Shown piece by piece: positions 1-64,000 of a DNA stretch of 64,000 nucleotides. How positions within the stretch are numbered: the first letter of the stretch is position 1; each line of letters starts with the position of its first letter. The stretch covers positions 1,178,001-1,242,000 of the forward strand of contig JANFAH010000019.1 of NCBI GenBank assembly GCA_024663395.1, given 5' to 3'. The notes beneath the pieces were generated by a model, which had not been told where the DNA came from, searched no databases, and saw only the letters and a list, made by a program, of their open reading frames with translations. The stretch comes from Pisolithus tinctorius. Its lineage: Eukaryota; Basidiomycota; Agaricomycetes; Boletales; Pisolithaceae. Both the position numbers and the translations under genes were made by a program.

Positions 1-1855
1 ATCTTCAACTTAGATACTTGCTTGACATTTGCTGCTTGAAAAATAGCTCTGAAAATTTCCCAATTTCCTGAGTGTAGACTGTAGCTAGAATCGAAATTCT
101 GAACACTTAGCTTGTCCAAGCCCAATCCAGAAAAACTTTCATGTGGTGATAAGGCAGTTGCTTCTTTCCCCAAAACAAACAGAACCCCCCTCATGGTGGG
201 CTCCAGATGTAGGAATAGGTAAAATGATAAACCTAGAAATAGTAACTGTTAGTGGGTGAGTAAACTCTCGACCCAAAAGGGAGATCCTGTATGGAGAAAG
301 AAAAGTGTAGTGAAAAGTGTAAAAATGCGAACTAGAAAAGCAGACTTAGCTCTGTCTGTCTAATAACTCCTGCCAGTCCTCCTGGCACTTTGGGTACTCC
401 CCAAAGTAATAAATCTAACTTCAAAAACTCACCGAATTGTGAGACAAAATCACCCTACTACTGAGGGCCTGTGATATGGATTGGTTGTTATGGTAAACTG
501 AACTCGTGCCAACACAGTGCATGTGCTTTGTCAGCAATGTGGCTGCTTGCCACTAAGTCCAGTGGTACAATGCAAAAACAAAAGAAGGAAATAAAACAAA
601 GAAAATTCTCCACCCCTGAACTCATGACCCAGACTGCTTCTCCTAGGGAACTCAAACTTGTTCCCTACAGTGGGACCAGTTTGCAGAGAGGGCAGCAGAT
701 GGAACATCTGTTCTGAAGGTTGTAGGGTTGATTAAACATGAACCCAAGTTCATTCAGGTTGGGGGAGGGCGAGGGAGAGGGGTAAATGAGTTCCGGAGTT
801 ACCTCATGGAAAAGCTCGAGAGGAGGCAAGGGGAGCGGGGTGAGTGGAGAAAGCGAGCATGAGAGGTGCAGGGTGGAGAGTTCCCTTTTGTAGGGGAGGA
901 ACCTAAGAGGGAGATGAAGCTCAACCTCTTCTTTCTTGATGGCGGGAATGGTGGTAGAGTGGGGTATGGTAATACAAAGGTATAGTAGGTGTACTACTCG
1001 CCAATGGTGTTCAGGACCTCTAAACACATAGTCCATTCATTGTTGCGCACCTGATCAATCTCCTAGAAATAGGGAGAGACCAGCCTGGCACACCATGTGA
1101 ACTACAGTGGGTACAAGAACATTGACTACTGGTCTACCTCTGCTGCCATGTGGGAACTACAACTAACTATGGCTCAGCCACTTTGGACCTTGCAGGTCCT
1201 CTTGACCAAGCATCGCCCTTTGTGCACTGAGCTCGACCTCAGGATGGTGTATGCTACATATAGTAAAACTCCCTAAGACACTTGCCTAACTGGCTTTGTC
1301 GCTTGGGTGCTCTCAGTCACACTGATGGAGGCAAAAGGAAAGCTACTGGGCTGACTGCCTACTACGAGTACAGTACTGCCATTGACCCTCATTTGAGGAC
1401 CAAGCTCAAAACAAACTAGATTAAGGGAACTGGCTATGACAAATGATGGGACTTATATACTGCCTTACTGTTTGTACGTACTGCCATGAGAGAATGTTCT
1501 GGAAAGAAATAAACAAAAGAGAGAACTACGCTATTGGACAAATGTGAACATGTGCTGGCAACAAGGCACAGCCTTACTAAGTATTATGTAAGCATGAAAG
1601 AGCAAGCAAAAGGAAAAGTCTGAGATGACTAAGCATCCCTAAAGTGTAACCCTAACCAGAGGGTGGATATATAAGGAGAACTAGGAAATGCAGAAGTGAA
1701 AAGTCTACTGGTTGTTACAGTACTCACATCCTGGCAATGCTTGAGGAGTTCAATAAAGCCTCAGAAGACAAGGAAGATCAAGATCCTGTGGATAGTTATA
1801 GTGGGGAGAATGACAAACCCACAGATGATGGGGGACCGAAAGGAAACCCAGATTT
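1..1855. other. CpG-poor degenerate sequence, no gene recognised
   Basis: No reading frame here resembles a known family. The stretch leads into the protease region of the broken chromovirus and may hold its decayed gag and 5' LTR, but I could not identify LTR ends or a gag motif. Low CpG content matches the transposon block to its right. Confidence 0.5.
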
Positions 1856-2926
1856 TTGAAAGGCTCCCCTGGTGTAGCGTCAGGAAGAGAGCCCATAGTA
1901 TTGCAAAAGATAGAGGTTAAGATAGGAACCAAAAAAGTGTATGATTATGAACAAGATATGTCAATCACTTCTATTGCTGGTTTCGCTTACCTCATCAACT
2001 GCGAAAATGCTACCGTCCAAACCATTCTCAATTTGGGTGCTGAAACAAACATCATCGATCTGGCAGTAGTTCAGAAGTATGATATCCTGACATGCAAGAT
2101 TGCAAGACCCTGGGAGTCGAGGAGCTACAAGGGCAAAACTGGAGATTGGGTGACCCACATTGCTTCCTTCAGAGCCAAGATCTGGGGAAAAACTATGTGC
2201 ATCTGTGCATATGTCCTCAAGCTCAGAAACTGGGAATCCCTCCTTCTAGGAATGCCATGGCTCAAGGAACATAACCCCATAATTAGCTGGTCATCTTGGA
2301 AGCTGATTGGCTGGGGGGAACTCAACCATGGCCTTGACAAGAAAAATCATGTCCAAGGAACTGACTTTGCCCAGACCATCCAAATAAACTGTACCTCCAT
2401 CTCTACAAAACTCAAGGCTTTGCACATACAGGTGGAAGTCGAGTTACCTCCAGAATATTGGGAGTTCTCTGTAGTCTTCTCTGAAGAAGAAATCCCTCTT
2501 CTGCCCCATCAAGGTTTTCTCAATCATGAAATATGCCTGAAGCCTGGCTTCCAGCTGAAGAAAGGAGCCATCTACCCCCTGTCTCTTGAGTTCATCAATG
2601 AAAACCTAAAATGTGGGAAGATCTGCCCCTCGAAGTCTTTGCAGGCTGCCCCCATGTTCTTTGTAGGAAAGAAAGATGGAAAAAGAAGACTCATCCAGGA
2701 TTACTGCTACCTGAACTTGCACACAATCATCGACTCCTACCCCCTTCCTGATGTCAAGACCCTTCTCAATGAACTCATGGACTCAAAGTACTTCATGAAG
2801 TTTGATGTTCATTGGGGCTTCACAAACATCAGGGTGAAAGAAGGAGGCTTCATGCATGTGCATATATGTCACAGTCACTCACTGGAGCTGAACAGAATTA
2901 CCAAGTCTATGATTTGGAAATGCTAG
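1856..2926 (+). pseudogene. Element E pol: retropepsin and N-terminal reverse transcriptase
   Basis: This is the N-terminal part of a Ty3/gypsy polyprotein. A retropepsin fold is suggested by NLGAETNIID at about residue 60, where the catalytic D-S/T-G triad reads N-L-G, so the active aspartate is lost. LLLGMPWLKEHNP follows as the us usual flap-to-C-terminal motif. Reverse transcriptase fingers follow (KKDGKRRLIQDY, then YPLPDVKTLL and FDVHWGFTNIRVKEG). The frame then jumps straight to RNase H, so the stretch with the YxDD catalytic motif is missing. The first codon of the open frame is TTG, so it is only the 5' edge of the readable region. Confidence 0.85.
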
Positions 2927-3200
2927 CAGTTATGCACACTCTCAAGCAGTGGTGCCCCTATCTGCTTTCACCCCCAGAGCTGACTCACATTTATACAGAT
3001 CACCAGAATATCACCTACTATGTGCAGCCCCAGAAGCTGACCACTTGACAAGCCTGCTGGCAGGCCACTCTTCAGGAGTACCCCCTTCAGTTTGTCCACA
3101 TCACAGGCACCAAAAATTCTGCTGCCAACACTCTTTCCCATCACTCAGACTTCAATGCTGAGCCTGCTACCATCTCAACCCTACTTCTGAAGGCCATTTG
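2850..3200 (+). pseudogene. Element E pol: RNase H fragment
   Basis: In a new frame after the reverse transcriptase deletion, SLTGAEQNYQVYDLEMLAV and YTDHQNITYY match the RNase H domain of Ty3/gypsy pol. A TGA at 3,046-3,048 interrupts a place where relatives have arginine (L-T-T-R-Q), which fits a CGA to TGA change. The frame then continues through the usual TGTKNSAANTLS end of RNase H. A run of 13 G at 3,207-3,219 follows. Confidence 0.8.
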
Positions 3201-3381
3201 GCTTGAGGGGGGGGGGGGGAGACCCCCTGTTGTTTCCCTCTTCAAGATCAATCAGACCATTCCCAAAGCCCCCAGAGCTCCCACCCCCATCCAAAAGGTC
3301 TCTTTCAAGGAACCAGAAGCTGCTGAATGCCCACTTGAGGACAAGCCAAAGGTTCAGAAGGGCAAGGGATGGATCTTCCAG

Positions 3382-4325
3382 TTGAATGCTGACCTGTACC
3401 AGGAGGTGAAGAAGGCATCCACATCCCTCTCAGTACCAGAAACAACAGAAGGGTCTGATGGAGTCAGAAGGAAGGAAAGAAGAATATTCATCCCAGAACC
3501 CATCCACCAAGACATCCTTCAGCAGTACCACAATACCCCTGCATTTGGACATCCTGGAGTAAAGGCAATGATGAAGACAATGAACAAATATGTCTGGTGG
3601 CCTGGAATGTACCAGTCCATGTGCAACTACTGCAAAGGATGCCCTTCTTGCCAAGTGAACAAGGTCAATACACACCTGACAATGCCACCAGTGACCCCAC
3701 ATGACATAGCAAAGAACCCTTTCCCCTTCAAGCAAGTCTCTATGGATCTCATAACTGATTTGCCCTGTCTGGAGGAAGATATGATTCAATCCTCACTATC
3801 ATTGACCAAGGACTCACAAAAGGCACATTCTTCCTACCAACTACTAAAACTGTAGACAGTGTAGGTGTGGCAGACCTCTACCATGCATACGTCTACCCTC
3901 ACTGGGGTGTCCTGGAGGCAGTCATCTTGGATTGCAGTCCTCAGTTTGTCTCTGCCTTCACTCATGACCTCTACTGGTCCCTCAGAATTGAGTTGAAGGC
4001 CTCCACTGCATAGCATCCACAGACCAATGGCAAGGCCAAACATGTAAATCAGGAGGTTGGCACCTACCTTCACATGTACATGGATACAGATCCTCACAAC
4101 TGGCACACCAAACTCCTGGACACCCAAATGGTGCATAACTCACATGTGCACTCGTCTCACAACCAAATGCCATACTCACTCATGTACAGTTTTGACCCTG
4201 CCCCCTACCCAACCAGGCAACCCCCAGTGGAATCACTAGCAGGAGACAGACTCGAGCAGCTGGCCACCAATCAGGATGCTGTGATTATCACACATAAAGA
4301 AGCACAGGTGTTGATGAGGCAATGA
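3382..4325 (+). pseudogene. Element E pol: integrase
   Basis: The N-terminal HHCC zinc-binding module is visible (HQDILQQYHNTPAFGHPG, then CNYCKGCPSC). The DDE core follows: first aspartate in VSMDLITDLP, second in AVILDCSPQF after a frameshift near 3,790-3,850, and glutamate in NGKAKHVNQE. A stop (TAG) sits just before HPQTNGK at about 4,012. The domain is recognisable over its full length but broken. Confidence 0.85.
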
Positions 4326-4439
4326 TCAAGAGGGACCTATACAGAGTTCACTGTAGGAGATAATGTTTGGTTGGAGACCTCTGATCTAAAAAGGGATGTT
4401 CCATCAAAGAAGCTTGCACCCTGACATCATGGTCCATTT

Positions 4440-4814
4440 GTGGTCTCTGAACAGATCAGCCCAGTTGCCTACAAACTGCAGCTTCCTGCCAACTGGCATA
4501 TACACCCCATGTTCCATGCATCCAAGCTTACCCCTTTCGTCAAGACAAAGGAGTATGGCCCAGCACAACCCCCACCTCCACCAGAGTTGGTAGGAGATGA
4601 GAATGAATGGGAGGTCAAGGCTATACTTAAACACAAATGTGCATGCAAGGTCAAGTCGTCATCCAAAGAGCCCAGTGTAACCCTGCAGCAAAAATACCAC
4701 TATCTTGTCAAGTGGCTCGGTTACCTGCACTTCCAGAATAGTTGGGAGAGCAAGGACAACCTTATAAATGCCCCAGAGGTTCTCAGAGAGTACAAACACG
4801 TCCACAACCTCTGA
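4440..4814 (+). pseudogene. Element E pol: integrase C-terminus and chromodomain
   Basis: HPMFHASKLTPF is the conserved integrase C-terminal motif. It is followed by a chromodomain: NEWEVKAILKHK, then YHYLVKWLGY and SWESKDNLINAPEVL. The aromatic positions look like the canonical chromo fold (Y-L-V-K-W). In chromoviruses this domain tethers integrase to modified histone H3. The frame stops at 4,812-4,814. Confidence 0.88.
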
Positions 4815-5142
4815 ATCCCCTAACACAGAAAACCCTGGCTCTGACTACTTCAACAATGACTTCCATGCTGACATCAACAAGCCCTATGATCCCTCTTGCC
4901 CATACTTTGATCACTATGCCAGTACCCCTCCATGCTTTTCAGACAACAAGACCTGTACCATCTTCTCCCTTTGTCCCAGTACCTGTCTCTGCCCTCAGCA
5001 AATGCAAGTTTGGTGGGCTCATACCCCTTGATTGGCAGCATCCCCTCCATCAGTTTGCCTGCTACCAATGTTCATGCCTTGGACATTGGTCATCTAACTG
5101 CCCAACTCACAGTGGCAACTAACAGTGAAATCTGCTCCTGGG
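4815..5142 (+). pseudogene. Tail after chromodomain with a CCHC zinc knuckle
   Basis: In the frame +1 relative to the chromodomain frame, codons at 5,060-5,101 read CYQCSCLGHWSSNC, an exact C-x2-C-x4-H-x4-C zinc knuckle. Gag normally carries this motif, not the end of pol. The stretch from 4,815 is Ser/Thr/Pro-rich and ends at the stop just after HSGN. A chimeric junction with a gag fragment is an alternative to a true C-terminal knuckle. Confidence 0.6.
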
Positions 5143-5665
5143 TGTCAAGTTCAGGTTGTCCAGGTTGAGGCCAGACCAGAGACCAAAGTGGGTGTGAGGT
5201 CAAGGAGTTGGGATCAAGAGGAGAGACAAAGGTACAGATGGGTGGACTGATTGGACTTAGTGACTGAGTTTACAGTGCTCTTCCCTTGTGTGGGTCCCAG
5301 TCCAAGTCTGAGGCCAAGGCAGGGTTATCAGGGTAACTTAGTTGATTTCAGACTGAGGGGTACAGGCTGAGTATTTACGAGTTTATATACTAGAGACAAC
5401 AATAGTATGGAGACCGGTAATGCTGGTCTCACAAAGATTGCTAAGAAGATTGGTAAGACAGGTATTAGTAAGGTATGACAAAGACAACAGAGACTGGGAC
5501 AGGTGGACTGGAGACAAGACCAGGCAGGATTCAACCAAAGTGATAGGCACTGCAAAGCAGTGTTCACCATGCTAGACTAAGTGGAGATATGTGGTTGGCA
5601 AGGCTGAGGCCAGACTGAATGAATACAAGGCCAAGTCTGGTTGGGGTCGAGACATGGCTATGACA
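5143..5665 (-). repeat. LTR of element A (3' LTR)
   Basis: The repeat starts TGTCAAG and ends TATGACA, giving TG...CA ends. On the minus strand it is preceded by the purine tract AAGAGGGGGATAC (5,666-5,678), a good polypurine tract, so this is the 3' LTR. A TATA-like TATATAAACTC lies inside on the minus strand. Near-identical sequence recurs at 21,380-21,654 and as a solo LTR at 22,678-23,202. Confidence 0.9.
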
Positions 5666-5800
5666 GTATCCCCCTCTTAGGGGTTGAACCCATGAGACCC
5701 CTGTGAGAGTGGTAGGCTGAGTCCGAAACTTTGGCTGAGTTTGAAAAATTGATACTTGTGGCCCACTAAGCCTTTTGTGTCTTTCCTTTGTAACTTAACC

Positions 5801-6085
5801 ATCATGTCTGCCTTGAGACTGATCACCATGACTGATGACACCAGTGAAGGCCAGGTCATGATTGACTGGACCCAGGTGTCAGAAGACACCATCAAGTATG
5901 ATACTGACAATGAAGAAGAGACAATGAGGGCCAAGGCCAAAGAAAGGAAGAGACAGAAGGTGGCTGAACAAGCCTGCTGGGAAGAACAGGCTCAGCTTGA
6001 GGCTGAGAGGGTGGAGAGGGAGAAGGCCAAGGGTGAGGAAGAGGAGGCCAAGGGGGAAGATGAGCCCATGGCTGAAGCCAAGTAG
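5801..6085 (+). CDS. Antisense accessory ORF of element A, Glu/Lys-rich coiled coil
   Basis: The reading frame starts at ATG 5,801 (MSALRLITMTDD) and runs opposite to the retroelement, between the chromodomain end and the 3' LTR. The second half is a charged heptad-like helix (QAQLEAERVEREKAKGEEEE). The layout matches the larger gene at 8,078: a short acidic N-terminus, then a Glu/Arg coiled coil, then an AK sequence where that gene has its intron. A second exon with cysteines was not found here, so the gene is probably truncated. Function unknown. Confidence 0.55.
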   Translation: MMSALRLITMTDDTSEGQVMIDWTQVSEDTIKYDTDNEEETMRAKAKERKRQKVAEQACWEEQAQLEAERVEREKAKGEEEEAKGEDEPMAEAK

Positions 6086-6291
6086 TCATTGTAGCATAGT
6101 GGTCTTGTGGTTTTTTCTTCTGCCAATGTCACATGTCTGGTGTCCAGTCTCAGTGTTATATAGTAAGTAGGAAGATCAAGAAAAGAGGAAAACAGGTAAG
6201 TAAGGAAATCAGAGGGAAACTATATACCGATAGAGGATAGAAGAGAAAACTGAGGCCAGTTGAGACCAGTCCTCACTGGTACAGGCCAGGT

Positions 6292-7203
6292 TTACCAGTG
6301 GGAGTGGAACTCTTGTACGAGTTCAGAAGCATTGTCTAGCTCTGTGGCAAGTACCCAAGTGGTTTCTTCATCAGTCCCCTTGTAGCTGGTCCACCAGACT
6401 AAGTATTGAAGCCAACACCAACAATGCTGGTTGACCTTGGAGTTGAGGATTTCAGCCACCTCAAACTCTAGTTCACTGTCAACTTTGACTGGTGGGGGTG
6501 GTGGTTGAGTCTGGTTCAGGATGACATTGGGAATGGCCAGCTTGAGTTGGGAGACATGAAAGACCAGATGTACTGTGCACATTGAGTCCAGCAGGCGCAG
6601 TGTGAAAGAGTGGGTGCCAGCCTGAGCTATGACCAGATATGGTCCAAGGTTCTTCTCTGAGAGCTTCTTGGAAGGCCAAGTTGACCAGAAGTATTTGGCT
6701 TTGACATATACTTGGTCACCAACCTTGAAGTCTGGGGCTGGCATGCATTTAGCATCAGCCGGGCCTTCGTATCATTGTTGAGCAAGGGTCATTTCTTCCC
6801 ATAGGTATTGGTGCAGTGAGTCCAAGTCAACTGCATAATCATGAGCCCAAGCAGAGGTAAGATTGTGCTCTGGGTACACCAAGATATTAGGATGGTATCC
6901 CTTATTAGCAAAGAATGGTGAGACACCAGTAGTGGTGCTAGGGGCATTGTTGTAAGCAAACTCAGCCAGAGGTAGTAGTTTGGCCCAATTGTCCTGCTGG
7001 TAGTTGCAGTACACTCAGAGGTATTGTTCAAGAGTCTGGTTGGTCCTTTTGGTCTGGCCATCACCTTCAGGGTGGTAGCCTGAGGTGAAATGTAAGCACA
7101 TATGTAAGGCCTTACTGAGTGACTGGAAGAAGTGGGAGATGAACTCCAAGCCTTGGTCTGAGGTTACATGGGCCAGCACTCCATGCTTCAAAAAGACATG
7201 GAG
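6292..7203 (-). pseudogene. Element A integrase (C-terminal half) and chromodomain
   Basis: On the minus strand, HVFLKHGVLAHVTSDQG holds the second catalytic aspartate, HPEGDGQTKRTNQTLEQYL the glutamate, and LAEFAYNNA follows. The chromodomain is at 6,292-6,520 (FEVAEILNSK, YLVWWTSYKGTDEETTW). Frames change near 7,015 and 6,765. The integrase is cut at 7,203, exactly where LTR B starts. Confidence 0.88.
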
Positions 7204-7901
7204 TGTCAAGTCTGGGCCTACTCCAACCAACTCTGACACTAGACAAGGTCTGGGGGAGGGTCCAGAAGCAAGTCCAACACAAGAAAGCAGAACTCCAACT
7301 GGCGGAGTGTTGGCAGGAATGAAGTCCGCTGAGACAAAGGCAGAGTGGAGTGAGGGCATCAGGTTTAGCTTGTGCACTACCCCCTTGCACAAACTCAGCC
7401 CTCATATTTCAGAGGGAGAGTACAGACAGACAGTTGGAGGTAACTCCAACAGACAGAGGTCAGAGACAGAAGGAGTAGGAACTAAGTTGATATTTGTACT
7501 GAGGAATGGTGGAGTATGATACATGCTTTTATACTACTACAGAGGTACAGTAACTGGAATTGGAACTGACATACAGAGACTCATAAATTTTCAAGTAAAA
7601 CTTCCCAGACAATGAATGAAGGGCAGACAGAGGACATATGAGCAGGTAACATAGAACATCCAGAAAAGGAAACAGTCCAGGTGCTGGACCATGCGGTGCA
7701 CATGCTGTGGAGTACCTGACTGTGTGCTGTCAGGGAGAAGTCCAAAGGTAGTCACATGACCCTTCAGAGAATGGTCCACTCAGTCCAGTAGGAGAGCAAC
7801 ACAAGTCTGACAGCAGTTGGAGTGGAGATGGTTTGTAACCAACAGAAGTTGGGCAGAGTTGGTGCAGAGTGAGTAGGGACTTAGAATGCATGGTTATGAC
7901 A
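7204..7901 (-). repeat. LTR of a second minus-strand retroelement (element B)
   Basis: The repeat begins TGTCAAGTCTGGGCC and ends GGTTATGACA. On the minus strand a purine tract (CCTTCAGGGGGGGCAC) precedes it, so it is a 3' LTR whose element continues to the right. It is inserted inside the integrase of element A. The bases before it are TGGAG and those after it are internal sequence, so no duplication is expected next to it. The partner LTR was not found. Confidence 0.75.
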
Positions 7902-8077
7902 GTGCCCCCCCTGAAGGCCACATGTATGGGATGAGATCAACATGAGTTGATCATTTGAAATTATTTTGATGCCTCAAGGATAATGGCTTTAACTGCAGTG
8001 GAGCTCCATTGGAGTTCGAAGTACCACATAAAAACATGTGTTAGGGTACTGAACCTTCATCCTTCCCTCCCATCACC

Positions 8078-9070
8078 ATGTCCTTCCAGCACAAGAACAC
8101 AACCCCCCAACCAACCCCAGGCCACTCCTGCGACTATTCCCAAGTCATGGACGATGCATTGGTCATCCTCACTGATAACTCAACCAACACTGAGCATGAG
8201 AAAAACACAGAGAAAACTCATTGGAGGGAGGAGGTGGAGCAGAGAGAGAGGGAGCACAAGGCCAAATGAGAGGAGGCCAGATGACAGAAGGTGGAGGAGG
8301 TGCAACTGGAGGTGGAGCAGAGGCAGAGAGAAGAGGAGGAAGTGCAGAGGAAGAAGGTGGCAGAGGACGAGGCCAAGAGGCAGAGGCAGAAAGTGGTGGC
8401 AGAGGAGGCCAAGAGGCAGAGGCAGAGGGCCTCTCAGGAGCAGGCTCAGGCCAGGCAGGATGAGGCTGCACAAAAGTGAGTGACAAAGCACTGCGAGTCA
8501 GGTGGAGCTGACCTGTATTTTATCCTACCCTACTTTCATTTCAGGTTAAGTGGTGCAGTGTACATCATCAACACTGCCCAGAGGGTCCCTGGGACCTCTG
8601 TGGTGGTCACTGTGACCAGAAGGCCACCTTGCACTCACTGTGTAGTGAGTTTGATGGTGGGTCAGTGTGAGCCAGGGCAGGGCCAGACCAGGGCCTGCAT
8701 GCCCTGTCACAACAAGAAGAAGACATGCAGCTGGACACAGAAAGAGGTGGCAGTGGGGCCTTCACAAAAGAGGGCAGGGATGGGACACTCCTGAGGGGAG
8801 AAGAAGAGGCTGCGAGGGAAGGGAAAGGAGAGAGCAATGGAGACAGAGGAGGCAGATGACGAGTGGGAGGCAGGCAGAGAGGATGAGGAGGAGCCAGCAA
8901 CACTGCAAGAGGGACCCCTAGGAATGGCTGTCTCTTCCTGGTGGGCAGAGTGGGAGTGGGAGAGGCAGCTGCAGGCTGTGGAGAGGTACACAGTGGCACA
9001 TGAGAAGGCTGCAACAGCCTTCGAGAGGATGGCAAGGGCAGTGGAGTGGATGGTGGAGGCCATGGAGTGG
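8078..9070 (+). pseudogene. Antisense accessory gene of element B: coiled coil plus Zn-cluster-like cysteines
   Basis: The gene runs from ATG 8,078 opposite to its retroelement, next to the 3' LTR. Exon 1 encodes a charged coiled coil (EEVEQREREHKAK, then many E/Q/R). A canonical intron lies at 8,476-8,544 (GTGAGT...TTTCAG, branch CTGAC) and keeps frame. Exon 2 has cysteines spaced C-x2-C-x8-C-x9-C-x2-C-x6-C (CTHC...CEPG...CMPCHNKKKTC), like a Zn2Cys6 cluster with a longer first loop, then a second coiled coil. Two in-frame TGA codons (8,267-8,269 and 8,792-8,794) break it, and element C enters at 9,071. Such proteins look like DNA- or protein-binding factors, but the role is unknown. Confidence 0.65.
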
Positions 9071-10044
9071 TGTGAGTCAAAGTGTGGAAAGGTGGTGAAA
9101 ACCAACCAAAACCAACACCAAAGACAAATATGAGTGAGTGGTGGTTTACCTCTGTGGAACCTGGAGGGCAGAGAAACCTAAAGTGGGGGAAATTGAAATT
9201 TTGATGGCAGGTGCTCCTGGCACAAGTCATTGACAAGTTACGCAGGAGTAGATGAATGGATGATGACTGGAAGGGAGATGCTGAATAGAGTGAAGGTATT
9301 CAGCTGAAAGTACTCTGGCATGATGATCTTTAGGACATGCTCCTGGTGCAAGTCAACATTGAGTTATGCAGGAGTGGATGGATGACTAAGCAGGTGTGCT
9401 GACAAAGCACAGATGATACTTCAGATAATGAATGAAGATAGATAGACCCTTGATGGAGCCTCAACTACCTAGGGTGATGAATGGGGACAGTTAGACTCTT
9501 CTAAATGAGCCTCAACTGTTGACAATGAGATAGGCACTGAACTGACTTCTGGACTGCTTCTTGATTGCTTGTGGGTAGCTAAGTACATGGGGGTTTATAT
9601 ACTGTGGGGGGAGTGCAGCTTGTGACAAACAAGGCACAAACACTTGGTAAGTAATGAGTAAGGACTGAGTAATCATGATGAGTAAGCAAGCAAAGAAGAT
9701 TGGTAAGTATTGGCAATGAACAAGTCAAGGACAGTCAAAATATCACAGAATGAGTCAAATGGAGTCAGAAACTGAGTAAGTGCACTGATATCACATTAGG
9801 GGGTGGCGATGCAAGTCAGATCTTGGCAGAGACATCTCTAGATCCAAAGATGGCATGACAGATGGATGGTGTTTCCAGATAGGGAAGTATTAATTCCAGA
9901 ATTGAAGGGCATGAGTCAGGCATCAAAGGGGGCTAGGGCATTGGGGGTCTGTGGGGCAATGGGAGCATAAGCAATCACATCTCCCTCCCTTTCATCCTCT
10001 CAGCGAAGTTAACAAAAACTTCATGAACAGGGCACTGATGGAGG

Positions 10045-10680
10045 AGGAGGAGAAGGGGGGATGTCTTCTGCTGGATCTTGCAGTAAGAAGACAAGATGCA
10101 CATCATACTTGTCATGAATGTGATCAGGGAGGCTGGAGAACAGTAGACTATGCTGCAGCTGTCACAATGTGGGAAGATTGATGGACGAGATTGGAATAAA
10201 GACAGTGCAGGGAGCAGGGAGGAACAATCCATATGCTTCATCAACTGGGGAGACTGAAACAACCACATAAGACCTTTCTAACCAAGTGACAGACCTGAGG
10301 TGACCAAAGAACATCCTTCTGGAAGTCATACTGACAAGGAGAACACACTGACCAAGCTGCATGGGATGAGATGGGGCTGACAATGACAGGATGAACCAGG
10401 GGGCTTCAGGATGGAAGCTGGTGGGAATGCCTGGCAGATATATGTAGCCACTGTCTCTGGCAAATGAGACAAGTGAGATGATCGACAAAGAGGTGGCCAT
10501 GATTGATGGACTTAGTGAAATGAGCATCTGATGGATGGAGTGCTGTAGAAATGCATAGGGTGCAAGGATCCTCTCCAAATTTGGAAGGCAGAATCATGTG
10601 GCTGAGCACTTTAAGCAAGTGTGAGAATGGAGTTGATATTTTTGGAAATGGTGGAGATATGATGAAAATCAGAATGCCAT
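10045..10680 (-). pseudogene. Conserved ORF of element C, copy 1
   Basis: The minus-strand frame encodes the same protein as in copies 2 and 3, with blocks FARDSGYIYLPG, VSMTSRRMFFGHLRSV, LERSYVVVSVSPV and FLPAPC. A stop near 10,160 interrupts it. The protein carries no motif I recognise: no catalytic triad, zinc motif or nucleic-acid domain is obvious. Conservation across three diverged copies shows that it was once selected. Confidence 0.55.
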
Positions 10681-11028
10681 ACACAGGTGCTAAAAACCTT
10701 TAACATGCACTTAACTTGCTTCCTCTTTTCTCTTTAGCACTGATGACTTATTCTTGTGCAAAGGATGACTGCTCACATCCAGCAGTCTTTCTACACATGA
10801 GGCCTTTAGGTGCTGTTCACCCTCTGAAGTTGAAGTCAAAAACTTCAACTTTGACTTCAGCAATGTAGTCACATGATGATTATATAAGCTGTGCACACCT
10901 GTGCAAATGCAAAGTCCAAGTTTTGGGCTTCTGCTTCAGTAATGTAGTCATGTGATGATTATATAAGACAACAACACAACTTGTAGTTCAATAGATAACA
11001 TTGTGATAACAGACCAAGCAACTCTGCT

Positions 11029-13249
11029 ATGGATCTTGAAGCACAGCAGCTCCAGCACCATCATCATTGCCATCTTGCTGCACTTGTAGTAGTAGTGATG
11101 ATCCAGGTGCTATGCCTCTATGACCTCCTTTTTCATTCTGACTCAGAACCAATCCCCTACCATACCTCAATCCTGACTGGTGAGGGGTGGATGCTAGAGC
11201 TCCTGAATGGTCATCCAGAAAGGATATGGACTTGCCTTGGTGTCAGCCATGGGGTTTTTGATCACCTGATGCAGGTGCTCACCCATCATGGTTTTGTGCC
11301 TTCTCACAATGGAATTTCTGTGGAGGATCAACTTGGGATATTCCTCTACACCTGTGTTACTGGGTTGTCATCCCAGCATGTTGCTGAGAGGTTCCAACAC
11401 TCACCAGGGACCATCACTAGGTAGGGAGTTCATTGGACTGTCTGATATTTTTCTCACAATTTTTTAGATATTTCAAAGCAATGTTGGCTTTCTTTTCTGG
11501 GGGACAATTCTATGCATCCCAAGTGCAATTCCCCACCAACAACACTCCCATATCAACTATGATTACTAGTGACCCACACTTCCGATTTTTCCAGGATTGT
11601 ATTGGTGCAGTTGATGGCACTCATATTTGAGCATTCACTGCTGCTGAGGACCAGCCTTACATGAGGAACTGGAAGGGCTACCTATCCCAAAACTGTCTCT
11701 TCATCTGTGATTTTGACTTCTTCTTCACATATGCCCTCACTGTCAAGTACAGATTTACCCTCAGGGTGACCAGGCTTCAAGACTGGGAGACAGGAGCTAA
11801 GTTCAGGTGGCCAAAGTCAAGGCCAGGAGACAGGGGCCAAGTCTGGTTGGACTGGAGTTGAGGCCAGAGGACAGGGGCTAAGTCTGAAGGACCAGACTTA
11901 AGGCTGGGAGCATGGGAACAAGGCCGGTAGCATGGGAAACCAACCAGTCTTGGAGTGCACACAGGGGGAAGCCGGTCCGGGGTTGGATCTACCTCCCTTG
12001 GTCTCAGCTTATGTGCTGTACCCTTATGCAAGCCAGGGAGAGGTCCAGGACAGGGGCCAGGGATAGCTTAAGGCTCAGCCTTAGCTAAGGAGTGGACTCA
12101 GGGTGTAGTACAGAGTTGAGGGTAATACTTAGATGATATTCTGACTGGGGTGCTACAAAGTATGTACAGGGGTTAAATACATGAGGCCAGTCCGGGATAA
12201 TGAACATAGAGCCAGACTTGTTAATAAGCTATTAGCAAGAAGATTAGTAAGAGAGTGAATAGCCACAGTGGCTATGCAGAGGCTAATAGCCAAAGTCTGG
12301 GTGACCAGCATACTGGGGTCAGACACAGGATTTGTACAGTAAGCAGAGTTAGACAAAAGGACAAGAATAAGTATAGCACAAACAAAGGAAAACAGACCGG
12401 AGTTATGTCTGGGTGACCCAGACATGGACCTGGGAGGACCGGGGTGGAGCAGCACAAGGCTGGGAGGCCAGAATGGACCGGAGATAGGGGTAAAACACCG
12501 GACTTAAGTTACTTAGACCGGAGTTGGGTTTCCTAGGGCTGGAGTTGAGTTCTCTAGGCCGGACCAGGACTGGGCTTGACTGGAGACAGGGGCTAGGGGT
12601 TTGGACTGGACTGGGACTGAGTCTGAGAGTCATGGATATGACACTCACTGGCTTTGATGGGTCAACTGCAGATGCAACCATGTGGCATGATGCACACAGG
12701 AATGACTTGCACATGCCACCTGGGAAGTACCTTCTTGCAGATGCAGGGTTTGGGACCTGTGATGCACTTCGGGTTCCCTATCGAGGTGTTCATTACCATC
12801 TGAAAGAATGGCACCAGGCTGGATTAAGGTAAATTGCTATTCCATCCTGCTCAGTGTACCTGTAACTTCTATTTTATAGACCTCAAAACTGAGAGGAGTT
12901 ATTCAACCTTTGCCATGCTGGACTTAGAAATGCCATTGAACAGATATTTGGTGTTATAAAATGCAGGTGGAGGATTCTTCAAATTCCCCCTGAATATAGC
13001 ATCCACACCCAAACTCAAGTACCTGCTGCTCTCTGTGCCCTCCACAATTTCATATGGTGCTATGATCCAGAAGAGTTCTTTGACCCTGAACTTGCCATGG
13101 ACATAGGAGAGGATGATGGTATTGGAAGCCTTGGTGATGGACCAGCAGATGCTGCAGAGAGGAGAAGGGCTGATAATAGGCATGACAACATTGCAGAGGA
13201 GATGTGGATTGACTATCAGCACCAGCTTACAATTAGGGGCCTTCTCTGA
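11029..13249 (+). pseudogene. Harbinger DDE transposase
   Basis: The start is ATG 11,029 (MDLEAQQLQ). An intron lies at 11,421-11,467 and another at 12,829-12,879. The first catalytic aspartate is in CIGAVDGTHI, the second in YLLADAGFG, and the glutamate in IEQIFGVIKCRWRIL. The HTH region precedes them (ISVEDQLGIFLYTC). A TGA follows GTHI (about 11,627) where relatives have arginine, and another follows PQN (about 12,890), so the copy is dead. The solo LTR at 11,741-12,643 splits the gene between TYAL and TGFDGSTADA. Without it the frame is continuous. Confidence 0.9.
11741..12643. repeat. Solo LTR in the Harbinger transposase, TSD CTCAC
   Basis: A 903-bp insertion starts TGTCAAGTACAG and ends GGATATGACA, with CTCAC directly repeated at 11,736-11,740 and 12,644-12,648. 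TG...CA ends plus a 5-bp duplication identify a solo LTR of a Ty3-like element. No coding sequence is visible. It differs from the A and B LTRs beyond the first bases, so it marks another family. Confidence 0.9.
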
Positions 13250-13457
13250 GCCTGAACATTCAGATTTCATGGTGTACAAATATATGTTCTTACAATTGTT
13301 TCACACTCATGTAGAAAAATAACTTCCATTGTCAATAGGAAGCTAGTCATAGTCATGTACATTTGATTATGTACATATTTGTATAAGGGGGGGGGGGGGT
13401 ACATTTGTATATTGTATAAAAAAAAACAAGACAAACACCTATCTCTGCCCATCCCAG
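13250..13457. other. Harbinger interior between transposase and element C copy 3
   Basis: AT-rich 3' flank of the transposase with a 13-G run at 13,387-13,399. No gene is seen. Confidence 0.5.
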
Positions 13458-15229
13458 TGTCACACACCAAAGGTGTTTGGTGAGGTGGACATGGATGCAG
13501 CTGATGAATGGAGATGAAGACCATAGCCCTCATGTGAAGAAGGACAGCCAGAAATGTTGGCAGTCATCCCTCACACAAGAACAAGTCGTCAATGCCAAAG
13601 AAAAAGAAAGGGAGCAAGTTAAGCACCAATGAAAATTCTTAAGCGCCTGTGTATGGCATTCTGGTTTTTGACATATCTCCACCAATTCTGCAGATACTGA
13701 CACCATTCCCACACTCGCTTGTAGCATTCAGCCATGCGATCCTACCTTCCAAAATTGGAAAGGATTTGCACACTCCACACATTTCTACAGCACTCCCTCC
13801 AAAAGACACTCATTTCACTTGTCCCCTTTGCCAGGGACCATGGCTACATATATCTACCAGGAGTTCCTACCAGCTTCTGTCCTGAAGCATCCTGGTACAT
13901 CCCATCCTCATCTGCCCCCTCTCAGCCCATCCAGGTTGGACAGCATGTTCTTTTTGTCAGTATGACCTCTAGGAGGACATTCTTTGGTCACCTCAGGTCT
14001 GTCATTCACTTGGAAAGGTCTTATGTGGTTGTTTCAGTCTCTCCAGTCCAAGAAGCATATGGATCCTTCCTCCCTGCTCCCTGCAACATCTTCATACCAG
14101 TCTTGTCCATCATTCTTCCAAAATTGCAACAGCTACAGTATAATCTACTGTTCTCCACTCTCCCTGATTGCATCCATGATGAGTATGATGCACATCTTGC
14201 CTCCTTATTGCAAGATACAACAGAAGACACTCCCCCTTCATCCTCTCCTCCAACAGAGCCTCATCCATGAAGTTTTTACTTGCTTCACTGAGAGGACAGT
14301 AAGGGGGGGAAAGTTGCAATCCCCTATGCTCCTGTCACCCCACAGACCCCCAAAGCTTGACCCCTGTTGACATCTGACTCACCCTGTCCACTTTTGGATG
14401 TACTATATTGGCATCAGATCAGTGCTGCCTCTCTGTCATCCCACTTTGGCCCAGAAGCAATCTCTTTGAGATGTGACATGCACAGCCTCCCCCTAATGTG
14501 ATTCCAGTGTGCTTTCCCAGTTTCTGACATTACTTGACTCATACTTTGACATCCTGACTGTCTTTGACTCACTTATTGCCAATACTTACCAATCTTTTGA
14601 CCTTGCTTACTGATTCTTTGCTTTTTGGCTTACTTATCCTTACCAATGCTCATCAATGCTTTCTAAGATGATTACCCACTGCTTACATTCCTTACTCATC
14701 AGTTACCAATCACTTACCAAGTGTTTGCACCTTGTTTTCCATAGGCAATGCCCCTGTACTGTATATAATCACTGTACTTAGATAGCTGAAAAAAAAAAGA
14801 CATCAGAGAGCCCCCCACTTGCTCACAATTTATCATCACTCAGTAATTCATTCAGCAGCTTTGATAGTTGAGACTTTATTAAGGGCCTAACTATCATCTA
14901 CTTCACTTATCATCATCTATCTTCAATATACTTCGCTCCAAGCCCTTCCTGAGCTCAGTGCAGCCTAGGACATCAAATTAAGTGATCATCCATCCTTCTG
15001 TAGACTGACAGCAGTCTACCCTATCGCTTCCTTTCGCATTCCTGCTCCTTCTTCGTCAGGAGCACCCCCAACCCTCAGCGCTCATTTTTGAGTGTTGTAG
15101 CTTGCAAAAACCCTTCCCAATCAAAGGTTCCACCATCTGGGTACTGCATAGGCACACCACCACTCACTCTTTTTGTCTTTTGTGTTGGTTTTGGTTGGTT
15201 TCCACCACTGAACCTCACTTTGACTCACA
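13458..15229 (+). mobile_element. Element C copy 3 inside Harbinger
   Basis: The cleanest copy: 1,772 bp from TGTCACACACCAAAGG to CACTTTGACTCACA. Its insertion splits the end of the SANT gene at the codons for KYQ. The flanks read CCCAG on the left and CTGGT on the right, so there is no obvious direct repeat; the three flanking bases are CAG and CTG, which are inverted. Inside are a conserved ORF and, toward the right, about 730 bp with a TATA-like CTGTATATAATC near 14,760. Confidence 0.75.
13734..14270 (+). CDS. Conserved ORF of element C, copy 3 (unknown protein)
   Basis: This open frame of about 178 codons is the best preserved version of the element C protein. Blocks shared by all copies are FARDHGYIYLPG, HVLFVSMTSRRTFFGHLRSV, LERSYVVVSVSPV, FLPAPCNIFIPVLSI, and a proline/serine tail after HLASLLQD. 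The first codon of the open frame is ATG, but copies 1 and 2 show similarity upstream (FWFLTY, PPILQI), so an upstream exon is likely. I cannot assign a function. It might be a small gag-like or capsid-like protein or a remnant of a larger transposase. Confidence 0.6.
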   Translation: MRSYLPKLERICTLHTFLQHSLQKTLISLVPFARDHGYIYLPGVPTSFCPEASWYIPSSSAPSQPIQVGQHVLFVSMTSRRTFFGHLRSVIHLERSYVVVSVSPVQEAYGSFLPAPCNIFIPVLSIILPKLQQLQYNLLFSTLPDCIHDEYDAHLASLLQDTTEDTPPSSSPPTEPHP

Positions 15230-16469
15230 CTGGTACTTCATCAGCCGACGCTGCACCCAAATCTGCTTTGCCAGCTCCTGATGCTTGAGGAAAATATTCA
15301 CTTCATCTGGGGTCACACTGAGGAAGTAGTCGCCAATGTTGATCCAATTGTCTGTTGAGAGCTGTGGCATGCTTGATGTAGTCCATGGCAGTGTTGACAA
15401 GGGGATTGGTAGTGGGTGGCAGGGGCAATGTGGCAGCGATCATGTGCGTGAAATTATTGAGCCTGGAGGTGATGGCGGCAATGAATGAACTGCGATCTTC
15501 TTCAGCACATGCTTTGGCTGATGGGGGCTGAGAGTGCTTCGATCCACCTTCGGACATCACAATGGACTTGGCTTTCCTTTTTCTGTGACTGATGCTGGTG
15601 ATGGCTGATGACGATGACGACCCAGCTGATGCATGTGACAAAAAACTTGATGGTGTGGAAGGGGGGATGAAGTTTGGATCCATGGACTGCATGTCCTTGC
15701 GATGGTGAGCATTGAGAGCATGCGTCATGTCGAGGAGGGAGAGGGAGGGAGGGGGGGTAGGAATGGTCGAAGCAGTGGGGGGTGTGGTAGAGGCAGGAGT
15801 ATCAAAGGCAGAGGTCATGCTTGTACAAGGCGTGGTAGTGATGTGTGGCTGGTAGATAAACTGACCTTGGCCATGCGAGGGGAGAAGAAGCTCTATGCTG
15901 ATGAAGTGGGGGAACCCGGAATTGCGAAACGGCTTCGCATCTTTGTGCGCCTGACTAGATGTTAGTGGATGATCTGACAAGAAAAAAACTACATTACCTT
16001 TACATACTGATCCCAAAGATTGGCATTGTCCAGCAAGATCATCGCACCATGCTTGTCGTCGTAAGCAAAGCCAGAGGCCACCGATTTAAGATTGGCAATG
16101 GTGTAGTAGGATTTTTTAAGCTGGATAATTGTTAGCAAGGCAAAAAAAAAGAATGATACAACAACTTACTGCCTTGAACTTCTGCTCACACAATTCAGCT
16201 GTCTTATTGCCATTATCTGGACCCGGTGGATAATTATGAGCCATGTGGGCTGCTGTGGCATTCCACGTCACCTTCTTAAAGTTCCCATTGCTGGCCTGTG
16301 AAAGATGAGAGGCCAAGAAATCCAATAATGTGCCTTCCTCCTCTGTTGTCCATACTGCAGCTTTCTTGCAAGTCCTGGGGGGAGGCAGGGGGTTCCACAG
16401 GTCTAGAGGATTGATTGTAAGACCATGCGAGTGCAATGAGCAGGTTGATCCTGCAGATGAGCCAGACAT
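15230..16469 (-). CDS. Harbinger Myb/SANT-like DNA-binding protein
   Basis: The start is ATG 16,469. The SANT/Myb-like domain spans residues about 38-100 (AAVWTTEEEGTLLDFL, NFKKVTWNATAAHM, KTAELCEQKFKAV). The next exon reads LKKSYYTIANLKSVASGFAYD and NLWDQYVK. Another intron leads to AHKDAKPFRNSGFPHF, a motif typical of the accessory protein of fungal Harbinger elements. A Ser/Pro-rich region and a C-terminal helical part follow. In this superfamily the protein helps the transposase bind the element ends. The gene is cut at its 3' end by element C copy 3 (15,229), and a frame change near 15,380 is likely. It keeps many CpG, unlike the transposase half. Confidence 0.75.
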
Positions 16470-16702
16470 TTGATGATCATAGTAATGGGTGACAATGGTT
16501 CATACCTCATGTGGATGCACATGACAATTCACATCACATGAACCTCTTAACCGAAGCTGAAGTCGAAAACTTGGACTTTGCATTCACAGGGTGAATGGTG
16601 CCTTAGTCTTCATCTGCATGCATGGGCATTGTGCACAACTCGTTGGCAAGTTAGGCAGAGTCAGCTGTAACCATGTCCACAACACCTTTGGTGTGTGTGA
16701 CA

Positions 16703-18419
16703 CCAGCACATAGATCCTTCCATTAAGCTGAAGGAAACTGGTGTCATCTACTGACCATCAGGGATCAGACATGTCAGACAGGCAGATTTGTGAGACTGGG
16801 TCATCCAGCAGTGCAGTCAGGATATCATTATGAAGTTTCTCTATATCCATTAGCACAACTGCCCATAAGACCAGGTACTCAAGGTAAGTGGTGCAGAGGG
16901 AGACCACTAGTTGCTCCTGGGTGAAGACCAGTCTCAGGTTTTGTGGGTTCACTCAGGCATAGCCACTATCCCCCTCTTTGGGGTAGATATCCCATCATCT
17001 AGTGAGGGCATCGGGCTTAGCCCCAAGCTTACCAGGTCTGAATCTGATGACCATATTGAACTGAGACAGGGATTCTGACCAGTGAGCTTGGTGGTGGGTG
17101 AGTACTTTAGAGGTAGAGAAGTACTCAAGATTCTTGTGGTCAGTAACAACATTGACCAGTGAGGCCAAGCCCTCAAGGTAGTGGTGCCAGGTCCAGAATG
17201 CTTCAAAGATTGCAAGCAATTCCTTATCATGGGTATCATAATTCAACTCCAGGGAGGTCAGAGTCCAGGAGTAGAAAGCAACTGGATGAATCTGGTCATT
17301 GCTGCAAGTAATAGAGAGAATGTCAGTGATGGCGTAGTCCGATGCATCAGTCTCAACAGTGATGGGGACCCTGGGGATGAAGTGGGTTAAGACTGGCACA
17401 GTTGTGAAAGTGGCCTTGAGGTTGTTGAATGACTGGCAGCATTCCTCAGAGAAGTTCCAAGGAGCCCCCTTGCGGGTAAGCTGAGTCAGCAGTATGACAA
17501 TGTCCAAATAGTTAAAGATAAAATGGCAGTAAAAATTAGCGAAGCCAAGGAAAGATTGAATGTCTTTGACCTTGTGAGGCTCAGGCCAATTGCAGATGGT
17601 CTGGACCTTTTCCTTGGACATCGTGAGGCTGGCAGGGGAAAGGTGGAAGCTGAGGTATTTGACCAAGTCCGAGTGGAACTCACATTTCTCTGGCTTTGTG
17701 TAAAGGCCATGAAGCCAAAGCTGGCAGAGCACATTTCAGACGTGCTACTTATGGGACTCCTTATCTCTGGAGTAGATTAGGATGTCATCTAAGTAGACAA
17801 CTATGCATACATCCAACATATCCACAAAGATGGTGTTCATGAAGTGTTGGAAGGCAGCCAGGGCATTGGTGAGACCAAAGGGCATCACTAACCACTCATA
17901 AGAACTGTACCAAGTCTGGAATGTGGTCTTCCATTCATCACTGAGGGCAATCCAAACAAGATGGTAGGCATGCCATAGATCAATCTTGGTATAGATCTTG
18001 GCTCAGCTTGGTGAGTCCAAGAGGTTGGAGATGAGCGGTAGCAGGTATTGGTCCTTCTTAGTGATTTTGTTGCAGCCACAGAAGTCTACACAGAGCCAGA
18101 GGGAGCCATCCTTCTTTTTAACAAAGAGGACTGGTGCAGCATAGGGGGAAGATGTTGGCCAAATGAAACTGGTAGTGAGGTTTTCATCAATGAAAGTCTG
18201 GAGAGCTTGGAGCTCAACTGGGGACAGCAAGTAGATGGTGCCTAATGGTGGAGTTGTTCCTTCTTCAAGCTCTATCTTCAGGTCATACTCCTGGTGAGGC
18301 AGGAGTGCTGAGGCCTTGGCTTTACTGAAGACATCAGCAAAATCGTGGTACTCTTCCAGTACATTGGGTAAGGCCAGAGGAGGTGAAGCCAAGGCTGACC
18401 AGGCTTGAGCTGAGTCCAA
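16703..18419 (-). pseudogene. Element A pol: reverse transcriptase and RNase H
   Basis: Minus strand. RT fingers are at 18,003-18,419 (FADVFSKAKASALLPH, VLFVKKKDGSLWLCVDF). The palm holds [13 protein letters not shown] at about 17,790, an intact YxDD core, followed by a TAG at SHK. The connection and RNase H run at 16,995-17,732 (ETDASDYAITDILS, DKELLAIFEAFW, VTDHKNLEYF, GKLGAKPDALTR). The linker toward integrase continues to GRIYV at 16,703, where element C copy 1 begins. Several stops make it non-functional. Confidence 0.88.
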
Positions 18420-18471
18420 GGGGCAGAGCTGAAGTTGGAACTGGACAGACCCTTCTAGTTTGCAGGTGTGC

Positions 18472-19345
18472 TGTGGGGAGCAGGTATCTGCTACCTAGTA
18501 CAGGGATGTGGGCTCCAGCCTAGGGATAGGCAATCTGAAGGGGTGAGTTTGACCCAAGAGGAGTCACTCTAGCAGTAGGAGGGTGGAGGGAATGAATGCA
18601 ACTGAATTGCACAAGTTGCTCGACTTGTAAATGAAAAGTGCGATGGATTAGGGAGTGTACAGGCCTTGAGCTAGCCTGGAAAGCTATCGCAACTATGCCT
18701 GCAGCACAGCACTAGGCAAGGGAAATGGTAGGGGTCATGTTGATGTCGTTACTCTGCTCACTCTCTCTGTCTCTAACTTGGGGGCTTCAAAAGTTGTTAT
18801 TTTCCCTGTCAATGAGGACAGGTATATGTGTAGCTACATGGGGAGTATGTAACTATGAACTAAGCGATGTCAAAAGTCAAAAGAGCGACAGGAAAGAATG
18901 GAAATTAATGGAGATCGATGTAATGATGGCCATGAGGCCAGTATAGTATCAGCAATCAAAAGAGCGACTAAAATAAAGAAAGCACAAGGAAGCACAAGTG
19001 TCCCAAAGGGAAGCAAACAATAGTACAGTGAGAGTGACAGAAACACACTTACATAACCCATAGTGTGGACCTGAAGAGCACAAGTGAGTGAGTGCAGGCA
19101 ACCAGAAACCTGTCACAAGTGTCAGAACTTCATCACAATGGCCAAGGGGAGTGTCTAGTGGTCGCACAATGACAGGGGAAGTGATCTGACTGAAGAGGAT
19201 GGAGTATTGGGTGAGCTAGAGCATGGATGATGCTCAAGAAGGGTCACATTTGCATCACTTCTGTCAGAATGCCTGTAGAAGCTTAGTAGACCTCCTATTG
19301 ATGTGATACCAACATTCCTAGTGTAGGGAGATCCCTCTCCCCACA
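18472..19345. mobile_element. 874-bp insertion with inverted ends and GTGC duplication
   Basis: It interrupts the protease-RT linker of element A. The ends are TGTGGGGAG and CTCCCCACA, a perfect 9-bp inverted repeat that stays similar for about 17 bp. GTGC is repeated at 18,468-18,471 and 19,346-19,349. Removing it restores the linker frame seen in the related copy at 25,245. It is either a solo LTR (TG...CA ends, but 4-bp duplication) or a short non-autonomous DNA element. No ORF of note. Confidence 0.75.
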
Positions 19346-19519
19346 GTGCACAAAGGTGGATGCATTGATTAGGGAAACAAGAGGGGCCTTCAGGGGGGTG
19401 CAAGCTGGGGAGTTGGAGACCGGTACAGATGGCACAAGGCTGGGTTGGTCACTAGAACCGGAGTCAGGAAGGCTGGTGGAAACTGGGCTTACAGGGGGTG
19501 TTGACAGGGTTGGCATTCC

Positions 19520-19918
19520 TCATGCAGGAGTCTGGAATGTTAGACTGCTCAGTACCCAATCAATCAACAGATTGTAGCAGGTGAGCCAGTCATGTCCAAG
19601 GACTATCTTACACTCAGAATCCAATGGGGCTAGATACAGGGTTACTGGGGTGACATCACTGGATGCGAAGTGGATATTGACATCTACTGCTTGGGTTATG
19701 GTAAAGGTGGACATTCCATTGAAGAGCCAGAGCTGGATTGGGGAGACCAAGTATGGGGTAAAAGATTGTTGATTAGCAAATTGGTTATCTATAAAACAAT
19801 GAGTGGAACCAGAGTCCACTAAAGTATGAAGCTGAGGTAATTCTGGGTTTTCTATAGTGATATACAGGGTTAAAGAGTTTGGACTGGAAAGAGTGGACAC
19901 ATTGAGATAAGCCTCCAA
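19520..19918 (-). pseudogene. Element A pol: retropepsin
   Basis: [15 protein letters not shown] holds the intact D-S-G catalytic triad, and [17 protein letters not shown] is the C-terminal retropepsin motif. The domain is closely similar to the plus-strand copy at 25,245, where the triad reads D-S-S. The open frame starts with a recognisable MEAYLNVS just after the gag stop region. The surrounding pol is broken, so the copy is inactive as a whole. Confidence 0.85.
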
Positions 19919-19973
19919 GTTTGCACAACCAGAGTCAATGCAGCTCCCAGATTGTGCAGAGTCCTGGGAGCTG

Positions 19974-21341
19974 CTACCTATTTTTTTGTCTTGGGAGTAG
20001 AACCCAAGCCTGAGGCCAGTGCAGCCTTGGTGGTAGCCTCGGCCTTACTGGCCTTCTTGGGGCATTTATCAGCAAAGTGACTGGACCTCCACAGAACATG
20101 CAGAGGTTTCCATCTATGCAATGCTTGCATTCTTCTGTGGTGAGCTTCCCATCCTTCCCAAGTTTGCTAGGCTTGGGCTTGGAGGAGTTGCTGTTATTAT
20201 TGTTGCCTGGCTTGGGGGAAGATGTGGAGTTGTTATTGTTGCCAGTCTTGGCTTTCTCTTGACTGGTCTTGGCTTGATTGTTGTTGCCAGAACCACTGGA
20301 CTTGCTGTTGTTACTGTTGGAGGAGCTCTGGTGCCTACTTGCCCATTGGATTTCTTCTTTGCACTCCCAATTCTGTGCATCTATTTCCTGGGCAAGGTGG
20401 CAGAGCTTGTGTAGAGTCCGGGGCTTTCCAACCCAATAGACTTTGTCCTTGATCTGGTCTGGGAGTCCAGAGTAGAAGTGGTGGCACAGCACACCATCTC
20501 CATAGCCTTGGACTTGTGAAGCAAGCTGACTAAAATCAACTATGTATTTGTTGATGTGCTGGTTATCTTTCATATGTAAGTGGTCAAGCTGACTCTCGGT
20601 GTCAGCAACCAGATTGTGGGGGCCAAAGGTGGTTTGTAACTCTAAGACAAACTCCTTCCAGGAGTCCATCCAGAGAGGCTGGTCATTGGGGTTGTCAAGT
20701 CTGAGCAAGTCCAGCTTGAACCACTCAAGGGCCATGCCTTTGAGGTAAGACTGCAGGAAGATGACTTTGGTGTGGTCAGTCCTGAAAGCCCAGGGACAGT
20801 CTTGGAAATTAAGTTCACACTGGATGAAGAAAGTGCGAAGCTTCTTGGGGTCAGTACCATCAAAGGCATCAGGCTCATGCAACTTGGTCCTGCTTGAGGA
20901 CTCAGGACTAGTGCAGGCATTGCGAGCCAACAGTTTGATGGCTTCTGTGAGGTTGTCCAGGACTGTAATGGTGGGCTCAGTGTCTGGATCTGGGAAGTGT
21001 GGTTCATCCTCCAGATCATTCTCATCTGGATTATCATCACCAGGACCATTATCACTGGGATCATTGCCAGGGTCATCATCATCAGGGTTATTATCATTAT
21101 CGTCACCCAGCCCATCATTGCCAGGGTCACCCTTGGGGATGGGAGCAGTGGGATGATGTGGTGTGGGGGTATTGGATGTGCAGGCTGAAAAGCCCCTGAA
21201 AGGACTGACAGGATCTGGAGAGCACCTAGTGGTGCCCAAGGCAGCTAGTGCTGTCTCATGGTGAGTCCCACTGGCTGAGGCAGAGTCAGGGTTGGTGGCA
21301 GAGCAGCCATGGGGAGGTTGGAAATGAGTCTTGGTTGCCAT
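19974..21341 (-). pseudogene. Element A gag
   Basis: An open frame of 455 codons from ATG 21,341 (MATKTHFQPPHG). An acidic Asp/Asn/Pro-rich stretch comes first, then the capsid-like retrotransposon gag domain (LRTFFIQCELNFQDCP, YLKGMALEWFKLDL, INKYIVDFSQLASQV). A Ser/Asn-rich linker and a zinc knuckle follow. The knuckle starts CMFCGG, then a missing base near 20,085 shifts frame. The other frame carries on with HFADKCPKK, so the knuckle is broken by one nucleotide and the true C-terminus would end near 19,978. Confidence 0.85.
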
Positions 21342-21379
21342 GGTATGCTAGACCCACACAAGTGGCAAGTCTGAAATAC

Positions 21380-21654
21380 TGTCAAGTTCAGGTTGTCTGG
21401 GTTGAGGCCGGACCAGAGACCAAAGTGGGCACAAGGTCAAGGAGTCAGGATCAAGAGGAGAGATGAAGGTACAGATGGGTGGACTGATTGGACTTAGCGA
21501 CTGAGTTTACAGCACTATTCCCTTGCATGGGTCCCAGTCTGAGTCCAAGGCCAAGGCAGGGTTATTGGGGTAACTTAGTTGATTTCAGACTGAGGGGTAC
21601 AGGCTGAGTTTCTATGAGTTTATATACTAGAGACAACTATAGTACAGAGACTAG
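21380..21654 (-). repeat. Partial 5' LTR of element A
   Basis: Starts TGTCAAGTTCAGGTTGTCTGG and follows the LTR at 5,143 for about 275 bp up to GAGACTAG. Element C copy 2 begins at 21,655. The rest of the LTR is not found on the far side of copy 2, so material was lost there. Confidence 0.85.
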
Positions 21655-22677
21655 TGTGAGTCAAAGTGTGGTTCAGTGGTGGAAACCAACCAAAACCAAC
21701 ACAAAAGACAAAAAGAGTGAGTTGTGGTGTGCCTATGCAGTACCTAGATGGTAGAACCTTTGATTTGGGTGGGTTTTTTTCAAGCTACAACACTCAAAGA
21801 TGAGTGCTGAGGATTGGGGATGCTCCTGACAAAGAAGGAGCAGGAATGCAATAGAATGCGATAGGGTAGACTGCTGTCAGCCTACAGAAGGATGGATGAT
21901 CACTTAATTCAATGTCCTAGGCTGCACTGAGCTCAGGAAGGGCTTGGAGCGAAGTATATTGAAGATAGATGATGATAAGTGAAGTAGATGATAGTTAGAC
22001 CCTTAATAAAGTCTCAACTATCAAAGCTGCTGAATGAATTACTGAGTGATGATAAATTGTGAGCAAGTGGGGGGCTCTCTGATGTCTTTTTTTTTCAGCT
22101 ATCTAAGTACAGTGATTATATACAGTACAGGGGCATTGCCTATGGAAAACAAGGTGCAAACACTTGGTAAGTGATTGGTAACTGATGAGTAAGGAATGTA
22201 AGCAGTGGGTAATCATCTTAGAAAGCATTGATGAGCATTGGTAAGGATAAGTAAGCCAAAAAGCAAAGAATCAGTAAGCAAGGTCAAAAGATTGGTAAGT
22301 ATTGGCAATAAGTGAGTCAAAGACAGTCAGGATGTCAAAGTATGAGTCAAGTAATGTCAGAAACTGGGAAAGCACACTGGAATCACATTAGGGGGAGGCT
22401 GTGCATGTCACATCTCAAAGAGATTGCTTCTGGGCCAAAGTGGGATGACAGAGAGGCAGCGCTGATCTGATGCTGATATAGTACATCCAAAAGTGGACAG
22501 GGTGAGTCAGATGTCAACAGGGGTCAAGCTTTGGGGGTCTGTGGGGTGACAGGAGCATAGGGGATTGCAACTTTCCCCCCCTTACTGTACTCTCAGTGAA
22601 GCAAGTAAAAACTTCATGAATGAGGCTCTGTTGGAAGAGAGGACAAAGGGGGAGTGTCTTCTGCTGTATCCTGCAAT

Positions 22678-23202
22678 TGTCAAGTTTGTGAAGTCCAGGT
22701 TGAAGCCAGGCTGGAGACTGAAGCAGGCGCAAGGCCGAGGGGTTGGGATCAGGAGGGGAGTCGAAGACACAGATGGTTGGACTGATTGGACTTAGCAACT
22801 GAGGATACAGTGCTATTCCCTTGCATGGGTCTCAGTCCAAGTCTGAGGCTGAGACAGAGTTATCAGAGTTAACTTTGTTGATTTCAGACTGAGAGGTACA
22901 GGCTGAGTATCTACAAGTTTATATACTAGAAGTAACTATAGTACAGAGACCGGTAATGCCAGTCTTGCAAGGATTGCTAAGGTGATTGGTAAGACAAGTA
23001 TTAGTAATGTATGACTAAGGTAATGGAGACCGGGACAGAGTGGACTGGGGACAGGACTGGGCAGGACTTAACCAAAGTGACAGACACTGCAAAGCAGTGT
23101 TCACCATGCTAGACCAACTGGAGATATGGGACTGGCGAGGCTGAGGCCGGACTGAGTGAGTGTGAGGCTGAGTCTGGCCAGGGTCATGATACAACTATGA
23201 CA
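22678..23202 (-). repeat. Solo LTR of the element A family, TSD GCAAT
   Basis: 525 bp, TGTCAAGTTTGTG to CAACTATGACA, with GCAAT directly repeated at 22,673-22,677 and 23,203-23,207. The sequence follows the 5,143-5,665 LTR along its length (TATA-like TTTATATACTAG and GAGACCGGTAATGC both present). It sits in the middle of the element C copy 2 ORF region. Confidence 0.92.
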
Positions 23203-23812
23203 GCAATAAGGAGGCAAGATGTGCATCATACTCATCATGGATGCAATCAGGGAGAGTGGAGAACAGTAGATTATACTGTAGCTGTTGCAATTTTGGAAGA
23301 ATGATGGACAAGACTGGTATGAAGATGTTGCAGGGAGCAGGGAGGAAGGATCCATATGCTTCTTGGACTGGAGAGACTGAAACAACCACATAAGACCTTT
23401 CCAAGTGAATGACAGACCTGAGGTGACCAAAGAACATCCTCCTAGAGGTCATACTGACAAAAAGAACATGCTGTCCAACCTGGATGGGCTGAGAGGGGGC
23501 AGACAAGGATGGGATGTACCAGGATGCTTCAGGATGGAAGCTGGTAGGAGCTCCTGGTAGATATATGTAGCCATGGTCCCTAGCAAAGGGGACAAGCAAA
23601 ATGATAATGATTGATGTGGAGGTGGCCATATCAGAAGAATTAGCAAAATGAGCATCTTTTGGAGGGAGTGCTGTAGAAACATGTGGAGTGCACAAATCCT
23701 TTCCAATTTTGGAAGGCAGGATCAGGTGGCTGAGCACTATAAGCGAGCATGGGAATGGTGTTGGTATCTGCAGAATTGGTGGAGATATGTCAAAAACCAG
23801 AATGCTGTACAT
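23203..23812 (-). pseudogene. Conserved ORF of element C, copy 2
   Basis: Same protein as copies 1 and 3 (FARDHGYIYLPG, RMFFGHLRSV, LERSYVVVSVSPV, FLPAPC). It is cut at the C-terminus by the solo LTR after HLASLL. The frame reads further upstream than in copy 3 (MYSILVFDISPPILQIP), which supports an extra N-terminal segment. Upstream on the minus strand, EQVVNAKEKGRKRVKH may be an earlier exon. Confidence 0.55.
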
Positions 23813-24028
23813 GGGTGCTTAAGAACTTTTATCAGTGCTTAACTCGCTTCCTTCCTTTTTCTTTGGCATTGACAACTTGTTCTTGTGTGAGGGATGACTG
23901 CCAACATTTCTGGCCATCCTTCTTCACATGAGGGCTATAGTCTTCATCTCCATTCATCAGCTGTATCCATGTCCACCTCACCAAACACCCTTGGTGTGTG
24001 ACAACGGTCAGCATCTAAGTCCCCCACA

Positions 24029-24444
24029 GGTGTAAGGAACCTACATTCCTTGGACATGTAAACCCCTATCATTAACCATTCCATGACTATCATTACATTC
24101 CCAGACCTCTCGCATCCACCATTGTTCACATGCTACCTTCCCATGCCCTTGCTCCCTCTTGTGCAATGCTATACACATGGCCACTGTGCTTTGGTCACTT
24201 CCCTTCCTTTGGACTCTTTCTTTTAACATGGTCCCTGGTGTAAGCAATCCACATTCCTTGGACACATAAACCCCTATCATCGACCATTCTGTGACTATCA
24301 TTACATTCCTGGACCTCTCGCATCCACCATTGTTCATGCACTACCCTCCCACACCCTTGCTCCCTCTCACACAATGCTATACATGCGGCCACTGTGCTTT
24401 GGTCACTTCCCTTCCTTCAGACTCTTTCTTTTAACATGGTCTCT
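24029..24444. repeat. 208-bp tandem duplication, two units
   Basis: Unit 1 is 24,029-24,236 and unit 2 is 24,237-24,444, starting GGTGTAAGGAACC and GGTGTAAGCAATCC and both ending TTTTAACATGGTC. The units are about 90 percent alike by eye. No gene is evident. On the minus strand a frame reads through both units, but it shows no known motif. Confidence 0.85.
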
Positions 24445-24898
24445 GTTCCCTTTTCATTAGTAGTATACCCTCAGCCTCTGTTCTGGCCTGTCATGTATGT
24501 ACATGCTGTCATGTGGCCTTCCCTTACTTGTACCTTGTCTTACTTAGGTTCCAGGTTTGCCCGGACTATAAAGCCCTGTACTTAGGTACAGAATGGGACC
24601 TTTTGGCACTCAGAAGGTCACCATGAGTTTCTTTTCCACTTTGTCTACACCACACATTTTGTGTACCACTGCACATGAACTATGCACACTGCTCACACTG
24701 CTCACACCACCAGTACTACTCCACAGACCACACCATGCATGTCATGAATCACTACCACTACAAAGCGCTGGGTCTCACCTTCTAGTCTCAGCAGTCCAGG
24801 ATCCCTTGGGACAAGCAATTTGTTCCCTTCATTTTTATTGTTGCTATCTAAGCCATCTAGCTTGTATTATACAGCTACTTGGACTTTTCCTACACCAG
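24445..24898 (+). promoter_or_regulatory. LTR-like promoter fragment
   Basis: CTATAAAGCCCTGTAC near 24,565 looks like a TATA box region. A similar GTATAAAAGCCTGTAC occurs near 28,970. It lies just upstream of the gag fragment at 24,900, so it may be what is left of a 5' LTR. LTR ends were not found. Confidence 0.35.
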
Positions 24899-26333
24899 AC
24901 TCAAGCAAGTTAGGCAAAGATGGCAAGCTGATACCAGAGGAGCACAAGCATGGCAGAGATAACAACCTCTGCATGTTCTGTGGAGGCACTGGATATTTCA
25001 CAGATAAGTATCCCAAGAAAGCCAGGAAAGCCAAAGCTCATGCTGCAGCCACCTCTGAGGCAACACCAGCCTCAACCTTGGGCTCTGCCCCCAAGGCAAA
25101 AAAATAGGTAGCAGCTCTCAGGACTCTGCACAGACTGGGAGCTGTGTTGACTCTGGCTGTGCACTCACAGAGGCTCATCTCAACACATCTGCTCTTTCCA
25201 ATCCAAATTCATTAACTCCCCATATTTCTATTGTCAGTCACAGTTTGCCCCAGTTTCATACTCTAGTGGACTCCAGTTCCACACATAGTTTTATAGATAA
25301 AGAATTTGCCAATCAACACTCATTTACCCCTTACTCTGTGTCCCCTATCCAACTCTGGCTCTTTGATGGGTCATCAAGTTTTGTTATCACTCAAGCAGTA
25401 GATCTTTTGGTTCAATTTGCAACTGGCAATGTCACCCCAGTAACCCTATTCTTAGCCCCATTGGATTCTGAATGTAAGATAGTCCTTGGACATGACCGGC
25501 TCACCTGCTACAATCCATTGATTGATTGGGTACTGAGCAGTCTATCTTTCCAGACATCTACAGGAGGAATGCTAACCCCATCAACAACCCCTGCCACACC
25601 AGTCTTAACCAGTCTTCCCAATCCCAGTCTACCTGACCAACCCAACCCCAGCCCTGCACCATCTGTACCATCTGTCAACTCACCAGCTCACACCCCCCTG
25701 AAAGCTCCCCCTATTGCCCCAATCAATGCAGCCACATACATACACACCCACAAGCTAGAGGGATCTACCCAATTCCAGCTTCATCTATGCCCACTGGACC
25801 CAGTCCTGGCCTGGTCCACCTCTGCCAGTCCCCCACCAGACTTGGCCAGTGTACCAAAGGACTACCACAACTTTGCTGACATCTTTAGCAAAGCCAAGGC
25901 ATCTACTCTCCCCCCACACTGGGAGTATGACCTTAAGATTGAACTGGAAGAGGGCACTACACCACCCATTGGAACTATCTACTCACTGTCCCCAGTCAAG
26001 CTGCAAGCTCTCCAGGCATTCATTGACAAAAACCTGACCACTGGTTTCATCCAGCCCACTTCTTCCCCCTATGCTGCACTGGTCCTCTTTGTAAAAAAGA
26101 AGGACAGTTCACTCCAGTTATGTGTTGACTTCTGGGGCCTTAACAAGCTCACCAAGAAAGACTGGTACCCCCTACCACTAATATCTGACCTATTAGACTC
26201 CCCTAGTCACACCAAAATCTACACTAAAATCGACTTGAGGCATGCATACCACCTTGTCCAGATTGCTCCTGGAGATGAGTGGAAGAATGTGAGATTAAAC
26301 AGGCATAAGAAAATTTCAGCTATGAGCAAATAG
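24899..26333 (+). pseudogene. Plus-strand chromovirus fragment (element F): gag end, protease, partial RT
   Basis: The gag C-terminus is at 24,899-25,107, with a decayed zinc knuckle (CMFCGGTGYFTDKYPKK: H and last C both replaced by Y). Protease is at 25,245 onward (LHTLVDSSSTH region with D-S-S instead of D-S/T-G, then IVLGHDRLTCYNPLIDW). RT fingers follow (FADIFSKAKASTLPPH, VLFVKKKDSSLQLCVDF, TKIDLRHAYHLVQIAPGDEW) and coding stops at about 26,290. The copy is close to element A but in opposite orientation, and it keeps the linker that is interrupted in A. Confidence 0.85.
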
Positions 26334-26334
26334 A

Positions 26335-27017
26335 CTACTTACCCAGAAGCTCAATACCAAAGTTAGACTCCATGTCTTCATCAAGAAGAATATCATCACA
26401 TGGGAATTGATTGAGTGCAGTGGCTGGGTTGGAGCACAGTGGTTCACCAGAGGCAAGCACATCTTGCAGCTCTTGAAATAAATTGCAGATCCCATCTATG
26501 TTTTGATAGTGGCTGTTGGATATTGCATTCCATAGCTTGTTCAACAGGACAAGTGGAATGTCATCTGGCCCTGGCTTGGGGGTCGAAGGGAGAAATTTAG
26601 ATGGTCTGAATGTGGGATCTTCTTCAGCATCAAAGCCCATGCATTGCAATCTGTCAAAACTATCAGCATCCATGTCACACAGTTCAGGGCTTGTGTGCAA
26701 GGTGCTAGAGAAATCAAATTGAGGAGTGTGATGAGGGGCATGGAAACCCAAAAGCAATGTCCAACCACTTGTTTTGTACTTGACATGGTGTTGGTGGAGG
26801 AGGGAGCTGGCATGACTGTTGATGTGTTTTGAGTCAATGGTATGATAAAGGCCATTTGCAACTGGGCAAACCAAGCAGTATACACTTGAGGTACCTCTTT
26901 CTGGCACCTACTGAAAGACTGCCTGTAAGTTAGTGACAGAAGATAAGGAGTATGGCTCATTTCAATGCACTTACTTTTTCTGTCAACAAGGTGAGCTATG
27001 TTGGACTTCCTGGGCAT
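26335..27017 (-). CDS. Possible N-terminal part of a transposase, CCHH zinc finger
   Basis: A first exon from ATG 27,017 (MPRKSNIAHLVDRK) is followed by GTAAGT. A second frame (26,335-26,907) has CLVCPVANGLYHTIDSKHIN and the following SH, a C-x2-C-x13-H-x3-H pattern. The start and zinc-finger layout recall the N-terminus of Tnp2-type (CACTA/EnSpm) transposases of basidiomycetes, but no catalytic domain follows. The remaining residues are acidic and unrecognised. Low confidence in the assignment. Confidence 0.35.
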
Positions 27018-27617
27018 CCTTCACATATATAACAGAGACAAACATACTTTTGGGTGGGCAACAGCACCAGTACACACTGTGCAAGATGTGCAGCCCAGTG
27101 CAGGACTTTGGCTTGGTGTGATGACTTGCCAGTGTATTGTTCACACATGCAATCAGTATCATGTGACTGGCAAACTTGTGATTCTTGACAAGTCTTCAAA
27201 GCTTCACCACTTGCTGCTCATGCCAAAATGACCATGCTGCTCACTGTGAACACAGTGGTTTATCCTGATGTTGAATATGCCAACACTGAAACTGCATTCC
27301 TGCAGCTGCTAATTGTTATGGTCTGCTTTTCTGGACCTGTACCTCAACATCTCATTCATACAGACATTGTCCATGTTTCTCTCCCATTTTGATTCATTCT
27401 GTGGCACTGATGAACATATATTATTAGCCTATCAACATCTCTGCATCTATTTCTGAGGAATACAAGGGGATTACCTTGCCAGTCATTCACACAAAAGCAT
27501 GGAGTGCTCACCAATCTGAGTGATCAACTCATTCCATCACCATGAGTTTCACCACCATGAGTTTTTCCCCATCTTCACTGCTCACTACTGACTAATAAAT
27601 GGCAGTCTTTACACATT
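27018..27617. other. CpG-poor sequence, nothing recognised
   Basis: Only short frames. No repeat boundary or RNA gene seen. Confidence 0.5.
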
Positions 27618-28049
27618 GTGCCAGGCAGCATTGATCAAGAAGATTCTGCTGGGGATTTCCCAATCCCATTCTTACCTCTGGCCCCTATGTTCAACCCCAT
27701 GGATACCTGTCACTGTGCCATGCTGTCAAAAGACATTGAACAGTGGCTCATGAATGATGTACAGACAACATCTGTTCCCCAGTGGGCTTGGGGTAATGAT
27801 GCCTTCTGGCTTGCATACATTGCTGCTCATCCAATGTTTCCCAATGGAAGTTGGTCTGTGTGGGATCCAAGGATCCCTATGGAGGGACAGTTCATTGAAG
27901 AATGGCTCAATGATGATGGGATGAATGGTAGTGCTGATGGGATGTCTAGCAATGAAACAGCTGAGCACATGCTATTGTTCAACATCTGGGAATCCTTCAG
28001 TAGACACATTGCACTTTTCTATCCCTTCATCTTGATTCCTGTCAGTTGA
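27618..28049 (+). CDS. Hypothetical ORF in the transposon block
   Basis: An open frame of 143 codons (MPGSIDQEDSAG start as read; the first codon of the frame needs checking). It is rich in W, M and P (PQWAWGNDAFWLAYIAAHP, GSWSVWDPRIPM). No family is recognised. Low CpG and the transposon neighbours suggest it belongs to an element. Confidence 0.25.
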   Translation: MPGSIDQEDSAGDFPIPFLPLAPMFNPMDTCHCAMLSKDIEQWLMNDVQTTSVPQWAWGNDAFWLAYIAAHPMFPNGSWSVWDPRIPMEGQFIEEWLNDDGMNGSADGMSSNETAEHMLLFNIWESFSRHIALFYPFILIPVS

Positions 28050-29628
28050 GCTTCTGCAATGTATGCCATCTTGTTCTGTTATTCCTTTACACTCCATCTG
28101 TATATATGGTAGCGACTGTTAACATTCTGCTGTGTTGTATGACTTGTATGCAATATGCTATTGAATGACTTCTTGGAATTTGTCATGCCCAGTCCCATCT
28201 TAGCATCTCATGACACAGTTGACATGCCCATAACTATATGTTTGGGCAGGACATGAGAGATGTATATACTTATGTATATGCTGGATATATAATTGACATC
28301 TGCCCTATGGTACAGCTGCCAGTATAAGCTCCACATATGAAAATATGTAAACTGTATGTTCCATGACAAACATGGCACTGGTACCAGCCTTTTGCCAACA
28401 TTGTACATGTGGAATGACACCTGGATGCCTCATGAACAGTCTCCAAGATAGGCCTTGGTTCCAGGCATCACTTGATAAAATCTTAATTTATTGCTTGTAT
28501 ATATTATAGGCACCCAGTTGCTGTGGGCATGTTATTCCAAAAATCTTTTCTGTCAAACATCCCTGAGGCAAAATTGGCAATTGGATGTGTACACCCTGGC
28601 TTCTCACTGCTCACCTCCACCCACCTTGTGACCCCTTACTGCCCACCTCTGCCCCCTTTTGCTGCTCCTGCTCTTGTATCAGGGTGGACCTTACTTGTGG
28701 CGCCTGTCAGCACCTACTCATTTGACCACACATGGCAGTACAACTGGTGGCTGACCTACCTTCCTGTTCATTGGGCCTGAGAGAGGCTTACACTGCTCCT
28801 GCACCTCATGGTGCCTGGTCACTGCCCTGTTGGTTCCTTCCCACCTCCTTATTTCCTCTGCTGTATGTTCCTTTGTTCTTTGCCACTGGGTCTTTTTGTG
28901 CTTTGACAGCTGTCAGGAAATTTTACTTACTCCAACACTGGATACCATACTGCCTTACTGTCCAGTAGAGTATAAAAGCCTGTACAGTATGACACTGTCT
29001 CTCCAGTATGAATATCATCTTAGTCCCTGACTCCTCTCTGTCTCTGTTCTTGAGTTGTCCTCTGTCAGAGTCCCTCTGCTCCTCTGAAATACAAGGGCAG
29101 AGATCATACAAGGTGGTAGCACATGTGCTAAACATGGCATCCTCTCCTTGCACCCAACCTCTGCCTTGTCAGCACTCACTGCTTGACTCCAACTGCCCCA
29201 ACTGTTGTTGGAGATTGGCAGTTCTTGTTCAAACTACCTTCCTCAACTCCACCACAGATTGGAGAAGGGCAGTGTTGGACCTGGTCTTAACAAGTCTGAG
29301 GATTATGTTGTATACATTCACAATATTGGCTTGGTTGTGATAGCATTCCAGCATGGGTGGAAGGGGAGGCATGAGGATTAAGTGGTAAGAGTCATGCCAT
29401 ACACATTGGTGGCAAGTACTAAAGTTAACTTCCTTGCTCAAGTCACTCACATTTCCATGTAGGGAAGCTGTTGGCATATCACATGAGTCACATGATGTGT
29501 TTGGGGTTGTTTGACTATCTGACAGTCACATATATCTTCTTGAGGTCTTGCACATGCAGCATACATTTATAAGGGTAACAATGGTGATACAGCCAAATTC
29601 TATGTTACTGTGGGAAGCCTGGCATTTA
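28050..29628. other. CpG-poor sequence with an LTR-like TATA region
   Basis: GTATAAAAGCCTGTAC near 28,970 resembles the TATA region at 24,565, so an LTR fragment is possible between about 28,500 and 29,340. No gene is recognised. CpG content rises at 29,650, at the 3' end of the kinase gene. Confidence 0.4.
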
Positions 29629-32238
29629 TCAACCTACTGATAGAATCTTCGATAAAAAGGCATTAAACACATCCTCATCTGATTCCTCCTCAAGTTTACA
29701 GTTGAGTTCCATGATTTCCTTCTCTGCACGCTCTACAGCAGTCGCTGATCCTGCTGATGTTGCCTCTTCCAGATGCGCCTGAGCAATTCTTTTACATAGC
29801 TTGAACTCCACACGAGTGTAGATTTTCCGCGCAAGGAAGCCCACGAGATGCAACACAAGCAACTCGTTGTTGATGTCTTCAGGCACTTCAGTGGAAGTCA
29901 GGAAACATATCTTCTTCATAGCAGATTCACGGGCATCGACTTTGGCCCATGAATCCAGGGGTCCTGGGTTCAGCGACTTGCCATCCTTGTACTGCAGGGA
30001 AATCCAGATGAATACGTAGATGAATGATTCCATATCATGGCGGTATAGGTGCTCCACTCTGCCATCCTGGCCATCTTCCTCGAGGAGATCGATTGCCATG
30101 AACAGTATCGTTCCAGTCCGCTCATTACCCAATGGGTTGGCAGAACTTGTTAAAGACGAAAGGTCATAATCATTTAAGACCCCCATCACCTTGCTGTCCA
30201 CCCTATAGTACATCAGGTTCCCAGAGCTCACGTCATGATGATGGATCCCCTCCCTCCAGAGGGCATAGTGACCTAGAATAGAATGACTGTCAGAATCAAG
30301 ACACCGCAAAAACAGAGCGGGGCTTACACAAAATACACTGCCGCCATGCGTCGACCAGTTCATCGCCTTGGAGCTCTTTGATTGGCGAAAGCTTCTTGAA
30401 TACGAGCAGGACGAGCCTCCGGCTGCCTTTCTCAGGGTTCTTGAGGCCAAGAGCCCTCCTAATTGTAGATGTGAAAACCGGAAACCTCTTCGACAAGAGC
30501 AAAATCGGCACGTGTCCTCGGACGTCCTCAAATTTGTTCCCGGCTTCCTTGACGTGTTCCAAAACTTCTTCCTCTGTGATTCGTGCCTCCTCCGCCCAGT
30601 AAATTTTCGCCACCATGCCGTCGACCATTTCCGCCGGCTTCTCCTGCTTTAGTGCTTCGCAGGTGACCTCCATAACACTAGTCCCACGTCCTTTCACCCT
30701 ATACCTGGTATCTCTCTCCCTGTTGTCCAGTTTCAGTGTTTTTCCATCGACCTTGATAGTGTGAGACTCGATGTGGTCGCCTTCTAGATGTGGTGTAAAG
30801 GCTGTGTTTCGACCCCAGTCCTCCAAATTGAATCGCTGGAGAGCATATAACAACACCAGAAAGCGAGGGAGATCTTGAACAAAATTGAACCCTGCCACAC
30901 TGATGAGGCCTTGGCGGTCGTAATACCAAATCCAAATGTTGTCGCCTGAAAGGCGTCCAGCACAATTCGCTCACTAGCAAGAAAAAAATACGCACCTATA
31001 ACAATACAATTGAGGGCATGCTTCACCGCAATATTGGCGGACTGCATCTCAGCAGCGTACAGCGCTGTCTGAATTGTTACGTATCCCCCGGGCTCCTCCA
31101 TCCTAGGTCGCTTGCTCGCGCGAGACTCAGAATCGGTCTCCAACGTGCGTTTCCTGGATGCCATTTGAGTGCTTTCCTGAGTGGTCTTGCGAACTGATCT
31201 GCATACTATTGGCTGCATGTTAAGCCTGACTGAACAGTGTAGTTCCATTACTTACACGGAGCCTGTTCTGCGAGTATCGCTCGCTCGGCAACAGGAGCCT
31301 CTTGCGGCTCTGTTTCTTCCAGTTCATTTCCATCTTTGCCAATCCTCAAAAACTTTGGTTCAGAAGCTTGGTACTTTGACACAAAGTATACTTTGGGAGG
31401 AGGCCTCATTTCCAACTTGGATCGCTTCAACTCGAAGACGCCGAGCACATCCTTCCACGAGCTCGCCGTGGGTGTCTTATCTTGGCCTATCGTCAATACA
31501 TGCTCGTCCCAGCTGCCGAGTCTAGCGTCTGTAAAATATTTGGAGTCGTTCACGAATGGAAGAATGATGATATCTGGTTCGTGTCTCAAATTATGTTCTT
31601 GAAAGAACATCTGCACTTCCTTGCTTTCCTCTTCATGCATACCATCGATCGTCAGCCTCTTCAGGTGTGCAAGAGCAGTGTTGGACGCCAGGACGAAGGG
31701 CCGGTACAAGTCATCCTCCTGTTTACATGCCGTGCTGGTACAAGACATTGGCAAAGAATGCTAACATCAACACCAGCATGCAAGTCACAAAACTTACTAA
31801 TCTATGAGAGCCTTCCTGATATCCGAGATCGGGAATCCCTCAATATCTTGGGTGTGCCCATTACATATGGGCAAAACTTTGTTGATGCATCTGTCTAATA
31901 GGACATGGCCATTCAAGTCGATAAGGTCATCTGGCGTCTTCGAAGCCCGGCTTAATATGTACTCGAGCATGTCATCTGCCTCGCATTGCTGTGCTTTGCA
32001 GACGTCTTCCGCGACCGAAGGCATCAGATCGTTAGTACTTGATTGGTGCCATGAGTCAGGTTTATTTCGATGAGGACAGAAGTGGACGAACGCACAAAGA
32101 GCTGTTGGTGTCGAACTGTTCGCTCGCCGCAGAGAGGCTTTGGTTGCTTGGAGTCGAATGAAATAGGTTGGCATCTGGAGTGGTGCATGCGCGTGGCGGG
32201 GAAAGACCTTCCACTGCTGCGTCGCCGGGATCAGACAT
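29629..32238 (-). CDS. FunK1-type fungal protein kinase
   Basis: The start is ATG 32,238 (MSDPGDAAVEGLSPP). Introns with clean GT-AG sites join frames, for example 31,735-31,797 and the one before CHYALWREG near 30,240-30,310. The N-terminal FunK1 region includes LYRPFVLASNTALAHL and DVLGVFELKRS. The middle has GFNFVQDLPRFLVLLYALQR. The kinase lobe carries HHHDVSSGNLMY (catalytic loop), GVLNDYDLSS (DYD replacing DFG), RTGTILFMAIDLL and HDMESFIYVFIWI. FunK1 kinases are a family expanded in multicellular fungi with unknown substrates. The gene appears intact and sits directly at the edge of the transposon block. Confidence 0.88.
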
Positions 32239-34110
32239 GTTCACTGGCAGGTAAATATTCACGTTAGATGGGTACTAGTGTTGTGTCGTGATGGGAGCCT
32301 GGAGGTTGAATGTTGAACGTTGAGTACTGAGTGGCAAGAGTCGTGCCATGCTCATCGCTGTCTGCAAAAGCATGGGCAGCCCGCTGACTAAGCGGGGGGA
32401 GCGCGTGCGAGAAAGTGAGGGTCGAGCAACTTGCGGGCTGAACGCAAGCCTTGCCCGTTCGTCGGTACTCAATTCAATGCTAGTAATTATGCACGAAATA
32501 AATGGGTATTCTGTGAAGATACCCGCCCAAATTTGCTAGGTGAAGAACAGGTCTTGCACGGAAACACTCTAATCTGACGGATCAGATAATCGGACCGGCT
32601 AGGCACAATTCCATCGTCGCAGTGCCGGCCCGTACCTGGGCGAATGAGATAGACAGCACTGTAAAAATTGACATGCTGGGATTTGAACGTCATGAGGCCG
32701 CGGTGGCAGCCGTCTGAGCGACTACAGACAGCAGCGATGCAGACGACTAGGTTCAGCTGCGGAGGTGTGGCAGAGACTATTTGCAGTGGGAGTCTTGCCC
32801 CTATCATTCAGTTTCGCGACTGTCGTACTAAATATACTCGATGTCAGGAATACAAGTCCTGGGATCAGCGTCGGACGATAACCCAAAGGTACCTCCATGG
32901 GTCCTCTTGGCGCTCGGAGGCCACAAGGTCTGCACGGCGTTGGATGCCCAGGATCACCTGTTGAAACTGACATTCAACGACGCCATCCAATCCCAGTACA
33001 GACCCTCCTTGTCCTCACTACCCTCTCCCTCGCACATTTAGGAACAATCGCTTCCACGCTACTCCTAGTAGATCTGTTCCTAGTCCACGCAACAGAGTCC
33101 TGTGTTATTCATTTCACTGCGTTCCTCTACCCTCTCTCCCCTTTTGTCAGGTCAGAAGAGGCTGCTAAATTAATAGCAACGACCATTCCGAGGACTACGG
33201 CCTCCCGCCAAATACCGCTTCCAGCTTCACACGTACCGCCCCGGCCGTCTTCTCAAGAGCATGTTGCAGATGGGCAGGGAAAACGTAAGCGGTTTTTGCT
33301 TCATAGACACCCTTTGGTCGTCGGTGCTCGAAGACAGCGGGGACAGTAAACGGGCTACGGTGGTGAAGGATGTCATGGATTCTCTGGGATCACCCAAGCG
33401 TCCGTTGGTTATCGGGATATGAAGGGATAAGACTGCCACCGATGTGGCCCGAGAGATATTCAGGGGTATGGTCCTTGGAAATTGGCCACAGGTGCAACGT
33501 GTCAAGGCGCCCACCTGGCAAGGAGGGTGCGTCCACTACACCGATCTTGGAGCTGGCGAAGATTCTTGTCTGTCGGTCTGTCTCACGAGGCAGTCACGAG
33601 CACGACCACGTTCCAGAAGGATAAAGTAGCAACCGACGCACGGAGAGACAGTACCATTCACAATCTCGCAATTCAAGCCGAGAGTATTCTGGGGCCAGGA
33701 TAAATTCCGCTTGTTAACCCGTCTTCGTCTGCGTTTTTGGCGTACATAACCCCTCGGCCTTCCTCCCCCTCATATACACACGCCACTAGCCCTAGCGTGG
33801 ATGTGTCACCTGTCGCCAGAAGGGAGGATATAGCGAATGTAGACGGTTGGAGAACCTGACTACGGAGTGCGTTGGGGAGGAGGCGTTGCCGAAGAAAGGC
33901 GGAGAAGCATTGCGCCCGACAGAGGAGGATGAGGGATCGGAATTTTGGGAGCAAGCTGTCCCCCAAGTGCATCGATCCAACTTAGAATAGTTTGTGCTTG
34001 TGGTGATTTTTGACGTACCCATATACTCGTGATCGAACCCAACCCAAATCAATTACATAACTTCATTTCGGAAATGTATCTGTTGTATCGCAAGCACTGA
34101 AATTCGCAGT
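32239..34110. other. Intergenic region, no gene recognised
   Basis: CpG-normal sequence with short frames only. A frame near 33,260-33,420 (SGFCFIDTLWSSVLEDSGD) looks coding-like but matches nothing I know. A motif pair at 32,553-32,593 is shared with the ORC2/eEF1B-gamma promoter. Confidence 0.4.
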
Positions 34111-36074
34111 TTGAGCAGAGACGTTCGAACTCGGCCCTCGTCTGGCGACGCTGGAGAGGACAACTTGACGGGTTGTCGAATGCCATCTCTCTGGGACACG
34201 ACGTCGTTCCCAAGTGTAGTCCTCGCTGCAAGCCTGTCGCTGGCACTGCTCGCCTCCTTCCTGGTACCTGCATGGCGCATTCCCGAATTCACCCCTCGAC
34301 AAATCATATACGCTAAGAATGTGTTCCCACTTCTACTCGCACCATGGGCCAGCCCCCACGCCAATGCTATTAATACTCGGTCGTTAGCGCGTCTCGTCCA
34401 GATTGCACTGTCCCTGCGTCTCCCACAAACCGCAATATTACTGTGTTATGTCCACTGGATCACCATCGCTCTTGCGAGGACGCTCACCGGGTTTCTGCTC
34501 ACTCGTAGTGTAGGATGGGCATATCCCCGATTGTTTAACCACTGGGCTCTCTACGAGACATCGAGTGGGATAGGACCTCCACTTGTGACCTATCTTCTTA
34601 CTTCTGGGACACGACCAATCCTCGACTTGGTTCGAGGGTCGTTCATCAAGGGTTGTTATTGGGAGAACAGCTCACGCGGGGATGTTTTCCTGGTGGTATG
34701 TGTGTGTACGATCCTATGCTGGCTAGACGGGGCCCCGTGGACATATGCAATGGCAACGTTGCTGTCTATTTCGTTGACGATCTGGAGAGCACTGTTTTCT
34801 TCCCCAGTTGCGCGAAAGCTCGCATGTTCCTTTTGGTGGACTCGACCAACAGTATTCGAACAAGCAGCTCTCCCCACCCGCGACGCCCTCGTACCACAGG
34901 CTTTCAGACCAGTCTATTAGGTTTTGTTGGTGATACCCCTTCCATATATTGTCGGATTCCTCTTCAGTTTCGGCTACCATCCTATCCCTGATATTGCACC
35001 ATCATCCAGTTACCGGAATTGATCGTCCTGTTCTTGAAATTCCTCATTCCTGTCCTTCCCTCGTCCGAACGACGCAGGCAGCCATCCCCGTCCTCTCTCG
35101 CACGATATCATCCTATCTGCCCTACGTCAACAACAGTAGTACAACATCACTGTCCGTGTTCACACATGCCCGACAAGCGCACCACCCTTCGTTCGAGCTT
35201 GCGAAGAAAGAGTTTAGAGATACTCCCGTGGTGTTTTACACCGACCGGGATTTGCACCCAGACTGACAGAGAGGGTCAGTATTTGCACTGTTGCAGAGGC
35301 ATTCAGGTGGGTATACTGAACGCCATCAGCGAGACTGATGATACCTCTCCGAATCCTCCTGCAAAGCCAGCGGAGTGGGTCATGCTGGTCGAAGACGATT
35401 TCCCGTTATGCGGGGAATGGGGATGGAGTGGTATAGTTGGTGTAATGAGGATGCTGGAGAGCAAGCGAACGCCGTCAGCGTCCATGGGGAGATGGGGCGG
35501 GTTCGTAGGTACAGGTGGAAGGTGTGTCCTCATGCTCACCGGTCGTTTTCTGGTCATGGATATTGATATGTGAACGTCTTTCTAAGTGGTGTGATCATAC
35601 ATCGTTCGGTGCTGCCTATTCTCACCCACATTCTCCGGATCCATGCGTCCCTTCACTCCCCTCTACCACCAAATATCCCCCGACGTCCTCCAGACATCAT
35701 CATCCAAGATTGCCTTCTCGGCATCGATCCTCTCTGCCCTGCGTATAATCCCCCCACGTCTAGTTCTAACAGCGGCCGCAGTGGCAATCTGGTCATCACG
35801 TCGAGACTCGTCATGGACCATGTTGGTAGCGACAAGAGCACCGCCGCCGGTCGCGTTTACAGTCCCGAAAAGTGGCGCTTGTGGATGGCGCCATCCCTTT
35901 CCACTGGGCGTGAAGAGGTGGTGGTCGTTCCGGTGTAGCTTTTGGACCCGGCAGGCGGCACACAACAGGCCAAGGAGCTTCCATTTGACTTCGCATATGT
36001 CTACCTATCTAGTGATTTGCTTGGTCGATGTGCGGTTACTCGGTGGATGTGTGTTCGTTGGCGTTGGAGGTTGA
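34111..36074 (+). pseudogene. Membrane protein with a glycosyltransferase-like EDD domain, frameshifted
   Basis: The N-terminal frame (34,111-34,920) has several hydrophobic segments (SVVLAASLSLALLASFLVP). After a stop, the same frame encodes one more membrane helix (LLVIPLPYIVGFLFSFGY). A second part reads TPVVFYTDRDLHPD, then WVMLVEDDFPLCGEWGW, where the acidic EDD could be a GT-A metal site, then GGFVGTGG. An intron (GTGTGTCC...TTCTAAG) leads to VIIHRSVLPILTHILRIHA, IIIQDCLLGIDPLCP and ITSRLVMDH. Frame changes near 35,020, 35,265 and 35,879 break it. The arrangement recalls PGAP4-like GPI glycan transferases, but that is tentative. Confidence 0.4.
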
Positions 36075-36510
36075 GCTATCCGCTCAGGCTCATGGTTTCG
36101 TGCTCCTGAGGGATGTGGATTGGGAGCCATAGCGAACCTGAATCTACACTGGCAAAGGTGAGCACCATTGATCGACACTGAAAGTTGAGTGGAGATCGGA
36201 TCTAGGGAGTGGCTCTTGATGGTAGAACCGTGTCGGTGCTGTACTATTTATTGGGTCGAGGAAACGTGTACTATATGAATGTAACTGTGGTATGTAGTGG
36301 GTGATGATGCGGGAAGGACCGGATAAGGCGAAGTTAGGCGCTAAAGAAGCGTCGCACGGAAGGGAAACGACGAAATGTCCCTACTACTGTACAACCTTGG
36401 TCTGTTTGACGGTTGCTCCATTCAACTCTCACATCGCACTGCACCTCCATTCACCCCGAATATCTCACCCAAACGAGGTTACCGATGCAATCTTCAGCAG
36501 TTCAACGTAG
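36075..36510. other. Intergenic, probable 5' flank of the E(z)-like gene
   Basis: No gene recognised. A frame from 36,301 leads to a TAG at 36,508 in the same frame as the next gene, so the true first exon may lie here. Confidence 0.4.
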
Positions 36511-39347
36511 ATCGCAGTCGAACCTGACTCTCCTACTCGCAGCACCGTTACCCCTGGTCCTCGTCTCCAACCAGACAAGAGGTATTCTGCAGCTGAACTA
36601 CGCGACTTCGGAGTGAATACCTACCGACAAGTTTGGCAAGAGTTCTATGAGTGGGAGCCTGGATACGCGTCCCATGTGCTGACGGATGTAAAAAATCAAC
36701 CGCTCTTTCCGGTGAGGTCGCGGACTGCTCAGATGGCGAGGAGCTTAGTCAAGAAAGTCGCCGATGGCGTCCCCTCGCCTGCCTTACTTAGCGAAAGTCA
36801 TTCAGAGGCCTGCTCGGTTTCCTTCACTAAACACACCGCTTATGGTGCGACAACTGCCAAGGTGATGATTCCCACTGTTGTCCTAGATGCGACCCAATTT
36901 CCACCCCATGCTCCGTACGAATGTTGTGCGCCGGCATCCAGAAGTATTTTGGTCAGCGAGGGGGACCGTGACACTGCAAAGTTTTTACCATACGCGGATG
37001 AACCATCCTTTCCAGCGAAAACACACCTGGCAAAATTTGCACGCCTTGAGTGGGAGGAGAACTTTGATCCTGATTGTAAGATTCTCCATGTTTCTTCAGC
37101 TTGATGCTTGACTGCATACCCAATAGTGGAGATGATTCAACTAGAAACTGCATGGAGGCTTCATGCAGTTGACAAGCTTTCTCTCAGTGACCTCAACAGG
37201 ATGAATATTGTCAAAGGCATCCACACTTCCCATAATTCAGGGCTTCTATGGGATAGTTGCCAAAGGTACTTTTGTTGTTGCACTTTAGGGAGATTAAGCT
37301 GTTTTATGTAAAATATAATTTGTCAAGGGACTTTCTGCACTGGCCAGGGGCTTCTCAGATCAATGCAAAAGATGGTCTACCAACAAGCCAGGCACCTCAG
37401 CAAGATGACTTGCATGGAAGGCTCACATCAATGCTCAGGATTTTTTGTCCTATACTAAATTGCCTTTCCCCCATGTGCCATACACATGGTAGGTGGCATC
37501 TCTGATTACTAATTAGTCCATGCTTCTAGACTTTGCATTTAGCCTATCCCTTCTCTTCATATCTCCCTTCAAAAAAGCCTCAGATTACTGGAGAAAGCAT
37601 GAGACTCTCTGAAGGAAACCCATGTGGAGAAAATTGCTTCAGATTGGTGCCTGACATTGAGAGATATGCAGTAAGACTTTACCATGCCCAATATTCTTTA
37701 ACTCTGCACATTCCCTCAGGAATCTCTTCCACCACCAAGTGAAGTTGATCAAATGTCTTTAGCTGACAATCTTTCAGTCATACTTGGGATTGCCCCAGAT
37801 CTGTTTCCCTGTCAATTAGCAACTACTTTGCTTCAAGTCATGCAAGGAGGTGTGTCATACTATCTAGGTGCTAGCTTCACTCACATTACCACTCACCTTA
37901 CCTAGACTTTTGTCAAGCGATTACAACTTTTCCCAGATAACTCCATCCTACCACTTGATAGAGAATCTTCTGCTGCACTCTCCACAGATGGTGAGAGTGG
38001 TGCCTGAAGGAGGAGTAATGCAGGGGAGGAAGAAGAAAAAGAGTAGGCCTTTGGTGCAGTATTGTATCTAGTTCTTCCAATGGAAGTATTACACTATCTA
38101 ACATTTTAGCAGTCAATGACCATTCACATGAAGATTTTCCCTGTGTCAGTTTTCATTTTGTTTCCATTGCTCCATTTTCTGAGGAGTGGAGTACCCAGGC
38201 TTGATCCCTGTGCACACCCAGGCACATGTACAACTGCTGCCTGCAAGTGTTATTCCCACAAAATGCATTGCAACCCAGCTTGTAGGTGTGGTTTGTCATG
38301 TAAGTAACTCAAGCACCATATAAACTGAAATGGATATTTCATTCACACCTATATTCTCTTAGGTGTCAGACAATGGCCACCTTGTACATGCCAAAAGTGT
38401 GAAGACCACACCTGCTCTTGTGCAATGGGGAAAAGGGAGTGTATCCCAGGGCTTTGTGTAAGATGTGATGCTGGGTAAGCTTGGAAGTTCCCCATTCCAG
38501 ACAAGTTCACATCTTAAAATTTATAACAGAGGTACAAATATATAAATTCATTTCTCAGTCCTTTTCCAACTGGTTCTTATTTTTTACAGGTAGCAAGAAG
38601 GATCCATGTGCAAACACTAGAATGCAGAGACATGACACTAAAGTAAGCAAAATATTTGGATGCCACACTTGCACCTATCATAACATGAATGATGATACCT
38701 CATAGCTTCTTGAGGTCAAAACTGGATCATATGGGCTTGGTGCATTTGCAGCAGAAGGCATGGCTGTTGATGCCTTTCTTGGCAGTAAGTCGCAATGTGG
38801 TACATGGTTTACCTCTCTGGTAGTAACTGCTAATGTAGCATATGTTGGCCACATTTTGTCCAACAATGCTGCTGAGAGTACAAGGTAAGTTGATCTGTCT
38901 ATTAAGGGCCTTGGATAACTTTCCATAACTGGTTTTAGTGAAATTTTGGCACACAATGGTCGCAATTATCTATTTGAGTTCTCTGCTGATGCAGAAATCT
39001 TTGATGCAGCTCAGGTTGGGAACCTGACAAGGTACTTGAACCATCAAGGCAATGGAATGGACAATGTTGATGCAAGTTGTGAGTGAGATTGTTGCAGATG
39101 CAGACTGATTATTGATGCTTAAATGCAGCTATGCTTGTCAATGGGGAGCATCAGATTGGATTTTTTACAAGTAAGTTTTTTTGATACCCAGCAACATGGA
39201 TCATTTTGAGAAGAATACAATAGAAAGGAGTGTGAATGCTGGGGAAGAGATGTTCTTGGATTATGGTCAGAACTACTGGATCCATCATGGTGGTAAAAAG
39301 GGCATGAGAGATGAAGATACTGCAGAGGATGGGACATCAGTTCAATG
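36511..39347 (+). CDS. Enhancer-of-zeste-like histone methyltransferase (CXC-SET)
   Basis: At least 11 canonical introns join into one E(z)/KMT6-like protein, for example 37,076-37,126, 37,266-37,327, 38,300-38,362, 38,785-38,838, 38,885-38,938 and 39,079-39,128. Upstream blocks: KFLPYADEPSF, DPDLEMIQLETAWRLH, GLLWDSCQR. The CXC pre-SET has at least 15 cysteines (CAHPGTCTTAACKCYSHKMHC, RCGLSC, CSCAMGKREC, LCVRC). SET: SYGLGAFAAEGM, TYVGHILSNNAAESTR, RNYLFEFSADAEIFDAA, RYLNHQ (for NHS), MLVNGEHQIGFF, GEEMFLDYG with the catalytic Tyr. E(z) enzymes methylate H3K27 in PRC2. The start codon is unclear, a join near 37,980-38,190 is uncertain, and the junction at 39,171 does not splice cleanly, so late damage is possible. 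From 37,076 on the gene is almost CpG-free. Confidence 0.78.
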
Positions 39348-39589
39348 ACTAGCAGGCCTTTATATGCATATGGCTTGGCTGGAGTTCACTCTGTAGGTTG
39401 GCAAGTCAATGTAGACAACATTGCTTGACATACTGTATCAATCAAGAAAGCATTCAATTGACCAATGTATGCATTTTTTTTTCCAGTAATAGAACATTTG
39501 CATCTACATTGAGTCAAAGAGATCAGAGCCCTTTCCTGACTCAGCATCAAGACTAGTCAACAATACCACCCAGCACAGGGGACATGAAC
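39348..39589. other. 3' flank of E(z)-like gene
   Basis: CpG-free. On the minus strand its right end still encodes a few codons of the NACHT gene (FMSPVLGGIVD at about 39,545-39,585) after a frame change. Confidence 0.5.
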
Positions 39590-41250
39590 TCAGAGAACGA
39601 GAACAACATCATAGTGATCCTGCTTGTTTGGAAATTGTTTGCAGATGTAGTTCAAGGCCACCATAGGCAGAGGTTCAAGTGTCATCACGACCTCGTGCAT
39701 TACGGAGCAGTATCGTTCAAGGGCTTTCCTAGATTTTGGGATGGTGCTTTCCAGGATCGCAGAGTAAGTTGCATCCAGAAGTTTCCCTCCTCTCATCCTC
39801 TCATCATAGCGCTCCTTCACAGTTGTTCCAGCTCTATTAGGCTTGATGTAATCGCAGGCCAGACGGGCCCATTCAAATAGACAGTCCGCCTTGCGGACAA
39901 TCTTCTGCACTTCAGTGTCTCCGATGCTCGGAAGGTCGCCAAGTTGCTTAAAGACGTATAGCCGGATATCGCGCTCCATCCACTCCCTCGAAATATCATC
40001 CAAGGACGTTGCCTTCATATGTGGAATGGCACTCAACGCACATTCGATATCAGGCAACGGGTGGGATGTCACGAAGACACGGAAGTTATTGGAGAGATTG
40101 CAGGCCTGAGATGCAAGCACCGACAGGATGTCTCCGGGATCCTTCCGGACTTCATCCAGCACGTCGACCACACTTCCAATCATCGTACTCGACACCAGAC
40201 GCAGTCTTGAGCGAATGGTCCTTTGCAGGCACATCAGCCAAAGCCCGCCGGAATGATGGGTCCCGGCCCGCCTGACCACGCGCGATGGTGGTAAATATCT
40301 TTTCCTCCCGACGCTCGGCCTGCCTATCACGAGCAAAGCAACTGACAATCTCCGGAAGGATTTCTGTTCTAGTGCCGTCGAGACACTTCTTTGTTTTGTT
40401 GAGACCCGCGCCCCCCGTATAAGCCATGCCGTCGAGGTTGAGGCCTTGAGGTACGCAACGTGTACCGATCTGAGTGTCCCGAACCGCACGGTCTCGGTAT
40501 TGTTGCATCAGCGTATCTAACGTCTTGGTGTGGCTATCGATGGCGGCCTGCTTCTCAGAGATTATGTTCTTTCCCAATTTCGTCCCTAAGAGTGTGTCAA
40601 ATTAGATTTCATAGTGAAAAGATGAAATCGACCTACAGAAGCTCTTGACCTCTGAGTAATCCTTGATGAACTGCATAGCATCACTTATGGCCGGCGCAAT
40701 CTTCCCTCAAGTTTCTGAGTCGTGTCCTCTTCCAAAGAAACCAGACTCCTCTATCACTATCGAAGAGGCCAAAAGCCTTGTTGACAAGGTCCGTTTGACT
40801 GATGAGAACCTAACGAGGATAAGGTAAGAAACGAGGAAAATATACACGACTAGGAAACGTACCTGTGAAACCGCGGTCAAGACCCCCAGCGCAATCTGGG
40901 CGTAGGGGTGGACCAGCATACCCATGTCAGAGCTTGTGAGCGACAGGAATGTAAATTGCATACCTTTGCAACAGTGCTAACAATGGAATTAAAGGTTTTC
41001 AGAGGCTTTAGATATGTATCACTGATATTATGAATGCTTGTGACTACAGCGCCGGCCTTCTCGACACCATCGATGGCTGTCTGACCAATTCGTGGAATAG
41101 GCTTCATCTGATCCAGTGCCTGTTGAGCGGCATTGATTCCACTACCTGCCGATGCTAGGTCTACGATGCATGTGGCGGGCGTGGCTTCTTCCGCTCTGCC
41201 GGCTGTCCTCTGTTCCTGTCCATAGGAATCGTAGTATATCGTGATAACGG
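39590..41250 (-). pseudogene. Broken NACHT-type NTPase (NLR-like)
   Basis: The N-terminal exons read AGSGINAAQQALDQMK, LKPLKTFNSIVSTVAK and VHPYAQIALGVLTAVSQ, the usual lead-in of basidiomycete NACHT proteins. Next come YTGGAGLNKTKKCLDGTRTE and CFARDRQAERREEKIFTTIA. The segment between them that should hold the Walker A P-loop (GxxGxGKS) is missing. A Walker B-like VVDVLDEVRKD follows, then FRVFVTSHPLPDIECALSA, DIRLYVFKQLGDLPSIGD and FEWARLACDYIKPNRAGTT. Frames change near 40,200. The coding ends near 39,545, so any repeat domain is absent. The protein cannot bind ATP normally. Confidence 0.8.
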
Positions 41251-42009
41251 GACGTGCGTACGCTCTGGGTCGGAATTGGCTGGGATTGACTACGTTGCTC
41301 CTTCACTCCTTCACCTGTACTTGTGCCAGCTGTCCCCGCCGTGACAGGACCTGTTCAATGACTTTTATTTGATCGACGAAACAAGTACTCCATCCGAACG
41401 AATACCTTCTGGAAACGTTTCCAGAGGGTCCAGTGTTTAAGGAGACGTGCAGAGGAAAACCCTGAGACGGTCCTTGTGACTGTTTTTCTGATTGATTAAC
41501 TCGTTTCACTTCGCATGTCACTTGGAAGAATTGAAGCGTACCGGAGGTTACCAGCAGGTGTAGAACGGGATGGCCTCTCACGCCCAGACAGACGACCTCT
41601 CCTTGCCATCGTGCAACGGGTTTACTTGGTGCATTTTGGGTTACATAAGTTAGACGGGTTAGACTTTAGAGGTTTGATGTTAGTAACTTCGCCCTCATCA
41701 GGGTCGTGTTGTGGACACGTCGCAGGAACCGTCATGCCATTGATGTTTCGACGACGTCCTCATCGGATGCGGAGTCTATCCTCGTACCCCAACGCTGTAG
41801 CTGAGACCACAAACAGTCTCACAATGTCAGTGGATCTGGGGAGGCCATTCGCCATTGCGACATCTAAAACCCCTGGGACTCTATGTACTGCACAAGTTTC
41901 ACCCGCTATGAGTAAACTCAGTACTGTATCTTAACCTCGTAAAAAAACTACAGAGTGACAGCGTGATACACGTGAATCGTGAGGATACAACAAACAAACT
42001 TCCTTTCAT
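41251..42009. other. Intergenic, no gene recognised
   Basis: Short frames on both strands (such as 41,515-41,934 plus) show no family signature. The region separates the NACHT pseudogene from the 3' end of the eEF1B-gamma gene. Confidence 0.5.
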
Positions 42010-43675
42010 TTACTTGAACTGCAACGAGAAAGCAAGATGTCAAAGATCGGTTCCTCACATTAAAAAAAAAACGCCAACTCACATTCTTCCCATCCTGCCA
42101 CTTCTTCCCATCAATCTCCAAGTCCCAGGCTAAAGCACCCTCGAAGAAAGCTTTGTCCTCGGCGTTCTCGAGGTCGAGTTTCCTGTAGATGTAGCTCTCG
42201 TAGTCGGGTGCTACCTCGACGACGGGTTTAACATCCTGACCACGCAGGATCAGAGCACCGGCGATGATCGAGTTGTTGGCCTCTCCAAGGACGCCTATGG
42301 ATCCGAAAAGATATTTACGTGAAGCCTCCAGACGGTTGAAGAAACCGCCGATTTGGTTTGAGGACATGAAGACGAGGGTCAATTCCTCGTTATATTTGAA
42401 GTCAACACGGTAGACTGAGAAACCTTCTCTGTCGAAGCTACGATGGAGTAGGCGTCAAGTCGATGGAGACGACTACGTTTGGGTAAACTTACTTCTCGTA
42501 GAACCACTCAAGAGAGCCACCGGGTCCGCGAGTGTCCTTGTTAGAGTAAGCGCGTTTCCAGTCCTCGAGATTGAAGGTCGATTTTGGTAGGAGATCGAGA
42601 GGGTTTTTGGCTTTGGGCTCCTCAGGGACAAGGCTCTCCTCTTCCTCCTCATCTTCTTCTGCTTTCTTGGGCTTCTCCTTCTTTGGAGCCTGTGCAGGAG
42701 CAGGCTGCTTAGGTTCCTTTTCTTTCTTCTCCTTTGCGGGTGGAGTGTACTGCGCAGCCTTCTCGACGAACGTGGGTTGGCCAAAGACCCCCTTGAGTTT
42801 TGGTTGATTGATGATGAGGTCGAGGTGGCGGAGGATATTTGGGTACTTGGCACGCAGCGGGGCATCGAGGGTGTATGAGACGGCAAGGAAAATGACAGAG
42901 GCAACGGTGATATCAGCAAGGGTGAGGCGCTCGCCAACAAGGTAGGTACGAGTGAGGAGGATCGTCTCGAGGGAGTTAAATCCTCGGATCTGACGCTCAG
43001 TCATTGTCGTATGGATCTGCTTGGTGTTAATCGCCGCAAAAAAGAAGTAAATGGATGGTTGCCAGACTTACAGCCTTGTTATAGGGCATATATCCGTTTA
43101 ACATCAGATAGATGAACTCGGTGCACAAGTGTATTTCCGACTCCGCGAAGTGCACATATTGGTCGACGAGAGCGGCGTCCTCGAGGGTGCCACCGAGAAG
43201 GCCCGAATTAGGTGGAATGGAGGCAACTATGGGTTCTCCGTAAGTATCGCTCGCTTTCACAGGTGTGCAACGAAAAGAGGGATGATGGCGGTCAGAAATA
43301 CCACTATCTGTCGACATCAAATTCCGACAGGGATAACTGTTGAAGATATTTTCTTCCTTCTACCCAATAACCTGACAAGCATCGTGTGTGATACGTACTA
43401 TACCGAGCGATGGCGGCGCCTTCGGTCAGGTTAAGACCGTTGGCGCACTCAAGAGCAGGGATCTTTCCATGAGGGAACTTGGCCAGGAAATCTGGCTTTT
43501 TGTTGTCTTCGTAGTGCTTGTACTCTGGTTCCTCAAACTCCACGCCAGCGGCCGCAGCAGTGGCCTTGATCTGTTACGCGAATATTAGATTTGAAAACAG
43601 AAAATGCGAGAAAACACGTACGATGGTGGTCTGGTTCATGCTGGGGACAGAGTAGAGCTTTCCAATGGGCGCCAT
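42010..43675 (-). CDS. Translation elongation factor eEF1B gamma subunit
   Basis: Six exons: 43,622-43,675, 43,399-43,570, 43,072-43,226, 42,493-43,016, 42,083-42,437 and 42,010-42,018. They give 422 residues, the usual family length. It starts MAPIGKLYSVPSMNQTT. The GST-like N domain covers about 1-80 and the GST C domain about 90-210 (GERLTLADITVASVIFLAV). A Lys/Glu/Pro-rich linker precedes the conserved EF1G C-terminal domain from about 264 (NPLDLLPKSTFNLEDWKRAY, SNQIGGFFNRLEASRKYLFG, WDLEIDGKKWQDGKNFK). The protein scaffolds the guanine-exchange complex that reloads eEF1A. The last exon codes only FK and the stop. It shares a 194-bp divergent promoter with ORC2. Confidence 0.95.
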
Positions 43676-43869
43676 TTTCTGAGCTCACGAATGGGAAGAT
43701 GGAAGAGAAAAGACAAGAAGCGATCGATATCTGATTTTTTTTTTCTTGCACGGAAACACTCCAAGTCACATCGTATTGGCGGGTCAGATAATCGACCCTA
43801 ATCAGGGCTTAGGGCAGGCGTTATCGATCTGATAACCCCAATTTTTATTTATTTATTTTGCTCACCGCC
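43676..43869. promoter_or_regulatory. Divergent promoter of eEF1B-gamma and ORC2
   Basis: Only 194 bp separate the two start codons, so both promoters must overlap. It contains a poly-T tract (about 43,734-43,744), the motif CTTGCACGGAAACACTC at 43,745-43,761 and TCAGATAATCG at 43,784-43,794, the pair also found at 32,553-32,593. ATCGATCTGATAAC is a partial inverted match further on. Confidence 0.6.
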
Positions 43870-45150
43870 ATGGACAGCGACGACGGGTCAGACGGCGAGC
43901 AGAGACAGCAGTGGGATGAGTCCGAGTTGGGTGCACCCGGGGTGGCTGCGTCGACGCCGTCGTTTGAGGCGTATTTTTTGCAGGCGTCGTCGCGGTCTGC
44001 GACGTCCTCCAACGTGTTCTCGTCACGCGTCCTGCCCCTTAGCGCAGACGAGTACGCGGCGGCCATCGCAGCGTACAAGGCACGCCCACAGAGCCAGATG
44101 GTGCAGACGCGATGGACCGGCCCATGGGACGAGGCCACCGTGTTTCGTCGGTACGCACGGGAGCTCGCTGAGGGCTTCAACCTGCTCTTCTACGGCTTCG
44201 GTTCCAAGAGGGCCATCCTAAACAAGTTTGCGACGGAATGCCTTGCCAAGAAAGGCCACGTCGTCGTCGTGAACGGTTTCCAACCAAATATCACGCTCAA
44301 GGATATCCTAGCCTCCATCGAGCGCGTGCCCGGTGTGCTGTCCCACTCTTCGTCGCTCCCTCTTTCAGCGGAACAACGTATATACGATTTTTTCGCTGAA
44401 TCCTCGCAGGACGAACCACGTGCCCATCTCTACCTCGTCGTGCACAACATTGACAGCCCTGCCGTGCGCTCCCAGAAAATCAAAAACTTTCTCTCGCTCC
44501 TTGCACTCAACCCCAACGTACATCTGGTAGCCTCCATCGATAGGCTGAATGCTCCCCTGCTTTGGTCGGCGTCAGATGTCAGCTCTCGGAAGTCTCCCGC
44601 GCATAATCCCGGAGATATGAAGAGCAGTGTGCTGAGACGCGGTTACGCATGGCTGTGGCACGACCTCACCACTTTGTCACCTTACGACTTCGAACTCACG
44701 TATGCAGATCAATCCTCAATCTCCGGTGCTGCTGCACTGAGTACTGGCACTCGGACTGCACGTCAAGGCATCACAGCAGGAGGCACCGCATCTGGTGGTC
44801 CACTCTCTGAGACTGCAGTAGCGCACGTCCTTGCAGCCGTTACTGCCAAAGCAAAAAAACTCTTCGCCTTCCTTGCCGCGAAACAGTTGGAGAACATCGA
44901 GGCTGCACCCGCAGAAAATGCTACCGACCTCCAACAGTACGGTCTCACATACGACACCCTTTTCTCTGCTGCCCGAGCCGAATTCATCGCAACTAATGAT
45001 ACCACTCTGAGATCACTCCTTGGAGAATTCATGGATCACGGTTTAATCCTTTCAGTAAATCAGGGCGGACCAGGCGGTGGTGAAACACTCTGGATCCCCT
45101 TGCGCAAAGAACGCATTGCAAAAATTCTTCAATCCGTAAACGACGAATAA
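43870..45150 (+). CDS. ORC2: Origin recognition complex subunit 2
   Basis: An intron-free frame of 426 codons from ATG 43,870 (MDSDDGSDGEQRQQW). Conserved ORC2 blocks: FNLLFYGFGSKRAILNKFA (about 105-125), HVVVVNGFQPNITLKDIL, LYLVVHNIDSPAVRSQK, VHLVASIDRLNAPLLW, WLWHDLTTLSPYDFEL and, in the winged-helix end, DTTLRSLLGEFMDHGLI with LWIPLRKE. ORC2 is an AAA-like core subunit of the six-protein complex that marks replication origins in the nucleus. It is shorter than animal ORC2 because the disordered N-terminus is reduced. An upstream in-frame TTG was not used as start. Confidence 0.95.
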   Translation: MDSDDGSDGEQRQQWDESELGAPGVAASTPSFEAYFLQASSRSATSSNVFSSRVLPLSADEYAAAIAAYKARPQSQMVQTRWTGPWDEATVFRRYARELAEGFNLLFYGFGSKRAILNKFATECLAKKGHVVVVNGFQPNITLKDILASIERVPGVLSHSSSLPLSAEQRIYDFFAESSQDEPRAHLYLVVHNIDSPAVRSQKIKNFLSLLALNPNVHLVASIDRLNAPLLWSASDVSSRKSPAHNPGDMKSSVLRRGYAWLWHDLTTLSPYDFELTYADQSSISGAAALSTGTRTARQGITAGGTASGGPLSETAVAHVLAAVTAKAKKLFAFLAAKQLENIEAAPAENATDLQQYGLTYDTLFSAARAEFIATNDTTLRSLLGEFMDHGLILSVNQGGPGGGETLWIPLRKERIAKILQSVNDE

Positions 45151-45202
45151 GAAACATGATCCCTTCTGAGATCTAATGGATTTTGTAGCGAATATTACGA
45201 AC

Positions 45203-46849
45203 TTAATACACGTATGGAATAATACGATACGGAACCAGCTTCTTGTATTTCTCCCAGTCTTTGCCGTACCTAATATGTACATTTGTGAGCATGAATTCAA
45301 CCGAGAGAAGGTGTGGACTCACTTTTTCTCGCACATCTCGTCATCACGGCGCTGTCTGTGAATAAGAAGCACTGCGAAATAGATGACATAGAAGTACGTG
45401 ATAGGTGTTTCGAAGCCAGTCGGCAGAGACCAGGCAACTGCCATGACGAGGTCGCCACTAGGTCATCCAGATCAGCACTACATGATGATAACAATTCAAC
45501 CTGCCACCTACAAATAATTAGGATGCCGGGAACGCCCCCACCATCCCGAAGTAAGCAATTTCGATCCACGTGCGGTCGTGAAATATTGAAGGTCTGTGGC
45601 TTCCATCAGAAAAAAATCCAATGAAACATGCAGCACGTCTACGACTCACTCTTGGGGTTACGTCCGTTCCTAAAATCATTCTTTTCCCCATTTGCATCCC
45701 GGAAGATATAGTAACCCAATGCATTTACCGCGAAGATACTCAAAGCAACGAGGGGTCCGAATTCTACAGGGTTAAAGGCAAGATACCGCGCTTGTAGGGA
45801 GTACACGAACGGGACCCATAGCAGGTCGCCAACGGCCAGCATGAATCCGAAACCATCAGTTGTAATATCCATAGTAGTGAAGACAGCCGGCTGCATGATT
45901 GTGGATCAGGTGCCGCCACGAAAAACATGCCCATGTGGATTACCTCGTTGTACAATCCATCTGCAACATAGAACGATTGAAAAGCGAGGACCAACCACAT
46001 CGAGTAAGTCACGTTCTGTAGACCTCCACGACGCACTGCCTGCTCGCAGAGCATGCTGATATTGACAAGAACCCAAAGTATGAGACCGGGTCTGAGTTCG
46101 TTGAAGGATTTGATATCGAATAGCCCAATAGACGGGTTCAGTTCGCGACCAATGTAGAACTTGGTTGCGTACACACGTGAGAATCGAACTTGGACCGAAA
46201 ACGATAGTAGGGACTTACATCATAAATCGGGTTTCCAGAGTTGCCACCTAAAGCGAGAAGGGCACCTTTGCGGAACGATGCGGCGTACACTGCGAGCGCT
46301 TGCACGACCGACATCATCAATGCAGCGGTCATGAAACCGACCCACTTGTGATAAATGAATGTGAAGGACTCAGGGCCGAACCGCATGATGTAACCAGTCG
46401 TGATACCCAGGGTGAGCAAGAAAGTCGAAAAGGCTGCGCCGACCATGCCAACATCAGAACACCAGTTATTTAGGCAAAACTGGGTACGCACCGTTGATTT
46501 TATACTGTTTCTTTTCTCCAGTGCGTAATTGAACACCCTCAATCCAATCACCCGGGAGGACGGCCCAAGCCACGACACAGTACATGTACCAGGCAAAGTA
46601 CATGAGGGATGCTTGTGTGTCCCATAAGCTTACCCACCATGCTTTATCCGTTACCGCGGCTTGGATGCGTGCAGGAATTATGTCCAGAGACGGAGGGCAC
46701 CCGCCGGAAGTTGCTGAACAGCCAAAGTAGAGGGCGTATGCCGTCGCGGGGACGCCAAGAATGATCAAGAACGCTCCCGGTGGCCCCAGAAATTCGTACG
46801 TCGTGGTTCGTGGGTTTAGGGTGTCATCTTGTCGTGGTTTCGACGACAT
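45203..46849 (-). CDS. C-14 sterol reductase (ERG24 family)
   Basis: The start is ATG 46,849 ([13 protein letters not shown]). Several short introns follow (the first begins at 46,491). Multipass membrane protein of the ER. Family motifs: [16 protein letters not shown] near the N-terminus, [63 protein letters not shown], then [19 protein letters not shown] at the C-terminus. GRELNP and DITTDGFGF separate ERG24 from the related ERG4. The enzyme reduces the delta-14 double bond in ergosterol synthesis with NADPH. The gene is intact and convergent with ORC2, with only 52 bp between the stops. Confidence 0.92.
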
Positions 46850-47031
46850 TTCGCGACGGATGAGTGGTGAATAATGAAAAAGCCAACTCGCCAGAGCTAA
46901 TAATTGGTTGGTGTGAAGTAACAAAGTGGTGCCACCGGGCCCAAACAACCGCCACTCGTTAGTATCTACATTCCCCGCCTCCTCGTGGTACTCAGAGGCA
47001 GAGGTATTAGTCTTTGCCTATCTACTCGTAC

Positions 47032-48261
47032 TCAATTCACTACGAAAGCTTCTTTCACCTTCGCTACATCCCGACACGTCAGACTATAACGCATCGCGCG
47101 AGTGAGCGTTCCTCCGTGACGAACAACCTCGTGTATGTTTTCGTCCCCGATATTCTGCCAGTTGGCGATGAGAACCTCCTCCCCCGTAGCATGTCTGAGC
47201 CACCCACGCCCAACGAACGTGTCTGACAACGTCTCATCGATACCATGTAAGTGAGACGTGTAGAGATCGTCGGTCGTGATAATAGCGCTCCTCGGTTCCA
47301 AAAGGACGGACAAGACAGGCTTCGCGTCGATAGATCTTCCATTACCTTTGCCATCCTGCTGAGAGATGGTAGAATCCATCATTACCTCACTTTCCGGGTT
47401 GTATCTAAAGTAGTGGAAGATGGTGTGGGATCCCAAAGAAATTGTCGCCACAACGGGGTAATATGATGGTCCGTCTTCGTGAGGCTAGACCAAAGCAGCT
47501 GGTTCAATGCCATCACATCAATATCATTGGTGTGAGACAGAAGCTCACCATGATTCCTTGGCCAGGGAGATACTGCAATGAATAGTGTTAAAGGACCTTG
47601 ACCTTGATCGGGGTGTCCGATTCACTTACTTCATTGAGAATGACGTGGTTGGGTTCTCGGTGTGGGGAACGCTCAAACGCCCTCGTTCCCCTCAGCCGGC
47701 TTAAAATGTCGGGGCTATGCAGTAGACAGATAAGGATTTCGACTTCAGTCACGACGATCGTGACTGAGCTCACAAGGACGTCAAGAAAGCAGGCATCTGT
47801 TCTTTTAGCAGGGTGTTCTGTAATACTTGTCCACCTGATTGAGATAGGAGCTCACCACATCAGAAAGAATCATGCTAACGGCGTCGGGAAAAGTGTCTCA
47901 CCCCACAACTGCAATCTGGCACGATTACAGCATAGCAGTGCGTAAGTGGCTAGAAATTTAACGGTGATGTTACCAGGAGAGTCTTCCTACGGCACAGGTG
48001 CCAGGAAGTACAGACTCCGGCTCATACGCGTGTGGTATGTACGCACCTACGATTGCACAAAGTCTTCCACTTGTGTTTTGGAGACTCGCCGATCTGATCA
48101 CTCGCACAAATGCTCTATGATCAGGATAGCAGCACATCGCGTTGGGGGGCACTTGCCTTGCGTAGTAGGTGAACTTCCTCCTCTCTAGATATGAACTCTG
48201 GGATATAGTAGGCGCCCACGATATCGTGTTGGAAGGCGTATGGACTTATTTCGTCCGGCAT
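47032..48261 (-). CDS. AlkB homolog 6-like Fe(II)/2-oxoglutarate dioxygenase
   Basis: The start is ATG 48,261 (MPDEISPYAFQHDIVGAYY). Seven or more short exons join in frame, giving FISREEEVHLLRK, IGESPKHKWKTLCNRR, LQLWGE, MPAFLTSFPDILSRLRGT, SPHREPNHVILNEY, LPGQGIM, then PHEDGPSYYPVVATISLGSH. Iron ligands are H-x-D in PHEDG and the distal H in YTSHLHGI. RYSLTCRD carries the 2-oxoglutarate-binding arginine. The first intron begins GCAAGT, a GC-AG intron. Substrate is unknown. ALKBH6 is linked to nucleic-acid repair in other eukaryotes. Confidence 0.9.
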
Positions 48262-50713
48262 CGTCCTCAGACTTGAATTAGAATATCAGAACAGACTAAG
48301 GACATCGACGTTGATGGTGATGGATGCAGTCCCACGCGTGGTAGTCGCTTCCAGGCCTCCGAAGCACTTGTAAGTGCATATGAGCGGAAGTCCAACTTTA
48401 ACTGCATGCATCGTTGAAACGCTGAAGGACAAAGGAATGCTAGACTACATCTATTCACGCTGGAGCCGCCGGTGTTCGGACTTCTCGAACTGGTTAGTCG
48501 GTCTGCGTCTTGGGGACACCATGAAGTTATGACATCAGTTGAAGTCACAGGACACTGAGACCGTCGTTAATCTCGTCCGCTTGCATCCTCCAACTAACCC
48601 TCATTGTAAGTTCCATTGACTTTTCCCAATCGGATGTTTTCAGGGAGTCCCCAGATTGATTGGCCTTTCCACGACCTTCGTAGCTGGAAAGTGTCGCCCG
48701 TCTCTAAGGGAGTACTCTTCTAATCCCTCGGGAACTTGTCTTGAACCCGGGTGAGTACAACATACACTGCGACCCTGGCAGGGTCAGAATCAGGGCTCCG
48801 ATTCCGTGATAAGCTAATTATCTCCGGCGACACAGAATATACATACATACCGAAGGTGCCAGGCACTCTTATCGGCTTGCATTGTCGTATGTATTGAGTC
48901 AACTGGCTATACCATTCCTCCCTCGTCTGCTATATACCGAGTCCTCATTTCGAGCTCGCACGACGCACGTTGCAACATTTCTATTGCAGACTTATGTGGT
49001 TCAGGCCCTTCCCTGAATGGGACATTTCAAAAATTCCATCTGCCGTACGCTTTCCGAGACCACCGGGGGGTTGGACACACATGTCACAAACATGCTGATC
49101 TGAGTAAAGAAATTCGTGTCCCAAGGATGTAAAGCTTATAATTGGAGCGGAACACGTGCAAGATCTTCCGACAGCCTTCGTACCGCAGGCGGCCGTCCCT
49201 CCGTCCCTGCGGATAGCTAAGGCATACCGAGCACATTCAGATATGATAGGATGGCTCTGGACAACTATCGCGGGGCCTTCCATTTGGGAAATTGGGGTCA
49301 TGTCTACTCAGGCCCCTGATTGCTTGCTTGTGATCTGAGTGGGAATCTCCCATCACTTCACGGCGCATCGCACTGCCGCTGCAGCTTAGCCAGGTCAACC
49401 TTCTAGTCTCATGACTTCTCTAAAAACTGATTCAGCCATCATGGGTAATTACGTCAGAAAGAAAACCCCCCAGTTATCAATAGTGTAAGTTGATTTCCGC
49501 TTGTCTGGACCTGTGTTATTTGAGGTGACTCCCTAAGTACCGGTACCCGCGAACGCGCGTTTCACAGCGATCTAGTCTTGATCGGTAGTCAGTTACCTAA
49601 AGTGAGATGTAGTTTTCCCCCCTTCATATACGTAGTATGCATTTTTGCATTTACAGACAACGATCTAGTGCCTGTGGAGGAGTGCGCCTCGAACTCAAAG
49701 GGTCCCCCTTTCCTGGACAATGGCGCATAATCATTTGTCTCATTCGGAGATCCAGGGTAAGGGTGTAGGGTAGCCGAGGAGGGTTAGAATATTATATCAC
49801 GAGGAGATGACCAGATCAGAACCGACAATGGAGAACAAAGCAGGTGCGAACAAAGGCCTGACTTCAATTTTGTAGCACCGCTTATTACGGGAAAGCTTAG
49901 GAAACCCGGACCCCGCTGGCAAGAATGGTCGGGGCGCGATACATTCATTATTGGCAACCTCTAGTCTTTAGCCTGCGAACTTAATCTAGTCAGTGATTCA
50001 ATGAACGCTGAAAGGCTATATTGATACCGCGGATGAGAGTGGGATAGCGAACAGACCCGAGCTAAAAAGGAGATAATCATCCAGAAGTCGTATTAACTGA
50101 ACCGTTTGGTAAGGCAATCCAGATTGACGCTCGTTGCTTGTGCCCCTTCGGTATCCACGGCCAACGATCAGCCCCGTCTGCGTGGAACGAATCGGCCGCC
50201 ATCACATGGTATGCACCAAGCATTGTGGAGTTCAGGAAGAAAATTTTCTTCGCATCCGAGCAAATGGTAGGGCGCTCAGGGAATATCGTCACATGGTGAG
50301 GCCACCGAAGGCGATGCGAATAAGGTATTCATGGGACTTGCAAGGACGCTTGGGCATAAGTACTCGTGTTGGTTTTTAATGCGCGAAACGAACAAGGCTA
50401 TCTACTTATCCAGTCATCTTTCCTGCCAGAGCTTTCCCCCTAACAGCTATGCCATTGTCACCACAAACTCTGTTCAAAAAGCCCCGCGAGGGTTATTAGA
50501 TGGGAATATGTACGGAGTCCCCGGGGAAGAATTTTCCGTCGGGCACTGAGACCGTGTACGTAACGAGAAGCGAGCAATAATATTACTTATCAGAGAGGGC
50601 GAAAGGCTGATAGAAGGGGGGTGACGATGTAATATTGATGAGAAACGATGACGCTAACGGCAAGTGCGCGGGATCGAAAAAAGCAACTATTTTTGTTGTT
50701 CTGAACTGTAAAT
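48262..50713. other. Gene-poor region, nothing recognised
   Basis: CpG-normal unique sequence with only short frames. A minus frame at 50,077-50,292 (STMLGAYHVMAADS) looks coding-like without a match. No repeats with clear ends were seen. Confidence 0.5.
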
Positions 50714-50924
50714 TTATTCAGCATCCCGAGGTCGAACGAAAGAGGATGACCGTGCGTACACTGGTACATAGACACATGGGTAACCTCGCCGATTGCAATT
50801 ACCGCAACTTGGACGTCCTCCGTCACATTTTAACTTTCGGCCTGGAGAGGCATAAGAGATGTGTGCAGGTGGCGTAAACAAGGGAAGCACCTCGACAGAA
50901 TTGGCATGCCATGGGAGTCCGTCG
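50714..50924 (-). pseudogene. Zn2Cys6 (Gal4-type) DNA-binding domain fragment, intron-split
   Basis: Two exons joined by a 49-nt intron (50,842-50,890, GTGCTT...TCCAG) give the perfect pattern C-x2-C-x6-C-x6-C-x2-C-x6-C: MACQFCRGRKLKCD, then RPSCGNCNRRGYPCVY. This is the binuclear zinc cluster of fungal transcription factors. Exon 1 may start at the ATG of MACQ or upstream (RVPRRTP). A stop follows soon after VRPRDAE. No regulatory domain was found downstream, so this is either a gene fragment or a gene whose further exons I cannot join. Confidence 0.65.
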
Positions 50925-53900
50925 GGGGACTCTCGGTGCGTCATGATCAATGTATGTCCTATACTGGTCATAAGACTGATTCGAGCCTCAGTTTCAATAC
51001 GAGCTCTTAAAAAACTTTGAAGCATACTTGGGAAGACATGGATAAAGTTATGGGTATGATGGAACAGCTGGCGAATAGGAAGGGCGTGAATAACAGAAAG
51101 CCAATATAATGAAGGGGCGATGGCTCAGCAAGAAAAAGCTGGGTCCAATGCGACCAATTTATGGGTGCCCACCCTATGAGGGAAAGCGCGCCAAATGAAC
51201 CATGAGCCCCAATCAAGGTTTGGCAAATTCGCCATTCTCAGATATAGATCATCCAAGCAAAGGAAAAAGTAGTAGATCTCCGCTATGTCGGCTGCGAGTT
51301 GTTATTTTAAAACGCCACCATGTATTGGTCGGATTAGAAGATATCAAGGGAACGACCTTCTTCTGCACCGTCTCTTGGAAGTGCCACGCGCCGGCTTTCA
51401 GCGAGGAAAGTTTAAGTCCAGGTTTGTGATACATTGACCCTAGTCGAGTCAAGGATGCAACTTTAGTGCCAATCGGTTTCATAAACAACTTTGCCTCGGA
51501 CTATGTGCGGAAATTGGACATCTTAGTCCGTGTTCTGCCGGTGCCGAACTTGACAGCGTCTTCGGAAGACTAGAATGTACCGTGAGGGGAATATGGATCC
51601 CGTTCTCGTTTTCATAAAGCTAGGCGGTTTGTAAACGGGTATGTATGTACATACGGAATTTATTAGGGCGTGCCCAGCCCTCTGTAACATTAGGGTCGGG
51701 CGTAGGGTCGCACTCTACACGGGCATAGCGCCGCGGCAGTTTTCGATGGGCCACGCGGCCATTCCAGCCTCACGTTGTGACCTGCGTGGCTCTAAATCAA
51801 ATCGAACTAGATGCGCCGACTAGAACTGGATGTACGTACCCATTCAGTTTCTGGACTTCTCTAATCGTGAGCCACTTATGAGTACCGTGGTCTGCGCCAA
51901 GGCAAGGGAAAAGGCTAGGTAAACCCGGGCCGTAGGCGCGGACGCGAGGAGAAACCCATAAACCTTAGGGAAGATGAGTAGGTGGTTTATCGACGGACAC
52001 TCGTAACACACCCAAGCTGAGTTAAGGCTGTCACATGATGCATGAGGGAAGTACTTACATGCGCAAAACCGACCACAGCTTGGTCCGGCCATAGCAGCTG
52101 AAAGTGACCTAGTGCCTTGAAGGTTTCAATCTGAAAGTTTGGACACGTGTTCGGAGTCGACCGTTTCGTTACCTACTACTTTTGGAGGTGAACTTGAAAG
52201 CAGTGTTTCCAGCCTGTACATGTGTCCCTGCCGCTGATTGGCACAGTCGGATCACCTACAGGAAGACGTTCCCGTCCTCTCTTGATGTGATGGGCCAGCC
52301 CTTACTTCTGACGTACCGGGATGCCACAGGTTCTTCTGAGAATACATGACTTGGTGCCGAAGCTCAGCGACCCCAAGAGCGGTATCTGATGGCCAGAGCG
52401 CTACGAGCTGGCCATTGTGACCCTGGAAAGAAAGCACTACAATGTCCTGATGCATTCACATTGTGCCGGCAGCCGGAGTGCGCCCGATTACAAACTGGGT
52501 CGAAGCCAGAGGACCGCGGCGTATCAGGTAGCTCCTTCTCTGGATGCCGCGCTCGAAGAACGTTCACACTTGGAATCCCTGCGTCCATACATGAAACTAC
52601 TGGATTTTTCTGTCGGACGCCTCCATCTCCTGACATAGTGTCATAATTTGTGACTCGTTCCTTTCAACTCTGATCCATGACATATTGAAGTTGCAGTCAG
52701 CAGGTGGTAAGTTCCTACTTCCCGGAGCCAGCTGAGGGCATGATCTGCAAGAAAAAGTCTCAGATGTTGGCGGCTACATCACTGATGTCTGGCTTGTTCC
52801 CAATGTAGATATTCGCTTTCTCTCTACGTGGTGGCGTCTACATGCTACGGAAGGAACCGAGCTCCTAAGGACGACGTACGATGTAAACTTGGGAGACGGC
52901 CGACTGCTCGTACACTGCCACCAACCGGGCCAGAAGTCAGATCAATGGCCACTGTGACCCTGGCTCCTGCGCAAGGCAGGCCAGCTTTCTTCCAGAAAGG
53001 GAACATCTCGAACATTACTGGTTGCCTCCACTTGGCTCATAGCTGTCCTGGCGAATGGTCGAGTGCTTGCGGCGCCGCTATTAAACACCTAAAAGATGAA
53101 TTAAAAACTTACTTCGCAGGCGGTTTTCAACCGAAGCCACAGATCCTGCGGCCAACGATACAGAGTTGGTAAATGACTCCGCGCCCGTTATGATCTGCGT
53201 TGGTTTGCATCGCTTCCGGAGGACTCCCAAATGTCTTATCAGACGTCTCAACAATTTTCCGCATGCCGTACTGTCGTTTCCGGAGCGACTTTGCAAGATA
53301 TCGTGCAGTAAGCATCATGCCTCTTATCTGTCTGCCATTCTAAACACATCCCTTTACACTTGCGCCCTCTCGCTCATCAATCGGACGCTCGCACCCCTCT
53401 CGGCCGGATCCCAGACAACCTAGAAGCAGCAGCGTAATACCGGACCATCTTGGTTCAATTTACGGTAAGATGTGCCTAGAGAAGAGTGCTACATGATCTC
53501 ATACGCAGGAACTGGGGTCTCGTATCTGAATGCGTCTTTGCCCACGCTTTGGGTGCTCGGTCCGTAGCGTCAAGATCTCTGTTACACTCGTGCCTAGATG
53601 TGGTACAAACACCTGTCTTCTTTCATCTCTCTTTGTACCGTGAGTTTGTTCAATTCCGAGGTACTTCGTTCGCGTTTTGTGGAGCGAGCATGTTTCACAG
53701 AGGTTACATAATGTCTAATACCAAATAGCGCTCGTTGTGGACGGATACTGGTATCTCAGGAACCCCACGAGACTTTTTTTCGAAGTTAATGACCGATACC
53801 AAGGGCAGTCTATTTACTCTTCTATCTGGGACCAGCTGTCAGGTACTAGATCTTTCGAGAGCCCACCCCGATTACATTTCCGATCGACGTGGGATATGTG

Positions 53901-55857
53901 GTCAGCAGTACGTCAGCGACCATCTCCATGTATCGTTCGATAAGTCTAGTCAGATAGATTTGGTCCGCATTATTACACGGAAGTTTCGCCGTTCTGTGCA
54001 CGGTGCACATTCAATGATACGCTTCAAGGATTGGTGTACAGGCTTCCGGATCCCTTACGAAGTACATACTTGGCGCCCTTGCAGTCCGACGGAACAACGG
54101 AATGGATTGACTACCCCCTCATCTAGACACCGGATAATATCCTTTTGTGTTATTCACTAAGTATGTACCAGTCACCTTTTTTCAATGCAGACGTCGCATG
54201 ATTTCTACACTTCGTTAATCGACATCTTACACTGCTTTCTCTGAAATTTTCAATTATTGGTAATATGTACGTCGGAAAGACTTGTCTCTACACTGACAAG
54301 TAGTGGACTCTCTTTAACGTCACTGTAAACCTCCATATGAGTCCCCTTAGCAAGTAAGGGACACATGACTTATGGCAGGAGTAGTAATAGCTGACCCATA
54401 TCACGCACGCCTCTGTGTTATTGCGTGCTCAGTGGTCACAATAACCAAGAGAATAAGGTGAGCCAATGCCTACATTGGACGCGATGTGTTGATGGGCGAA
54501 GGGTGAAATTTGAAACTTGGTTTATGAGTGAGTATTACTCCCCGCCTTACCTGACTGAGACACTTGGTTCCCCCAGATCGTTTGTCATACCCTACCTAAC
54601 AGGACACCGGGTGATCACGCTACTCCGGCGCTGTAGTCTTTGATGTAGGCGCCGAAACGAGATCATTGTATGCATTATCTACACCTTTACTTCCAAGCTG
54701 TTTTCCACAATAGGCTGCTCCTTCGCTATATCTTTCTCGTCATTCACATGTACTGCCAGTTCCTTACCCGCTCTACGAATGAAAATATCTTCAATGGCGT
54801 CCTGCAGGCACAACAAGCATCAGAGACGGAGGTCGGCGCCCATCTCTACCGTCATTTTCCCCCGAATATGGCTATCGAAGGACATGCGACCCACCGAATG
54901 TCAAAAACGATCCTACAACTGAACCTAAGTACCCAGTTATCCGCGTCCGATGGCCACTTAGTGATCCATGCCTTCCGGCGTTTCCCCGTCGACCATAAGG
55001 TGAAACCGATGGTGCAAAAAGGGTGCTCTTGGCCCACGTTTTGTTTTCTTACTGGAGGTTGACTGCAGGCAGTTGACATCAACGTCATATGTGGAACCCG
55101 CGGATGAAAATGCTTTCTCAAGGTATTCACGATCATACACTCACAATCTAGCAGCAGATGAGGAGAAAAGCACAGAAAATGAATATATCAAGTGTTTATC
55201 ACATAGCTCGAGAGCCGGTATAAAAGTTACTCTGGCCATGTAGGAAGATCGTCCTCTTGTCTGGGCTTGCATTGATATCGCATGTGTCTGCGAGTCGAAT
55301 GCAAACGATGAAATGCCCAGACAGATAAGGCGAAACATTAGCAAAGGTATCGCATGCAATAGGTGATATAAGTGACTTACGTGTGGCGAGAACGAAGTCA
55401 GCTATGATGAATGGGCCTGGTCGACATTAGAAGTGTGGTATACCTGTCAGATAAACCTACCCTTACCGTTCCCGCATTGTATGGCCGTCCGTTGATGAAG
55501 TAGGTATTGGCGATCGCTTGTTGTCCGCTCAGCACCAATCACACTTGAAGATCTAGCCCCGTACGCGAGCGGGCGTGATAGGAGGGCTAAAAGTACCCAG
55601 TGTTCAGACATAAAAGAAAGGAGGGTGGGGATTTAGGGATTTGTGGATTTGGGATATACATAAAGCTGAATCAGCATCAAGTTGCTTGCTTCTGTCTCCA
55701 ATGAATAGATGTCGAGGCAGGGATCAAAGTCAGTGACGTTGTCCAAAGCCCTAGTGCCCGGATGCGCACAGGGTAGGGGTTCCGTCTCTTTCAAGCTGTA
55801 CCACCTTGCTCGCTGAAGGTATTCATGGCATGTTAGAGGGGACTAAGGTCACTCCCA
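50925..55857. other. Gene-poor region with coding-like scraps
   Basis: No full gene could be built. Coding-like frames occur near 52,760-52,960 plus (DVWLVPNVDIRFLSTWWRL), 54,958-55,140 minus (YDREYLEKAFSSAGSTYDVD) and 55,480-55,611 minus (starting MSEHWVLLALL, a possible signal peptide). None matches a family I know. They could be exons of unrecognised genes. Confidence 0.4.
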
Positions 55858-56160
55858 ATGAGCAATACGGTTGACGAGGGACCAGCAACAGCATGTCGGG
55901 AGAATCAGATACGGCCCGGAGATGCTTCTCAGAGCTTGCAAAGTACTTACACAAAACCTGATTTCAGGACATTAGCAGGGGTGGCGCTGATCGCCTTTTC
56001 GAGTGTTATACAGTTCTATCACGGCTCGTCTCACGGAGCTCACACGCTGGAAGCTGCTAATCACATTATCGCTCCAGTAGTCCGCGCCACCGAGCACCTT
56101 CATACTCCAAGGATCCCAGGGTTCTGCAGGATGGCTAGCACCGGAAAGACGAAGCAGTAA
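55858..56160 (+). CDS. Hypothetical small protein
   Basis: An open frame of 100 codons from ATG 55,858 (MSNTVDEGPATACREN) with one hydrophobic segment (LAGVALIAFSSVIQFYHG). No family recognised. It could be spurious, since the frame is short and no intron or conserved motif supports it. Confidence 0.25.
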   Translation: MSNTVDEGPATACRENQIRPGDASQSLQSTYTKPDFRTLAGVALIAFSSVIQFYHGSSHGAHTLEAANHIIAPVVRATEHLHTPRIPGFCRMASTGKTKQ

Positions 56161-56403
56161 TGTTAAGCAGGCATATGAAGTAGGAAGGGGCGCGTAAATG
56201 TGTTTTAGCCTTGAGTTGCTTGCTCCAACCCCATGTCACGTGTTATTCAAGCCCTTCGTTTGCTCGTCGCCAGACGCATAGCCGCTCACCCTTTGAAGAA
56301 TCATCTGTAGTCTTGGACCCCTTGGCAGTACGTGTGATAACCTACGCCTATGATTGTTGATCTAGCACTAACTGTGTGAGCTTATGGTTTGCCTCTTAGG
56401 AAG

Positions 56404-58489
56404 ATGCGGTTGTTGGATGTAAGAGCGGTCCTCCATCGCGAAGAGAATATTCAGCAAGCTGGATCCAAGACCAAGGTTTTGGAGGAACTAGATGACAAGA
56501 CTACGGAATATGCGATACTGTCGCACCGCTGGGGAAAAGAGGTTGATTACGATGAGATGACTGGACTCATGAAGATGGACGAACAAGACAGGAACGAGGT
56601 CAGGCAACGCGACGGTTACCGGAAGATCATCAAGAGTTGCGAACAGTCCATGACGGACGGCTACACATGGTTGTGGATCGACACATGTTGCATTGACAAA
56701 CGAAGCAGTGTGGCACTCTCGGAGGCAATTGGGACTATGCATCAATGGTACCGCAGCTCGCAGCTGTGCTATGTATACCTCAACGATGTCGACGAATTAG
56801 CCTTTCCTACTGAACCGGACTTCAACAGGTTTGGGAGATCCAACAGTTGGCCGGAGTGGTTCTCGCGAGGCTGGACACTCCAGGAACTCATCGCTCCTAC
56901 TGAAGTCGAATTCTTTAACAAGGACTGGGTGTCTATCAGCACTAAACGGGACCTGACATACACGATATCGAGGATTACGGGAATTTCATCCTCTATTTTG
57001 TGGTGGGGTCTGCCACGGTCAGGACCCGAACCCAACGTCGCTCAAATTCTGTCTTGGGCTGCTGACCGCAAAACAACGCGAGTGGAGGACCGAGCGTATT
57101 CACTGTTGGGGTTATTTGACGTGAATATGCCGATGCTGTATGGGGAAGGCTCGAAAGCATTTCGGCGGTTGCAGTTCGAAATCATCCGGGCATCCAGCAA
57201 TCATACTATATTTGCATGGAATCCAAAGGGATGCCTTGTGAGTGGCGGCGGTGTCCTTGCAGATGACCCGAGCTGCTTTCGGGGCTGTCATGACATGAAA
57301 GAACTGGGACGCGAAGAGTTCGTCGATGAACTAGGGGCATATTTGCTCCAGAATTTGATTGACGTGGATGCAGACCCGCGGAATATTCGATCGTTGCTTT
57401 ACAGTGTGGACCCTCCACCTTCCAGATTTAATATCACCGATCTGGGCATCCAGGTGTCGTTGCCTGTCCTGTCCGATGGCGACGACCATTGTTTCAAGGC
57501 TATACTGCCATGTCTTGACAGTTATGGAAACCTGGTCACCATTGACCTCTGCTACAATCGACTTTGCTTTTCCAGGCGGCGGCCCTCTACATCGATTATG
57601 AACACAATCTCATTTTGCAAGTCACCTTGTCTTGATTGCTTTCGAGACGGTGAGAAGATCTGTCACACTCTCAGGCTCAATGATAAGTGTGCCTTGTGGC
57701 ATGGTTTCGCCCGTTGTGGTGCTTTCCCGTACAACGTCGCAGGGGACGCATTCACATTGTCACTAGGAAACACACTCGTCGTGCTAGTCTATGCCAATGA
57801 CAACACCAAATCTCGCTTTGCAGTTGGATGTGGATGTTGCTTTGGTCGGGAATGGACACGTGTTGTTTGTGACGAATGCCCTGTAGACCAAGAGGCCTGG
57901 TCATCGTACCTTGACTTTGCTAAGCAGGTATATGATTTCCTATGGAGTGCACCTTTCCACAACTCCCTTTAATTCTCCGATGACATCGTTATTGAGGCCG
58001 CTCACCTTCCCCGATCCATTTGGGATGCAAGGATTGTTCGCGGCAACAACTATGGTGGCTACACCGACGTGATGATCAACATCGAGCAATGCCCCGGTTG
58101 TTGTACTGGGTCACGTCAATATACAGATATATTTGTCGGTACTTTCTCCCATGTATGTGTTCGGATCTAACCATCTAAACCATCATAGCTGCCTTTGCTT
58201 GAATTGGAATTGGATGGGGAATCTACACAACTATATGAGTGGGCCGATGAAGAGATTGCAGTAAGTCGTAATGTATCTCTTTGGCCTATGGCAAGTCTCA
58301 CACAAACAGCTGGGCGACTATGGCAACTACGGCGACTCCAGATTGAGCCTTTTCAAACACCATGGAAACATATTCGAAGATATACAAGAACTTGGTATCA
58401 ATCCCAGGGATTTAGTTTATCACCCAGTCATCTCTCACGTATCCAGCCGGACCTTACGTGCACACCAAACCGTGAACAGTCCAGTTTGA
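56404..58489 (+). CDS. HET-domain protein
   Basis: The start is ATG 56,404 (MRLLDVRAVLHREENI); an upstream exon remains possible. HET motifs: YAILSHRWGKEVDYDEM, GYTWLWIDTCCIDK, EAIGTMHQWYRSSQLCYVYL, WFSRGWTLQELIAPTEVEF and the trailing RVEDRAYSLLGLFDVNMPM. Three introns fit: 57,928-57,996, 58,153-58,188 and 58,261-58,309, giving 643 residues. The first intron is 69 nt, in phase, and contains a TAA that would otherwise end the protein. HET proteins take part in allorecognition and programmed cell death in fungi. The C-terminal part (residues about 280-643) has no recognised domain. Confidence 0.88.
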
Positions 58490-60107
58490 GATTAGTTACA
58501 TGTTTTAATGGATCAGACCATTCCCCAGCTGCAAGGAGTTTCGTCAACTGAGGGTAGAAGCATTGCGTCAGTGGTGGTGGTGGTACAGGAACTGGAAATT
58601 TGCCAATTCTGTCGAGAGGGAGTAACAGGAAAAGTTATTCATAGTACATGCGTGGCACCAATTGCGGCCACCAGTGGTGTGAACGGCAGAACCCTTGACC
58701 CCGGTGGTCTCTGGTGTGGTGGCTGGCACGGTGGCATGGAGAGCAACATGGGAATCAGTAGACATGGAACCTACACAACTTACGAAGATTGGTGAGCGAG
58801 TAAAGAAGGGAGTGGTACTTGCCCGGGGAACTCCTAGGAGAATCACAACAACTACCCCTCTCAGCAGCTGCCAATCATTCCACGACGACGATGGATAAAT
58901 CTCGCCCAGAACACAAGAACTTCATGTTGCCAATGAATCATGAGATTTGACTGCGTTGACGAAACACTCTGCCGTGTTCCTAATGACACAGCGCTGCGTC
59001 AACAGACTCGTATCGAGATTCGAGCAGCACCCAGTGGGACAACGCACTGTTATGCCGACAACTCTAAGCGACATACCGTTGCCTATCTCGGTTGTTTGTC
59101 ACTATGTTTGGCCCCTGGGTACAAATATATGTAGCTCGACTTCGTATACCTCCATGCAATGTATGCATGTACCATGCTGCATCCCTTTTCTTCTCGCTTT
59201 CTTCGTGTACTCAGAGATGCGTTATGGGAGAATGAGCACCATCTTAAGGTAGGAGGCGTTGTCATCGTGCACCACGCCACCTGCCTTAAGATGGTGCTCG
59301 TTATCGTCATCAGGTGAAATGATAAGACCCTCTTGGACAAGATATGATTCTTGCAACACTTGAAGCTGTTGACACACGTCAGACGATGACCTGCGAGATT
59401 GAGGTATGTATATCGAGCAACAGCCTCGAGCGAGATGTATTTAAAACTCAATATGTATGTACAGAGATGCACGAGTGTAAGTGAACAAACCCATCAGTGG
59501 GATTCAGCTGCAGAAACTCTACAATCAAACTCCGTCATTCCGAGAAATACACCTGAAATTCAACAGATTGGAATGGGATAGTATGGCATTTCGTGTGTCA
59601 TTGACCGAAATAAATAAATAAATCTTCTGACTGCCTACCTACGAATTCACCCAAGTGGGTGGGGTGAAAGAGATACGATAAAGAAAAAAAGGAGGATCAG
59701 GATGAGGTCGGAGAGCATCGAACGAAGTCAAGTAGAGTTGTGGAGAGGTGTGAGCGTGAGATGAAATGGATGCGAGAGTAGATAGAAGATGGGGGGGGAT
59801 AAGACGATCAATTATATATGGGCGGGCCATCATAATGTGTCGTAACAATCATCATAGATAGCAGTGCGTGGCGGATAGTAAGTGGAGATAGGGAGGGGAG
59901 GGGGTTTCAACAGATGTCTAGACCGGGCGTGGAGGGGAGGAGGGGGGGACCGCAGAAGGGGGGGAAAGGAAAGCATGGAACATAGTGGATATAAACTACG
60001 AAAAAAGGGTACCATAGAAAAAAAATGGGTATGCCGGTGATCGACAACAAAGCGAAGAAAACAAGCGACGAACCAATCGAAAACGCGCCACCGAGACACC
60101 CAAGCCT
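58490..60107. other. Intergenic region with a strong hairpin
   Basis: No gene recognised. An inverted repeat at 59,234-59,299 is listed separately. Confidence 0.5.
59234..59299. repeat. 25-bp inverted repeat, potential hairpin
   Basis: Left arm 59,234-59,258 (GAGCACCATCTTAAGGTAGG...) and right arm 59,275-59,299 pair over 25 positions with one G-T pair and one mismatch, loop 16 nt. It lies outside any recognised gene. Confidence 0.8.
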
Positions 60108-62239
60108 TCAAGGCCGCATCCTCCATCCGCCGCCCTCGCCTCGTTTTCGATCTCTGCCTATACCTCCAAATGCTTCGCGGACAACTAACCAGAGCGCCGT
60201 AGACGAAATCGTATCCTTAATCTCCTCTGCAGTGAGCACCAACCCGCCGTAACCACTCCCACCTGTCGCACCAGACGTAGCAGGGGTCTCTGCCGTCGTC
60301 CGAGAGACGCCATGTGCCGTGACGATACGCTTCCTCACGGCCATCTGCTCAACTTCTATATCGGGGAGGGGGAATGGCACTTTAAGCAGGCCGACGACTT
60401 TAGGATGGTGGGGTGTCGGCGAGAGCGTGGCGACTTGAGACAGACGGATTGGGGTTGCGAGTGATGGTTTTCAGCGGTAACACTAGGATGGCGAAGAGAT
60501 GACGAGGGTGATGAATGAGACCATACGCGCCGGATTGTGAGTGTACATATCCAAGGCGTCTCAGAGTCTTCGGGGTCGCTATCATCGCCAGAGTCCTCGT
60601 CGGTCCCCGGCGAACGTCGATGTTGCTGTTGTGATCGGGCGTTGTGGGGCGCAATGCTGCTCTCGTCTGTGACTGTGTCTGAATTGCTATGCTGGGAAAC
60701 AATGGAGAGGCGTTGATCCTCTAATCCCACAGCAGCATCGACGGCAGCTCGACGGATAGATCCAACTGGAGAGGGTGTCGACAGTAGTGGTTTTGCTGGG
60801 CCGCCGACCAACCGTAGCCGTCTGTTGTTTGTTGTTTCTGGCCAGTCTCGTTATGGCTCTCGCCCATCTGCCGCTTTCCTCTCACTCTGTCCTTCTCCCG
60901 CTGTTTCTTCTTCCCCCTTTCCCACTCAAGCGAACCTCAACACTGCCACTACCATCTGGGCCCATACCGGCGTTCATGTTCCCAGCACTTCCAACCCGTG
61001 CGTCCATTGATATTCAGTTTCCCCATCATGCCGTTTCAAGAGGCCCGTTTCTGTACCCTTGAGCCACTTGCGGATCACCCATACATACTTCGTCGGACGT
61101 CCAGGAGGGGTTGGACCGAAGGGTATAGAGCCGCCTGCACACCAAGCACAGGGGAACAGTACACTGTCGAGGTGAATGGAGTCGTACCGGTCATGGGGGT
61201 AGGTGATAAACTACCATCTCCAAACCCAAGCTGAGCGTATGGAGCAGACTCGGGTACGCCTGAATGCGAAGGATCGCGCAGAGGCAAGGGTCCTCCACGC
61301 GCCACGTTGTGACTGGTTATGCGTGGAGGCGCAGATGGGGGTGCTTGGGGATCCGTGCCTGAGGTGGGGACTGCGACTGATAAGGTCCGCGACGGATCTT
61401 TCTTCTTGAACATACTTGTGAAGAGTTTTTTCCGGCGGGGCCTGACTGCGGCACATCACCTGCGGAAAGTGGAGAGTTGTCTGTGGGCGGAAGCGTGACA
61501 TTGATGGCCGGCGGCGGCCGATGGTAGGGGTCCCTGTCCAGTGCAGAAACAGTAGAGTAACTCGTCGATGGGCGGTCTTTAGATGCGGGATATGTGCGTG
61601 GACTAAGGCGTGGAGATACTGCGCCAAATTCGCGCTGCGGGTCATCGATGGAGGTGCGTGCGATGTTGGTGGTAGTCTGTTCCGGTGGCATCGTTCGCGG
61701 CAGTGGTGCAGACCCCCATACTTCAATTGGTTCCAGGATGGCAAGCCCAACGATTTCGAGACCGCGCTTAATGAATTTGGCTACTTTCGCGTCCGTACCA
61801 GCGTCGACTATGGTGTTTGTCATGACGTGGTGGGCCTGGAGGTTGTAGAGAGGGATGATCGTGCGTCTTCCTGAAGACGTCGTGGAAGTGGATGCAAACG
61901 AAGATACGGAAGTTGCGGAGGTGTATCCAGAGTAGTCAGACCTATCAGATGATGTTCGAGCCAAGTCGGAAGAGTCTGTGGTGCCATTCTGATGCGAAGA
62001 GTCAAGTGCTTGTACTGTTGAAGAGGAGCTAGCGACACGGGATTGTGGGGGGACGAGTTGGACCTGTAGATTGAGCGGATGGATTGATTTGGAAGGGGGA
62101 GGTCGTACGACGATGAACGTCTGACAAAGGCGGGTTCAGGTGAGCGTTGAGAGGAAGAGAGCAAGCAACACACCTCGTTTGGTGGCCTGTCTTTCTTGCT
62201 CTTTTTCCTCGGATTGGGGGCGTCTGCAGTGGGTGTCAT
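60108..62239 (-). pseudogene. Conserved basidiomycete protein of unknown function, with frameshifts
   Basis: The start is ATG 62,239 (MTPTADAPNPRKKSKK). An intron leads to TFIVVRPPPSKSIHPLNLQV. Conserved blocks follow: IIPLYNLQAHHVMTNTIVDA, KVAKFIKRGLEIVGLAILEP, LFTSMFKKKDPS, RPTKYVWVIRKWLKGTETG, EDSGDDSDPEDSETPWICTL, HHPKVVGLLKVPFPLPDIEV and GLVLTAEEIKDTISSTALWL. I know this architecture as a hypothetical protein shared by Agaricomycetes; the function is not known to me. Single-base shifts are needed at an A6 run (61,426-61,431), a C4 run near 61,116 and an A3 run near 61,040. Either the copy is decaying or the assembly has homopolymer errors. Confidence 0.65.
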
Positions 62240-64000
62240 GGTGCCATTCTTGTCATCTGGCAAGCCAATGGTGCTGGTCGTTGGCGGTGGAGTATCTGGT
62301 ATGGGTGAGCGTAGCTGATCCTGTTGGTTATTATTATACTACTCGGCTGAAGGATGGAAGGCAAGAACGATGCCAGCGACAGCGACGAGAGCATCATCCC
62401 TTGCAGGCGGGTTGTCGAGTCTGACGCTGCCAAGCCGAGTTGTATATGTTTCGTGATTATGTCACTCATCGCTTAACTCCAACTGCCTTATATGGAAACA
62501 CCTCGGTCAACTCCGATAGGTCCTCCGATGGAATGTCTCCGTCGGCACACCCATATATGGTAATCACCTGCGGGGTCGTACGATCAAGGGAAATCATTTG
62601 AGTTGCCGGCTCGTTCTCGCGTTATCAGATTTCTGATTGCCCGAGCCACTCGGCGCTGCGCACAATGGCGCGCGCACATGACACCGTCGTAGCCGCCCTC
62701 ACAGCCTTTCATGAACTAGTACCCGTCTTGTGCGTCTTGGCACCAGGAAAGTAGACCTCCGGGCACACCGTTGTGCCTTAACGAATTAAAAATCTAGAAT
62801 CTATTTAAGATAAGGGATGCCGATGCAATGACGCACGCCCGAATGGATAAGAGCTCCGATGGAATCATCGTTTCTCCACACCGTCATCATATGACGGAGC
62901 TACCAGGTACGGTGTCCAGACATAATCGCAGCACGCCACCTAATCTTGACAGGGGGAAGGCCAGATTCGAGTCGTTTACCCTAACCCTCCGGCAGCGTCT
63001 CGACACTTTTGAGATTGGCAAGTACCAGTTCATGTTCGTACACCAGGTCTCCGCCGAACGCATCCGTTATCCACGGCGCTGTGGTCTGATCGGATCAGCC
63101 CTGGAATGAAACAGACACGATTATATCCGCCAAATCATGATCTTACCTGCCTCTTACTTCATGTTCCATATCGTACCACATCTCGATGGAATTATTCATG
63201 CCATCCCATACACGCGCAGAAGGGGAACCCTCCCTTCTGGCGCTTCGCATCACCAGTGCTTACGCCGAGCTCGTTACTAAGACATCTTTCTTACTCATCT
63301 TCCTTCATCCCTCTCTTCCCTGAACACGTCATTGGCTGCTTATTGGTGTCGACACCCCCCTGAGTAGCCTGGCAGATATAGCTCGCTTCCGGTGGGTACC
63401 TAGATACGCTGTGGCGGTACCGCGGATTCCACGTAGTAATCGGCCGGCATGCAAGCTGTGCTGATCAGCCACTAGGAGGCACCATATGTATATGGGAAAC
63501 TCGACACCAGCTCCTTCATTAGTTACGTACCTTCTCTGTTTAGCAGACTCGGCAATCTGAGACGCGCATAGATACGACACGGACGTGCATGTCTCGGATA
63601 CTGTGGTTGCATATGATCAATGTTTGAGTCAGCATGGGTCTGAAGGTAGGTAAGCAAGACTGATAATGCAACAAAGGCTCTACGGGTACAGACCTGACGC
63701 CGGGGCCTATCTTAGAAGTGAGAAGAGAAGTTAAAACCCGTCGGTCGCCGCGCTCGACAATTAATCCCAATGATTCCATCGGGTGCACGGTGATTAACAA
63801 TGCCCAAAAAGGAACTTTGCGCTGAGGATTGCACATGGTGTGATTAATTGTCTTCCCGGCAGCTACGACCGAGTACTGTATGGGTGACACGAGAATGCCA
63901 CAGCTTGCGATGATTCAAAGGTGAGTTACACCAGTGGCGTTGACAAGCAGCCGGTATTGAAGGCGTTAATTTACCAGCGTTGCAATCCGTGCCATAGACC
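62240..64000. other. No gene recognised to window end
   Basis: CpG-normal sequence with short frames only (for example 62,828-63,109 plus and 63,540-63,890 minus), none with a family motif. Confidence 0.5.

Follow-up and report, generated by a model that had tools for sequence, protein, structure and literature searches.

A CpG-depleted island within an E(z)-like gene of Pisolithus tinctorius and part-gene CpG loss in its NACHT-WD40 genes

The locus and its genes

The window analysed here is a stretch of 64,000 nucleotides from Pisolithus tinctorius. Its forward strand carries an E(z)-like gene, the 3′ body of which lies in a CpG-depleted island (37,043–39,597, not assigned to a strand). Convergent with this gene, on the reverse strand, lies a remnant of a NACHT-WD40 family gene (39,556–40,936).

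The exon 1 side of the E(z)-like gene (36,511–37,075) is CpG-normal and shares 32% identity with exon 1 of the genome's canonical E(z), located on C1. The stop-free frame read here spans 36,511–37,098, its start being provisional. A GT-AG reading of the sequence places the exon 1/intron 1 border at 37,075/37,076 and gives an intron 1 of 51 nt (37,076–37,126, forward strand); the left CpG edge falls in this intron or at most 33 bp before it. Exons 2 onward (37,127–39,348) end at an in-frame TGA (39,346–39,348) and are cleared of CpG in exons and introns alike. They include two exons with CXC-type cysteine-rich segments (38,206–38,472), located by tblastn with frames of the canonical E(z) and by alignment with EZH2, and the SET domain exons (38,709–39,279), recognised by PF00856 (E = 4.3e-9) and by EZH2 chain 4mi5 (E = 5.7e-23). 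The CXC assignment derives from the EZH2 alignment and the canonical E(z), Pfam returning no CXC hit. When searched unspliced, with stops written as X, the island matched no Pfam family because its exons are short; the joined exon peptides gave SET. A SET domain together with CXC-type cysteines is the combination found in E(z)-like histone methyltransferases, and the gene aligns collinearly with its canonical counterpart from exon 1 through SET. It is described here as a putative second, divergent E(z). The canonical gene is CpG-normal, and its exon 1 uses CGN arginine codons freely. Five named Boletales relatives of the E(z)-like protein have database records of 120–314 aa. The gene is non-repetitive, and no methylation-recruiting feature was identified at the locus.

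The locus is also assembled on C8, with 98% identity over 33 kb and with the island present. Between the two copies, the island shows one substitution and eight 1-bp indels. In-exon 1-bp differences at 37,824, 38,003 and 39,241 each break the frame of one copy; since some indels thus disrupt the frame in one of the two copies, the E(z)-like gene may be decaying.

The NACHT-WD40 remnant is truncated and frame-broken, with homology to 28 paralogs. Its name follows the label given in the initial annotation and a reading of the paralog translations; Pfam applied to a 299-aa frame returned NPHP3_N only, below the cut-off (E = 0.023). It comprises the nucleotide-binding side, the WD40 half being missing, and is thus a remnant of a NACHT-WD40 gene, not a complete member of the family. 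It is CpG-normal except for its last ~100–300 bp. The stretch from the E(z)-like stop codon to the end of the NACHT homology (39,349–39,555, no strand) is CpG-free.

CpG was read over about 0.3 Mb of the assembly. The window is also CpG-poor at 1–29.5 kb (observed/expected, o/e, 0.10), and LTR-retrotransposon-like DNA to the left of the island bears the same CpG-loss signature as the island (o/e 0.10). The 24 kb to its right are CpG-normal, and no second CpG-poor island was found at 30–64 kb of the window (500-bp bins) or over the 20 kb of contig that follow. Cytosine methyltransferase domain PF00145 scores above cut-off at three genomic places, which predicts a host-encoded cytosine methyltransferase; the DNMT1-RFD model gave no match in the genome, its controls also being silent.

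CpG loss in the island

The island contains three CpG in 2,555 bp, at a GC content of 0.42. This corresponds to a CpG o/e of 0.027, with about 104 CpG expected from the frequency in the CpG-normal part of the window; the Poisson probability of three or fewer is about 1e-40. The initial annotation had placed the island between the CpG at 37,042 and 39,598, with survivors at 37,918, 38,791 and 38,961 and about a dozen CpG just to its left. All these positions were recovered, and 12 CpG were counted in 36,841–37,080.

It had also proposed plotting CpG o/e alongside TpG and CpA, and the counts agree with the suspected deamination. A deficit of 101.7 CpG is balanced by an excess of 115.1 TpG + CpA (46.7 TpG and 68.4 CpA), with o/e values of 1.42 for TpG and 1.57 for CpA; because the missing CpG are matched in this way, the loss occurred by transition, on both strands. 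TpA/ApT is not raised (0.64 vs 0.69–0.73 in the flanks). Dinucleotide balance and two-strandedness together form the footprint expected from deamination of 5-methylcytosine (5mC).

Coding and non-coding DNA are both affected. In the island's exon segments, 2/20 Arg codons are CGN and 0/95 codons are NCG, compared with 4/7 and 15/50 in exon 1 of the same gene; the 1,271 bp of the island outside the counted exons contain one CpG. Two of the survivors lie in Arg codons, CGA at 37,918–37,919 and CGC at 38,961–38,962, while that at 38,791–38,792 is outside the counted exon segments. A Pisolithus relative (P0002) has His at the first Arg site and Cys at the second, where Arg is retained in four relatives and Leu is present in two. 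His and Cys are the replacements that deamination would give, at these two sites only.

Beyond C8, a DNA search found no other genomic copy of the island; the search skips very common words, so this absence is not absolute. A transposon within the island was considered and rejected, as the search for terminal direct or inverted repeats gave nothing prominent and no further genomic copy was found.

Edges of the island

The left change-point in CpG is sharp (37,045–37,075) and coincides with the predicted exon 1/intron 1 border, in agreement with the exon–intron junction named in the initial annotation. No donor or recipient copy of exon 1 or of the cleared exons was found in the genome, save the 32%-identical, CpG-normal canonical gene. 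On the gene model, a single collinear gene runs across the left edge, hence there is no insertion boundary at this point.

The right change-point (39,655–39,685) lies within the truncated, frame-broken remnant. The initial annotation had put this edge in the last codons of a NACHT gene; this is an effect of the truncation, as the paralogs continue into WD40 repeats. Since homology to the NACHT-WD40 family stops at 39,556, a rearrangement junction lies within ~130 bp of the right change-point. The earlier claim that CpG loss does not follow an insertion boundary is therefore supported at the left edge but, as worded, not at the right.

The loss seems to run ~100–130 bp past this junction, on weak evidence. 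From 39,556 to 39,690 there are 2 CpG in the window, where the paralogs have a median of 6, and in the next 160 bp there are 5, where they have 10; a near/far ratio as low as that of the window occurs in 1 of 28 paralogs. Of the sites occupied by CpG in half or more of the paralogs, 3/6 are lost up to 39,720, and 11/31 further right (7 by single transitions). Two paralogs, L004 and L014, are also CpG-poor in this region and have no junction, and the window sequence forms a long separate branch among the paralogs.

NACHT-WD40 genes elsewhere in the genome

Out of 38 matches to the family, 28 NACHT-WD40 loci were read, and all 28 show an intragenic CpG cliff, with a CpG-normal NACHT side followed by CpG-free DNA. 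Before the cliff there are 3,068 CpG in 54,393 bp, and after it 6 in 33,429 bp. The cliff typically lies ~0.5 kb ahead of the WD40 repeats (median 543 bp, at most 835 bp); the border tracks the repeats rather than lying at a constant distance from the start of the gene, and CpG declines over a few hundred bases. In fixed intervals chosen independently of the cliff definition, CGN accounts for 612/861 Arg codons in NACHT and 1/440 in WD40. Arginine in the cleared coding DNA is almost wholly AGA/AGG, and the frames are mostly open. Clearing also continues downstream of the repeats, about 750 bp beyond them at one locus and 2 kb or more at a second. The long downstream cleared stretch of L003+L060 may be another element.

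These cliffs strengthen the earlier suggestion of a targeted process applied to a defined segment. The island in the window is the single-copy example of this more widespread pattern.

Origin of the CpG loss

Old, targeted CG methylation of part of a protein-coding gene, followed by deamination, is the likely explanation. The 3′ body of the single-copy E(z)-like gene would have carried CG methylation through a long span of evolution, with exon 1 and the upstream DNA remaining unmethylated, perhaps protected by promoter-side chromatin. Methylated CpG would have deaminated to TpG/CpA until almost none remained, and selection on the protein would have shifted Arg to AGA/AGG, leaving the exons largely readable. 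The agent would be 5mC, propagated by a maintenance methyltransferase within silent or repeat-rich chromatin and acting in the germ line over a very long time. The WD40-coding halves of NACHT-WD40 genes would have been cleared likewise from mid-gene, typically from about 0.5 kb ahead of the repeats. Several observations count against this explanation: the E(z)-like gene is non-repetitive, no recruiting feature was identified, the 24 kb to the right are CpG-normal, a junction adjoins the right edge, the Pisolithus match concerns two sites only, and frame-breaking indels suggest possible decay.

One version of this explanation also names a trigger. Methylation may have spread from a tail-to-tail WD40 array of the NACHT gene into the 3′ body of the E(z)-like gene, the array having later been deleted at 39,556. 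In its favour, the remnant has lost precisely its WD40 side and runs convergently with the E(z)-like gene; the corresponding side is free of CpG in 28/28 paralogs, with clearing that begins upstream of the repeats and, in two loci, continues downstream of them; and the arrayless remnant is CpG-normal. Against it, a spread of ~2.5 kb would be needed and the upstream leak measured is at most 835 bp; moreover, searches of the island gave no WD40 trace, and the long downstream stretch of L003+L060 may belong to something else. Such a spread is therefore unlikely, although it is the strongest of the alternatives.

Considerably less probable is an active premeiotic mutator of CpG, similar to repeat-induced point mutation (RIP), in place of slow deamination of a maintained mark. 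There are precedents: PMC4014442 reports CpG-biased hypermutation in genes and repeats of Rhizoctonia solani AG8, and PMC1805685 discusses WD40 repeats of Podospora NWD genes as RIP targets. However, apart from its counterpart on C8, the E(z)-like island occurs once, so the duplicated target of ascomycete RIP is missing, while the multi-copy NACHT halves are spared. The CpA-to-TpA bias of the ascomycete process is likewise absent, given the TpA/ApT ratio, and the frames of the cleared coding sequence, most of them still open, point to gradual change under selection more than to bursts.

Import of a segment from a CpG-poor source, by recombination or conversion with the edges as breakpoints, would account for the sharp left edge and for the end of NACHT homology within about 130 bp of the right change-point. 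Yet a single collinear E(z) gene spans exon 1 and the cleared exons, no second copy of either part that might be donor or recipient was found, save the CpG-normal canonical gene, in a search that skips very common words, and CpG is low, weakly, also just to the right of the junction; import is thus quite improbable. Selection against CpG in coding sequence or mRNA, or a codon bias independent of methylation, would explain the near-exclusive use of AGA/AGG, but is very improbable because non-exon island DNA is cleared too and because CGN is common in exon 1 of the canonical E(z) and in the NACHT halves.

Implications

If sharp part-gene loss of CpG in coding sequence with mostly open frames has this origin, heritable methylation would have persisted for a very long time in genes of at least one Boletales-like fungus, with an intragenic border. 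Tentatively, and at somewhat less than even chance, a system for CG methylation of gene parts operates or once operated in this genome, covering WD40 halves and one E(z) paralog, with fixed intragenic borders, CpG-free rewriting and retention of the protein. If so, the cleared segments, which can no longer copy the mark, would be fossils of a self-erasing epigenetic memory, and part-gene methylation could influence how the recognition half of immune-like genes mutates. At the NACHT-WD40 cliffs, methylation can be scored directly because CpG falls off across a few hundred bases; this would show how a mid-gene border is set and any steering of recognition-domain mutation.

Comparison with known systems

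Neither CpG-cleared NACHT-WD40 genes nor part-gene CpG clearing in mushrooms was found in the literature, as covered by titles and abstract openings. One close parallel is the CG methylation and CpG loss of transposons in Basidiomycota, which share the CpG-specific loss and the gain of TpG/CpA, as does the LTR-retrotransposon-like DNA of the window. Here, in contrast, clearing affects one chromatin gene present in single copy and the 3′ portions of immune-like genes, the border is intragenic and the frames are mostly open.

Gene-body methylation, known from animals and plants, has in common with the present case a spared 5′ part, a CpG-depleted body and retained coding capacity. For fungi, PMC13297926 describes it as mostly lost, though exceptions exist; in a rust dikaryon, according to PMC12129025, lower-expressed alleles carry higher gene-body CpG methylation. 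Such methylation would be common among the transcribed genes of a genome, whereas no other cleared gene body is seen at 30–64 kb of the window or in the next 20 kb.

In R. solani AG8, CpG-to-TpG change also affects basidiomycete genes and repeats; the changes described in PMC4014442 are spread over these, unlike the near-complete clearing here, which occurs in sharp blocks and is absent beside them. Podospora NWD genes likewise combine NACHT with near-identical WD40 repeats, for which repeat-directed mutation is discussed (PMC1805685). There, RIP (at CpA) is reported in two pseudogenes and the WD40 repeats are largely spared, while here the WD40 side is CpG-free and NACHT is spared. Finally, the E(z)/EZH2 histone methyltransferases share CXC-type cysteines and SET with the gene in the window, which differs from them in being a putative divergent second gene.

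CpG depletion within an E(z)-like gene

The CpG-depleted island (37,043–39,597) covers the 3′ body of an E(z)-like CXC-SET gene. Its 2,555 bp contain three CpG (observed/expected, o/e, 0.027), against 104 expected from the CpG-normal part of the window (o/e 0.93); the five CpG positions stated in the initial annotation were all correct on recount. Two of the three survivors fall in the 1,284 bp counted as exon, and one in the remaining 1,271 bp. A two-rate fit places the left change-point at 37,045–37,075 and the right one at 39,655–39,685. In 500-bp bins, no second stretch of this kind occurs in 30–64 kb of the window or in the 20 kb of contig beyond it. The window does have other CpG-poor DNA, at 1–29.5 kb (o/e 0.10). 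LTR-retrotransposon domains (gag, RNase H, integrase zinc-binding and chromo) were found there in four of eight scanned frames, and 1–29,500 holds several open frames of 268–457 codons. A fungal protein kinase gene (PF17667; 29,632–30,648, minus strand), with matching places elsewhere in the genome, has its 3′ end where CpG-poor DNA meets CpG-normal DNA.

In an exon-by-exon reading, the E(z)-like gene has a SET domain, recognised by Pfam (PF00856, E=4.3e-9) and by similarity to an EZH2 chain (4mi5, E=5.7e-23). CXC-type cysteines are seen in alignments to EZH2 and to canonical E(z); a Pfam search of the gene gave no CXC match. The canonical E(z) gene of the same genome (contig C1, 3626298) is CpG-normal (o/e 0.91 over the 5.5 kb read), and its exon 1 shares 32% identity with that of the window gene. 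In tblastn searches with the canonical frames, the window gene is collinear from exon 1 (36,628–37,083) through CXC to SET; the left CpG edge therefore falls within a single gene, where the inferred intron 1 begins, as had been proposed. Protein relatives come from Pisolithus (76% identity), Astraeus (67%), Melanogaster (59%), Gyrodon (58%) and Paxillus (55%), with two further matches; all named relatives belong to the Boletales, as the fungus itself probably does.

Codon usage follows the depletion. CGN accounts for 2/20 arginine codons in the island exon segments and 4/7 in exon 1, and NCG codons for 0/95 and 15/50, respectively. The two CGN codons in the island coincide with the surviving CpG at 37,918 and 38,961. 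The Pisolithus relative (P0002) has His and Cys at these sites, both products of CGN deamination; at the 38,961 site, arginine is kept in four other relatives and replaced by Leu in two. Although only two sites are concerned, this fits a CpG-loss process at work in the Pisolithus lineage too.

A second assembled copy

Across the 92.5-Mb assembly (221 contigs, including C19:1178001–1242000, the window), whole-genome protein searches, and DNA searches that omit very common words, found no copy of the island beyond the one on contig C8. The C8 copy is collinear from 33.8 kb rightward at 98% identity, which is what assembly of both dikaryon nuclei would give; collinearity is lost left of ~32.6 kb. 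Substitutions between the copies amount to 0.04–0.28% in 37,043–50,000 and 2.8–3.8% in 50,001–58,000. Within the island, the copies differ by eight 1-bp indels and one substitution (at 37,824–39,241, including exonic differences). Three of the 1-bp differences break the frame, those at 37,824 and 38,003 in exons of the window copy and that at 39,241 in C8. So many indels for one substitution may reflect assembly error rather than decay or relaxed constraint. The reading frame is largely kept.

C8 also carries, at 623–624 kb, a kinase 82% identical to that of the window. Between the kinase and the start of collinearity (window ~30.6–32.6 kb, C8:624–682.6 kb), the copies differ by tens of kilobases of mostly CpG-poor, partly repeated DNA. 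C8:663.7–670.2 kb (L032, L033) forms a CpG-normal 6.5-kb block within CpG-poor DNA; its ends match C19 repeats at ~86–91% identity, and it is perhaps a young insertion.

The right edge and the NACHT remnant

Convergent with the E(z)-like gene lies a truncated NACHT-WD40 family gene (39,556–40,936, minus strand). A DNA search scored 40 places, of which 38, besides the window and C8, match only at the right end of the query. Loci were cut for 28 of these matches (L003–L030), the other ten being left out; some are near-identical pairs, probably allelic judging by a tree, so that independent loci are fewer. The matches start at 39,555–39,563 (at 39,556 in 17/28), and all run rightward, none extending left. 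Family homology thus stops at 39,556, which marks a rearrangement junction. Translations of four loci and two extended ones (L007 with L059, L003 with L060) are read as NACHT followed by near-identical WD40 repeats. In the remnant, the WD40 half is absent and the frame is broken, and Pfam returns NPHP3_N below cut-off only; what had been taken for the last codons of a NACHT gene is therefore not a natural gene end. The depletion first noted is borne out; its earlier interpretation was mostly right on mechanism and left edge, and incomplete on the right edge. CpG loss seems to extend 100–130 bp beyond the junction (39,556–39,690: 2 CpG, paralog median 6), yet CpG is almost as scarce there in L004 and L014, which have no junction, and little weight is given to this.

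Half-gene CpG clearing in the NACHT-WD40 family

Of greatest interest is a pattern beyond the island itself, the clearing of CpG from one half of genes in this family. All 28 loci read have a CpG-normal NACHT side, followed by a CpG-free stretch of gene. With the cliff defined as the last CpG ahead of at least 400 CpG-free bases, which favours the contrast, there are 3,068 CpG in 54,393 bp before it and 6 in 33,429 bp after it. Codon counts use fixed intervals independent of this definition (per locus, 366 NACHT and 265–271 WD40 codons): arginine is encoded by CGN in 612/861 cases in NACHT and 1/440 in WD40, and NCG codons number 541/2,508 and 3/1,687. In their best frame, the WD40 segments are free of stops in 26/28 loci, the two exceptions having five apiece; the NACHT segments, likewise in their best frame, are stop-free in 23/28. 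The cliff lies ahead of the first repeat (located by motif), at a median distance of 543 bp (−44 to 835). L007, extended by L059, has two CpG in ~3 kb, and CpG returns ~750 bp beyond the repeats; this makes a bounded island of nearly the same size as the window's. L003, extended by L060, stays nearly CpG-free (3 CpG) for ~2 kb beyond the repeats, up to the end of the stretch read. The in-gene cliff therefore recurs in this genome. Shared ancestry partly explains the cliff within one family, but the E(z)-like gene provides a second case unrelated to it.

Possible mechanism

Relative to dinucleotide ratios in CpG-normal DNA, the island has a balance of −101.7 CpG, +46.7 TpG and +68.4 CpA. TpG or CpA can account for nearly every missing CpG, on both strands; the balance is close without being exact, because GpC (+20.5) and CpT (+22.1) are also somewhat raised. 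Together with frames that are mostly open and arginine codons that are almost never CGN, this signature fits long-term CG methylation and deamination under purifying selection. In the NACHT-WD40 genes, the repeats would be the obvious target, with a leak of about half a kilobase. In the E(z)-like gene, the mark may have been placed on the 3′ body itself, or may have leaked from a WD40 array since lost by the convergent NACHT remnant; a leak would supply the trigger, but over a greater distance than that measured upstream of the arrays. CpA-type RIP is ruled out for the island, as TpA/ApT (0.64) is not raised.

In Basidiomycota, CG methylation is described as concentrating where TEs are abundant, and fungi are said to have lost most gene-body methylation, with exceptions (PMC13297926). 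Higher CpG gene-body methylation is reported on the lower-expressed alleles of a rust dikaryon (PMC12129025). In the present genome, methyltransferase domains (PF00145) are matched at three places. In Cryptococcus, the maintenance enzyme DNMT5 goes on copying the mark over very long periods with no fresh targeting. By analogy, long-term CG methylation kept up by DNMT5-like maintenance could account for a single-copy segment such as the island.
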